From Branchiostoma floridae (Eukaryota; Chordata; Leptocardii; Amphioxiformes; Branchiostomatidae), in NCBI RefSeq assembly GCF_000003815.2, contig NC_049986.1:22684221-22748220 (forward strand): 64,000 nt of DNA, given 5' to 3'. Within the stretch, counting starts at the first letter, position 1. Each line of letters starts with the position of its first letter. The translations under genes and the position numbers were made by a program. Positions 1-64,000 of the stretch are shown here, in pieces. The notes under the pieces were generated by a model. The model ran no database searches and was not told the origin of the DNA. It saw nothing but the letters and a program-made list of their open reading frames with translations.

Positions 1-3000
1 GGTCAGCATACCCCAGCTTCCTCCTCAGCTTTCGGTGTTTAGTACAGGAACTGCCATTGAAGGGGGAAGAGAAATTTTGTCTGAAAGTTTATCTGTGTTG
101 GTAGAATACATTATGGAAATTGCTAAACTTTCTTTCCAATTCCCACTGGATTAATATAGGGACGTCAGGAACACTTATACTTATGACCCCCTCCTGCAAA
201 AGTGGCATGTTCCTGACGTCACTGCTGGAGATAGGGTCATTCTGTGAACAAGGTCGACGGAGTTGGACCGAAAATTTTGGGTAAGTCCCTATAGTTTAAT
301 TCAGTGTTGGAAAGAAAGTTTAGCAATTTCTATAGAGAAATTTTGTATTTCATTCATGGCATGTGTTTGATTAGGACAGGTTTGAGCCATTTTGTCCTCA
401 CAAGAGAAGTTTGCCTTTGCCTTTTAGTTCCGCGATAGCAATTCTTCATATTGTTTTTTGGATATTCAAAGATATGGATAAATTGAAATATTAACGTTAA
501 AACAGAGCCTGTACACACAGTTTCAGGAAGATACAAGTTTTCCTCTGTTTGTCTGTTTTTATCTTGACGGCTAGTAAAGTCTTCCTCAGAGTCTATTTCT
601 TTGGGATATTTTTCATAGCAGAGAATTTTGTAACTATTTGTAAAGGAAAATGATTTCCTAGCAACCATTGCAAAGCAACATGCATTTTGAATTGGCTCCA
701 CCCTTGGGAATGTTAAGTACACACTCGGGAATCATACCAAAATTCATGCTTTTACCACATCTTGAGCAATTTTAGCTATATTTTGCACCAATCGTCTAGT
801 CTATTTTAATCTAGCAAGAGCTTTTTGATCCAAAAACAAAAAAAAATCAAATTCGTGTGGCATTAATTGCCTACCTGCATGTCTGCGCTGTGTCGTTACG
901 CTGTAGAGTGACGGTTTGCCTGGTGATCTCCACGTTCCGCACGCTGCCGAAGAAGTCTGTGATGAGGACAGAGTTGGGGTCGCGGGTGAACAGGTCAGTC
1001 CGCACTCCGGGGGTGGACACGCACACGCGCTTCGGACACACACGGAACTGGAGACAAAGGTTACAGGGGCATCAGTTTACATGGCAACAAATGACATATG
1101 ACATGCAACTACGAATACAGTTATTTTCAAATTAGACATTACAGATTGCACTTAGTCTTTTTAAAGAAATCTTCAAACTAGTAATAATGGTGATCTTTAC
1201 CATTACAACTTTTTACTAGGTTAGATTTGTTTTGGGGCCTCTCAATAGCAGTTTGCATCCATGAAGATTAGGCATCCAGCTAATAAAATACGCCAAAAAG
1301 CAGTTACTCAAGAAACTGGATATGGTTTGGAAATAGTGAGACGTTTCATACAACATCCGTTGAGTGCCACTGACAAAAAACAACTGATGTTTTTTAAAAT
1401 GTCTGACCCTTTCCAAAATCATATCCAGTTGCTTGAGTAACTGCTTTTTGGCATAAAGATTACTCCACACAGTTGCAACAGCCAACAGCTTACATGGCAA
1501 CAAGTGACATAGGACATGCTATTATTAGTATATATATTTTGAAAATAAAAAATTAAATAACTTTATACAGGGTGTTAAAAGTTAGATTTATTTTTGGGGC
1601 TTCTTAATAGTTGCTTGAGATTATGAGCCATGCTATAAATGAAATGTACTGCTCATGAACAAAAGTATTTGGCATACAAACAGTTTTCATACAACTTTAT
1701 TCCAGTTACTATTCAATATACAATTACAAAACGTTTCCAAATATCTGTTCATTATAACTGCTATTAGGACCTCACAGTGTTTTACTACATGTATGTGTCC
1801 CACTAACTCAAGTATGCCCAACACTGAAGAGAGATCACAGAAAAGTATTGAATATTTACTAACCAGATCAGCCAGAGTTTTCTTGCTGTCGGGTGTGACC
1901 GTCTCCAGGAACTCCAACAGGTAGTAGGTGTACCGGTCAATGATGTACACTCCGATGGAAGGGTCCACGTGATGCTGTGGGGGGAGGGACGGAGGTAAGA
2001 CAAAGATTATTCTAAAAAACATATAAAAAAATTGTAGGGATATAACTTTTGGCATGTCCCTGATAAAATCTTTTATTCTCTTTTGCCAGTGATGTTTATG
2101 GTATTTACAAAATTGCCTGGTAGTTGCATGTTATCCGCAGGGCCACATAGGGGTCAAGTAAAAAAACAACAACCTTAAACAGTTAATTTACTATAGGACT
2201 TTTTCCAATGGTGACCATAGCATAACACACAAGTTTTGTCAGCATACAGCACCAGCTGGCTATAAAAAACTTAAATACTTCTCCCATCCAAATCAAGAAC
2301 ATTTTACTCTGCATCTCTCTGTAGTATGGTATAATACATGGTGGGGGTTTCTATGTAAAGACATGACGACTTACTGAGAGGGAGTCCTCCCCAACTTGAG
2401 CACTGCCAATGCCGATGACGTTGGGTGAGTAGAACTTGTGATACATGGACACTGCCTGGCAGGTGTCAATCATGAACAGAAGCTCATGATACCTGGGGGA
2501 GGGGGGAAGAAAAAGAATGTTATACACATATGGAATACAAAAATACAACCTTGTGTAATCGGTTTCACATGAGGTTTTTCGGACCGTGGTCAAATTGCCA
2601 GACAGAGCGATCTGTTCCACGGGAGGGTTGACTCTTCTTGTGTGCGTGTGTTTATGTGTATAACTGTGTGAGTGTCTGTGTGAGTGTGTGTGTTTATGTG
2701 TCAGAGTGTATGTATGTTTGTCTGTGTGTGTGTCTGTGTGTGCAAACGTATGTACGTGGGTATGAATGATAATGATGATGACATTTTTACCTACTAGTAC
2801 ATGCAATACATTGATTGTAACTTGATGTGGGGGATATGAAGGGCCTCCTAGCATCTTTCCTTGGTACTGCAGGAGGAACTCTCTAAATACCTCTCAGTCA
2901 GTATGTATCCACTGGACACAGTATGGTCTCATTCATACCTGTTTTTCTGCCACATCTGCTGGAAGGCGTCTGCCAGCTCCACGTTTGAGATTTCCTCTGC

Positions 3001-5835
3001 ATCCTGGAACTTCAGGAAACCCTCGCCTCCATGGCCTGGATATAAGCATGACATCAATTAGTATACATGTATACTACAAGTCTTATGGCCTGGCAAAAAC
3101 AGTGGAAGGAGACCACTTAGTATTCACATGCACTACACTTATCATGATCAGACAAAAACAGCAGGGTTAAAAATGGTTAAAAGGTCATCCTCAAACCAGG
3201 TGAAGCATGATGCTTTTCCATCCATGAATAGCTTCATCAGGTTGGTACGTCATTTAATAAAGATTTTTTATTCTCACCAACATTTCATTGACTGTATGTC
3301 ACCTTCTTTTTCACACTGTACAGGTGTCACTGCTCACAGTACAGGTGCGGTCACAAATGTAAAGAAGTTACAATGTACATGCAGACTGCTTGCAAGCTAT
3401 TTGTACATTGTAAATAGGACTAAGCTTACCAGTCATGTAGACCAGTATGTTACTCTTATTGTCTGTCAGCAGATGTTTGGAGCGAGGAGTGCTGGGGGGC
3501 AGGGTTAGGGTTGGGGTTAGGGTAAGGTCAGAGTTAGTTAGGGTAAGTAGTGCCAGGTGTCCTTACCCGTCATGTAGACCAGTACATTACTCCTGTCATC
3601 TGTGAGCAGACGTTTGGAGCGAGGTGTGCTGGGAGGCAGACGGCCGGTCAGCACTCGGATGAAGTTCTCTACTGTAACCTGGCAGTGGAGAAGAACAGTC
3701 AACAAAACAGCATTTAGCAGTTCAACAATCCATAGGGAACAGATGTTGCAATAATAATATGAAAATTGATATGGCAAATGCTGCACAGATGTGCTTACCT
3801 GCTTATGTGCTTTATTCTTCTTAAGAATTAAGCTTCCCTAAGGCTTGTTGTCCTTTTACAAATTTCTTATCAACTTTAAGTAATTTCCAACACCAAAATT
3901 GGACTCACCCAAAACTCTTATCAACTCTTTTGTGCGTACCCACCCAATACTCATACAGACAAACATTTTCCCTGCACCATCAACAATGAAACACCCAGCT
4001 TGGTGTGGAGTCCTTCCAAGCCAGGCTGCAGGCCTGTCTGCCCTATATCAGGATCTACTCCCTACCACACACTTACACATCTTGCCCCTAGTAGGTTCAT
4101 ATGGGGGTTAACCACCAATAAGTAGCTGCTACTTCATGTATCTGGGCCAAATGGTTAGACTACATGTTTCAGTGCTTCAGTCTGCTACAGTGACCCTTTA
4201 ACCTACCTCATACCCCCTGTAGTCCACCTCCACATTGTCTCCATACACATTGATGTGCTGGTTGGCATTGTTGAACACAGTAGCTGTGAAACAGAGCACT
4301 AATCATAACTGACATACATGATTGTAAAAATAAATAGAGATGAGAACTAAACTAACCTTATATTCATGACACAAATGTACTGTATTGAAGAAGTGACAAA
4401 ATCTTACCAGGTCGAGGGTTCCTGGGATTGCAGGCCATATCATCTGCCAGCATGAGAATGATCTGACTGTAAAATGCATATGGATTTAAAAAAAAACCAT
4501 TACTACAAAGTGAAAGTGTAGAAGCAAGTACAGAGCACATTTTTACTCCTTGATCTTCTGCCTATGACTGAGTGTATGAAAACCAGTACCAATATATAAA
4601 TTTTACAATTATTCATTGTTACTGTTACCAATGCAGGTGAAAGCTTACTAAATATTTCATTTTTATCATCTTAAAAGGTAGTCCTCACCTGTCAGGAATC
4701 CCCAGTCTCTTGACACTGCGGTACACAGACAGGGTGTTGGCGATGTGACGATAATTAAACCAGAACCTGGAGGTGCACACCTGGAAGGAAAAACATGTAT
4801 TACACACATTACACAATATAGATAGGCCCAGGACTTGAAATACATTTTGGCATCAACTTGCACAGGTGCAACTTGCACTTCCTCCATACGTAGTACTGTA
4901 AATGTATTTAAGTTTGCAGGGATTTTATTTCGTGGTAGCGGAGTGTTTGCAGTGGCTTTAAGTCCGCGGTAGCACCATCCCATGCACTATACTAGTACAG
5001 GTATGATTTTTCAGAATGTTTAACTATAGTAGTCTTTTACTGATGAAAAAAATGTTTCCAGTAAATTTGCAATGCAAAACCATGAACGTAAAGCCACTGC
5101 GAAAATTTCTGCATCTACAGTAACATTTTTCTTACTTGATGGTCAGACCAAGGAGGTTGGTCAGACCTAGGATAATTAATGTTGTGTTCCTGGTGCTAAA
5201 GAACAGACGTGTCTGTATGACCCAGATGAAGAAACATGGCTGTCGGCTTGACGAAGGGAAATATGTATTGGTAGAAGACTCACCAACACAGCCCAGTTGT
5301 TGGTGTGGCCACTTTTGAAGAAACCACCAACCTGCTCCTGTTAAAAAAAATCAAGGGATATGACAATGCTCACAAAATTTTGATGAAACATGAAAAGCTA
5401 CACAAACAGAATACTATCTTGCTCATCAATAATGAATGTGACGGAGCAAATTCATTGTCTATATTACTAGCAGAATTTCTATTTGGCAGAGACCATTGTA
5501 GGTTTATGCTCAGTCGGGAGTCTCATATATAGGCAATGACAAAGGAACCACATAGAAAAGGTAGCGAGACTGGATAACAACGCTCAAATTGTGGGCAAAC
5601 TAAACCTTTGTGTTTTCGTCCGTGTTTTGGTCAGTACCCCCCTCCCCCCTAAACAACAAAATATACTCTACCGCAACGTTGTGGGCATGGCACTTTACTA
5701 CTTGAATATCCTACATGTTCTACGATTACTAGGGAATGTCCACCATACCTCTATATTGCTTGAATGAGCCCTAGACACGAACAAAAGCCCCACAAACACC
5801 AGACCCGCCCAAACACAGGCACTGCGGGCCGCCAT
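1..5835 (-). CDS. PIGK: GPI-anchor transamidase catalytic subunit (PIGK/GPI8), 3' end beyond the window
   Basis: Caspase-like C13-family cysteine protease of the ER GPI transamidase. It cleaves the C-terminal signal of proproteins and attaches the GPI anchor. Coding exons, in order of translation: 5835-5749, 5337-5284, 4780-4689, 4466-4408, 4283-4207, 3678-3567, 3035-2939, 2492-2375, 1974-1864, 1047-875. Each is bounded by AG/GT and the phases join without a break, giving about 326 residues (human protein about 395). Exon 1 encodes a signal peptide starting [11 protein letters not shown]. Exon 2 gives [10 protein letters not shown]. The catalytic His lies in GHGGEGF at the start of exon 7 and the catalytic Cys in IDTCQ in exon 8. 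Exon 10 has CVSTPG and TDFFGSV. The last exon, with the lumenal tail and membrane span, is not complete: bases 1 to about 20 read K-L-G-Y-A-D after an AG and may be its start. Start ATG chosen because it opens the signal peptide just inside the first donor. Confidence 0.95.
1083..1620. repeat. duplicated intron segments around a foldback element
   Basis: The segment starting GGCAACAAATGACATATGAC at 1083 recurs at about 1495 with changes. The segment starting TTAGATTTGTTTTGGGGC at 1222 recurs at about 1583. The copies flank the hairpin at 1292-1452 inside the last resolved PIGK intron. Confidence 0.6.
1292..1452. mobile_element. MITE-like foldback element in a PIGK intron
   Basis: Inverted arms of about 42 bp, 1292-1333 and 1410-1452, begin GCCAAAAAGCAGTTACTCAA and end with its reverse complement, with about three differences. 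The spacer is about 76 bp with no coding capacity. Target-site duplication is not certain. The structure is that of a miniature inverted-repeat element. Confidence 0.65.
2636..2760 (+). repeat. GT-rich simple repeat in a PIGK intron
   Basis: Imperfect TGTG/GTGTGT tract with interruptions, between exons 7 and 8 of PIGK. Confidence 0.8.
3430..3502 (-). pseudogene. partial duplicate of PIGK exon 6 in the intron downstream
   Basis: These 73 bases repeat the 3' 73 bases of PIGK exon 6 (3567-3639), 137 bp away and in the same orientation, with an intact GT donor. The reading frame is open and encodes [17 protein letters not shown]. By eye ten bases differ: six changes are silent and four are conservative (R/H, D/N, R/K, V/I). 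The 5' half of the exon is missing. The only nearby AG acceptor gives a 62-nt exon whose phase does not fit the 0-to-1 phase of exon 6, so use as a mutually exclusive exon looks unlikely. A misassembled allele is an alternative, but the divergence is high for that. Confidence 0.8.
3501..3548 (+). repeat. telomere-like GGTTAG-type repeat
   Basis: Irregular GGTTAGGG/GGTTGGGGTTAGGG units lie exactly between the partial exon copy and the true exon 6 of PIGK. They may have mediated or sealed the duplication (inference). Confidence 0.6.
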
Positions 5836-6382
5836 CTTGGACAGGTGTTTACCCAGCAGCCACCGCGCGGGGCAGGGGACCGTCCCAGTACGATAACCAC
5901 CTGTTCGTGAGAAAGGAATGAGATTTAAAAGAAAACGGGATGTGCAAAAATACGATTTGGGGATTAATGTATGGTATAGGACAAAGTAATTAAGCGTCAT
6001 TGGTTTTAAAGTGTATTTGGTATTGCGTATTTGGTGCAACTTAAAAAGAAACGTAAATACTAGCATGGCAGCTCAGGGTAATACGACTCCTTTTCCAACA
6101 TAGAGAACCTTAACCCATATCATGGCGTTAAAAAATCAGCGCGATCCCGCGGCAAAAAATAAATGCCGCCACTCCAAAAGCCCGCGAAGGGCGCTTTACT
6201 AGTTGGTCGCAGCTAATTTCTGTAACAGTCCAGTTTTGTATCGCTTGTTCTAACATTTTCTACATTATGGCACATTTCGCTTGGAGCTGGAATAACCAGA
6301 AATTTGATCGCCCTGGACCTCTTTTTGACGTCACTTCCGTTCCAAGTGCTTCATAACAAAACAAGGGGAGTACGCTAGAAGG
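5836..6382. promoter_or_regulatory. divergent intergenic promoter region between PIGK and the Ly6-like gene
   Basis: The two start codons face away from each other, 547 bp apart. The segment must contain both 5' UTRs and both core promoters. It is locally GC-rich near 5815-5885 and 6135-6195 and shows no clear TATA box close to either start. The head-to-head layout is seen directly; shared regulation is inference. Confidence 0.6.
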
Positions 6383-8033
6383 ATGTGCAGTATGAAGTTC
6401 TTCAAGATTCTGGCACTTATCATCTGCATGGTTTGTCCGGGTAAGTAACAAAAGTTGAGGTCTAATAGGTTGTTATGAAATATCGCCCACATTGAAGTAT
6501 ATTAGACTCTTAACGTACGATGTAGAATTTGTACCTTAGAACGCATGCTTTTAGTTCCCAGCAATTGACAGGAACCTTAAATTTGCTCTCAAAAAGTAAA
6601 AATGTTCAGTTTCATCTCATAAACTGTCATCAAATGTTGGGGGATAATTTGTGTGTTGAGAATTTTATGTGAAGTTGAGGGAGTCTGTATAAAAATCTCT
6701 TGTTCGTTATGAAGCATCACACTTAAGCATACAGTTTAAGAAATGGGTGCATGTGTTTCATGTCAAAAGACGCTCATGTCGAACTTTTAATTCTGGTCCA
6801 TTCACACCCGATAGGCTTTCCCGTGAAAGACGGGGTATGTTAGGAATGGATTGGTCAGGGTTATCAGTCACCATGCCTACGGCGTCGCTCGACGGGCTCT
6901 TTTTGCTGTCAAACGAAACACCTGTTAAAAAATATTTTCTCAGAACTATCATAGAGTGGAATTTGTTATCACCAAGCACAGTAGGGGCATCTTCGTTGGA
7001 GCATTTGCAGATAGCTGTGCAAAAGCTAAGTTTGATAGTTTGTTTAGTGTATAATATAACCAGCTGCTGCCGCGCCGCGTGCCTGCGAAGCTGTTGTGTT
7101 TCACCGAAGGGTAGTTATACTGGCTATAACGTTATAGAAACAGATCCTGTTAGCACCTGGAATCGGTCTAAATGAGAAAGGGGCTGGAGTAAAAAGTTAG
7201 TGTGTGGTCCTTTTCTACAGTTCCCGCCATCCGATGTCTGCAGTGCGCCGTCACCCCGACCATGACGTCACTCCCGCCCGACGCGCCTGCGCAGCTGGTG
7301 CCCCCACGCTGTCCCGTGTGGAACATGACCGACTGTGACCTCCGACCTGTGCCCCTGGGACTCGGGCCGTACGACGCCTGCTACCAGATGGATGCACTAG
7401 GTAATATCGGTTTTTCTTTCTTTCTTTCTTTCCCATTGCCATGTTTCTTACTTTCTGTTTATCCATTATTTTTCTTTCGCTTTCTTCTCCTTTCTTTTTC
7501 TTTATTGTAATCTCCTGTCTTTTCCTATCTTGATTTCCTTTCTAATTTTCTTTCTTTTTCTTTCCCTCTTATCCCTCACTTTCATTGTCTAATTCTTTTT
7601 ATCTTTATTTCTCTTGCATCATTTTCTCTAATATATCCTAGCCCTAAACATGTAATTTACTCTTTCCACCTCTTACGTGTCAGCTCATTATCTATTTCTT
7701 CTCCTCCCCATTAGATTCACATTAAATCTTCTGTCCTTTTTACCTTTTTACTATTTGTGCACGACGAGTGATATCAGAAAACTTACAGCGAACCTTCCCT
7801 GCTTCCCTACAGTTGAAGGCAAGCATTACCTGAGCCGAAGCTGTGCCCACTACCACCGCTGTGTGGACCGCAGGGCTTCTCTGCGTGACGTCACACAACA
7901 CCACCCAGGGTCAAGGGTCAAGGTCACCTGCTGCATCGAGGATGGCTGCAACGCGGTCAGCAGTTCTGCCGTTATCATGGCGACGGTTTCCATGACGATG
8001 GTCCTGTTTTGTTTGGTTGTAGAGATGATATAA
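6383..8033 (+). CDS. small secreted Ly6/uPAR-domain protein, probably GPI-anchored
   Basis: Three exons, 6383-6440, 7221-7400 and 7813-8033, all with AG/GT borders and matching phases (58+180+221 nt), encode 152 residues. Exon 1 is a signal peptide (MCSMKFFKILALIICMVCPG). The mature part begins IRCLQC and carries ten cysteines: CxxC, then RCPVWNMTDC, YDAC, SCAHYHRC and finally CCIEDGCN. This CC-x4-CN ending is the hallmark of the three-finger LU domain. A hydrophobic C-terminal stretch (residues about 130-152, VIMATVSMTMVLFCLVV) with no basic tail fits a GPI-attachment signal. Intron positions after the signal peptide and mid-domain are as usual for the family. Ligand or partner cannot be named. 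An ATTAAA at about 8059 could serve as the poly(A) signal. Confidence 0.85.
7418..7600 (+). repeat. TTTC-rich polypyrimidine tract in intron 2 of the Ly6-like gene
   Basis: Degenerate (TTTC)n begins 18 bases after the exon 2 donor. It is simple sequence, and a long ORF across it is spurious. Confidence 0.8.
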
Positions 8034-10125
8034 GAATTGGCAGTTCTTTGAGGGTGGAATTAAATCTTATAAAACAGCACTTTGAAGGAGAAAACCTTTT
8101 CTTACTGATATCCATTAATCAAATGTTGTATCCAACAGGTCTCAGTCAGTAAGTTTATTCATTTGTCAATGGCATACATATCAATGCTGGTTTTTAATGC
8201 TTCCTGTGGGTTAGTTAATGACGAAACATTGGATCTTAACAGACCTAACATAAGCTTGATATAGTCTAACAATCTATTATGAAGTGCCAATGTCCCATAT
8301 ATCGGACTGGAAGCAACAGCATTTAGAAATCAAACCGCTAGATGGCGCGTCAACACCGTATCTAAATCTTTAACAGCCCTTCAGCATATTAAACCGAGTA
8401 ATTGAAAGGAGTCCTTAACTCCAAAGAGGGTTTTATTGTCTGAAAGATATTAATTTTAAGACATAAAATATGCATGCCATGTCACATTATGGCCTGACGG
8501 TTTCAATTTGTTAAAAAGGGGCGATGTTAAAATCTCTATTGTTTTGTGTTGTTTGATGTCTTGTGAACAATTGGCCGTCTTGGTGTACACATCGCCCCTC
8601 CTTTATGCCGAAGATATTCACGATGAAGGAAGTGCCTGTATACGTATAGGAAATGCATGGGTAGGGTATTCATGTGTTTAGTGAGATTTACAAACACACC
8701 TTGCGTAATTCACCACAAGTGATGGAATTCTGCAAAAAGGTTGCTGATTATGAACTCATTGATACCTAATCTATTGCAAAATAATACCCCCTTCTGGAGT
8801 TTAGAACCCCTTTTAAAAGCCCGTTTTTATACTGAGTAACTTTCGCGCTTTCGTAAGTAGAACAACTGTACACATTGACATCACTCTTTGAAATCATCTG
8901 CAAAAAGGTTGCTGATTGTGAACTCATTGATACCTAATCTATTGGAAAATAACACTCCCGTCTGGAGTTTAACCGAAATTGAACCAAGTAAACAGCATAA
9001 ATGATCTGTGGCTCCTTTGCGAAATGACCCCGGGTGGAGTGAAATTGGCCCTGCCCAAAAGGGCGCCGGCCTGGCTGACCTAATTTTCGGTGGGTCAGTC
9101 GAAATCGAGTTGATCTTGGCTTACTGACCTGGAACGTTTAGGGGATTAGACTAGTCTCTATCTGACTCCCGCCTGGTTTGGTAAAAATATTGCAAAACTT
9201 GTTTTTAGCAAACCACAAGGATCGAAAATTCACAACAAATTATGAGAAGTACACCTGGGATTCTTAACATTTGAAACTTTACTATACTGTAACGGAAACC
9301 GGGGAGTAGACACACTGGTGAAAAGTCACAAAACTTTTCGAGCAAACTTCAAGGATCGAAATTTTGCGGCAAGAAATTATGAGAAGTACAACTTGGGAAG
9401 AAAACGGCGCGAAGTTCAACTGTTGTGGAAACGCTAATCTATGATGCACTAACGTAAAACAAGTAAAAAATGGACTTTTTGATGTACTTAAAATATTGCA
9501 TAATGCTTTACAAAAAAGGTTTAGGTCCCCTTTAACATTTGAAAACTTAACCAGTCTAAATACGCAAAGACTAAAGTGAAGTGAAAGTGAAAGTGGGGAT
9601 TTGAATTTGCTGACACAAACTGACACGTATTCTAAATGTATAAAGAACGCTAGAAACAAAGCAACCACTTTTTCTCTAAGGCACATTGTTATCACTCCTT
9701 TGTACCCCATACTTAACCTATCTGCCAGAAGTTAAATGTCATCTTCAAAATTGTATGAAACTGTTTTGGCAAATAAACTGCAGATAGAATATTCGCGACA
9801 GTTCGCACAAGAATTGTCTATCAGCTGTCTTTTTCATATTTTATCATATTTCATTTCAAATTTTTGTTTTCTTTGTGTCTTTTTTAAAATTTTTCTAACA
9901 TATCACGTTGGGAAACTAAAATATGTACGGTCTAAAAGCAGGAAAGAACCTACACACGTATTCAAGTCAAAACCCCCCGCAGTGCATGAGCTAGGGTGAT
10001 GTCAGTGCAGCAAGATCTTCTAAAAGATGAATGACTGAACTTAACCCTCTCATCACCCCTTTGTACCTACCCTCCCCACAACCTTTAAGACGTTGACTTC
10101 ATCTTCAAACGGTAAACACGAGACG
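8034..10125. other. intergenic region with short local duplications
   Basis: No gene seen. About 72 bp starting TGCAAAAAGGTTGCTGAT occurs twice (8731-8802 and 8899-8970). A second pair of about 80 bp containing AAATTATGAGAAGTACA lies at 9181-9260 and 9318-9400. Confidence 0.6.
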
Positions 10126-10129
10126 GAGA

Positions 10130-11555
10130 AAACCGGTGATTCGCATGGTTCATCGATTATCTATAATACGTAATAGCTCTAATGGGTTGTATGACTTATT
10201 GCCTCGACAACTCCTCAGTTGACCTTGGTTGAACGATTTAAACAAAAATGCCCCTCAAGGTAAAAAACAAAACGCTTGAAGGCCGCAAATTATGCCTCTC
10301 ATTTCCGATCATAGCTGGTGCTTACATCCAAAGACCTTGAGTATAGATTAGACAAAACAGGAATTATATAATACACCGCTAGAAGGCACAAACCGTAATT
10401 ATAAGGTCTCATGTAGACCTACCTATCTACTAAAGATAGGCTTACCCATGTACCAAGGGTACGCCTGGAGCATATAAGGTACAGGAACCGGCGATATGCA
10501 TGATTTACGAGTCTGTAAGATCCAATAAATCTAATGGGCTGTATGATTTAATGCCTCAATAACTTTTCTGATGACCTTGATTGGACAATTAAAACAAAAT
10601 AACTTTCAAGTTCAAAAATGACCAACAAACCGCGTCACTTATTTCCGAGCACAAGGTATATCTATCACCAAAAACATGACTATATATTACCCGGAACATG
10701 TACATTAATTACATAACACACCGCTAGGAGGCCCAAACCGTATTAAATCATAGTCATTTCGAGCTCGAGTTCTAATGAAGACCTATCGCCAACTATAGGA
10801 TAGACTTACCCGGGTGGCAAGGGTACGACTTTTCTGTTGACCTTGATTGGACGATTTAAACAAAATGACTTTCAAGCTCAAGCTCAAAAATGACCAACAA
10901 ACCGCTTGGGGGCCTAAACTTCTGTCACTTATTTCCGAGCACAAGGGATATCTATCACCAAAAACATAGATTATCCTGAACATTAATTACATAACACACC
11001 GCTAGGAGGCCCAGACCGTTATCATAGTCATTTCAAGCTCGAGTTCTCATGAAGACCTACCGCCAACTATAGGATAGACTTATACATGTAGCAAGGGCAC
11101 GCCTGGAGCATATGAGGTAAAGGAACGGGCGATACGCATGATGTATGAGTATGTAAGATCTAATAAATCTAAATGTGTTGTATTTGCTTCAATAACACTT
11201 GATTGAACGATTCAAACAAAAATACCTCTCAAGTTCCTGAACAACCGCTTGGGGGCATAACTTATGTCACTTACTTTCGGGCACAAGGAATATCTACCAC
11301 CAGAAACATGACTATAGATTATCCAGTTCAGGAATCAAATAACACACCGCTAGGGGGGACAAACTCTAATCATTTCGAAGTCTCATCAAGGCCTACCCGT
11401 CTGTAGGGTAGACTACCCGTGAAACAAGGTACACGCCTGGAGCATATAAGGTAAAGGAACCGATACGCATGATTTACGAGTCTGTAAGATACAATAAATC
11501 TAATGGGTTGTATGATTTAATGCCTCAATAACTTTTCTGTTGACCTTGACTTGAC
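10130..11555 (+). repeat. tandem satellite, about 345-bp unit, four copies
   Basis: The landmark ACACCGCTAG occurs at 10373, 10718, 10996 and 11344, giving spacings of 345, 278 and 348 bp. The third interval has lost about 67 bp. Other shared landmarks are AAATCTAATGGG, GTATGATTTAATGCCTCAAT and CGCCTGGAGCATAT. No unit carries a long open frame conserved between copies. Confidence 0.85.
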
Positions 11556-11793
11556 GAATGGCGCACGGTCGGCTGCTCTGTGACTACCCCGGGAGAGGAA
11601 TGGGAAACTGATACCTGATCTGGGAACCTGATACCTGATCTCCAGTCAGGGGGGAGGGTCCGGGAATAGGTTCAGAAATAGCACTTCTATGATAAATGCC
11701 GCCAGATATATGATCCGGGCGTTGGCACCTCGTTTGTCACAGCTTCCTGCGGGTTTTCAACATCAACGTAAGGGCACGTCTTGGTATGTAGGT

Positions 11794-12093
11794 GGGTTCA
11801 CACGTGCGTATATATTCAAGTCCGTATGCATATGAGGTCCGTATGGAAGTTTTAGCCTCTATCGGGCTCCACAGGTGCTGGAAAAGTACTAGAAATTGGA
11901 CAAATGTTGACAGATAGTTTGCAGACGCGTTAGCAGGATCGCAAACCATACTCCTCGGCCAGCTAACTCCCTAGGCATCTATGTTTGTCCAATTTCTACT
12001 TTTTACAGTGACCTGTGGAGCCTGGTAGAGGATAAGAACTCCATACGAACCTGATACGGACTTGAACTTATTTTTACGCACGTATGAATCCCC
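11794..12093. mobile_element. long imperfect foldback element
   Basis: Two arms of about 120 bp (11794-11913 and 11974-12093) are imperfect reverse complements around a spacer of about 60 bp. Matching blocks include TTCAAGTCCGTAT, GGCTCCACAGGT and AGAAATTGGACAAA. Short ORFs on the minus strand in both arms are the same sequence folded back, not genes. A MITE or snapback transposon relic is the likely origin. Confidence 0.75.
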
Positions 12094-12971
12094 CTTTTTG
12101 CCCCTGAAACGCAAACACAAATTTAAATGTTCAATCATTCTTGAAGACATTAACAAAACTGAATTGTGTTGAAATTAGGGTTCATTTGTAAACCACTGTA
12201 GGTGGAGTATCGACATCAAAACGACGCATTATATATATTATAAAGTTTATTGCAAATTCTTGCCTGTGGGCTAATTGCAGGTAACATGAGATTCAGACAA
12301 AGTAAAAACAATATCACAAGTGTCTACTCTAGTCTAAAACTAGTAAAAGCTAGCTCTACTCCGAACCTGGTCCCGGGTTATTGGGTTCGACACCTTTTTC
12401 GCAGACAGTATATAAATGATTAGAATAAGACACATCATTTCTCTTGGCTATTTTCGGGGGTTTCTATCGATATGCAGACGCGTGTTCGTGATTGTGCGTG
12501 AAGAAAATTACGAACAAGAAAAATATATTTTGAATAAACATGATTTGAACTTTGCAGAGCAATCGCAAGGATAACGATCCAAGTCTGCTGTCCTATGCTA
12601 AACGTATGGACATAGCAGGTAATCATAAAATTCCCAGTGACCAGAAGGTGTCCGTTTTGTTCAAAAAGTGAACGTCACTTCGTCATGGATTGTTGTTACG
12701 ACAGATGATAAACGCTCAAAGATGTTCAAATTCATTTGCGCTTGTTCAAAATAATTAAATTGTAGCATGATACATCGTATAGACAAATTCAATTTCATTC
12801 TAGGAGGAGATTGTTAATGATTACAAAGAGGTAAATACATCAAGCAATGTTTTGACGTTAGAATCAGACTGTGTATTAACTAGGCTGATCCAAATGTATC
12901 CACTCATTGTTTTCATATATGGTTGTATAATGGAAGACCTTACGAAAGTCACTGTACTTTTTTTATCAATA

Positions 12972-13195
12972 AGGGCGCGGTCACATAGATCGTGAGATCG
13001 TCGTAGGATCGCTTCGGGCATTTTGGAGAATCATGCGTACGTATATGTACGTCTCCTACAAAGTTCAACTATCTTTGCACACAAATGAAATGCTTCTTTG
13101 GATCCATGTCGCTGGTTGTTTCTGTCAGGAAGTGCTGGAAAATGTTATGGTATCAAAATCGTACGACGATCACACGACCTATGCGACCGCGCCCT
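12972..13195. mobile_element. MITE with 34-bp terminal inverted repeats
   Basis: The 224-bp element starts AGGGCGCGGTCACATAGATC and ends with the reverse complement, with 3 mismatches in 34 bp by eye. There is no coding capacity. TA/AA bases flank both ends, so a short AT target duplication is possible. This is a non-autonomous DNA transposon; the superfamily is not assignable by eye. Confidence 0.8.
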
Positions 13196-13199
13196 AAAT

Positions 13200-14870
13200 G
13201 AACTATTGCTGTATGATACTCCCGTCTATGAGCTTAAAGGAAAAATCGAGGCCACCGTTTTCTATTCCACGCTGCCTTCAGGAGAATCCTATTTTGCTCA
13301 CGGCTGGTTGATGCTTACCGCAGTAAATTGCTCTCAGATGATTTCCGGCCGGCGGTCATGAGGATCTGTCTTTATTGACGTAGTTACAATTGACATCGGG
13401 GGACTTTACCAAAAGAAATCAAGAGGGCAATATCCTTTTGTGGAACCTTACAAGGTAGTCTAGATTGAGCATCGATTTTGACTTTGTGTACAGTTTGACG
13501 TACATGTTTTGTTGGGAGAATGTTTCAGAATCAAATTTGTGAATAGGTTTGTAGACAGGTAACTAGAAATGTGATATTTACAAGCAAAAGAAATAATGTT
13601 AACATTCACACGGTCTAACCTAGCAATGCATTCTTACTCAAACACATTCACACATTCGGTTCTGTATTGTCACTTGCTACATTATGTAATCGACTGAATA
13701 GCATGCAAGGCGCCCTTTCCCTACCTCCGGACCCTACCGGTTTTTGGCATGTACTGCATCCCAGGACAGGGTGTCTACAGCTTTACCAGTAAACACGGTG
13801 ATAGTTATCTGGTACAAGCATTAGAGTTATCAATTTGACCAAAAGATTTGTTTCTCTTCCGTGAAGGTGAATATAATAGCACCAGAGCGAGATTAGTTGA
13901 ATACAGGGAAGATATGAGATGGAGTGGTAAAATCTCCATGTTCCACAGTGCACAAAAGCGAAGTCGACGTTAAGGGCAAATATTTCACTGAAGCTGTGAC
14001 ATGTTGGCGGTGTAGCTACGACCAAGTGACAGACGAATTTCACTGATAAAAAACCCCCAAACTTTTACGCATTGTGTGTATTTTTTTGTCTTTTGATCAT
14101 ACTCGTAAGTTTTTAATGACACTATCATTGTAATTGTTATTGTTATTAAGTGGGCCGACTACTCTCTCTTCGCAGCCAGGGGCTAAATCGCAAGAGCCAC
14201 TCGGCGCCACCCAGGTGACCTCAACACGACACGACAGTAATTGCCACAGGTGCAGCCATAGGACTGTATGTTTTGAACCACTTACACCGGGTGAACCCCT
14301 GCTCTTTTTGATATGTATGCTGCGCTTTGAATGATACTATCATTGTAAAGTAAAGTCAAGGGTAACACAAATTAAAGTTAGAACGCAGAGACGCCGCCAA
14401 CGTGCCAAAGTCCAGTGATACCCGCTTTATTCGATCATCCCATGTGGGTACAACCATTCGATCTTCAGAAAGCTGATAACAGTTCCGTTGAAAACAAACT
14501 AATCTTTGATCATAATTCATCCTCTGCAGATAAGCCGGGTTTGATGTGCAACACGGTGCGCGTGATTGTGCGTCCCGGGGCGTTCACCTTCGCATGGCTG
14601 TATCAGCACACACACAGACACTGCCGAGTCTTTTACTGGATAAACAAAGCGGACACCAACATACATCAGCGTGGTAAATCGCCCGATCCTTCTCATTTTC
14701 AGGCCTTCCAGGAGTCACAGCATCTGCGGGAAAGGCCGGTTGAAGTCACTTTAAATGGGGTAATACATGCAGTGGATTTATGTTCGCCTTGACCTCTTCA
14801 TAATGCAAACTTAAAACTACCCCAAAAACGTCTATTTTGCTTTTGGGTAGACAAGAGCAATATGGCACTG
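13200..14870. other. intergenic stretch without a recognisable gene
   Basis: Contains short ORFs on both strands (for example plus 14415-14792) with no splice context, domain or repeat support. A short motif ACTATCATTGTAA recurs at about 14121 and 14335. Confidence 0.5.
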
Positions 14871-14875
14871 CACTC

Positions 14876-15115
14876 AAGTTTGTAACTTATATTACAGTGC
14901 CACATAAACAGTACAGACAGAAGGTGAAGGTAGTCTTTCCTTTTTCCTCCCGGCCGAAGTCAGGTACCCATTTTAACACCTGGGTGAAGTGAGGAAGGTC
15001 GCGTAAAGTGCCTTTCCCAAGGGCACAAGGTCGGGAGCACTGCGAGTATCAAACTCGTGACCATTAGATTTCGAGCCGAACTCTCTACCAGCAGTTACGC
15101 CACAAACGTCGCCAC
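14876..15115 (-). mobile_element. tRNA-derived SINE (minus strand copy)
   Basis: Read on the minus strand it has a tRNA-like head (GTGGCGTAACTG, degenerate B box), a middle part CCTCACTTCACCCAGGTGT and a tail ending TAATATAAGTTA. It aligns over its whole length with the copy at 56757-56995. The B box here has decayed. Confidence 0.8.
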
Positions 15116-16225
15116 GATAAACATTTTTACCGTCATACGCTAACCTTGCTTAAAACCACCGCGAACACTTCATTTTACAATTGCAACGAACATTTCTCAT
15201 TTTACAGTACTTGACTTTCAAACCCCAAATGTCCTCTCAAAATGCAAAAGGTTGGATTTTCAAAGAAGCCAGGATTGCTCTGGTGGCTTGCCATCGCTGC
15301 ACTAGTTGTCACAGTGTAACGGCAGGGTGTATAACGTCTGTGCCGCGGGGTACAAAAATGGAGCTCATCAAATCTGCAGGTAAAATGGCAAAGTGGTCAC
15401 AAATGTGCTGTAGAATTGTCAACTCACTCGCCTAGGGCTAAAGAGGAGTTATGTTAATGCGCCCAAATGCTACCTATAGTCGTCAAGTAGGTCTCTGGAG
15501 ATCTAGAGGAGGCAGATTCCAGGACTGGAGAAATTCAGGAAAGCATTTATTTGTGAAATGTGCATGTTATTTTTTTGCTAGTTTGTTTGAACTTTTATTT
15601 ATTCATGAGAAGTCACTGAAGACTTGAAAAATGAACGACAAAGCCTTGGCAAGAGAACAAACGACATGTAAATGTAACGAAGCAATCAGAATATCATACA
15701 CGCGAGGAACAGTTAAGACGCAATGGATGGTGGCTTAACTACCTCAGTTTAATGCCAAATAAAAGTAAATCGATGCGTAAAATTTTTGTATAAAACAAGG
15801 ATTTGTTGTCTGGAGAGACATCTCATATGTTTATTTTGAGCATTCTGTATGTACATCTTGTGATGTTCGCTGGTGTAGTATTGCGAAAATACTGTGCAAT
15901 TGCCGCATACTCACCATGTCATTTATAACGTTACGACAGAGGAGAATGAAGATTCCTAGACCTTTCATCAATCTACAATCACTCCAAATGGACACTAATA
16001 TAGGATATACATGTATTAAACTTAGAATTAAGGTAAGAATAATTGAATCCAACCAGTGTCACTGAATCGGTTTCAAGGGACTTTTTAGATTGTCATTTCA
16101 CCTGTTCACCAGAGTTTTCTTTGGTACAGCTGTAGTATTCCACCCAACGCGCCTCCCTGAAACATGGACCGTTATGCCCCCGGTTAATGAAGAATCCGTT
16201 GCTTCATGTTCAGACTGCCATGTTT
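15116..16225. other. intergenic stretch without a recognisable gene
   Basis: Short ORFs only, for example plus 15181-15435. No domain, splice or repeat evidence supports any of them. Confidence 0.4.
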
Positions 16226-16229
16226 CATG

Positions 16230-17140
16230 GAGCGGGACGTCGATTTCTGGTCCTCTCACAGCACGACTCATTGCCCGTGATATCCGGAGGGTGCAGGAGA
16301 GCTATGTAAGACGACAAGGCGTGGCGTGACATGGGAAGCAAATGCACGATCGGTCGTTCCCCCACTTGTTTCATGCAAGGACGTTTTATGAAACGTTTCA
16401 TATAACGTCCTTGTTTCATGCAATTATCAAATATATATGTTTATTTGCATAGATATATAACACTAGTTTTCACTCAAATGAGGTACTACTTTTACAAGTG
16501 TGAGGTTTGATTTCTTTGATGGCAGTGGTTAATGAACTGTCCCACGTTCAGCGAAATAAGTGGGTTTAGCGATTTCTGGTCCTCCACAGCACGACTCATT
16601 GCCCATGTTGCCCGGATTGTGCCGGGAAGCGATGTAGGCTGACAAAGTGTGGCGTGACATGGGAGACAAACGCACGCTCGGTCCTTCACATCAAAGCTTT
16701 ATAACCATCCCTGAACTGAGACGGCGAGCGCCATAGACGAAACTTATGATCCCCTGCTCACCCAGTCATATGTTCTATCTGCATAATGTGACGTCACGAC
16801 AGCAGTGGATTCTTCATTTCCTGACAAAGACTGGTGCTGTTCAGTCGAAAATTTGTGTGAGGCCAATTTTTGTGTTGGATATTACAGTCTAGTTCATGAA
16901 TTAAGTAACATTACTAACATTGATGTCCGGATGGAGTCGGAGAGCTATGAAGTTGGACAGGGCGTGGCGTGACACAGGAGGCAAATGCACGATCGGTCGT
17001 TCCCCCTACTTGTTTTAGGATATTAGGAATTGTCTGTGATTCATGAGGTAACATTAATATCCGGAGGGTGCCGGAGAGCCATGACATTGGAGGCAAATGC
17101 ACGCTGGGTCCTTCACCCCCTTCTTGTTTCAGGATTATTG
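16230..17140 (+). repeat. four truncated copies of a dispersed repeat
   Basis: The core containing GGCGTGGCGTGACA and GCAAATGCACGATCGGTC occurs at 16230-16370, 16570-16690, 16920-17010 and, further shortened, at 17055-17130. Copies share TCCGGAGGGTGC...GGAGAGC. Minus-strand ORFs across them are short and not shared in frame, so this looks like non-coding transposon debris. Confidence 0.65.
16376..16413. repeat. near-perfect 38-bp palindrome
   Basis: Arms CAAGGACGTTTTATGAAAC and GTTTCATATAACGTCCTTG abut with no spacer and have one mismatched pair. It lies between copies 1 and 2 of the repeat above. It could extrude as a cruciform; a transposon terminus joined head to head is another explanation. 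Confidence 0.8.
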
Positions 17141-17446
17141 TGTACTGCGTGCTGAGTTTGCTTTACGATGTAAGTAATTGTGTAAAATTGCCTGCTGCTG
17201 TTGAGCGCGAATTGATATCTATTATATCTGTTAAATTATGTATATATATATGTTTATGTGGTTTAGAGTTAGCTGTTAGACTACAGTAGACATATGCTAT
17301 ACTGTTCTCTGACTTTATTTAAATGGCAACATGACAGTACAGTTTGCTGCATGCACCACGCAGTAAGATTCTGATGTTGTGCAGCATACACATTAAGGTA
17401 CATACATAGTACAATAATACAAGAATAATAATACATCATTATCACC

Positions 17447-17475
<29 letters not shown>
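17447..17475 (+). repeat. (AAT)n microsatellite
   Basis: About nine to ten uninterrupted ATA/AAT units. Confidence 0.9.
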
Positions 17476-17477
<2 letters not shown>

Positions 17478-17499
17478 AATAAATACTGTTCTATACTGT

Positions 17500-18330
17500 C
17501 CGTTTTTCCCCTTTCAATAACTTGCAATCACAAATTGTTAGTATGATTTATGTAAACTGGGAACTAACTTTACTAGATAACCAATAACGCGGTAACTAAA
17601 TAAAACAGCAGTTATGTACTCTTCACGAAGTTCTAACAAAGTTCAGTACATGAGAACTAATTCTCCCTCCGACCGTTTGTTCAAGTTTCTATAATACCAA
17701 TAAAAGATATGGTCATTCTGTGACATTTTGCCGGGTTCATCTTCAAATGTAAAAGCACAACAAACCGTATCGACGTGACGTCTTTGAGATTTAATAAAAA
17801 TTCATTTTTCCGCAAATGTCGATTCCTTTGGCCGGAATATTTGGCCTATGAGAAAGCCACCTTAAAGGTCGCCTCCACATCTATTATTCACTCTTCTCGA
17901 CACGCGCCTGGCAAACCTGAACCTGAACTTGCGTCAAGCAAGACCTTTGCTGTAATAGAGAATGTGTCGTTCGAAAGGCTACGATCGAAGAAAGGTACCC
18001 TTTAGATGGAAGGTGGTGCAATTTTTCACATCATGTGTGATTGCTTGGAGGTTCTACAAAGGGATACCGAAGTACTTTGTGCGGAAAATTATGCTGGATA
18101 GAAACTTTTTAGTAGAAGGTAAACGTACATGTGTAGAGAAATGTTGTACTTGATATACTGACTTGTAAAGTTGGAGAAAAATTACATGTCCTTAAATCAG
18201 TATTTTCAAAGAAAATCGCTGGTAATATGTGTGACAGGAGAAAAGTCATGAATCGTCTGCTTCTAACAGGACGATCTGATCGCTGAAGTCTTCTCCAGTC
18301 AGTCATCAAGTAGTGAAGGTAAAGACTCAG
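17500..18330. other. intergenic stretch without a recognisable gene
   Basis: Only short overlapping ORFs on both strands; no supporting motif. Confidence 0.4.
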
Positions 18331-18540
18331 AGGTTTGAACCCCCGACCTCTGGTAGTAGCTTCCAGGTCAGGGATTCAAAGATTCGAACTCACGACCTCC
18401 GGTAGTAGCTTCCATGTCAGGGGTTCAAAGATTCGAACCCACGACCTCTGGTAGTAGTTTCCTAGGTCTAGGATTCAAAGATTCGAACCTAAGACTTCTG
18501 GTAATAGCTCCCAAGTCATGAATTCAAACATTCGAATCCT
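18331..18540 (-). repeat. 49-bp tandem repeat with a tRNA T-arm-like motif
   Basis: GGTAGTAGC or a close variant occurs at 18352, 18401, 18450 and 18500, a regular 49-bp period. On the minus strand each unit contains GAGGTCGTGGGTTCGAATC or a variant, which matches the T-arm/B-box consensus of tRNA genes and SINEs. No A box, acceptor stem or anticodon arm is present, so these are not tRNA genes. Confidence 0.8.
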
Positions 18541-18850
18541 CAGGCAGTGCAAGGGTGAAACGACGAAACCAATCACTGTTAGAACATGATATCACACGCT
18601 CGGGCATAGAGGCCTTAGATGCTCCCTGTTTCAGACGATACTTCTTCTCACTCGCACAGTTTTCTAATTGTGAAATACGACCGTCCACCATCACCTCGCC
18701 GAGGTAAGAAGATATTTCACCGGTTGACGAAGCAATTACCCACACGCGACACAAGGTCATTGATTGCTTCAGCTGCTTAAACGATTCCTTTGGCTGGTAA
18801 GTAATTGCAGGCGACGGGACCGCGCTCCAGATAGTTTCACTATGGATCAT
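18524..18850 (-). other. unrecognised 108-codon open reading frame
   Basis: Starts MIHSETIWSAVPSP and runs into the end of the 49-bp repeat. It has mixed composition, no signal peptide, no membrane span and no motif I recognise. It could be an exon or chance; nothing around it decides. Confidence 0.2.
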
Positions 18851-19487
18851 ATTATAGTTACCTTTACTTAAGGTGATTCCCTGTGAGACTATGCCTGCAG
18901 GTGCTTTTCTTCAAACTGTCCTCTACTCACTGTCTCTCGTATATTCCTGTCAATAGATAAAAAGGTTTTCTTGACATTTAAGGAATACCTAAAAAATAGG
19001 ATATTGCATTACCTTCAAGATTATAATTCTTCTAGTTTAAAGATTTCTTATATACAATAATCTAACACATACACCACGCACTGTGACAACTTTCTGATTA
19101 TGACTTTTATATGTATGGCGTCTGTAAAACCTGAAGAATTTCTTCTTAATTTCAGCGTGTAATTTTTTTTTCTTATATCCATTTCCTACAGGATTCTTTA
19201 CCTACAGGAATCTTAATCACGTAGCAATATGACAATCACTTTTATTTGCGAACTTTATCTGTAAAGTTTTGAATAATTTTCTATTCAATTTCACTGTGTA
19301 TTTTGTTGTCATTCTATGTGTTGTAACTTGTAATTACGGTCTATGTCACTGGATAGTTCTAAGTATGTCATAACGCGTTTATTTTGATTCTGGAAAGAAT
19401 CTATTCTCCAATAATTTTTGAAGAGGAAAGAAGGGAGCCGTATAAAAATCTTGACTGAAATCTGTGCTTGGAGAACAGAAAATATCT

Positions 19488-19558
19488 ATCCATCCATCCA
19501 TCCATCCATCCATCCATCCATCCATCCATCCATCCATCCATCCATCCATCCATCCATC
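19488..19558 (+). repeat. (CATC)n microsatellite
   Basis: About eighteen CATC units followed by CTCTATATATA. The His-Pro-Ser ORFs here are artefacts of the repeat. Confidence 0.95.
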
Positions 19559-20110
19559 TCTCTATATATATTAGAAGGTGTCAATGTCAAGGACATCCGT
19601 GCAGCCAGTGCGCGACAATGTGGAAGACGATGATCAATATATATATATTAATGTTCGGCTGTGATCCAGGAACTCTCGCGGATCTCGCGAGGTCAGACAT
19701 CGTGACCCGAGGTGTGCCAGACGGACGGTGGCAGACGATGTCTGGTACTGGGTAATTGGGTACCAGAAGTCTCCGGGTCAGTTCAACAGTCCCATTATTG
19801 CAAATGCCCCTAATCCAGACAAAGGTCGCGACACGCGGAAATAAAATTTCATCCGGTGGAAAACAATAATCTCCAAGTAGATCCTACGGTGCCATAAGAT
19901 GTCATCAAAGCCATCAAAGACGTATAGCCGGCTAAAGGGAGTCAGACGGGCATATTGCATATACACACTCCTAAGCCATCTTCTCTCCTCTTCTAGCTTT
20001 TGATACTATCTTATGCTATCATAGGATCTGCTTGGAGATTAGAAAAGAGCTCCACACACTGATAGTGGTTCGAGACGTCACTATTCTGCCTTTCTGAATG
20101 GATGTAAATT

Positions 20111-20145
20111 AAGTGAGTGAGTGAGTGAGTGAGTGAGTGTGTGAG
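20111..20145 (+). repeat. (GTGA)n microsatellite
   Basis: About seven GTGA units with one GTGT. Confidence 0.9.
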
Positions 20146-20579
20146 AAAACTAAGATTAAGGTAGTCCCATAGTACTTTTAAGGCCGGATGGGTAGTGAGT
20201 TATCCCATGGTATACGAAGACTTACTGACAACCACCTATTCGTAAATTGGAACTTGACTATTTTCCTACCAAACATCTGCTTGAAGATATCAACATTGTC
20301 AGCTGGATATATTATCAAGGAAGACAAGTATCTTGGTCTCGTGAAACTCCTCCAAGTCTAAATCATAAAATACCTAGGCCTTAAAACCAATAAATCCCCA
20401 ACCGGTAGCCAACAAACTTGTTGGATAGGCATACAGACAATCAGCCAACCTAATAACAAACTAAAGACAAACAAATACAGTATTTAACCTCATCAAACTC
20501 CTTTGGCGACTGAATAGACGAAATCTGTCGATAAGAATTGCTATCCTATCGTGTATACCTGTCAACAATTTAGTTAGAC

Positions 20580-21870
20580 CTGTCATCTATCGAATCTTTG
20601 TGATCTCTCATCAGTTTGTAACGCCATACAAGAAACTAACTTGTTTCGGCCTACTTGGGCTTCCCGCCAACCTCTACGGAAGGCAGACCGCATCTCCTCT
20701 GTATTTAGGTGCAAGCAGAAAGCAGTGCCATGTTCCGTCCAACATTTGTTCCTTGTTAGACGTTTAAGAAAGACTGCAATCTCCCTTCGAATTTTTGAAG
20801 AGATATAAAACTTCACATTTGCTCTCGAACGACATTTTAGTTGGATTGTTGCTGCTGAAAACGTACCGCGGAGGGATATCAAAAATCTGCATGTGATGTG
20901 GGGAAGAAAAGCCGTGTCCAGACACGAAACTTGGCAGAATTGGAACGCTGGTGTTGTGGGAGGTTGTGTGATTTTGTCTACTCTTTGTGGCATCTTTTCA
21001 CCTAAGTTGCGCTGTCCAAACCCCACAAATGTTTGGTGGGAGTGTTGAGGTATTGTGGGTTGTACCTAGAGCGGTTAAGTGTTGCTTATTTCTGCCTTTC
21101 TTGCGTTTTTTTCGAGGCACAGTTCATACCGAATGGTCAGTGAAGGTGGCCGCCATATTGTCACTGGAATGTCTTACGGTCACGTTGTGACGTTGTTCCA
21201 TCGCTGTGCCGTGATACAGCACTGTTCTCATAAACAGACTCTACTCGAGCCTTTTAGGAGATTTTGTATTTATTGTGCTTGGCTTGGATAAGGCCGTCAT
21301 GTTAGAAATTGCCATCTTTCTGCCACAGTCTTAGTTACGGTCGGAGTTCGAAATGGCGTCCGCCATTTTAGTTCTCCCTCTACTTGCAGTCCTTACCATT
21401 TTGAACAGCCGAACTGAGCGTCGCTTGCTCGTCTGATCCTATGTGCTTACCGTATCTTGTTTAATAAGGGAAGTTTTCATTTTTGTTTTGCTGGCCGGCA
21501 GTCTACTGTTACGTTGGTCGTGGTTGTCCACGGTTACAACCACGTCACGGTGACGGTATGTACAACATCTTGAGAACGGCCCTCTCTATATCCGGCCAGG
21601 GGCAAAAAAAAGCTTTACGCAGATTTGCCAACATCTCTTATGATAGGCAGTGCCTCTCAACTTTGTTTCAAAACCACCGCGACGTTTATTTTATACTATC
21701 AATTTCTTAATGCGTCATTTGCAATTTTCATGCCACTTTGTAAGTTTTTTTTTTGTCAGACATAGTTGTCCAGGTTAACTTGCTATACAAAACTTTAATA
21801 GGAGAATCCAGCCGGCTCGGGGTAAAAGTAGACAGGTTTAATTTTCACTGATCAGCCTCTTGGAAACCCA
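20580..21870 (+). repeat. duplicated unit, left copy
   Basis: Homologous along its length to 24310-25890. Shared blocks include CGCCATACAAGAAACTAACT, GGGGAAGAAAAGCCGTGTCC, TTGCGCTGTCCAAACCCC, AATGGCGTCCGCCATTTT and GAATCCAGCC...GTAGACAGGTTTAA. Neither copy keeps a long open frame conserved in the other. Origin as a transposable element or a local segmental duplication is unresolved. Confidence 0.75.
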
Positions 21871-22059
21871 GACTTCGGGGACAGTATTGCACTGATGGGG
21901 CTGGTACAGTGTAGCTTAGATGGGCTTGGCTGGACGATCCATTTTATTGGCTTTCTCGTTCTGCAGGTTACATGGAATAACTGTTTAAAGTACACTATAA
22001 AACATAGTCACATAATTAAGGGTTAATGCCCCGCCCCGAGGTGTATATGGTGAGATAAT

Positions 22060-22159
22060 NNNNNNNNNNNNNNNNNNNNNNNNNNNNNNNNNNNNNNNNN
22101 NNNNNNNNNNNNNNNNNNNNNNNNNNNNNNNNNNNNNNNNNNNNNNNNNNNNNNNNNNN
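22060..22159. other. assembly gap, 100 N
   Basis: Exactly 100 N, the usual placeholder for a gap of unknown size. Downstream exons of the gene at 22318-22914 could lie in it. Confidence 1.
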
Positions 22160-22317
22160 ATTTCTATCTGCTCTGTTTATTGTTACCTAAACACATTCAT
22201 ATACAGCAAGTATATGGTGACCAGCCCCCCTCCCCCCAAACTCTGCCCTGCTACATGAGTTACTTGAAGTTAAAGCTGACTGGTCCATTGAAATGTACCT
22301 GTCCACAGTTATTGAAC

Positions 22318-22914
22318 CTTTGAATAAGGTGTACCGTCGTCTTTTCGTACTTCAGCGTAGAACTGCCTTAGTAGTTGTGACAACTCTGTTTCCGGCAGCT
22401 CCTCAAATTCAGTGTTTTTGTCTCTTGCCTGCAGCCATGCTAAAATTGAAAAAAAAAAGTTTTCTTAATTTTTTTCGCCCCCAAATCCACTATCAGGCTG
22501 TTAATAATAATGCTAGTTCTCTATCTATCATCAAGATACATGTGTAATTATTTTCAAACGTTACTCCGACCCCCCTCCCCACATGGCTCTCATTCACTGA
22601 ACAAATAAATGTAAAGCATTTATAAGTATTTATTTCTATTTTTGCTTATTTTTTTACGTCGGAAAAAAGATACCTTTGAAAATCTTGACGCCCCACCTAG
22701 TAGACTTCTCGGTGGTTTTCTCCACCCTTCCCCCTTCTATCTCGTCCAGTTGTTCTCCATCTAAAGTCGCGAAGCGGGCAGTGGTGTTCTCCGCTGCGCC
22801 TTCAGGTTCTGGCTGCTGTTCAGGTTCTGTTTCGGCCTCCCAGGGCCTCAACAACGCTTCAAGATCTCTCTCAGATACCTCTTCCACGTAGAACTGCGGT
22901 ACCTCGCCGTCCAT
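22318..22914 (-). CDS. 5' part of a ZMYM/KIAA1958-like gene with Crypton-derived core-binding domain
   Basis: Exon 1 (22914-22674) starts MDGEVPQFYVEEVSERDLEA, has an acidic linker, and ends with EKSTRWGVKIFK. Exon 2 (22439-22318) continues in phase with AWLQARDKNTEFEELPE, then LRQFYAEVRKDDGTPYSK. The order N-T/S-x-x-W-x-V-x-V/I-F-x-x-W-L then LxxFYxEVRxxDGxxYS is that of the core-binding part of domesticated Crypton tyrosine recombinases (ZMYM2-4, QRICH1, KIAA1958 family). The second exon either splices at AAG/GTTCAA towards the gap or, if read through, stops after two codons (V-Q-stop). AATAAA follows on the minus strand at about 22180. A truncated two-exon product is therefore possible. 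The recombinase-like catalytic part is not visible. Confidence 0.75.
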
Positions 22915-23225
22915 AGCCGACGAAAATACCAACAAAAAGCTCACAAACTTGCGGTTCGAATGCAAAAAAAAGATGGCGTCCAGCAAAAATAAAATCGTCC
23001 GATATGCGGATCTGCGGTGACGTAATGGAACAGACCACTTTTGGCGGGGGTGTTGTAAATCTGTTTTAATCTTTTTCAGTTTAAATATCATTTATATCTA
23101 TTAATTGTGTTGTAGTTTAACATAAATTGTTCGAAATAAAGTACAATACGCTGTTTAATAGATATAATCGATAAATACGTAACACTAGTATTAGCGTCCT
23201 GTCCCCTCTATAATGGTGCGGTCCA

Positions 23226-23261
23226 AAAAGTGGGCGGTTATTCTAATAACCGCCCACTTTT
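23226..23261. promoter_or_regulatory. perfect 17-bp inverted repeat upstream of the ZMYM-like gene
   Basis: AAAAGTGGGCGGTTATT and its exact reverse complement are separated by two bases, about 310 bp upstream of the start codon at 22914. A CCAAT-type ATTGG lies at about 23302. It may be a palindromic factor-binding site or a relic of an element end; function is inference. Confidence 0.6.
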
Positions 23262-24309
23262 CAGGTTACGGCCTGATAACCCATAGGAAATGGGGGCCTC
23301 TGATTGGCCAACTCCATCTGGCTATATGATAATATTTGTTGGTTCACAATGGCACTGCTACCGTGACATACTATGTGTTTTCCGCTTGGTTAGTCGGCTA
23401 CGTTGTTTCATTCTCTCTGCGCTTCCTTCTCGCGTGTACACTTCCCGTTGTCGTTTCCTTGCGGTCGCTGTTCTGCAATTAGTACACATTAAGCGATTAA
23501 TCTTCCACAAGTCTCTTCAGTAATACATTACTTTTTCCGACATTTCACATGGGTATACATTATTCATTACTCAGAATCAAAATCGTTTGTTCTTATAATA
23601 TATCAAGGGTTTTCCCCTGCTTAGTTTACTTTTCTCGGCTTATACTACAGACTAAATGTAATTAATATTAGCTGACCTTCATATTTTAAGCATTGATAGG
23701 CTTCTCTACTAAATTGATAAGTCAATGATATTCAAAATTGTGGCAATGTGGAGACAATTTGTCGTCAGCAGCATCTGGTTTTTTTATCTCATCCCTTGGC
23801 AATGTGGTGCTGCACTCAAAACTTAGTAGTGCTTTTAGAATACACTGCAAATCATAATTGCAGTTTGTGTTGGTGGCTCCATCGGGTGAGCCCCTAGGCT
23901 GGTTTGAATAAAAAAACAACTAGCGCTGTCATATCAGTATGGTTGTTGATAAGTTTGTAGAATGTGGTAAAGAGCTTTAGGAGGATTAGGGGAATCAGCT
24001 TGAAAAAATTGCTTTGGCTTTGTCGAGTTTGACAACCACTGACCTGCTGTTGTTCTGTAGTCAGATTCCTCCGGGCCTCAGCAATCATCTTTGGTGACAT
24101 TACTTCCTGGTTTACCTTGAAAGAGATGAATGTGCCCATTGTTACAAAGTAGTGTACATTTTGTACATGTTTGATAACTTGTTCATTAAACTTTGCCGAG
24201 TTTGACAATCCCCCGAAATGCCGAGAAGGCTGTGTATGAACTGCACAATGTAAGGAGCTGTGTGGGTACACAATACGTACACAAAAGTCCGTTGAAAACC
24301 GGCGCTAAT

Positions 24310-25890
24310 CTTTGTGATCTATCAGTCTATCAAATCTTTCTGATCGCTCATAATTTTTGTAGAACGCCATACAAGAAACTAACTGCTTGGGCTTCCCGCC
24401 AACCTCTACGGCAGGCAGACCGAATCTCCTCTGTATTCTTGTGCAAGCAAAAAAGAAGTGCCAAGTTTGTGTCCAACAAATTGTACCTTATTAAAGGTTT
24501 TAGAAAGACTGCAATATCCATTCGAAGGCTTAACGAGGTCTAAAACGGCATATTTGTTCTCTATGCGACCTGTATGTTTGGTGATTTGCGCTGAAGGCGA
24601 GCCGCGGAGGGATAACAAAAGCGGTGTGTGATAACAAAAGCGGTGTGTGATGTGGGGAAGAAAAGCCGTGTCCAGACATGTAACTTTGCAGAATTTTGGG
24701 CGTTGGATGTGTTGTGTGACTTTGTTAACTCTTTGTGGCATCTATTTACCCAAGTTGCGCTGTCCAAACCCCAAAAATTTGTTGGTGGGAGTGTTGAGGT
24801 ATGTGGGGTTGCAGATTGAGCGGCTAAGTATCGCTAATTTCTGCCTTACTTGCGTTTTTTTTGCGGCCTGGTCCGTACTGGGTGGTTCGTGAGGGTGGCC
24901 GCCATGTTGTCATTGTCGAATGTTAGTTTTGTGACGTGGTTCCATCAAAGTGTGGTGATACAGCACTTTTGTTATATACAGACGCTTCTTATATACAGGC
25001 GATTTTGTGCTTATTGTGTTTGGCTGAGATAAGGCTGTTCATAAGACGTTCCCAACAGACAGATATTCACCTTTTCAGAGCGGCTTCCTGTTCTTCTGAA
25101 ACCTCGTTATCCTCGCACCTGTAAGAATAAAACTGGTTACATGACCTGTGAGGTTATCCACTAGATCAATAGCATTAGGGTTAAAACTAACGGAAATGGT
25201 CGTCCCAATATTAGCCTTTTTAATGCTCACTCGGACAGTGGGTTGTTATCCACTTGCAATTGTCTGAAACTTGTAATAATTTGTCCCAATCTCAAGGCCG
25301 GAGTTCGAAATGGCGTCCGCCATTTTTTTTTCTCGCTCGAATTGCAGTGTCTGCCATGTTAATCAATGAACAGCCGACCTGATCGTCAACTTGGCCGTTT
25401 GATGTGTTAGTGCTTAACGACTCTTGTGCAATTAGAGACGTTTTCATTTTTGTTTAGATGCGGCAGTATACTACGTTGCTCATGGTTTTCTATTTCACAA
25501 GATTCGTTTATTTTTTTGCCTCTCTGTATTCGGCCAGTCGCAGTGAAGGGCACTTTATTGGGGCCAGTTGGGACATACTGGGCCCACCCACGACCTTTCC
25601 CCACTGCTTGGATGCAGTTTGAAGTCATACCCATGACCAAGTCCTGCCAGTGACGTTTTTTTTGCCTTCTTTGTGCATGTCATGCAGTGTGTCCTCAACT
25701 TTGTTAATCAATTTTGTAATGTGCCATTTGAAGTTTTCATGCCACATATGTCTTTTTGTGAAACATGGTTTACCAGGTCATTTTGCAGTCAAATCTTCAG
25801 AGAATCCAGCCAGCTTGGGGTCAAAGTAGACAGGTTTAAATTAAACTGGTCAGACTTCGGGCTAGACAACGGTCGGAGATCAGGTGACAG
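24310..25890 (+). repeat. duplicated unit, right copy
   Basis: Same order of shared blocks as 20580-21870, with indels. One short motif (GATAACAAAAGCGGTGTGTG) is itself doubled at 24611-24650. The two copies flank the Crypton/ZMYM-like gene and the assembly gap. Confidence 0.75.
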
Positions 25891-26209
25891 GAAATGTTCG
25901 CACTGACTACCGCCTGATCGTGGAGAACTTGTCCAGTTGCTGTAGTTGGCAGGACTCGAAAGAGTACTTACGGCAAGCTAGAGAGCTTTCCAATGCTGAT
26001 GTGCACAAGCAGAACAATAATGAGGGATTGTGCTTGGCTGAGATAAAATTGTCATTAATAAAAAAAAAATGGGGCACGTACACAGAAGTCCCTGTTTAAA
26101 CTGGCTCAGATTTTAAAGTACACATCAATGCTACGAACCACTCAATACTACTGCCATTTTAATAGATAACGAACTGGTATATCCCCCTCTAGCTATCTTG
26201 ATTCTTTCT

Positions 26210-26439
26210 TTATAGGAAGGAACATCTCCCCTATGTGCTTTGAATATGTTCCCTTTGGTCCTAGAAGCGTACCCGCACTCATTATACTAGTAATCTGCCT
26301 TTTCTTCTTGGCCTTGTGCTTCAGTAATTTATGGACTGAGACCATGGCAGAAAAAGATCCGAACCTTTCGCACCAGCAAGTCTCTGAATGCAGAACGGTT
26401 GCTCAGGTGTTGAAGGAATGCCCGTCCGTCTTGCCCTAG
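26210..26439 (+). other. candidate terminal exon encoding one membrane span
   Basis: A pyrimidine tract ending TTTCTTTATAG is followed by an open frame to a TAG at 26437. The peptide has a strong hydrophobic stretch (VPALIILVICLFFLALCF) followed by a polar tail with TMAEKDPNLSHQQ. No homologue is recognised and no upstream exon is identified, so it is only a candidate. Confidence 0.25.
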
Positions 26440-27033
26440 GACAAATACCATAAGCTATATAAAATATTTGTATAATAAGGGCAATCTAATCTACGACTTG
26501 TACAATTGGTACGACACTTTGTCTATGAGTTCAAGTCTGAACAATGAACTTTACTAAACCTTCCTAGTGACACAGGAGACGCTTTCCTCCCACAGCGCAC
26601 AGTGACCCATCTACATGTGCAACACGCTTTACAAACCTACGGCTTACACACAGCGCACAGTACCCAACATTCAAATATGTATTTGAGCGGGAACGATACC
26701 TCGCTAGGATCAGAGCCTCTAGAAAGTCCAAACCAGCTAAAGAGTAGTAAAAAGGCATCGAGCAAAAGACGCTGATTGTGTGAATCCCAGCTTTAGCTAA
26801 CCATCTTGGTGAAAAAGGGAAGAGAAAAAGGAAATGAACAAAAAAAAAATAACAATGGCTTATAAAACACAGCTCTACCAGAAGATTTTCGCAACCTGAT
26901 TGATGATATGTTTACTTAACCCACATTTGTACTGCTGTATGTTTTTGTGACCTAATAAGTATAGTTTTGCAGCGCTTGAGCTGGTTCCCAGGCCCTTGTC
27001 CTGTGTACTTGCTGTACAGTCCCTACAAAAAAA

Positions 27034-27160
27034 TCAGTCACTGTGTTTCTTTGCATGGGCATGGATTCTCATGTGACGTGTTATAGAAATTATCTGAGCT
27101 GCCCTATAGTTGCACAGTTGACAGGTGAATGGTCTTACACCCGAATGGATTTTGCATTTA
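27034..27160 (-). pseudogene. C2H2 zinc-finger fragment, possible 3' terminal exon
   Basis: On the minus strand reads HSGVRPFTCQLCNYRAAQ and continues TRHMRIHAHAKKHSD before TGA at 27036-27034. The spacing C-x2-C-x12-H-x3-H is intact, with a linker-like HSGVRPF before it. A preceding finger is degraded, and a stop lies upstream with no clear acceptor. The CxYRAAQ finger type is very common in amphioxus multi-finger genes. It is either the last exon of a truncated gene or a relic. Confidence 0.6.
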
Positions 27161-27392
27161 AGTGGATACCAAGGTAAACAAAATAATGGACATATTCAAA
27201 TTTGTATCATGAATTGTCACAGATAGTTGCTGTTGCTGGAGTGAAAGGCCAGCGTCAGGAAAATAGATGAAAACAAATCTTGTTCATGTTAGAAATTGAA
27301 TCCATGCCTTCTGTATCGTTTTTCATACTACATTGAATTTGTTTCTGATAGTTGCCAAATAGCTGAACCGTTCCTCGTTGAACAATTATAGG

Positions 27393-27690
27393 GTAGTCTG
27401 AAAAGTTTGAACCAATTTCCAAGAAGTCATATTACGGATCACTCCTGGTTCTCGCGTCGCTTCAATGTTTGAACACGTTAATTTGCCTGTGCCATAGGTA
27501 TGCAATACCAGTCCTGGTTATAGATAGGTTAGTTTGTCTTGTTCTTGTTAGTATGAAAAGTTTGAATCAATTTCTGAGAAGTCATATTACTGTTCCTCGT
27601 TGAACAGTTATAGATGGGTTAGTCTGTCTTATTCTTGTTGTTCTGAAAAGTTTGAATCAATTTCTAAGAAATCATATTGCGCATCAATCT
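27393..27690 (+). repeat. three-copy local tandem repeat
   Basis: TCTGAAAAGTTTGAACCAAT or a close variant occurs at about 27395, 27549 and 27640, each followed by AAGTCATATT-like sequence. Copies 2 and 3 also share GTTCCTCGTTGAACA context. Confidence 0.7.
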
Positions 27691-27699
27691 TGGTTCTCC

Positions 27700-30040
27700 A
27701 CATTTCTCTCTTCATAATTAAAGCAACAAGTGGACATACCTGAGTCAGATCACCAACTCGACTCGGCAATTCCGGTAGACTCATCAACTCTCTCCGACTG
27801 GTAATTCTGGTAGTGCAATATCCTTTGAGACGGTGTGTACATGTATAATCGTAAAAAATTACCGCACCAGAAAATAGATGTTTGCGTGTGCGAAGTTCCC
27901 GCTGCTGGGGCCATAAATGCGCTATGCCAGTCCTGACTTTAGTAGCTATATAACTAGTATAACCACCCTTGGGATTGATACACCAGTTTTTGAGCCCATG
28001 CCCTTCATTTATTCTCCGGTTTCTTTTCATGTGTTGCAGCGTGCGTTGTTTGCAAAAGAGCACAACTCCATCTTACTTCAGTGCCTCCGCTGTAAACGCA
28101 CACATTGTACACTTAACGTAAAATTTCACACGTACGAAATACCTCAATTATTATTACAAGGCCACGTACAAGGCAACTTTTAGGACATCCACAATATATA
28201 AGGTGCGGCAAAACTACAGACAATGTGGACATATTTAAGTTTGAAAAGATTGGATGCAAATTGAAAATAATCTACATCTGTAAAATACGAAGAAGTGCGT
28301 CCACAGCAGATAGCGTTATCCATGGTATCACCACTGTACACTTCCAGCTTATTGGTATTACAGCGGTCAATTGCAAATAGGCAAAGTTATTACATAGCTG
28401 ACCATATTTATTACAAAATTCATTATATGACATTATCATGCTATCATTGTTCAAACTATCATTACAAATAATACATGCCCATTAGCAAAAGCAGTATACA
28501 TAATAGGTTTTCCTTCAATACGAATATTTGCTTTTATCCATAATATTTGTTGGTTGATCTCAGCAGGACTTGACAGCGGTTTTTATTGGTATCTTTACCA
28601 TGCATTTTTTCATTCATTAGGGGGCCTGGCGAAACATGACTACATGTTCGCCAGGTTAGAGGCTAACCCTGAAGCTGTGTGGCCAGTGTAATCTCACCAG
28701 CTACTGCACTCGTGGCTGTCTAGGAGAAACAGCACTGGTCTGTCGGACACAAGAAGTGCTGTGGGCATGACCTATAGTCTGTCGATGAACCTTTGCCCTT
28801 CTGTAACAAAGTCGCGTTTATGGCAAAACGCATCCTAGAACATATAAACCATAAGGATACCGGTAGCTCTAGTAGGATGTTTGTACAACATTGGCTCATA
28901 ATGGCTTATTGTGCTTCCTTACGAAGAATTGTTGAGTACAAGATGCAGAAAACCAATCTCCTATATTGTTCATGAGTGACAAAAATTTATTCTATGTATG
29001 GCTAAATCGCTTGCTATTTAAGTTACAGCATTGACTCTCCTGTTGATGTAAAAATGCCCACTCCTATTATATCCATATCTTGATAGTTAATAAGTTAATT
29101 TAAAAGTTTTTTGTCATGAAAAAGATGATCTGCTACGAAGCAACCTCTAGCGACCATCATTATATTACTGCAGAGACCTTCTTTCCCATCAAAACGCGAC
29201 AGCACGCGGTACTGTCAAGTCAAAGCCTTTATTTAATCTCGATGGCTTGTTCGGCCGTTATGGCCGTTTGAAAGTTCGAGAAGATCTAGGGGCCGAGGTC
29301 AAGAATCAAAATATTTTTCAGTACTAGTTAACAACAATGCAGTAATTAAATGGTGAACAAAGCTTAATACATTCTGTCTTGTATTGTTCAAGTGCTTAAT
29401 CAATGTCCATAATTATACCTGTTCCATGAATATCTGGGAAGTCTTGTAGTCTTCCACTGACTACCATGGATCAGAATATGACAGAAATCGGCAGTACGTT
29501 TCTAACTTCATAAGTTCATTCAACTGTGTCCTGGTTTCAAGTTTACCGTGTCTTCTACGCTTTTCCTCTCTCAGCGTCACTTCCCTAAGTAGCTAAAATT
29601 GGCCGCCGTGTCACATAACACGTGTGGCAGGAAATATAAGTATTGACACACTAGACGGGACACCCAGGCAGCGAGATGGGATATGTAATGAAGAATTGAA
29701 CTTGTCCTGCGTCTCACATTGCACCGTTTTCCCGCCACGTTCGCACGAGTGACGCTATATTCCATTACCCGGTGCCGCTGTTGTTAGAGATGGGATGTCA
29801 GCACTGACTGGGTGGGCTAAGTAGTTGAGAAATGACTACACGGGGCGAATTCACGGCAGGTAGACCTGGGTCTAATTTTCACGGGAGTGTGCAAAGGGAA
29901 ATAGGTATCATCCTTAACTTAAAGGGTGTTTTCGTAGCTCAAGAAGAGCATATTTTATTTTCGTCACCTTCACATTTAAATCCGCCTGTTTACGATTGGC
30001 AAATAAAAAAAGACAACCGGAAGGCCAGCAAGAGACCTAT
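27700..30040. other. intergenic stretch without a recognisable gene
   Basis: Scattered short ORFs only. No splice-supported exon, domain or strong repeat found by eye. Confidence 0.4.
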
Positions 30041-30048
30041 CAATATTG

Positions 30049-30240
30049 CTAAGGAATTGAGTCATTGTACTGTCTAACCGCTGCGTGGACGAAAGACCTT
30101 CTGAGTCGTTCGGTTCTGGCCTTTGGCACAGAGGACAAGTTCTGGTTCCTCAGCTGCCTGCCTGAGGCTTTCGCTCGTTGCGGAGGGAAGCCATATGGGG
30201 GATGATGCCTGGAGTGTGACGTCTCCTCTTTATACCTCTT
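30049..30240 (-). mobile_element. LINE ORF2 C-terminal fragment
   Basis: The minus-strand peptide contains KARTERLRRSFVHAAVRQYN, the pattern (R-T-x-R/K-x-x-x-S-F-x-x-x-A-x-x-x-x-N) found just before the end of many non-LTR retrotransposon reverse transcriptases. Nothing upstream is preserved. Truncated relic. Confidence 0.55.
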
Positions 30241-30342
30241 GTCCATCTGTTTCCATCGGTGACTTTACCGACAGGTGATTCATTATATTAGAAAAAAAAA
30301 CAACAACTGAAGGCTATAAGAATGTAGGTTGTCCAAGAGACT

Positions 30343-30692
30343 CGGTACCTTTTGCCTGTTGTCAAGGTACTGACGTTGCCTGGTGGCCTATCAGAGATGC
30401 AAGAGTTATGTTAGGCCTGGAGAAATGAAAGTTGTGTTCTAATTACGGTCCTGAGGGGAAAAATGGTTGGTAGGTCTGTAACTGCATGAGATTAAGATAA
30501 ACTCTTGTAAGTACTTGTCCAGTCAAGTCACTCACTACCTTCTGTCTGTTTTCAATGTACACACGTTGCCTGGTAACCTACCAGAGATACAAGAGTTATG
30601 TTAGGCCTGGTGAAGTAAAGTTGTGTTTCTGATAACTGTCCTGAAAAAAATGGGTTCAACAGGTCTCACTCAGTAAGTGCATGAGAATAAGG
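30343..30692 (+). repeat. two-copy tandem duplication, about 185-bp offset
   Basis: CAAGAGTTATGTTAGGCCTG plus flanking sequence occurs at about 30400 and 30589, with GTTGCCTGGTGGCCTA-type context before each. Confidence 0.75.
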
Positions 30693-30937
30693 TGTGTGTT
30701 TGGCCATATCAATCATCTGCACTGTACAACACTTGTACACTGGCCACTCGGGGTTTTAATCTCCTAGGCCACGGTATAACCCGGATAGTTTTATCTTAGT
30801 GGCACAATAATCTCAAACTCATTCCACGAGCGCCCCAAATGATAAATGTTTATCTTATCCCTTTCAATCTAATTCTTTATGTTAAAAAGACTATGAAGGT
30901 AATGTGCATGTCAATTTGCAAATATGCCAACATAACA

Positions 30938-31160
30938 TGAAAAATACACGAATGCACAATAGGTTATTGCACCTTGACTTCAACCTTTGCTGTTAAAATT
31001 TGTTTGGTTAGTTTTGCATCGAAGTATCCAAGCAGAATATGAAAATAATTTAAAATTTGTACGTGATCCAGCAAAATGGGTATGTATAAACATGTTGGAT
31101 CGGTTTTACAAGTACACAAACAGAATATGAAAATACACGAATGCACAAAAGAAACTTGGT
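30938..31160 (+). repeat. two-copy repeat, about 187-bp offset
   Basis: AAAATACACGAATGCACAA followed by a diverged CTTCAACCT(T/C)TGC segment occurs at about 30942 and 31129. Confidence 0.65.
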
Positions 31161-31924
31161 ACTAGACTTCAGCCTCTGCCATGCTAGTTCTTACATTATG
31201 GCCCAGCACGCCACAACGGGTACAGTGTTGAAGTCAATCAACTGTGCTTTGATCAACAGGGCATTAGAAGTATAGAGCCAGTGGTTCAAAAGCACGTCAC
31301 AAATTATATTGTATGTGTTACCTTTCCTTGCGTGGCCCTTGTTGAAGTTGAAAAATCTATTTATCTTAACTATAGAGCGTCCCAATTGCACCTGAAGGCT
31401 TTTCAATACGTTCCTGCACGTGTTCAATAATTTTGTGCAAATGATTAGTACAAAAATGAGTGCGCATGTTAATCGCAATTTCTACTGCTATAGCCTTGTA
31501 CTGCTTTACTCAGGAATGTCATCAATTTCTTTGGACATATGAAACCGACATCGCCTAACCAGATACAACAGAATGCGCCAACCATATATAAGAAAAGTCA
31601 AATGCAGAGTTTAGCATTCGGCGATGTATCACATACATACATGTATGCATTATCATCGAATACATCTTATGGTTGTTATGTCAGCTCCCCACTCTCGCCA
31701 CACTTTCTTATAGAGTTATTTTTACGTCCGGTGTTGCTACAGTCAAACTTGTTAAAGAATACCAATTTCGGGACCAGTGTAACGTGGTCTTTTAGACAAG
31801 TGGTCTTCTCATACAAAGGAAGTAAAAACGGCTAGATAGGGCAGACAATGATTTCCGTTAACGGTCTTTAATTCCACATACGGTATTACCTGCACATTTG
31901 TACAAGATAAAGAATCACGTTCCT

Positions 31925-33080
31925 ACATCATTTACATCCCTGGTCAACCATGTCTAGTTTTACATAAATTGTATTTGGATTACATTCATCATTTAGTCTG
32001 GAAAAATATACAATTTTCCAGTATGATAAAGGTCAACCATGTCTACTGTCATTTGCACTGGAAAAACATAAACCCAACTGTTTCTGGTCGCAAGGGTCGA
32101 GCTATCAGGGGAATTCTGCAACTCCGCAGAGCGAGTGCGGGACGTCCCTATGTCGTTTCTGGGAAGGAAAATTATTGGAATTTTTCTTTTAGTAAGTTTA
32201 TTTTAGTAAAACATTCTTTTAAGTATTTGTTATAATGATACCTCTTACAAACAAAATGCTGATAATGAATGAACGAGTGACTTATTGAATATAATGAATA
32301 AAATGAATCTGCTTGGCGGTTGAAAGTTGTACAAAAGCGAAATACGTGTGAAATTATAAACTTACCTTCTTTAACCATCAGTTCCCCTTCCATTTTTCTG
32401 TTAGAGTAGCTGAAGAAGACGTGTTCCATCGGTAGTGCTGACCGATTTTCCAGCTGCTTCATTGGTATGGCGTACGGATGCTCGCCGCTCACATTTTTTT
32501 TATGAATGCTGTTTGAGGCGTATTATAGAAGTATAGAGCAACATCAATGTGGAATCGGCTACCTATAGCACTACAGTCCGCCCTATCTTCAAGGTCCTTC
32601 AAAACTGGTCTCTGTGACCTGGTCTCCTGTATGGAAAAATGATCTTGGCTGCTCCATAACTTGCGTATTGTGTATATATCATGACTGTTTTTAACTATGT
32701 TTGTAAATATTGTCCACTGTATGTGTTATCTGTGTATATGTATGAAGTCCAGGAAGATAGTGGCGTGCCCTAGGGCACGTCACTAATGGATTTTCGAATA
32801 AAGTTTCAAGTATTCCGTGCAGATCGTATCATCGTTAATGTTACTTTTGCTAAAAAGGGGGGCTTTGTACCAGTACTGTACCATAGGAATCGATTTGGTA
32901 CAGGTTTTAACAGTCAGGTTTAGGGTTAGGTTATATGAAATTAGTCATTCGGTCAAAAGCGTCTTGTCACTTAAGATTTACAAGATTTACTCGCCAATAG
33001 CAGTCTGGTTCCAAACAGTACTTAGCATGTCATCTGCCTGATCAAACACATTCAACAGCTCCCCCTTCGCCCTTCTTCGG
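31925..33080 (-). repeat. paralogous block, copy 1 (with LINE insertion)
   Basis: Collinear with 44565-45395. Shared blocks are CATCCCTGGTCAACCATGTC, GCGAGTGCGGGACGTCCC and a minus-strand copy of the penultimate exon of the cassette family (32370-32492: ENRSALPMEHVFF, then GELMVKE and a GT donor). The copy is longer because of the insertion at 32524-32813. Confidence 0.8.
32524..32813 (+). mobile_element. 5'-truncated LINE 3' end inserted in the paralogous block
   Basis: The plus-strand frame 32538-32642 reads ATSMWNRLPIALQSA, then SFKTGLCDLV and stops. This WNxLP...FK pattern is the C-terminal tail of CR1/L2-like reverse transcriptases. A 3' UTR with AATAAA at about 32798 follows. The empty counterpart at 45144 defines the borders, with TAT on both sides as a possible short target duplication. 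Confidence 0.7.
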
Positions 33081-33532
33081 CACATAAAATCTTTATTATT
33101 ATTATTCATTTGAAGTATAAAAACCCATAGGCACACAAAATATCCCACATGCATATACATTAAAAACAGCTATCTGAACAATAGGTCATAGCAGTTGCGG
33201 CAAAAAAAGTGTTTCTGTAGTACATGTCTCACAAGTCAACAAGTGCCTTATAATAGAGGAGGCCATTAATCTTTGTAAGAAAGAATACCAAACCCTCCTT
33301 CGTCTTGATTCAAAAGTGTCAGTCGAATGGTACACAAACATTGCACTGGCGCTACACCGTCGTGGCAAATTCATAATAGTCGGTTACTTTTATGTCCTTC
33401 ATGAGGTTTACAAGACAGGCCAGGTTGGGAACTTTACTAGCACTACCGTCAACCTAGTCTTCCTCGTCCGAGGCGTCCTTGTCACCACTCTTCTGCAGTT
33501 CCTGCATGCATCAGGATAGTCGCATCTTTCTC

Positions 33533-35110
33533 CTAGTCTCCGGCCTCTGTCTCGTTAGTCGCCAGATCCTGGTTGATGTCTGCTAGTTCCTGGAAGTTGC
33601 AGCCGAACAGCTCTTGGGCGAGCTGCTCCATCCCAGTATCGTGAACCCGGCCATACTGATGCTCTGCGCTGGCTGACTCATAAGTGTCTGCTACAAAAAT
33701 ATGTATAAAAGAGACAAAAATAAGAAGAAAATAAAACACTGACCACAGCAAGTATTTGAACAGTTGTGTCACGCTACTAGACTGCTGGAAGTCATTGCTG
33801 CCCTAATAGAGAGCACTTTAGCTTCCTGGCAAACTTGAGGCATGTTGAGGTCCATTCTTCTTTCTTGAAGTTTTATTGTTCAGAAGTGTGGTTTCATAAT
33901 CAATCGCGGAACGCAAAACGTTGATGATAAAATGAAGAACGAGTAATTAGTTGGTTCATATGAATTGAATTGATCTACTAGGCGGTTCAAAATGGTACAA
34001 AAGTGAAATATGTATAAAATTATCAAAGAACTTACTTTCTTCAACCATCAGCTCCCCTTCGATTTTTCTGTTCGAGTAGGTGAACACGACGTGTTCCATC
34101 GGCGGTACTATAGTTAGTGCTGACCGATTTTCCAGCTGCTTCATCTGTATGACGTACGGATATTCGCCGGTCACATGAATCATTGCGTACATCTCACTAG
34201 CGTTCTGGAAAGTAGTTTGGAGTCTTCTTTATTTCAGACAAGGTCCATGGAAAACCGTATGAAGCTACTTTATGAAGTCTTTCATCTTTCACAAATTTAA
34301 ACAAAGGGTTCACAAATTTAAACAAAGGGTACACAAAAATCTGGGGCGTGCCCCAGCCAGACCCCCTTGTGCCCTATCCTAGAATAATTGTAATGGCATA
34401 ACGACATAACAAAAATAATAAAGTACTGGTTTTGATGAAGCGATCAAGATTTCGCTCCGTGAAACGCCTGCACGGAAAATACTACAACGTTGCGCTTCAC
34501 TACTTTGACTCATGCAAACTTTCTTCATTGTGAAAAAACGCCAAAGTGGGGGAGTCATTTTCATCTCCATTTTCATGCATTCAAATAATGGTACCGTTTA
34601 GAACGGACCGAGTTGTTTTTTTTGTTCTTCATATATCGTATCCTCTTTTCCATCGTGCATAAAAGAAGATTTGATTTCACAGAAAGAAAGTCTGATTGCC
34701 TTGTCAGGAAAGGCTTTGTTTGCCTTTTTCTTTATGCACAGACACATCACCCATACCATCCGCTTCATCCTTAATCAATGTGTGTTAGAAGGTTCATCGA
34801 AATTTAGTCCCATTTCCTCTAATCCGCTTACAATATCTTCATCAAGTTTTCCCAGTGTCTTTGATATGTGAAAACATAACCCTCTTCGTTTTCGGATACA
34901 TTACATCTAGGCACGTTCCGACCTTAGGCTAGTACCTGCAACAACAGGGCCCGCCTCCTATACCCCCAGAGCTACTATCCGCTGGTTTAGAACATCTAGC
35001 TGCTGTGTTAATTCTGTCCCTTTTGCAAAGAAGTAGGGCTTCGTACCAGTACCATGAGAATCTATTTGGTACAGGGTACTGTTAGGGTTGGTTTATATGG
35101 CCCAAGGCTG
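33533..35110 (+). repeat. segmental duplication, copy 1 (about 1.6 kb)
   Basis: Nearly base-for-base equal to 40230-41840, 6.7 kb away, including introns and the shared TGA of the upstream exon. The few differences include a short CTA/ATCACTACTTT indel. Introns as similar as exons point to a recent duplication or gene conversion. Confidence 0.85.
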
Positions 35111-36395
35111 TCATTATCAACTTAAACTATTTAAATTTACTCACCATCAACATCGCCACTTGCAGAAGAAGGGTGGCCACCTGGTCCTGAAGCCCGCCAA
35201 CCTGGCCCTGCAGACCACCCACCTGTCCCTCAAGAGCACCCACTTGCTGGCGTAGCGCAGCAATTTCCTGATCTTTTCGCTGTAAACACAATATGTAATT
35301 GTTGTTACTTATGTAAAGCTTCATACCCGTACTATGTACTTAGACTTCAGAGGTACTGTACCATGAAAATCGGTTTGCCCCAATTGATGAGTGTTGAAAA
35401 GTAATATGAAATTCGTCATTCAGTCTGTCATTATCAACTTAAACTTTATAGATTTACTCACCAAGAGCATAGTAACCTGAAGCATCAGTGTGGCCACCTG
35501 TCCCTCCAATCCACCCACCCGCTGGTTCTGATCTTTACGCTGTAAGCATAATTTGTTAGTGTTACTATTACTGAGAAGTAGAGCTTTGTACTGTATCGTG
35601 AAAATCGATTTGGCACAGGTTAGCATTGGGTTCAATGAAAATAGTCTTCGGCCAATCGTCTTGTCTGTAATTATCAACTTAAACTTAGACTTACCACCTG
35701 CAACAGCAGGGCCGCTACCTGCCCCTCCAGTACATTTCCCCGTAGAGATTTTCATTAACATGGCCACCTGCAGGATCAGTGTGGCGACCTGCCCCTCCAA
35801 GGCTCCCACCATCTGCTGCAGATCTCCAATCTCCTGGTCTTTGCGCTGTAAAAACACAGTAACTACGTTAATGTTGTTACTTTTGCCAAGAAGTAGTGCT
35901 TCGTACCAATAATGTGTACTGTTTACCGTAACTGTCCCATGAACATCGATTTGGTACAGGTTAGCGGTGGTTTATATGAAAATAGTTATTCGGTGAAGCG
36001 CCTTGTCTCTCGAATTTATTATCAACTTAAACTTGATAGACTTACTCACCATCAACATCGCCACTTGCAGCATCAGGGTGGCCACTTGACCCTCTAGTGC
36101 ACCCACGTGCTTGTTGAGACTTGTTGTCTTTCTGCTGTAGGAACACTATGTTAATGTTTACTTAAGCTAAGAAGTAGGGCTTCCTACCGGTACTGTACCA
36201 TGGGAATCGATTTGGTACAGGTTACTGTCAGGGTCAGGGTTAGGTTTTTACTTTTAGTCATTCGGTTCAAAGGCGTCTTGTCACTTAAAATTTACTAGAT
36301 TTACTCACGAATAACATTCCTATCTGCAGCATCAGCCACCTGTCCCTCGAGGGCCCATACCGACTGGTTTAGCCAGCTATCTGCTGGTCTCTGCG
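33533..36395 (-). pseudogene. cassette gene family, block A (decayed copy)
   Basis: Minus-strand exons in order: coiled-coil cassettes 36395-36309 (frame lost, stop), 36134-36050 (85 nt, frame lost), 35845-35695 (fused, 151 nt), 35539-35462 (RKDQNQRVGGLEGQVATL), 35279-35145 (RKDQEIAALRQQVGALEGQV with three extra heptads). Next comes a degenerate exon near 34960 and an exon starting at 34858 (TLGKLDEDIVSGLEEMG) with an in-frame TGA at 34775-34777. The penultimate exon 34204-34036 contains GEYPYVIQMKQLENRSAL and YSNRKIEGELMVEE. The last exon, 33690-33533, contains LFGCNFQELADINQDLATNE and ends early at GAC-TAG where block B has GAC-TGG. Function unknown; the protein would be largely coiled coil. 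Confidence 0.65.
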
Positions 36396-36979
36396 CTGTA
36401 AACACAATATGCTTTTGCTGTTACATTTGCCAAGAAGGTTTTCGGAAATGCCTGAAATTTAATTTGTGGTTTACCATCATGTTGTCTACTATCCGTTTTC
36501 TTGCCTTGGTTTGTGTGCATGCATGAAAAAAAGGCATCTACAGTATCTGGCCCTTTTAGTTATGAAAGTCAATCACCCTCGCTACATTCACAAACGTGAT
36601 GAATTGTATAGGGGTAATAGGCACCTTTGGAAAAAAGAGTGCTTCGTAACTGGGTCATGTGATATCAAACAAGTTATGTTTAAGAGGTTTATCTTTATCC
36701 GGGGCTATATCAATTGTTTTTGGAAGCAGGGTATCTAGTTATATCAAGTTGACGGAAGTTAGTTTAAACTGAAAAAATGTGCAGTATCGTTTGCAGTCTG
36801 GACTTGTAAACTACAAGAAGTAATGCAAAATACAGCTAAATGAGAAACCTGGTGTCCTGAAGTCCTGATTTCTTTGTGTAAATGTAAATTTACACTAAAA
36901 ATGTCATCAAAATGGAAACATACATCGGTGTGTGAGCAGTACAACATTAACATAAAGGGAAATACTTACTGACAGTTAC

Positions 36980-37166
36980 ATGGAACCCAAAACCCGCCAG
37001 ACTCCAAAATTGCGAGCTTCGCTATTAGGTGGAACTGACCAGGCTGTAGAATAGACGGGCAATGGTTGAGTTTCTTACTTATAGTTACAGGGACCCAAAG
37101 CCGCCGGATTCTAAAATTGCGAACCTCTCTTTTAGCTCCTCAACTTCGAGGCATCTCCTGACCAGT
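36980..37166 (-). other. coiled-coil-like exon (78 nt) and its degraded neighbour copy
   Basis: Exon 37166-37089 lies between CTGTCCACAG-type acceptor sequence and GTAACT. It is 78 nt with phase 2-2 borders and encodes LVRRCLEVEELKERFAILES followed by GGFGSL. A shorter copy at about 37046-36977 keeps an acceptor and donor but has two stops. Both carry the AILESGG motif seen again near 39940 and 51030 (AILESGx-MAIKL). They probably belong to the same minus-strand gene family. Confidence 0.5.
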
Positions 37167-37499
37167 CTGTGGAAGTGAGGGAGAAAGGTTGAGTTTCCTC
37201 ACTTGCTAAGTTACAATATCCTTACACCTACTGTGTCTTCTGTCTAACTGATGTATTATTGCTTCAGATTACGGGCATATAGTTATGCAACGTTATGTCA
37301 AATTTGTCTGTTTTGCGTGATCCACGGCGTGATTTGGTCCACGACACTTCTGTACGCACCGTGGAAGACTTCCGACCACATCGACACAGAAAGTTTATTT
37401 GCAAGTTCATGCGCGAAAGCAAATTGCCAGAATCTACTGGTCCCCTTACCATGGATTTAGAGGGTTTATGGAATTTCTTCTTGTGATAGTATTAGTTTT

Positions 37500-37611
37500 G
37501 CCATGATGGGGAAGTGATAGTCACATTGACAAGGATGAGATTTGTGAGGGAGATGAACTGTGATGTTTTTTTGTAGTCCACTTTCTGACTTGAAGTTTTT
37601 CCCACATGTCA
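37500..37611 (-). pseudogene. degraded C2H2 zinc-finger segment
   Basis: Minus strand reads VTCGKNFKSESGLQKNITVH followed by KSHPCQCDYHFP. CxKxF and VH-x-x-H-K linker-like features are kept, but the first C-x2-C is incomplete and one finger His is replaced by Asn. A diverged copy lies at 50540-50700. Confidence 0.5.
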
Positions 37612-38018
37612 CAAACTGTCAAAATCATGTTCCAGCTGCGCAAGAAATTCCGTAACTACCTTAAAGTCGAATGTCTCTCTTGCCATGATGCTTATTCCTA
37701 CTCTCACTGCATATCTCGAGATTATTTTATAGAATTATAACTTTTTTTGCGTCATCGAGTCTCTATAAGGCCTGACAGATATTGTGCAAATCATAACAGC
37801 CATCGCATATATATATATATATATATATATACATCCGTAAATGCTATACTATTAGTAAACAGTACAATTATCTTGTCGAAGAACGCTACCCGTAGCATAA
37901 AACATGAGAGTTCCACTTTCAGTACATTCAGGTATTGTCCTGGTTTAGTGTAAGCTGCACTAAGAAATATAATTTTTTTTAAATAATAATAGATGCAGTT
38001 TTAGATTCTCCAACCTGC

Positions 38019-39530
38019 CAGGCTCCTAGGCCTTAAGCCATCCAGCAGAGGACCCCAGCCGCCTCAACATTAGGGGAACACCTGTACTAAAAATACCAAA
38101 TAGGTTACCAACAAAATACGAAATGCTAAGGTCTACTTATTACAATAACTGGGTCACCAACAAAAGGCTTATATATGTACCACACTTCTTATCATAGCTT
38201 CTTTAAGTGAGGCTGGTAGATTAAGAGGTGCCTTTTTTATATGCATAAATGCAGTTTTAGATTCTCTAACCTACCAGGCTTCTGGCTTTAAACCACCCCC
38301 TGGAGGACACCAGTCTCCTGAGCATGAGGTGAACACCTATATTTGAAATACCAAATGGGTTACCAACAAAATACTGAAATGCTACGGTCTACTTATTACA
38401 ATATCTGTGTCACCAACAAAAGGCTTATATCTGTACAACGCATATCTGTACCAAACTTCTTATCATAGCGTCTTTTTAAGCGAGACTGGTAGATTTAAGA
38501 GGTGACTTTTTCATATACATAAATGCAGTTTTAGATTCTCCAACCAACCAGGCCTTTGCGCTTCCAGCCAGTTGGCTGATGACTGCAGTCTACGCAGCAT
38601 CAGTGGCACTCCTGTGATGGAAATAACAAAAACGTTACTAAGAAAATACTGAAATGCTAAGGTCTACTTATTACAATAACTGGGTTCTGCTTTAAGAAAT
38701 ATCTTTTTATTTTTATTTTTTTTGTCTAAATTACAGATGTAGTTTTAGATTCTCCAGGCTCCTGGGCCTGAAGCCAGCCGGCTGAAGACTATAGGCGTCT
38801 GAGCATCAGGGCAACACCTGTATTGGAAATAACAAAAAGGTTACCAACAAAATACTGAAATGCTAAGGTCTATTTATAACAATAACTGGGAAACCAACAA
38901 AAGGCTTATATAAGTGAGACTGGTAGATTAAAGAGGTGCCTTTTTCATTTACATGCAGTTTTAGATTCTCCAACCCACCAGGCCTTTGTGCTTTCAGCCA
39001 GTTGGCTGATGACTGCAGTCGACGCAGCATCAGTGGCACTGCTGTGATGGAAATAACAAAAATGTTACCAACAAAATTCTGAAATGCTAAGGTCTACTTA
39101 TTACAATAACTGGGTCACCAACAAAAGGCTTATATATGTACCACACTTCGTATAGCTTCTTTAAGTGAGGCTAGTAGATTTAAGGAGGTACCTTTTTTCA
39201 TATACATAATGCTGTTTTAGATACTCCAATCTACCTGGTTTCTGCACTTCAAGCCAGCCCGCTGAAGACTGTAACCTACGCAGCATCAGTGGCACTCCTG
39301 TGATGAAAATAACACAAAGGTTTCCAACAAAATACTGAAATGCTAAGGTCTATTGCAATAACTGGGTCACAAATAAAAGGCTTATATGTGTGCCACACTT
39401 CTTATCATAGCTTCTTTAAGTAAGGTACCTTTTTCATATACATAATGCAGTTTTAGATACTCCGGCCTACCGGGTTCCTGTGTCTGAAGCCAGCGGAAAG
39501 ATCCAGAAATCCTCAACATCAGAAGGGTTG
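38019..39530 (-). repeat. array of 63-nt phase 1-1 exon cassettes (seven copies)
   Basis: Minus-strand cassettes 38081-38019, 38336-38275 (62 nt, frame lost), 38611-38549, one near 38815-38755 (truncated donor), 39041-38979, 39297-39235 and 39530-39471 (60 nt). Most sit between CACAG and G/GTNGGT and are exactly 63 nt. The peptide pattern is VPLMLRRLQSSA-x-WL-x-AQ-x-PG. Stops occur in the first and fourth of these. Period is about 210-275 bp, with introns also repeated (AAATGCTAAGGTCTACTTAT, ACAAAAGGCTTATAT). Open copies with acceptor and donor kept suggest real exons; the function of the peptide is unknown. Confidence 0.75.
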
Positions 39531-39639
39531 CTTTTGCTGAAATGCCAAACTGGTTACTAACAAAATGCAAAAATCCTAAGGCCTATTTATTACAGTAATA
39601 ACTGGGTCACCCACAGAAGATATGTCATGTTGTTGGCAT

Positions 39640-40040
39640 TAGCAAAAGCTCAGTTTCAGTTCAGTTCCTCTGCAAGTCTGGGGTTCCCCTTGTAGCTTAG
39701 ATATCTAGACCATCCTTTGCAATTTGACATCCTAGATCTACATACCTACTTTACATTGGCTTTAAATGTTTTACATTCTTGTGCAAGAATATTGTTGTAT
39801 CAATGCTAAATGTTGTAAACTTGTTGCAAAATACCGACTGGGCCTGTGTTGGCTGGACCAGTGCATCGGCTTGTTTTACATTTTTATCTAGCTTTATTGC
39901 CATGAAACCACTCTCCAGGATAGCCGTGTGTTCCAGGAGGCGCGAAGACTGGTTGTCGCAGCCCATATCCCCCGCTTGTACATCGCTTAATGAGCCATCC
40001 TCCATGTATCCCCCTCAGCCTTGGGTACGCCTCGTATATG
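39640..40040 (-). other. repeat-related segment with AILESG open frame
   Basis: Minus frame includes RLLEHTAILESGFMAIKLD. The same segment recurs, diverged and split, at 51000-51060 (NTAILESGSMAIKLK) and 51575-51815. Frame conservation between copies hints at a former exon. Confidence 0.4.
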
Positions 40041-40199
40041 TACTTGCTAGAACTCTGTTCGAATGCCCATATGCATATCGCATTTCTAATTATTACTTCT
40101 TAGAGCACTGTCTTGAAAACACCTCAGCTCTTCTTCTGCACATAAAATCTTAATGTCCTTCATGAGGCTCACAAGACAGTTCAGGAACTTTACTTCAAC

Positions 40200-43172
40200 C
40201 TAGTCTTCCTCGCCCGACTTGTTATTGTCACCACTCCTCTGCAGTTCTTGCAGAGTCGCATCCTTCTCCCAGTCTCGGGCCTCTGTCTCGTTAGTCGCCA
40301 AATCCTGGTTGATGTCTGCTAGTTCCTGGAAGTTGCAGCCGAACAGATCTTGGGCGAGCCGCTCCATCCCAGCATCTTGAACCCCAGACTCAAGCTCTGC
40401 GCTTGCTGACTCAGAAGTGTCTGCTACAAAAATTACAAAAGAGATAAAAATAAGAAGAAAAATAAACAGTGACCACAGCAAGTATTTGAACAGTTATGTC
40501 ACGCTACTAGACTGCTGGAAGTCATTGCTGCCCTAATAGAGAGCACTTTAGCTTCCTGGCAAACTTGAGGCATGTTGAGGTCCATTCTTCTTTGTTGAAT
40601 TTTTATTGTTCAGAAGTGCGGTTTCATAATCAATCGCGAAGCGCAAAACGTTGATGATAAAATAATTAACGAGTAATTAGTTGGATCATATGAATTGAAT
40701 TCATCTACTAGGCGGTTCAAAATGGTACAAAAGTGAAATATGTATAAAATTATCAAATAACTTACTTTCTTCAACCATCAGCTCCCCTTCGATTTTTCTG
40801 TTCGAGTAGGTGAACACGACGTGTTCCATCGGCGGTACTATAGTTAGTGCTGACCGATTTTCCAGCTGCTTCATCGGTATGACGTACGGATATTCGCCGG
40901 TCACATGAATCATTGCGTACATCTCACTAGCGATCTGGAAAGTAGTTTGGAGTCTTCTTTATTTCAGACAAGGTCCATGGAAAACCGTATGAAGCTACTT
41001 TATGAAGTCTCTCATCTTTCACAAATTTAAACAAAGGGTTCACAAATTTAAACAAAGGGTACACAAAAATCTGGGGCGTGCCCCAGCCAGACCCCCTTGT
41101 GCCCTATCCTAGAATAATTGTAATGGCATAACGACATAACAAAAATAACAAAGTACTGGTTTTGATGAAGCGATCAAGATTTCGCTCCGTGAAACGCCTG
41201 CACGGAAAATACTACAACGTTGCGCTACTACTATCACTACTTTGACTCATGCAAACTTTCTTCATTGTGAAAAAACGCCAAAGTGGGGGAGTCATTTTCA
41301 TCTCCATTTTCATGCATTCAAATAATGGTACCGTTTAGAACGGACCGAGTTATTTTTTTGGTTCTTCATATATCGTATCCTCTTTTCCATCGTGCATAAA
41401 AGAAGATTTGATTTCACAGAAAGAAAGTCTGATTGCCTTGTCAGGAAAGGCTTTGTTTGCCTTTTTCTTTATGCACAGACACATCACCCATACCATCCGC
41501 TTCATCCTTAATCAATGTGTGTTAGAAGGATCATCGAAGTTTAGTCCCATTTCCTCTAAGCCTCTTACAATATCTTCGTCAAGTTTTTCCAGTGTCTTTG
41601 ATATATGAAAACATAACACTCTTCGTATTCGGATACATTACATCTAGACAGCATTCCGACCTTACGCTAGTACCTGCAGCAACAGGGCCCGTCTCCTATA
41701 CCCCCAGAGCCACTATCCGCTGGTTTAGAACATCTATCTGCTGTGTTAATTCTGTCCCTTTGCAAAGAAGTAGAGCTTCGTACCAGTACCATGAGAATCT
41801 ATTTGGTACAGGTTACTGTTAGGGTTGGTTTATATGGCCCAAAGCGTCTTGTCTGTCATTATCAACTTAAACTTTATAGATTTACTCACCAAGAGCATAG
41901 CAACTTGTAACATCAGGTTGGCCACCTGGTCCTGCAGCCCGCCAACCTGGCCCTCAAGGGCACCAACCCGCTGGTTTAGGGTGGCAATTTCCTGATCTTT
42001 GCGCTGTAAACACAATATGTAATTGTTGTTACTTATGTAAAGCTTCATACCGGTACTGTGTACTTAGACTTTAGAGGTACTGTACCATGAAAATCGGTCT
42101 GCCCTAATTGATGAGTGTTTGATGAAAAGTCATTCAGTCTGTCATTATCAACTTAAACTTTATAAATTTACTCACCAATAGCATTGCAACTTGAAGTGTG
42201 GCCACCTCTCCCTCCAATCCAACCGCCAGCTGGTTCAGGTCAGCGATATCGATGGTCTGATCTTTCGGCTGTAAGCACAATATGTTAATGTTACTTTTGC
42301 TGAGACGTAGTACTTCGTACCCGTACTGTACCATGAAAATCGATTTGGTACAGGATAGCGTTGGGTTATATGAAAATAGTCTAAGGCAAATCGTCTTCTC
42401 TGTCTTTATCAATTTAAACTAAGACTTGTCAGCAGTATTCCCACCTGCAACAGCAGGGTCGCTACCTGCCCCTCCAGTACATTATCCCGTAGAGATCTTC
42501 TGACCATCAGCATGGCCACCTGCTGATCAGGGTCGCGACCTGGCCCTCCAAGGCCCCCACCCTCTGCCGCAGTCCTCCATTTTCCGGCCACAGGGCGTTG
42601 ATCTCCTGGTCTTTGCGCTGTAAAAACATAGTGACTTTGTTAATGTTGTTACTTTTGCCAAGAAGTAGAGCTTCGTATCAGTACTGTTTACCGTAACTGT
42701 CCCATGAACATCGATTTGGTACAGGTTAGCGGTGGTTTATATGAAAATAGTTATTCGGTGAAGCGCCTTGTCTCTCGAATTTATTATCAACTTAAACTTG
42801 ATAGACTTACTCACCATCAACATCGCCAGTTGCAGCATCAGGGTGGCCACTTGACCTTCTAGTGCACCCACGCGGTTGTTGAGCCTTGATGTCTTTCTGC
42901 TGTAGGAACAATATGGTAATGTTACTTTTGCTAAGAAGTAGGGCATCCTACCGGTACTGTACCATGGGAATGAGTTGGTATAGGTAACGGTTAGGGTTAG
43001 GTTATATGAAATTAGTCATTCGGCCAAGCGCCTTGTATTTAGAGCTCATTATCAACTTAAACTTAATATATTTACTCACTATCAGCATCGTCACTTGCAG
43101 GATCAGCGTGGCCACCTGGCCCTCAAGTGCGCCCACCCGCTGAGTGAGGTCAGCGATATCAGCGTCTTTCTG
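40200..43172 (-). CDS. cassette gene family, block B (best preserved copy)
   Basis: Exons in translation order: 43172-43080 (QKDADIADLTQRVGALEGQV, 93 nt), 42899-42815 (85 nt, frame lost as in block A), about 42617-42430 (frameshifted, donor unclear), 42268-42176 (PKDQTIDIADLNQLAVGLEG, 93 nt), 42003-41890 (RKDQEIATLNQRVGALEGQV, 114 nt). A degenerate exon near 41700 and one with an in-frame TGA at 41512-41514 follow. The penultimate exon 40934-40766 is 169 nt. The last exon, 40423-40200, encodes 73 residues including ERLAQDLFGCNFQELADIN and an acidic end KSGEED. Intact cassettes are phase 0-0 and end in MLM, MLL or MLI before GTGAGT. The last two exons join in phase and are fully open. Coding status of the whole is uncertain: it could still be expressed if the damaged exons are skipped. 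No known family recognised. Confidence 0.5.
40230..41840 (+). repeat. segmental duplication, copy 2 (about 1.6 kb)
   Basis: Partner of 33533-35110. Diverged relatives of the same segments occur at 45960-46200, 46560-46700, 47150-47560 and 47720-47960. Confidence 0.85.
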
Positions 43173-43199
43173 CTGTAGGAACAATATGTTATTGTTACT

Positions 43200-44300
43200 T
43201 ATGCTAAGAGGTGGGGCTTCCTACCAGTACTTTACCATTAAAATCGATTTGGTACCTGTTAGGGATGGGTTATATGAAAATAGTCGTTCGGGTAATCATC
43301 TTGCATCTCATTATCAACTTAATAGATTTACTAATCAGCAGTGTTCCGACCTCTGATGCAGCCCGTTTATCATCAATGCTATGCAAGTTATTATTGACCA
43401 GCACGCCACGATAGGCACAATGTTGAAGTCTCTGTCACCTGAACGGGCCTCTCTGTATCCCATAGCAGATGTGTGCATTAACGTTGACCATTTGCATGGC
43501 TTTTTAAATAAAGTGACACATTTTGATACGAGCAGAAGCTAATATCTTTGTCGACATGTTCCCTCGTCACATTTCGCGTCCTTAAGCGAATGGCAAACTA
43601 ACCTGACCTCACCGTCAAATTAAATACTAAGTAAAGACATAGAAATTAAGTAGCATTTCGTCTTCTTCTAGTTCTTCTTCCGCTATTGGCAGGCTTCATG
43701 TCAAAAACATGATCTGAATTATCGCTAATTAACACGTGACTAATTTACAAAGTTTGAGAGACTAAAACTTGAGACAAAAAACAAACACAGGAGCTTTTAT
43801 ACATTATTCGACATATGAAAAGACAGTGATTTCAGATCACAGAAGAGAATACAAAACGGTTGACAAACTTTGCGGTGGACAAGCATTGTGATGCCATGGG
43901 GAAACTGTTCTGGAGGGGTGTAGAACAGGACCAGCTCCAGTTTAACATATATGATGATAACATAACAACTGACAACTCTTGTCTGTACTAAGCTTTCTTA
44001 CATAAAAAAATATCACTTGGCTGCATGCATTCTACGTCAGTAAATTTATCGACGCATCCACTGTATCGGGTGATGATTTATTACATTAGAAAATAAACAG
44101 TAGCCTAAAGAAAACTACTTTATATAATAAACAGTGCAATTAGGTTGACAATGTACTAGTGATCCATATCAGAGAACAATAGCATTGAACATATCTCAAG
44201 AGCTATGCCGACTGCAGCAGTTCCACTTTGACTGGCAGGTTTTGTTTTCATTAAGTTGAATTGCACTAAGAAGTACACCTTTTTTCAAAGGCGATTTTAA
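43200..44300. other. spacer within the cassette cluster
   Basis: Apart from the segment near 43396 that resembles 31200 (CAGCACGCCACRA) and a decayed 63-nt-type cassette at about 44320-44395 with an internal stop, nothing recognisable is seen. Confidence 0.4.
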
Positions 44301-44564
44301 AAGATGTAGTTTCCGAATCTTCAGCCTCCAGAGCTTCTGTGCCGTCTCGAGCCGTTATTATTCTAAAGTCTGCTGAGCATCATAGATCAGTGGGCTACCT
44401 GTGATGAAAGTTGAGAATAACTTGAAATGACAGGTTCTACGTCTTTCACTGTTTTGATATCTTCGCCATGACTTCCATGCTGCAGCGTCATCGGCGTACT
44501 GAAAGTTGTAAACGTTTGTGTATGTGCACATCTGTACATGGTAAAGTATCACTGTTCCTGTATC

Positions 44565-45395
44565 GTTTACATCCCTGGTCAACCATGTCTAGTTTTACAC
44601 ACATTGCACTTGGATTACATTCATTACTTAGTCTGAAAAAATATAAGGTTTCCTGTATGATAAACGCAGCCATATCTACTGTCATGCTCTGGAAAAACAT
44701 AAACCCAACCGGGCGCAAGGGTCTAGCTATCAGGAAAATTCTGCAACTCCGCTGAGCGAGTGCGGGACGTCCCCATGTCGTTTCTGGAAAGGAAAATTTA
44801 TGGAAGTAAATCTTCTAGTAATTTTTTTTAGTAAACTATTCTTCAAATTGCAAGTATTTGTTATAATGACACTTGTGCCTCTTATAAACAAAAAGTTGAT
44901 AATGAATGAACTTACTGAATAAAATGAATCTGCTTGGCGGTTGAAAGTTGTACAAAAGCGAAATTTGTGTGAAATTATAAACTTACCTTCTTTAACCATC
45001 AGTTCCCCTTCCATTTTTTTCTGTTGGAGTATTTCAAGAAGACGTGTTCCATCGGCAGTGCTGACCGATTTTCCAGCTGCTTCATTGTTGTGGCGTACGG
45101 ATGCTCGCCGGTCTCAATTTTATGAATGCTGTTTGAGGCGTATTCCGTGCAGATCGAATCATCGTTAATGTTACTTTTGCTAAGAAGTGGGGCTTTATAC
45201 CAGTACTGTGCCATAGGAATCCATTTGGTACAGGTTATAACTGTCAGGTTTAGGGTTAGGTTGTATGAAATTAGTCATTCGGTCAAATCGTCTTGTCACT
45301 TAAAATTTACTCACCAATAGCATTCTGGTCCCAGTAACAGTACTTAGCATGTCATCTGCCTGATCAATCATATTCAACAGCTCCCCCAGCCCTTT
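44565..45395 (-). repeat. paralogous block, copy 2 (empty site)
   Basis: Same order of landmarks as 31925-33080 but lacking the LINE fragment. It holds another penultimate-exon copy at about 44988-45120 that has an extra base near KKWKGN and so shifts frame. Confidence 0.8.
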
Positions 45396-45486
45396 TTCTA
45401 CACATAGAATCTTAATGTCCTTCATTAGGCTCAGGTTCAAGACAGTTCAGGTTAGAAACTTTACTAGCACTACCGTCAACCTAGTC

Positions 45487-46409
45487 TCCCTCATCCGACT
45501 CGTAGTTGTGACCAGTTACTGCATCAGGACAGTCGCATCTTTCTCCCATTCTCGGGCCTCTGTCTCGCAAGTCGCCAGGTCCTAGTCCTGGTCGGCAAGG
45601 TCCTGGAAGTTGCAGCCGAAAAGCTCTTGGGCGAGCCGCTTCATCCCAATATCGTGAACCCCAGACGCCTGCGCTGCGCTGGCTGACTCAGAAATGCCTG
45701 CTACAAAAATACGTATGAAAGAGACCAAAATAGGAAGACAAAAAAAAAACACTGGCCACTGCAGGTATTTGAACATTTGTGTCACGCTACTAGACTACCA
45801 AAGTCACTGCTTGCTGTAGATCCAGCTTCCTGGAATACTTGAGGCACGTTGAGGTCCGTTCTTCTTTGTTGAAGTGGCAAAGTTCAGAAGCGCGGTTTTA
45901 TAGTCAATCTTATACTGGTGCTTATGTGTGAAAATATCTTAGAGTTTTACCTTTTTCAACCATCAGCTCCCCTTCCATTTTCTGTTAGAGTAGGTGAACA
46001 CGACGTGTTCCATTGGCAGTGCTGACCGATTTTCCAGCTGCGTCATGGGTATGACGTACGGATGTTCGCCGGTCACATCAGTCATCGCGTACATCTCACT
46101 GGGGTTCTGGAAAGTAGTTTGGATACACTTTGATGAAGCGATCAAGATTTCGCTCCGTGGAACGCTTGTAAACACGCAAAATACGCCGGCGTTTGGCTGT
46201 GCTGATATCCTTGCGGTAAATCAGTACCGGTTAGGATTTTGTCATATGAAACTATTCATTCGACCAAGCGGTCTGTCTGTCAGTACCAACTCTAACTTAG
46301 TTAGATATACTCACCAACAGCATTTCGATCCGGAGCGTCAGTGCGACCACTTGGCTCTCAAGGGCCCCAACCCTCTGGTACAAGCTAGCCCGCGATCTCC
46401 AGATCTTCG
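45487..46409 (-). pseudogene. cassette gene family, block C' (decayed short copy)
   Basis: A coiled-coil cassette 46409-46315 (95 nt, frameshifted) is followed directly by the penultimate exon 46106-45951 (GEHPYVIPMTQLENRSAL), which loses frame at NRKWKGS-stop. The last exon starts at 45700 and has a stop at 45582 in place of residues I-N-Q of the other copies. The intron before the penultimate exon lacks about 230 bp present in blocks A and B. Confidence 0.65.
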
Positions 46410-46559
46410 CTGTAAACAAAGTATGCTAATATGTTACTTTTAACAAGAAGTAGGGCTTCATGCCAGTACTGTACCATGAAAAAAGATTTGGTACATGTTA
46501 GGGGTGGGCTGGTTATATGAAATTTATCATTAGGCCAAGAGTTTTGTCTCTCATTATCT

Positions 46560-46700
46560 GCCTTTCTCTTTATGCACTGACACTTCACCCATACCATCCG
46601 CTTCATCCTTAACCGACGTGCGTTAGAAGGATCATCGGGATTCAACTGTTCTGGGCCCATTATAGTTTAATCAAGTTCGTCTAGTGTCTTTAACACTGCA
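46560..46700 (-). pseudogene. exon copy with the RLRMKRMVWV motif, stop-free version
   Basis: Encodes EQLNPDDPSNARRLRMKRM followed by VWVKCQCIKRKAD. Blocks A and B have a TGA where this copy has A-R-R. This shows that the segment was once open and that A and B share the same nonsense mutation. A further diverged copy is at 47800-47940. Confidence 0.5.
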
Positions 46701-46928
46701 TTTATGTATGAAAACATAACCCCCTTGGTATTCGGTAGGCAGTATTTCGACCTAGTATCTGCACCTCCAGTGCCACTGTCCGCTGGTTTAGACCGTCTAT
46801 CTACACGTTATTGTTGTTACTTTTGCAAAGAAGTAGGGCTTCGTACCAGTACCCTAAGAGAATCGATCTCCATGGCCCAAAGCGTCTTGCCTGTTTATTA
46901 TCAACTTAAACTTTATAGATTTACTCAC

Positions 46929-48356
46929 CAATAGCATTGCCGCCTGTAACATCAGTGTGACCACCTGGCCCTCCAAGCCACCCACCCGAAGGTTCAGGTC
47001 AGCGATGGTCTGATCTTTTGGCTGTAGGAACAATACAAAACGTTGATGATACAATGAATAACGAGTGATTAATTGAATCATATGAATTGAATTCATCTAC
47101 TAGGCGGTTCAATATTGTACAAAAGTGAGATATGTGTAAAATTATCAAAAACTTACCTTCTTCAACCATCAGCTCCTCTTCGATTTTTCTGTTAGAGTAG
47201 GTGAACACGACGTGCTCCATCGGCAGTACTAGTTAGTGCTGACCGATTTTCCAACTGCTTCATCGGTATGACCTACGGATGTTCACCGGTCACATCAGTC
47301 ACTAGCGTTCTGGAAAGTAGTTTGGAGTCTTCTTTATTTCAGACAAGGTCCTTGGAAAACTGTATAAGCTACTTTATGAAGTCTGTCATCCTTCACTGCT
47401 TCGCCAATTTAATGGTAAACAAAAATCTGGGGCGTGCCCAGCAAGACCCCTTTGTTCACTATCCTAGAAAAATTGTAACGGCATCACACTACTGGTTTTG
47501 ATGAAACGATCAAGATTTCGCTCCGTTAAACGCCTGCACGGAAAATACTACAACGTTGCGCTACTGCTATCACTACTTTGACTCCTGCAAACTTTCTAAA
47601 TTGTGATAAACTACTAAAGAGATTACAGTCGGGGAGTCATTTTCATCTCCGACGCATTCTAATAATGGTTAGAACGGGAGACCGTTTTTTTTTGGTTCTT
47701 AATATATCGTAACATATTTTCCATCGTGCATAACAGAAGGTTCACAGGAAGAAAGTCTGATTGCCTTATCAGGAAAGGCTTAGTCTGCCTTTTTCTTTAT
47801 GCACAGACACATCACTCATACCATCCGCTTCATCCTTAATCAATACGTTTATGATGATAGAATCGAAGGATAATCGGAACTCAGTCCCAACTGTTCTAAG
47901 CCGCTTCATCAAGTTTTTCCAGTGTCTTTGATATGTGAAAACATAATCCTTGGTATTCGGACACATTTAATTAGATCTAGGCAGCATTTCGACCTAGTAC
48001 CTGCAACAACAGGGCGGTCATCTGCATCTCCAGGGCCACTATCCACTGGTATAGACTATCTATCTGCTGGCCTGTCCACTGTAAACGTAATTATGTTAAT
48101 GCTATATTACTCTTGCAAAAAAATAGGCTCTGGTACCAGTACCATGAGAATCGATTTGGTACAGGTTACTGTTGGGGTTGGTTTATATGGCCCAAAGCGT
48201 CTTGTCTCTCATTATCAACTTAAATGTTATAAATTTACTCACCAAGAGCAAAGCAACTTGGAACATCAGGGTGGCCACCTGGCCCTGAAGCCCGCCAAGC
48301 TGACCCACAAGGGCACCAACCCGCTGGTTTAGGGCTGCGATCTCCTGATCTTTGCG
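46929..48356 (-). pseudogene. cassette gene family, block C (fragmented copy)
   Basis: Two intact coiled-coil cassettes remain: 48356-48243 (RKDQEIAALNQRVGALVGQL, 114 nt) and 47021-46929 (PKDQTIADLNLRVGGLEGQV, 93 nt). A third near 48080-47995 reads QQIDSLYQWIVALEMQMTAL. Between them lies a penultimate-exon copy, about 47317-47157, in which a deletion creates N-A-S-D-stop. Order is scrambled relative to blocks A and B, as expected after unequal exchange. Confidence 0.6.
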
Positions 48357-48817
48357 CTGTAAACACAATATGTAATTGTTGTTACTTATGTAAAGCTTCA
48401 TACCCGTACTGTGTACTTAGACTTTAGAGGTACTGTTCCGTTTTCGCTTTCGCCTATAATCAAAGCAACATGGCCTAAAGTTTGAAAACACGATGTAGTA
48501 TTGATCTAATTAAAGCAAGCTTGAAAACAATAATCTGCTGGAATGTATACCAGAATACTAAATGATACACAAATATTACTTAGTCACATGTTGGATGGAC
48601 TTGACTTCCTGCGGGTCTTTGGGATAAATACATATCTGTCCCTTCCAGTCTTGATCTGTGACAAAAGCAATAACTAACATTACAGTACTCTTACACAACA
48701 AAATATGTTTTCCTTTATTGCTTCCTTGCTCTTAATGTGTAGCCGTTTTGTGTCCAGTTCACTGTAACGACATGCACATAACTAATCATAGATTTATTGT
48801 TAGAATCTCCAACCTAC

Positions 48818-49668
48818 CAGGCTTCTGGGCCTGCAGCCAGCCAGGTGACGACCACAGCCGCGTAAGCATGAGAAGAACACATGTATTGGAAATACAAATA
48901 AGGTTACCAACAAAATACTGAAATGCTAAGGTCTACTCGTTACAATAACTGTGTCACCAACAAAAGGCTTATATATGTACCACACTTCTTATCATAGCTT
49001 CTTTAAGTGAGACTGGTAGATTTAAGAGGTGCCTTTTCATTTACATACATGCAGTTTTAGATTCTCCAACCTACCGGGCTGCTGCACTTCAAGCCAGCCA
49101 GCAGAACATTGGAGCCTTCGTAGCATGAGTGGCACTCCTGTGATGGAAATAACAAAAAGGTTACCAACAAAATACTGAAATGCTAAGGTCTACTTATTAC
49201 AATAACTGGGTCACCAACAAAAGGCTTATATATGTACCACACTTCTTATCATAGCTTCTTTAAGTGAGGCTGGTAGATTAAGAGGTGCCTTTTTTATATG
49301 CATAAATGCAGTTTTAGATTCTCTAACCTACCAGGCTTCTGGCTTTAAACCACCCCCTGGAGGACACCAGTCTCCTGAGCATGAGGTGAACACCTATATT
49401 TGAAATACCAAATGGGTTACCAACAAAATACTGAAATGCTACGGTTTACTTATTACAATATCTGTGTCACCAACAAAAGGGTTATATCTGTACAACGCAT
49501 ATCTGTACCAAACTTCTTATCATAGCGTCTTTTTAAGCGAGACTGGTAGATTTAAGAGGTGACTTTTTCATATACATAAATGCAGTTTTAGATTCTCCAA
49601 CCAACCAGGCCTTTGCGCTTCCATCCAGTTGGCTGATGACTGCAGTCTACGCAGCATCAGTGGCACTC
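48818..49668 (-). repeat. second array of 63-nt exon cassettes (four copies)
   Basis: Cassettes 48880-48818 (63 nt, acceptor AG changed to AT), 49137-49075 (63 nt, VPLMLRRLQCSAGWLEVQ, splice sites intact), 49393-49332 (frame lost) and 49668-49606 (63 nt, acceptor AG changed to AC). From about 49185 to 49815 it is nearly identical to 38130-38760, 11 kb away. Confidence 0.75.
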
Positions 49669-49834
49669 GTGTGATGGAAATAACAAAAACGTTACTAAGA
49701 AAATACTGAAATGCTAAGGTCTACTTATTACAATAACTGGGTTCTGCTTGAAGAAATATCTTTTTATTTTTATTTTTTTGTCTAAATTACAGATGTAGTT
49801 TTAGATTCTCCAACCTACCAGGCTCAAGGTTAAT

Positions 49835-50038
49835 TTACAAGCTAAAATTCATTTCCCGATTTGCATGCATAGGAAGCTCCTGTCTAAACGTGTTCTTGCT
49901 AGCTAACTGGCTGTCCTGTGGCATACTGTTCCAAATGAATATAGATTTGTTTATAGCTTTGTGAAAAATATCGGCCATCCTCTTGCGTTGTGTTCCGCTA
50001 TGGTCACTCGATTCCCCGTGTAAATAGCGTTGTTCCAC
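49835..50038 (-). mobile_element. possible LINE ORF2 C-terminal tail
   Basis: Minus-strand peptide has KSIFIWNSMPQDSQLASKNT followed by FRQEL, resembling the WNxLP...FK/R-x-x-L ending of non-LTR reverse transcriptases. It starts where the duplicated cassette array breaks off at about 49815. Short and without other support. Confidence 0.4.
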
Positions 50039-50051
50039 TCATCGTCCCCTG

Positions 50052-50150
50052 CAGTTTGACGACTTGCTGAGCCAGGTCAAGGTTCTCCTCTTGTAAGGCC
50101 GATTTCCGGTTTTGGAGGAGAAAGGAATTTTTCTTCTGTTCATGTTGCCT
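50052..50150 (-). other. coiled-coil exon-like segment
   Basis: After an AACAG acceptor the minus strand reads KKNSFLLQNRKSALQEENLD followed by LAQQVVKLQ, a clean heptad pattern. The position where a donor is expected reads GGGACG, so the donor looks lost. A remnant (KNAFLLQN) recurs at about 51840-51870. Confidence 0.45.
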
Positions 50151-50425
50151 TTTTCGGTCGGTATTGAGAAATCTCTATTTATTGTCAACGGTACAGTAAA
50201 CATTGCAATAACAACATACATAAATATGACGTATGAAATAGCAAGACAAAATCAATATATAAATATGCACGGCGAGGTAATATTCTATTTTTTTTAAAGA
50301 CTTTCAGGTTTTGGTCAAATTTTCGGGGAGTAGTTGTGGTTTACCATTACATTGCCAACTATCCATTTTCCTTCTCAAGGTTAACTTAAGAGAATAGATG
50401 TACTCCGGCACATTATGGCGTCTAC

Positions 50426-50500
50426 CTGCAGCACCACGGCTGCCTGTTTGTTCTCCAGCTGATGAACTTTTTCCTCAAATTCTTGCAATTTTCTTGTCTT
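50426..50500 (-). other. coiled-coil exon, 75 nt, phase 0-0
   Basis: Between TGTTCAG and GTAGAC the minus strand encodes 25 residues, KTRKLQEFEEKVHQLENKQA then AVVLQ. Both splice sites and the frame are intact. Probably an upstream exon of the cassette family, but the link is inference. Confidence 0.5.
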
Positions 50501-50539
50501 CTGAACATTGATGTAGGAGGTCCATGGCATTTCTCCTTC

Positions 50540-50735
50540 TGGTAGCGTTGTTTTGCCATAGTGTGGAAGTGATGGTCACATTGACAAGATTTGTGAGGGA
50601 GGTGGACTGTGATGTGTTTTTGTAGTCCAATTTTTGTCTTTTAGTTTTTCACACATGTCACTAACATGTTGCAGTTTCGCGCATGTATCACATTCGACTG
50701 TTTCCGAATGCTTCATTTGTAATGAAAACACTTTT
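50540..50735 (-). pseudogene. degraded zinc-finger segment
   Basis: Minus-strand fragments TCEKCFHYK, then after a frameshift KHSETVECDTCAKLQ and DMCEKL. Related to 37500-37611 by AAGTGATRGTCACATTGACA and GTAGTCCA blocks. Not coding as it stands. Confidence 0.45.
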
Positions 50736-50926
50736 CACATGTGCGGCGCCTTCCTGTTCAGCCTCGAGTGGTAGCCCTCTAGGTCGTTGTTCGTCCTGAT
50801 CGGCTGTTCACTCATGCATTGTCCACTCGCTGTTCCCCAGCCACTCCCGTTCCATTTACATGTGTACCAATATTGAAAAAAAATGATCATTTTTCTGGAG
50901 TAATCTTTTACTGGCTTACGAGACAA
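50735..50926 (-). pseudogene. MULE transposase C-terminal relic
   Basis: Minus-strand peptide includes QPIRTNNDLEGYHSRLNRK. The R-T-N-N-x-x-E-G-x-H-x-x-L-N motif is diagnostic of the 3' part of Mutator-like (MULE/FLYWCH) transposases in animals. A stop follows at A-P-H-M. Isolated fragment. Confidence 0.6.
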
Positions 50927-51119
50927 ATCTATCTTATACTGTTATCCCGGCAGAAGCTGGAATATTTTCCAGAGATAATTTAGTTTGCATTGACAATATA
51001 TAAAATCTTTTTAGCTTTATTGCCATGGAACCACTCTCCAGGATAGCCGTGTTACAGGAGCATATCTCAATTTCAACAGTTTTTCATGTGTCGAAATGAC
51101 CAGTGAATGATGAGTACCT

Positions 51120-51257
51120 TGTCTTTTAGCACAACTGAGTCTTTCTCAATGGTCTTGTGGTCCTATTGCAGCGCCTCCAAGCAGTTGTTGTCATAGCAAA
51201 CTGTGTTCATCACTTGACTATGGTCGATGATCACGTCCCTCATCTCATTCGCAGACC
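51120..51257 (-). pseudogene. exon-like segment with one nonsense codon
   Basis: After CCTTTCCAG the minus strand reads SANEMRDVIIDHSQVMNTVC then LEALQ, stop (TAG where CAG would fit), and DHKTIEKDSVVLKDK up to GTACTC. It looks like a former coiled-coil exon of the same cluster. Confidence 0.35.
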
Positions 51258-51369
51258 TGGAAAGGGTCGACATTATCAGGCCACATTTCCAATTCTTGGT
51301 TCTAAGAGTGATGCTTTGCAAACACCTTAAAACTAGTCTGGCTATTTTCACCTTTTCCACCACCTACAA

Positions 51370-52240
51370 CACAGCAACACATGTGGGACGAAACGCCCTC
51401 TGCAATGTTCCATTTATCGTCCTCGCCTACCATGTCTGCTACGTGCAAAGTCGCACGGCTCGACTGTGAGGGGAAAACACAAGATCAAGAAAGACACACA
51501 CGAGTCTTGCGTAGATGTCACATTTCTGTTTTTTCATTAAGTTCTATTTGATACTGTAATGCATCGTGGAGTTTCTCTGCAAATCTGGGGGTTCCACTTT
51601 AGCTGAGATGTAGACCATATCCTCCGCACAGTAGTCTGTCCTGAAGTGATTTCGCAAATCTAGCTATAAACTTTACGTTGACGTTGGCTTTAAATGCTTC
51701 ACATTCTTGTGCAAGAATATTGTTCTACGCTAACTTTTGATTAAACTTTGTAGAAATAAACTACCGACTGGGCCTGTGTCGGCTTTACCTAAGTGCATAG
51801 GCTTGTTCTGTTCTTGCCCTGGCCGTAGTTGTTGTTCTGGAGGAGAAAGGCATTTTTCGTTCATTTATAGTTTATTTCAGGCACTTAGCCAATATTAACG
51901 GACAACAAAAAATAGAAAAGCATTCAAGACAAGATACAAATACAGATGCTATATTATGCAAGGGTAGGACTAGCCAGGGTGTTTGAAGGTAAGATTGACG
52001 TAGAGTCCGCAGAATTTGGTCGCCCGTTACTACAAAAATGTACTTTTTAGAACTCAACGAGACCCTGTTGCCATGGCAAATGTTCTTCATCTTCTGAAAA
52101 GAGCACCGGAGTTTCATCTAAATCCGCGCACTCCTGTAGGTGGGGCATGTTATGAGAAGGAACAGGGATATATTTAAGTCTACCAAAAATAATCTCTATA
52201 CTGCACACTGATTATAGAATAACTTAAGTTGCTATTAATG
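51370..52240. other. spacer between cassette cluster and zinc-finger relics
   Basis: Contains the diverged partner (51575-51815) of 39655-39880. Otherwise nothing recognisable. Confidence 0.4.
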
Positions 52241-52262
52241 CTGCAACCAGAGGAAAGTGATC

Positions 52263-52350
52263 CTTGCCTGCGTGGATACGAATGTGGTTTTTAAGGTTGA
52301 CTTTCAAACTAAAATGTTTCTTGCAGTGACAGCAAGGTTTGTGGCATTCC
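52263..52350 (-). pseudogene. C2H2 zinc finger, copy 1
   Basis: Minus strand reads PCCHCKKHFSLKVNLKNHIR then IHAGK, with C-x2-C-x12-H-x3-H spacing intact. A single finger with no open frame upstream. Confidence 0.6.
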
Positions 52351-52581
52351 AATTTTATAATTTTTTTAAGACAATTTTTGGGACAGTTACGTTTTTGTTT
52401 CTACATGTATTATGAAGAATGTGTATTCATTGACAGAGGTGAACACTTAGTGGCTTTTAAGTCTAATCTACCAATTCCTTAAAGCTGATATTTCCCAGCA
52501 ATCAGAACAGTGAGAGTTATTCTGTCTTCTTCATTCCTGCATCATAGATAAAAATTGCAGTTCTTGGACCTAAAGAGCTTC

Positions 52582-52694
52582 TTGCCTGCGTGGATACGAA
52601 TGTGGTTTTTAAGGTTGACTTTCAAACTGAAATGTTTCTTGCAGTGGCAGTAAGGTTTTGTGGCATTACTCCCGTGCGTTGTCAGGTTATAAAC
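52582..52694 (-). pseudogene. C2H2 zinc finger, copy 2
   Basis: Reads NLTTHGSNATKPYCHCKKHF and continues SLKVNLKNHIRIHAGK, almost identical to copy 1 and preceded by the end of another finger with a KPY linker. A third, broken copy (SVKVDLRT) is at about 53122-53160. The surrounding sequence is repeated too (52399-52512 resembles 52963-53057). Confidence 0.65.
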
Positions 52695-53204
52695 AGGACC
52701 TTGTTGAACAGGTCTAAGATGTAGAACTGCGTGTAACCACGGAAGCCGTTGACAATAGCCAGAACTCTACGAAGTCTACAGGTTAAACAGCAGGAGAGAA
52801 CACATTCAATTCTATGGAACTATTATGGAGATTTATTATTGACGTAAATACGTAGTGGCGTTTAATCTATTGTACAGAAAGAAAGCAGTTTCCAATAGTC
52901 TGGATAGGACATTTTCAATTTCGTATAAAATGTCAGACAATTTTGGGAGTTACTCTTCTATTTCTACATGTATTATGAAGGATATTTTGTAAACACAGTT
53001 GCTTTAAGTCTGATCTACCTATTCTTTAAAACTGATAGTTCTCAGCAATCAAAACAGCGTGTCGTCTTCCTTGCAGCTAACATACATCTTGCAACTCTCG
53101 GAGCTTTAATAGCATTCTGCCTGCTTGGATCCTTATATGGTTCTCAAATCTACTTTGACACTTCACTGTTTTTACATAGTACTAGTACTCGACCTCATTT
53201 GCCT

Positions 53205-53520
53205 TGCTGTTACAATCATCATCATCATTCATCCTCATGTGAGGTGGAGCAGACGAAGTTAGTCCTCCAGAACTGCTTGTCTTTCATCGCAAAGAGTAGC
53301 CCTTGCCCTTCCAGCCCTGTTTCGTCCTCAATGAGTTTCTTAAGAGTTGTGTTTGGACGGCCGACCTTTCTCTTGGTGTCGGGGGACCACAACAAGGCCT
53401 TCTAGCGGGTTCACGAGCCACATGTCCCGCAAGAAACAGCCGACACTGCTTTACTTTTGTAGAGACTTTTTTGGTAGTGATCCGTGCAACTGTTTGTTTG
53501 TAATATGCTTCCACCATGGA
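53205..53520 (-). mobile_element. LINE ORF2 3' end
   Basis: In two frames joined by one frameshift the minus strand reads ARITTKKVSTKVKQCRLFLA then GHVAREPA, followed by LLWSPDTKRKVGRPNTTLKK and a stop after HEDE. This basic GHVxR...GRP block is the C-terminal domain of many non-LTR retrotransposon ORF2 proteins. A short (TGA)n-type tail follows the stop (ATGATGATGATT). Confidence 0.75.
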
Positions 53521-53529
53521 TAGTTATAG

Positions 53530-53900
53530 CAAAGTTTGTGACATTAATATGATATAGCCTGAAGGTAACTACTCATCCAGGACATAGCGCTTGGAAAAAA
53601 CCGTGTTTTTTTTAGTTTGGCAAATAAAGTTCCATGGTCAACTAGATCCAGATGCAGGTCGACGTACACTGCACCAACCAACTCGCCCCTATACAAAGAC
53701 GCATTAAGCTAATCATCGGTAATTCTCAGTAAGGCTGTAGTTGTGGAGTGATTAGGGTGATAGGCATGTTGGTGGGGTGTAATCATATTATTTAGAGTAA
53801 CATAATGCCAAACTTGACAGTGCACAATCTTTTCCAATATTTTACTCGAGGTTGGGAGTAAGCTAAAAAGTCAGCTATTGATAATATGCACGTGCAAGCA
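53530..53900. other. no feature seen
   Basis: No open frame, repeat or motif recognised. Confidence 0.4.
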
Positions 53901-53904
53901 CACA

Positions 53905-54345
53905 GTTCTTGGGTGTTAATCCACTAGATGAGGAAGCTAGTATTCACAACGAAATGGGAGATGCGCCAAAAAGCTGGAAGTTTCTTTTCTTATACTCGAT
54001 TTGAACGTGTCTGAAAACATGCCGTGTGTTTCAGCGTATAGGTTCCATTTAAGAAGAGGGATAGAGCTTGGGGTCTTCCACCCGAATGATAAGTGTTTGT
54101 CCGGCGAAAGAGATCTACTGATGCCGAAGTTTGAGTGTTACTCCACTAGATAAGGTGGTGTTCACGACGAAATAGGAATTGCGTTAACCTGGAAGTTTCA
54201 GCCTCTCTTATACTTCATTTGAACGTGTTTGAATAAAAAGTCCAGCGGCTACGTTCTGTTTAAGAAGAGGGATAGAGCTGGGTGTCTTCCACGCGAATGA
54301 AAAGTGTTTGTCCGGCGAAAGAGACATCCACCGATGCCAAAGTTT
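53905..54345 (+). repeat. two-copy tandem repeat, about 212-bp unit
   Basis: AAGAAGAGGGATAGAGCT and AAGTGTTTGTCCGGCGAAAG occur near 54050-54132 and 54262-54347. The preceding CCACTAGAT...GGAAGTTTC segment is repeated at the same offset. Confidence 0.75.
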
Positions 54346-54490
54346 GGCAGACTTCCTCATTACTGCGAGGCCATTTTGAATGAGGTGCGCGGACCGTAAC
54401 GTCCATTTGGTCTGCCGTTAATAGCTTTGCTTTGAGGGAAGCGCAGAACCTGACAGGAAACCTGATGGCCAGCAGGAAACATGCCTACAG

Positions 54491-55215
54491 ATTACCCCAG
54501 GATGGATGGTTCGCCTTACAGTGTTGAATGGTCGTACCTGGGTACTTAAACTGGGTGGGAGGCCATCAGTTCGCCACGTTAGCTTTAGGGATGAACCTGA
54601 AGGTACTAGACGAATTTTAAAGGTATCTGTGTACCTATTTTCCAAGTTCATTTAAACAATATAGTACAAAGATAACAGTCACAACGTAAATGAGACTGGG
54701 GTGGTGACGTACCCTTTATAAATGTAACTTACAAGATGATACCTTTTCCCGTAAGATACAAGACAATATTTTAAATATTTTTTTTTACATATTTTAGATT
54801 AATTTACGTGCGAACAGATTACCCGAGGATGGATGGTTCGCCTTACAGTGTTGAATGGTCGTACCTGGGTACTTAAACTGGGCGGGAGGCCATCAGTTCG
54901 CCACGTTAGCTTTGGGGACGAACTTGTTCCGTAAGATGCAAGACACTTTTTTAAATAACGATTCTTTTTACATATCTTTTAAAAAATTCACGTGGCTAAA
55001 GATTACCAGACGATGGATGGTTCGCCTTAGAGTATTGAATGGTCATACCTGGGTCAGATGATGGGTCAGCTAACTGTGCGTACGTCCGTGGCAACTGAAC
55101 TCGGACGGTTGGTGAAAATTGGCGGTTGAGGAACGTTTTAAACCGGGTGGGAGGCCGTAGTTCGCCGCATTAGCACTGGGGATGAACCTGTACTGTAAGG
55201 TACTAGGCGGTTTTT
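54491..55215 (+). repeat. triplicated segment with conserved open frame
   Basis: Starts 54491, 54818 and 55002, each directly after CAG, AACAG or AAG. The plus frame in copies 1 and 2 reads GWMVRLTVLNGRTWVLKLGG then RPSVRHVSF. Copy 3 reads RWMVRLRVLNGHTWV and is interrupted by about 80 bp before its tail resumes at 55139. No known domain recognised. Could be a duplicated exon or a repeat that happens to be open. Confidence 0.6.
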
Positions 55216-55219
55216 AAAG

Positions 55220-56750
55220 TCTGTGCAAAAAATGTTTTAATTCATAATGTACAAAGTAGACACATGTGTGTACAGAAATATAGTTCTTGACATATATATA
55301 AAGCATAGCTGTATTAAGCAAAGAATTTGATGTGTCCATACGGTATCAGTTTTCATTCAGGCTTACAATTAGGACTATGACACCAGGTAACTTGACAAGT
55401 GCTCCAAACCAAGCAAGATCAAAGTGAGGAAATATATATTTCATACAACACAGAAACAGATAGATCACTGGTAGTGATCTTTAAGATTATAATATTTTCT
55501 ATAGAGAATACTCAATAAGCCTAATACATACATTTGTGAGGTATATTTTCTTTTGTTGCACAGAATGTAATATGGCTATCTGAATTTCTATCGTATCGGT
55601 GGCAGTGTTGTGTCGGTGTTTTCTTTAAGTAATATGACCATAAAACAGTATGTCAAATGAAATCTTTGCCATAGATCAACGAATCAATACCTTTGGCTTT
55701 CTTTGGAGCAGTACTTGTTGCTTTGACACCTGGAATTACTTATTCTCACCCTCTTCCTTTTTCTGCACACACTCTTCCAGAACGCTTGTGAAATCTATAG
55801 ACACAGACGTCCCAAGTTTTTTGTAGTTATTGCGATAGAATGCATAAGACTACTAGAATAGAATAATGATGATAATACATAAGAATTTATTTATTTATGT
55901 TTAATGTTAGATGAGTAGAAAAACCCGATGCACCAAAGAGAAGCATTGTTTACGCCATCTTACATCAAAGGTATCAATACTTGGTCGAATAGAATACAGA
56001 CCTTTCCCAGATGAAGGACAAGTTTTTTGTAACTACATAACGTCAGCCATTCCGATAATGTTTATTTGTTTATTCAACTTCGCAGATTTGGTACAATCTG
56101 AGGGGAGTCGGCAATAGAAATCTGGTTCCTCTACCAGACCGACTCCTCCAAAAGATTCACAAACTTGGGATAAAAACAATAAATGTAAGAAAAGCCTGAC
56201 ATTAAATACTATAAGTAATATATACAATAAAAATGAGAAAATAACATGTCGATGTGTATGAGTTTGAAATGGGACCGGACCAGGACGCCCGGCACGCTTC
56301 GTTCTGTACGTATACGTTCTGCCTGGAAAGTAGCAAAGAGCACCTACAAACACACCACCTATCGTTCGGCCACCATCTTTGATCTTCAACTGGTTTGCTG
56401 CTCGTGGTTCTCTCAGGTTTGCCTCTTGGCTATCAGGTGATGGCGGCTTCGGATACTTGATTAATAAGGCGTCTCTATCAGGACACTTCATAAACATGCA
56501 TCCCTGTCCACTATGGATTGCATATCAAGTAGATAACTTGGTATAAAATGAGTTTTATGTTTTGCATTTTGGCGAGTGATTTTTGTGTTCCCTGTTACAT
56601 CTGACCTGGACTGAATGACAAGGACAGTGTGGTCATTAATAATTCTTCATTATATTTCTAAATTGATTTGCAAACCTGAATTCTTCAGCACAAGTTTCCA
56701 AAACAATATTACGTCAGCCGTTCAGATATAATGTGCACGAGAAAATGTGG
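55220..56750. other. intergenic stretch, one unresolved minus ORF
   Basis: Minus 56497-56033 is open for 154 codons (starts MFMKCPDRDALLIKYPKPPS, contains GLVEEPDFYCRLPSDCTKSA). The latter part ends in AATAAACAAATAAACATTA, which resembles a retroelement 3' end more than a gene. No splice support. Confidence 0.35.
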
Positions 56751-56756
56751 CCGGGT

Positions 56757-56995
56757 GGCGTCGTATGTGGCGTAACTGGTAGAGCGTTCGGCTAGAAATC
56801 TACAGGTTCGATCCCCGCCGTGTCCCCAACGTTGTGCCCTTTCGAAAGGCACATTACACACTGACGACCTTCCTCACTTCACCCAGGTGTAAAATGGGTA
56901 CATGGCTTCGGTCATGGAGGTAAAAAAAGGACTTTCTTAACCTTCTGTATACTGTGTATGTGTCGCTGCTAATATAAGTTATAACCTCGATTGCA
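56757..56995 (+). mobile_element. tRNA-derived SINE (plus strand copy)
   Basis: A-box TGGCGTAACTGG and B-box GGTTCGATCCC both fit the Pol III consensus. A middle part CCTCACTTCACCCAGGTGTA and a 3' part ending TAATATAAGTTATAACC follow. Same family as 14876-15115, and better preserved. Confidence 0.85.
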
Positions 56996-56999
56996 GTTC

Positions 57000-59900
57000 C
57001 ACATTATCCCCTTTCGTCCAAAAGCCCATAGAAAAAAACAAACAAAAAAATATATCTGGGAGTAAAATGTTACCGGACGCCCGACACGCCCCGGCGTCTG
57101 GAGATTAAACAATCTCCCCAGGCAGTTCGATCGGAGACACGGCGACCCTTCCCGACCCGACTTCTAACAGCCAAGATGAAACGTTCCTACCGGGCTATCT
57201 GTAACCCATCTGTTTGGCTTATGCCACTCCACGGTCTATTACAGTGATACAGCGCAAATACCATTGGTTCAAACTTCCCTTCTAAATGTCATTCTGAGTT
57301 TCCCCCACCTGTAACTAACGTAGATCGTATCTGCCTGGTCGTCTCGTCTGTGCCATTAAACAGCCAACGCGGATTGCTTCGACATGGGCTTAGTTTCCCC
57401 TCCAAAGTCTTTAAAGAAGGATCAACTTGCTGTAACTGAGACTGAAATGGTTATGATTTGCATCTCAGGCACGCGGCCAGGTTAGCTACGCTCTAGTTTG
57501 TCCCAGACGCGCCGCCTGAAACGGTGTCATTCGGATTTTTGGACACGATAGTAGGTCAAGCCTGACGAACTTTCAAACTTTGTTGCACAATCAACATGGC
57601 AGTCCTGAACGGGACCCAAATACGTTGATTTTTACATGATTTCTTAAATTCAAATTAAGAAAATCTATGTAACAGAAAGCACGTACACGATGTGCATAGA
57701 GTTGTATACAACAAGGTTTTTCTAGGCGCAAGTCCAACCCTCTCCCCCAAAGGAGAAAAGTCGAATTATGTACAGCAAGTCTAGAACTTTGAAGAAATCA
57801 GGATTTAGGGCGTTTTTTAGTAATGATAAAACTTTGGGTGATAGCCAACATTTTACACTTTTGTGAAAAAAGAATACAATAGGCTCGCACTAAGTATTGA
57901 ATAGTTAGGCATTATTAGAAAGTGCTAAAAGATTACTATTAAATACCCGCTTGTTGTATGCGGGATTAGTACAGTGCTGCGCTAATGTTTATAATCTTAA
58001 CACATCAGCGAACTGTTATTATTTCTTTTATTTTGCTGTCATCGCACACTCCACTCTCGTTATGGTTCAGTAGTCAGATTGTTTCTTAGCTTTACGAGCA
58101 GTTTAAGCCTTATTGATTACCCTATTTAAAGCCCATGTACCATACCATATAACACTTAAATCAACGTAAAATGTTGCTGCATAATTATCTATTATGAAAA
58201 ACAAAGTAAATATTAAATTGCAGCATAAGATATATGCCAATTCTCTAAACGGTTTCACTTCTCCATTCTCGAATACGTATTGTGCAATAGTGATCTATTA
58301 ATGATTTACTGCTGTTGAGTGTTGCGAAAACTTGATTTGCCAAATGTGTCAACCCTACATAAACGCCTGGCTTACATTTTGGTTTGAAGTTGCCAAAGAT
58401 GTCGAACTTAAGTGTCCCCAAACCTTCATAGATTATTGTGTATGCGTGCCGAGAACTTGATTTACCAAATATGCCATCCTCTGACATAAGTTATTCCCCT
58501 GCTGTCATCGCTAAAGAATCACAAGGTTGGTTTAACGTTGCCAAAGATGTAATACCTGAGCGTCTTCAATACCACAATAAGTTCAATACTTTGAACTCTA
58601 GTAAACTTCCTCACACCTTCGGGGTTCATTATCGTTTCGTTCCGAGAAAACTTGACTTGCTAAATGTGCCATTCCGAGATAAACGTCTAACATACGTTCC
58701 CCCTTTCTGTCATCAAAATAAAGCGTGCACCGGAAACATCTGTCAGCTAACAGCCGTCTGCGTCGCCATTGCTGGTAATATATCGAACACCCAGGAGAAT
58801 TCTAGTCAGGAATATTCCTCAATGGACCTTTAAAAGACAGTAACTGCCAGGCCCCAGGCATGAAGTGAAGTAAGAGACAGAGAAGAATGATTGCTAATTT
58901 CTCCATTACCCGACAAACTAAGTGTTTTTCCCCAGGCAAACTTTCTGCAACTTTCTACCATGCAAATGGCAGGCTATTACCATATACCATATACTACTTG
59001 TCGTTAATGTTAGCTGGAGAAGGCTGTCTGCTGTAACTGGTCCGTTCCCGCGTGCTTCACCGGGCTGGCACCTTACTACTTAACAAAATGCATGCTGTAA
59101 TCACTACTATTAGAGGTACAAATGGTTAGAATCTTGAAAGGCATTAAAATATTACAACAAATGATTCATCATAAACATATCGTTTGAAGCTGTTTGACCA
59201 CACAGGTGGATTCCTTGACTATTGTACATTTGATGTATTTTCTCCAACGAAAAAGTGATGTATGTCCATACCTCCTATGGTCTGTGCAAATTATACAAGA
59301 CGAATCATCAACCGGCACGATCAGATTTTTCTCTGAAATATAATATCGAGATGATTTGATGAAATGACCAATGAGTCGCCCCTCATGTGATAACACAACT
59401 GGGATAAACACGAATCGGCACATATACAGTAGAGTAGATTCACCCTCAAGCTACCGACATCGTGCATCATGAAAATGGTATCCTGAAAATATATTTTAGA
59501 TCATATTTAAGTATGCGATGAATGCATTCAACAAATGTTTTTAAGTGCACCATTAAATGTCCACAAGGAAATAACTTTTAGTGTTGACTTTCTAAGATAT
59601 ATTTTTTTGTCCATCAGTATGATCCTCAGACGATTATACCAATTTGGAACGTTTTATGGTTTTTCCGTGTCATTTCAATTCATCTATAGAAATTTCATAC
59701 ATGTCTGTGCAACTGGTAATCTGGTTATCTTGACAAAGTACGTCTGCCAACACAGCGTCTCGAGGGAAGATCGGTCACCCTTTGGCAGGATAATCCGTTC
59801 AAATCCTATTATGCAGATTACAGTAGAGCAAATATGATTACCGTTGTTCTTCCCTGGTATCACAATGATTTTTAGTTACATTAATAGCAAGCTATAACCC

Positions 59901-62470
59901 GCGTGTGTCACTTTAACGAAGCAACAGCTGACAGTATGGTGATTTAGAGTATCATAAAAGTGTCCAATGCTCTATAACAGGAATGAATGTGTCTGTCTTG
60001 CAATGGGTATCGTTTGCGGTCGTAAAAGTTATTTATGACTTTTGTTATTGACAGTGTGGTTACAGCCATTAGACTGGCAATGGTATCCCCTAGAGAGGAA
60101 GTCTGGGCGTGAGTTATACTGTCCATGTTTTTTGTTTGTTTGTTCGTGCCTTTATTTAGAGTGGAATAATGCTCCACTCGTCCGTCTAGCCGCTTGTCGT
60201 GGAGGTCGCGATCGGAGAAATGTCGGGTCAATAATCAATTATAACTCAGAATTTCTATAACAAAAAATAGACGAATAGATAGTGATAATAAAATAACCAG
60301 GTATAATCATTAGTTCATTAGGTTTATGATCGTTTAAAAGAGGTCAGTGACTTTGACAAAATCATTTTGAAGGTTGTGATAGAAGCTCCCACTCTGGACA
60401 GCGTTGTGTGGCAGTGTGTGTCATACAAGTGAGCCAGACAAAACCAGGGATCTTCTGTAAGCTGCTGCCATGGGTAAAGGAACCACTAAAGATCTGAAGT
60501 ACTTTTTCTAGTGTTCCTGTCAGTTCACTACAGGTCAAAGGCTCTGAATTTCCTGCCCTAACCTGTGCTTATCTTTGTTACTTATACATCTGTCCAATTT
60601 CAACAACGAAAGAAAGGTGGTGACCTCCAACACAGCTTTGTTGTTGTGGACGATGGCATTATGAATTGTTGCACATATCATTCTCAGATGTATTAAGATA
60701 TTCAGCGTCACCCTTTTCGATATCACAACATATACTACGAAATGTTTTCCGGTGCTACTTATCTGATATCCAAAATGTGTAGTTAACTCCTAGAATATAT
60801 GAATGATAAAGTAGGAAGGTTCAACAACCCTAGGAAAGTTCAACAACCCGATGAACCATATATATTCCAAGATTTTCCCCTTGGTATCTCTTTGCTGACA
60901 GCCTTAACAATTTGTCACGTACTTAGAACTGTTAGTTAAGCAGTACAGATGATGTACTGGAGAATTGTGTTTGTGTCTCCAGAATTTTCCGGTCGATGTG
61001 TATCGATCTGCTTTTAAAGTAATTGTTTCGTATCAGATTAGATACTTACTAATAGAGAACCTGGTTAACAACAAATGTCCCTCAGGCTTTGCTGTATATC
61101 TGGGATAGCACGAAGCGGAGAAGACTGTCCTTAATCTCTTAAGAAAGATGGTCGATTGCAAGCTTTTAATGGGCGTAAGCTCCCAGGGACTTGTGAACTC
61201 CACGGCGCTACATGTAATTGCCTCAGTGTTGCTGCCAGCAGGAATGGGATGTTGATCATTGCGGGCATGACCTTATGTGATGTGTTGCCCATTTGGCAGT
61301 AAATAGTATGTTTGAAACTTTAATACATTTTATGTGAGCAATTATAACATAATGTTGGAATGAGTAGTTACATAGTTTTCATAAAGACAAATACCAAGCG
61401 CAGTTGAGGCAACATTTATAATTACCATCTTGACCTGAGGATGACAATGTGTTTCGACCAAAGAGCGATGGTTGTTAAAATAAGGACAGGAATGATTTGG
61501 GATATCGTTAATGCCATTTGTTATGCTTTTAGATGAGGTTACTACAAAGTTACACGATGATGATTGCCATTACCTGTATACAATGGTATAAAACTGTCGT
61601 TAGACCGTACAAATACATGTTCTATATACGAAACCTCGTCAGAGAACCCCTCAGGATGCTTCTTTCCATTCCTCGGCATGCTCGTACTTACCGTTGAAAC
61701 GACACCAGCTTCTGACAAGTCTCCATTTGATATCTTTTCCTGTGTTTAAAACATTATCCTACTTTGACATTAACATTGGATGTGAATCTAACCATTTCTG
61801 GCGCGGCCAATCTGATACCATATTCCAAACTTTAATTGCATTACATGTGGTAACGAGCGATTTCTTAATTAACGTTTGCTTTTTTATTTGGATTTTTTTT
61901 TACTGAAATTACTATGACTGCTAAACCATGTACTTAGCGTCAAGAATATCATGAACGGTGATGCACTGTTTGAGTCGCTTTTAACGTTACACCACTAACT
62001 GTGAGATAAGCATATTACTTTTCGGAGGTATGTTAAGCAGATCACAATTTGCAGCATACGTATGGTGTCTGCTAGGTGTGATAAAATAAAGTGTTAGTCT
62101 GGGTCAATTTAGAATACGAGTCCAGCACATTATCTTTATTGCAGATTTTGTGTTCATAGATTTTGAGTACATAACGTACTTATGTCCTTGGCATATTGTC
62201 ATACTGATACCAAAACAAAGAAAATATCCGATTGACGAAAAGCAAATTGCTTTACATGAATGGTTGTTTGTTGTTGGCCACGTTTCGTGCTAGAAAACTC
62301 GGACAAACAGTGACATTTTACTTGGCGTTTTATTTGACTTTAACAAGTAACCGTTACTAACAGACAGAAAGGGATTCTCAGAAATTCTAAACCAACTTAG
62401 ATTTATTCATATATGATGGAAATATCTACAAATTACAGTGATGCCGTATGAGCTGCATGTATCAGACGAA
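57000..62470. other. long intergenic stretch without a recognisable gene
   Basis: Only a local three-copy repeat is clear: GAAAACTTGATTTGCCAAAT or a variant at 58327, 58449 and 58644, each followed by a diverged ~80-bp segment. The plus ORF 58438-58833 runs through these copies and is probably a by-product. No exon or RNA gene could be supported. Confidence 0.45.
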
Positions 62471-62479
62471 CTCCGAATA

Positions 62480-63229
62480 GCTAAGTGTTTCTGTCAGAAA
62501 CAATGACATATGATGGCACTAGGACAAGAGAACTTGCTTCATCTTCTGCCCGATCCGTATATTCCAAACAGCTGATTGAACGGTTCCTTGACCACCTTAA
62601 ATGTTCCATCAACGTACCATGTCTTGGCATCCGCCAGCTTAATAGACAACTAGTCGTCTATGGCGAATATGAAGTGCCTCAGCGTGCCTACCGTTGCTTG
62701 ACCTCTAGAACGAGTCTTGGTATGAAGGTGGTGCCAAACTCGTCCAGATCAGGGGGGTCAGACTGTCAGAGGGTCGCAGCTTTTGGCGGTGTCTTTTCAC
62801 ATTACGGGCTAGGTTGGCTGATAGGGGACGGGGCATCTTGGTCTCAAATGTGCTGTACGTGGAATTTGTTCACCAGAGTGCCGGACGGTGCGAAGAGGTT
62901 GGCCTCGGCCCGTTTCTTGACCTCGGCGGTGATTTGGACGAGTGTTTCGGTACTTTCAGCTGGGTGGGTGTGGGTATACGGTGAAGGAAGCCGTCTTCCG
63001 TCTGCTTGACGGTCACGGGACACTTGTTGGTGCGGCTACGCTTGTCACACTTCCAATCTGTAGCGTACTGCCCCTCACGCTTGACATTGTAGGTGTAGCC
63101 CAGGTTGTCGACCAGTTTTGGATTGGAGCGTTGTGTTCCTCCTGGAATTATCTTGTAGGTGGGCGGCGGAACAGCAAGTTCTGCAGCCTGAAGTTCTGAC
63201 ACACGTGACTGGTATTCCTCTGAAGCCAT
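62480..63229 (-). pseudogene. MULE transposase with N-terminal FLYWCH domain, inactivated
   Basis: Starts MASEEYQSRVSEL. The FLYWCH zinc-binding domain follows at about residues 30-80: LVDNLGYTYNVKREGQYATD, then WKCDKRSRTNKCPVTV. A frameshift follows, then ITAEVKKRAEANLFAPSGTL in another frame, several stops, and the transposase core TWYVDGTFKVVKEPFNQLFG at 62546-62638, including the conserved D-G-T-F. A stop and another frameshift follow at the MKQVLLS remnant. The C-terminal RTNN motif is absent here. Dead copy of a Mutator-like DNA transposon. Confidence 0.8.
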
Positions 63230-63790
63230 GTTTATCTTCCATTGTGGTGGTGGTGTTCTAAATACGACCCTTCTCGACGGCAACGACCGTTTATGAAAAG
63301 GAAATTTGCGGCGAGGCTGGGTTGCCCGGGGTGATGTCTTCTGGTGTTGAGTCCATCACTGACGATTCCTCCTCACGTCGGGGATGGCGAAGGACACATC
63401 CAGTGGTTCTGTAACAAGGGGAAACTCCTACCTTGTCGGTGTGGGTTCTTTACGGCCTTGTGGTAGCTTTGGACAGTGGGCAACTCGACTACTAACCAAA
63501 AATTAACCTTACTCTAAAGCGTGCACGCTCTAAGCTGAACTCGTTTAAAATTGTCTGAACTCAACAAAAACTCAAACTGAACATTCGGAGCCTTGACCCC
63601 CTTGACCTCTGCTTGATTAATCCGTTACAGTTCATCAAAGCTAGGCGCCGGTGATGGTGGGGTAGGGTGAGCTCGTTGGTGATGGAATAGAGAGCCTTGT
63701 ATTCTCTGCTTCTGGCAGCCTCATCGGTCCATGGCTGTCTATCCATATAGTTCCTGGTGAAAGCCCCTCTGGGGTATTCCGACTAGATAG
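63230..63790. other. flank of the MULE copy, nothing further recognised
   Basis: Minus ORF 63746-63561 (RQPWTDEAARSREYKALYSI) faintly recalls LINE sequence but is too short to assign. Confidence 0.3.
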
Positions 63791-63798
63791 GTGCACGG

Positions 63799-63848
63799 TA
63801 GTGTGGCCGGTGGTGGTGAAAAAAAAAAGTGAAGTGTCGGCCACACTA
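63799..63848. repeat. hairpin with 11-bp perfect arms
   Basis: TAGTGTGGCCG and CGGCCACACTA are separated by 28 bases that include a run of ten A. The minus ORFs crossing it are short. Confidence 0.7.
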
Positions 63849-64000
63849 TATGGATTGGAGAGGCCCATGTGCTGGGCCAGCCCCATCTTAGACTGTCGTG
63901 GGATCCCAGGTTACCCTGTTGCACCACGGCAGAGCCGTCCCTGGTATGATAGGCACTTCGCAAGCAGCAGAGAAAGGCGATCTCTAACAATCCTCTCACC

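Follow-up and report, generated by a model that had tools for sequence, protein, structure and literature searches.

A cluster of short exon-like units on the minus strand of a 64,000-nucleotide stretch of the Branchiostoma floridae genome (NC_049986.1, positions 22,684,221 to 22,748,220; this whole stretch is the window) appears, on balance of its sequence features, to be a composite: three tandem, transposon-littered blocks in which once-coding cassettes were multiplied by duplication and conversion and are now largely decaying. The original prediction had been of a gene family generating length variants, with no known family recognised. The latter claim fails because there is a RAG1-like fossil in each block and because the second of the shared 3′ exons is the end of a Tigger/pogo transposase. 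The 'gene' around the cassettes is pieced together from broken transposons, one a relative of RAG1 and the other of Tigger type, which makes a decaying composite more likely than a clean new gene family. Among the titles listed in a literature search, none is on this locus.

Organization of the cluster

The three blocks are partly re-duplicated (Table 1), and each has an array of A cassettes, a dead RAG1-like (RAG1L) fragment and two 3′ exons, C1 and C2. Repeated segments of 150 nts or more are about 74–95% identical, and cluster-related sequence extends to ~31.2 kb, past position 33,533 where the cluster had been taken to start. The minus-strand units are flanked by AG and GT, and A and B are arrayed together with their introns, both as predicted. 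It had also been proposed that both cassette types are followed by the same two 3′ exons. C1 and C2 are repeated, but blocks 1 and 3, read on the minus strand, run from the B array through the A array to C1 and then C2, and in block 2 a B relic near 44.4 kb (by eye) stands in place of the B array.

Table 1. Positions of cassettes, 3′ exons and transposon fossils in the window
Feature	Positions	Strand	Remark
B cassette	49606..49668	-	acceptor lost (ACAC for ACAG)
B cassette	49332..49393	-	62 nt, broken frame; exon identical to 38275-38336
B cassette	49075..49137	-	intact, 63 nt, VPLMLRRLQCSAGWLEVQQP
B cassette	48818..48880	-	acceptor lost (ACAT)
A cassette	48243..48356	-	intact, 114 nt, phase 0-0
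A-like unit	48001..48079	-	adjoins RAG1L fossil, no clean 0-0 exon
RAG1L fossil, block 1	47327..47966	-	
C1 relic	47157..47309	-	broken
A cassette	46929..47021	-	intact, 93 nt
RAG1L fossil, block 1	46554..46736	-	second piece
A cassette	46315..46409	-	95 nt, broken frame
C1 exon, block 1	45951..46107	-	frame lost near end
Tigger/pogo last-exon relic	45324..45736	-	C2 block 1 and continuation; runs into A-cassette 3′ end and A-type intron
C1 relic	44987..45145	-	downstream of Tigger relic; approximate limits
Tigger 3′ region	44525..44630	-	
A cassette	43080..43172	-	intact, 93 nt
A cassette	42815..42899	-	85 nt, broken frame
A-like unit	42427..42617	-	191 nt, broken
A cassette	42176..42268	-	intact, 93 nt
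A cassette	41890..42003	-	intact, 114 nt
RAG1L fossil, block 2	40951..41645	-	
C1 exon, block 2	40766..40934	-	open, phase 0-1
Tigger last exon (C2), block 2	40126..40459	-	exon ~40423-40200
B cassette	39471..39536	-	intact, 66 nt
B cassette	39235..39297	-	intact, 63 nt
B cassette	38979..39041	-	intact, 63 nt
B cassette	38757..38817	-	stop, no donor
B cassette	38549..38611	-	intact, 63 nt
B cassette	38275..38336	-	62 nt, broken frame
B cassette	38019..38081	-	stop, GC donor
A cassette	36309..36395	-	carries stop
A cassette	36050..36134	-	85 nt, broken frame
A cassette	35753..35845	-	frame open, without usual donor
A cassette	35462..35539	-	intact, 78 nt
A cassette	35145..35279	-	intact, 135 nt, mosaic
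RAG1L fossil, block 3	34222..34911	-	
C1 exon, block 3	34036..34204	-	open
Tigger last-exon relic (C2), block 3	33389..33732	-	earlier stop
Tigger relic	33004..33096	-	continuation
C1 relic	32366..32520	-	approximate limits
Tigger 3′ region	31738..31995	-	
RAG1L C-terminal fossil	31194..31510	-	GHARKGNTYN..HWLYTS

Coding signature of the cassettes

The A exons (phase 0-0) encode coiled coil, and all four of the predicted lengths, 78, 93, 114 and 135 nts, are found. Cassettes of 31, 38 and 45 aa in the window form, with one of 59 aa in a relative located 3.6 Mb from it, a series with steps of whole heptads; the 26-aa cassette lies outside this series. The B exons (phase 1-1) encode VPLMLRRLQSSA and, as expected of most copies, are 63 nts long in 7 of 11 cases in the window, the other four being of 62, 62 and 66 nts and one lacking a donor. 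Intact copies of both types are symmetric, as claimed, but about half of all copies are broken: splice sites and frame are kept in 7 of 14 A-like units and in 5 of 11 B units of the window (four of these five are among the seven of block 3), the defects in B being a lost acceptor, the 62-nt length or a stop. Outside the window there are A exons at two or more genomic places and B units at four or more; at least 3 A loci and at least 15 B units are reported genome-wide.

A and B carry a coding signature, with excess change at codon position 3. Divergence between copies at positions 1/2/3 is 0.159/0.181/0.461 for A (10 copies, 3 loci) and 0.300/0.204/0.547 for B (15 copies, 5 loci; third-position excess, Mann–Whitney p=9.3e-6), and for the eight A exons of the window pN is 0.161 versus a pS of 0.559. 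Such constraint could reflect a working gene, or could have been inherited from before the blocks arose.

Transposon fossils and the 3′ exons

The dead fragment upstream of exon C1 in every block is of ProtoRAG type. When the query is joined from two frames, it matches the RAG1L protein of PDB 6b40 with E=9.5e-22 and PF12940 with E=1.9e-10; a single-frame piece matches 6b40 with E=8.7e-8, and pieces also match vertebrate RAG1. The fossils are colinear with a RAG1L copy on contig C11 and homologous to the RAG1 core. They differ from ProtoRAG/RAG1L elements in being broken-frame fragments only, with C1 and Tigger sequence between them; the window copies shift frame within the match and a complete open transposase frame is absent. 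In block 3 there is no RAG1L match between 34222 and 31510. ProtoRAG terminal repeats are reported to have the form CACTATG...GCCATCTTG with a 27/31-bp spacer (PMC8289069). This motif, as an exact pattern with a 24–34 bp spacer, which could miss diverged ends, occurs nowhere in the window and at none of 32 loci.

Sequence relatives identify C2 as the terminal exon of a Tigger/pogo-type transposase. It is 71–75% identical to frames on contigs C1, C6 and C18, and the relative on the first of these contigs directly follows a transposase ORF with CENP-B_N and DDE_1 domains (locus L057), an element which we take to be Tigger/pogo. Together with its downstream sequence, C2 corresponds to the last exon plus 3′ region of the copies elsewhere; the window C2 differs in that a stop truncates it and that C1 and A stand before it in place of transposase exon 1, which was not found in the window by tblastn at E up to 0.01. 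Nor were CENP-B_N and DDE_1 domains found there. All three C2 copies have a stop at the corresponding place (that of block 2 is open to a TAG at 40202-40200, through which a longer relative reads), and differences between them, 29/35/34 by codon position, have no bias.

Six copies or relics of C1 were aligned in the window, of which two are intact (blocks 2 and 3). It had been suspected from pattern reading that C1 is the catalytic part of RAG1L. This was rejected for want of hhalign support: between typed alignments of RAG1L and C1, only 18 columns upstream of C1 align, with a probability of 3.7. C1 has no convincing match in PDB, and B, C1 and C2 have no Pfam match over cut-off. Whole-unit homology to a transposon, counted beforehand among what would refute the gene reading, is half borne out: the 3′ parts are transposon, while the Pfam and PDB searches made gave no transposon family for A, B or C1.

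Origin of the cluster

A decaying composite would have come about as follows. A and B would have been exons of a lineage-specific protein, the coiled coil of which was lengthened through exon duplication and heptad gain, and their copies may have spread within a transposon-rich region via block duplication and exon-scale conversion. Decay presumably affects most of them today, with an A(n)-C1 protein perhaps still being made from one or two transcription units at most. Even if dead, the locus is a clear record of tandem blocks with RAG-type and Tigger fossils building exon arrays.

Counting against decay are the 7 A, 5 B and 2 C1 copies that remain intact, the one C2 with a frame open as far as its stop, and the splice phases of C1 and C2, which fit that of A.

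A working lancelet gene family, with variants made by choice among symmetric A and B exons, C1 as constant end and a recruited transposase-derived last exon, is a possible but appreciably less probable reading of the sequence. The coding constraint on A and B argues for it, as do the compatible splice phases (A 0-0, C1 0-1, C2 starting at 1) and a stretch of conserved intron sequence adjoining the B acceptor, found beside a B exon in 15 of 15 cases. However, half of the cassettes are broken, B (1-1) has no direct in-frame splice to A (0-0), no first exon or promoter was identified, and C2 shows neither codon-position bias nor escape from its shared stop. Of the predicted family with length variants, exon duplication, whole-heptad lengths and a strong coding signature stand; two 3′ exons of its own are unsupported, given the transposase origin and stops of C2 and the RAG1L fragments. 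If it is expressed, it would be a case of symmetric exons multiplying and being exchanged amid transposon debris, where a transposase exon has been recruited to form the gene end.

Less probable again is an undescribed transposon, or DNA captured by one, as the source of exons A, B and C1, with the arrays as tandem transposon remnants. C2 and RAG1L are themselves transposon, and B units elsewhere lie near transposon relics: on contig C6 a Tigger-like relic (tblastn E=2e-15; no Pfam family) is ~1.0 kb upstream of B, and on contig C165 a RAG1L-like stretch (PF12940 locus L024) is ~1.6 kb downstream of a B-like peptide, the latter by eye. The B copies on C10 and C18 and the second on C8 also have flank pieces in common, 70–77% similar, across ~2 kb. 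Against this, the genome-wide copies reported, which are lower bounds, are few and C1 matches were reported from this cluster only. In addition, neither A nor B had a convincing match (best E 0.022 and 0.54) in the 16 kb that surround RAG1L on contig C11, three Tigger loci had no DNA match to either, and the ProtoRAG terminal motif is absent as an exact pattern.

Tandem repeats of 21-bp period, which are present and can remain open in one frame, and the stops or frameshifts of many copies would suit chance open frames in repetitive DNA that never had a coding history, but the third-position excess and the common splice sites and phases make this highly improbable.

Comparison with known systems

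Like Dscam-type arrays, the window has tandem homologous symmetric exons with introns, about half of them intact; unlike in those arrays, many copies are broken. Of 93 inverted pairs, the 25 longest showed no docking/selector RNA pairing, and the conserved intron element has a weak consensus fold (−2.21 kcal/mol) without such pairing. Rfam gave one sub-threshold match in 31–54 kb (RF00630, E=0.16), taken as chance. The variable heptad number recalls the neck coiled coil of collectin/surfactant D (PF09006), which a typed A3-C1-C2 concatenation matches with 22.7 bits against a cut-off of 22 bits. Single A cassettes are under that cut-off, and the 59-aa cassette also exceeds the cut-off of MbeD_MobD, coiled coils matching such models unspecifically. 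The concatenation has no convincing match in PDB and, in a difference from collectins, no lectin or collagen domain was found here.

Possible exon exchange and conserved introns

The first part of the A exon at 35145-35279 resembles an A cassette at C8:19.08 Mb, 3.6 Mb away, and this mosaic sits inside near-identical block flanks, which suggests exon-scale exchange. A B pair (37989-38756 and 49045-49812) has 5 differences in 636 nts before, 6 in 22 just upstream, 23 in the 63 of the exon and 1 in 24 after. It was dropped as proof of exon-only exchange because near-identity may merely stop 22 nts before the exon. It is conceivable, though doubtful, that the locus diversifies small coding exons as modules swapped among array members and distant loci, the conserved acceptor-side intron stretch keeping cassettes splice-interchangeable, and so forms an exon-scale variation system in RAG-type and Tigger debris. 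The intron adjacent to B is far more conserved than the silent sites of B, and it is a puzzle that silent sites of exons have diverged more than the introns adjoining them.

The cassettes as protein code

The locus carries two kinds of minus-strand exon cassette, A (coiled coil, phase 0-0) and B (63 nt in most copies, phase 1-1), and the proposal that they are symmetric coding units holds, with AG and GT borders, open frames and an excess of change at third codon positions. Of 14 A-like units in the window, seven are intact (AG acceptor, GT donor, open; 78, 93, 93, 93, 114, 114 and 135 nt) and the other seven are broken or without the usual donor. The A peptide is a heptad coil, RKDQEIAALNQRVGALEGQVATLMLQVAMLL; lengths of 93, 114 and 135 nt rise in steps of 21 nt, one heptad, with 78 nt outside the series. 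In the window, 5 of 11 B units combine acceptor and donor with a length that is a multiple of three and an uninterrupted frame; the first of the eleven has lost its acceptor. As A is 0-0 and B is 1-1, direct in-frame splicing from B to A is impossible.

Among eight window A exons with open frames, 840 codon pairs show 130, 144 and 380 differences at codon positions 1, 2 and 3 (pN 0.161, pS 0.559; six broken A-like units excluded). Pooled pairwise over copies that are not independent, divergence by position is 0.159/0.181/0.461 for ten A copies (those eight and two from other loci) and 0.300/0.204/0.547 for 15 B exons. This indicates that A and B evolved as protein code, a signal which may predate the three tandem blocks at ~31-50 kb. 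Of the two 3′ exons common to the blocks, the first (the C1 exon) has a modest codon-position bias (55/81/114 differences of about 700 each) and in the second, C2, it is absent (29/35/34 of about 210 each). With open cassettes standing among broken ones and transposon remains, the locus is read, with some preference, as a mostly decaying composite; that it is a working gene that makes variants seems unlikely. Among the papers listed in literature searches, judged by title and start of abstract, none concerns these cassettes.

Possible exon-scale exchange and the B intron

Between blocks 2 and 3 the difference is 1.2% (2/170) in the C1 exon, 2.0% (14/690) in a fossil of RAG1L, the RAG1-like protein of ProtoRAG transposons, 7.6% (70/916) in A introns and 13.7% (50/366) in A exons (p=0.0014 versus introns). 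It is uneven, reaching 13.3% in intron 35749-35540 and 10.0% in C2, with only 7.1% in the A exon near 36.13 kb. Between A exons 35279-35145 and 42003-41890 there are 22/114 differences and a gap of 21 nt, and their flanks differ by 4/100 and 5/92. For the first part of 35279-35145, 74/78 positions match an A exon at a distance of 3.6 Mb, the extra heptad being common to both, and the flanks of these two are more different (15/89, 28/84); the second half of 35279-35145 matches either relative poorly (12/57, 17/57). Partner A exons of blocks 1 and 2 show nothing unusual, with 12/114 differences in the exons and 18/100 and 6/100 in the flanks. The pattern fits part-exon conversion or exchange, in one clear case; Fisher tests at sites picked after inspection give p 0.024 for the exon half and 2e-8 for the flanks.

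The 70 nt upstream of B exons have a mean difference of 0.146, against 0.547 at third codon positions (15 copies; Mann-Whitney p=3.4e-8), or 0.119 against 0.550 with one copy per locus. When 14 of 15 B exons were sorted by eye into two types (39471-39536 was left out), identity was 0.729 within and 0.618 between types for the exon, and 0.912 and 0.906 for intron 25-75 nt upstream, so that the intron does not follow the exon types. This intron end may be constrained, for instance for splicing, or it may have been homogenised.

Transposon remains

Positions of transposon relics in the window and of dispersed B units
Feature	Position	Strand	Remark
RAG1L fossil, block 1	47966-47327 and 46736-46554	minus	upstream of a C1 exon
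RAG1L fossil, block 2	41645-40951	minus	upstream of a C1 exon
RAG1L fossil, block 3	34911-34222	minus	upstream of a C1 exon
RAG1L C-terminal piece	31510-31194	minus	
Tigger similarity	45736-45324	minus	
Tigger similarity	44630-44525	minus	
Tigger similarity	40459-40126	minus	
Tigger similarity	33732-33389	minus	
Tigger similarity	33096-33004	minus	
Tigger similarity	31995-31738	minus	
Dispersed B unit	C6:3.945 Mb		DNA search
Dispersed B unit	C18:6.031 Mb		DNA search
Dispersed B unit	C10:2.703 Mb		DNA search
Dispersed B unit	C8:22.763 Mb		DNA search

A block 2 query joined from two frames matches RAG1L of PDB 6b40 (E=9.5e-22), Pfam RAG1 (E=1.9e-10) and vertebrate RAG1 (about 1e-7). The frame change inside the match has a corresponding place in all three blocks, so the fragment was probably dead already before they multiplied. 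Such fossils are to be expected, a passage of PMC7481187 giving about 53 ProtoRAG copies identified in lancelet data, most of them not intact. With PF12940 as the profile, a genome search at an E limit of 0.001 returned 8 matches, all outside the window. Short pieces at 30996-31142 resemble DNA on the other side of a RAG1L copy on contig C11, in opposite orientation relative to the C-terminal fossil.

Both shared 3′ exons of the original prediction recur, with transposon debris surrounding the cassettes. A genome search with C2 gave 8 matches. Three are in the window; the five elsewhere have open frames that span 171-184 aa, and in one of these five a stop falls within the matched part. The relative on contig C1 (distinct from the C1 exon) directly follows a 412-aa open frame, and CENP-B_N and DDE_1 in 382 of its residues indicate a transposase of Tigger/pogo type. 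Tigger similarity spans C2 and continues into the 3′ region, identifying C2 as a truncated Tigger exon. All three window copies have TAG where the contig C1 relative continues open (EEDEVEASPSKV), two with earlier stops or shifts as well; a search of the window did not reveal transposase exon 1. At 45324 an A-cassette 3′ end and A-type intron directly abut Tigger sequence.

RAG1L DNA homology ends 17-18 nt ahead of the first base of the C1 exon, and hhalign did not support that exon as a part of RAG1L. The C1 exon has no family assigned and is reported only in this cluster, all seven of its genome matches lying inside the window.

Dispersed copies

The genome searched comprised 513,431,437 bases in 431 contigs, the window being C8:22684221-22748220. 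With the counts of all these genome searches taken as lower bounds, one B unit gave 15 DNA matches, 11 in the window, and a protein search with A, which recovered just part of the A exons in the window itself, gave six rows: four in the window, C8:19.078 Mb and C8:22.516 Mb. As a query of their own, the 122 nt upstream of that B exon matched exactly these 15 places. The cassette at 19.078 Mb is the longest A (59 aa, open). At 22.516 Mb are three A-like exons, two by script (one of 88 nt, out of frame) and a third by eye, their introns in common with the window. That the locus is an undescribed transposon is still more doubtful than a working gene.

Two single B-like peptides, at C165:455 kb and C6:3.987 Mb, lack the B-type upstream intron. 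The former (locus L032, C165:452001-458000) is followed on the same strand, about 1.6 kb downstream, by a RAG1L-like stretch which by eye reads like RAG1L locus L024. By eye, immediately upstream of a dispersed B unit (L033, C18:6029501-6032500) is a short element bounded by inverted ends, CAGTAGAAGCC...GGCTTCTACTG; its right end recurs at L001 (C6:3943669-3946688), and it looks like a non-autonomous Tigger relative. A RecQ-helicase-like frame (Helicase_C E=4.4e-10) lies downstream of the 22.516 Mb array (L054, C8:22517401-22524400), and a GIY-YIG-like frame (E=0.0055, below cut-off) near the 59-aa cassette (L050, C8:19076673-19079771).

Neighbouring frames

Minus-strand frames at 53.5-53.9 kb, for which Pfam gave no supporting match, resemble a LINE reverse transcriptase fragment. 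The plus-strand frame 7656-8030, perhaps with 7193-7507 (no Pfam family matched), ends in a Ly6/uPAR-like cysteine pattern and hydrophobic tail (PF00021 E=0.015, below cut-off) and is possibly a gene for a small GPI-anchored protein. Paired C2H2-like fragments lie on the minus strand at 52.2-52.8 kb (PF00096 E=0.00042, below cut-off), 50.49-50.67 kb and 37.43-37.62 kb (no Pfam family matched). In block 1 the B array has its member of the 50.6/37.6 kb pair (78% identical) upstream, in block 3 downstream, so the B arrays have shifted position with respect to the pair. A FLYWCH zinc-finger-like frame is at 62873-63355, minus strand (PF04500 E=0.00013; score 22.5 bits, cut-off 23.6 bits).
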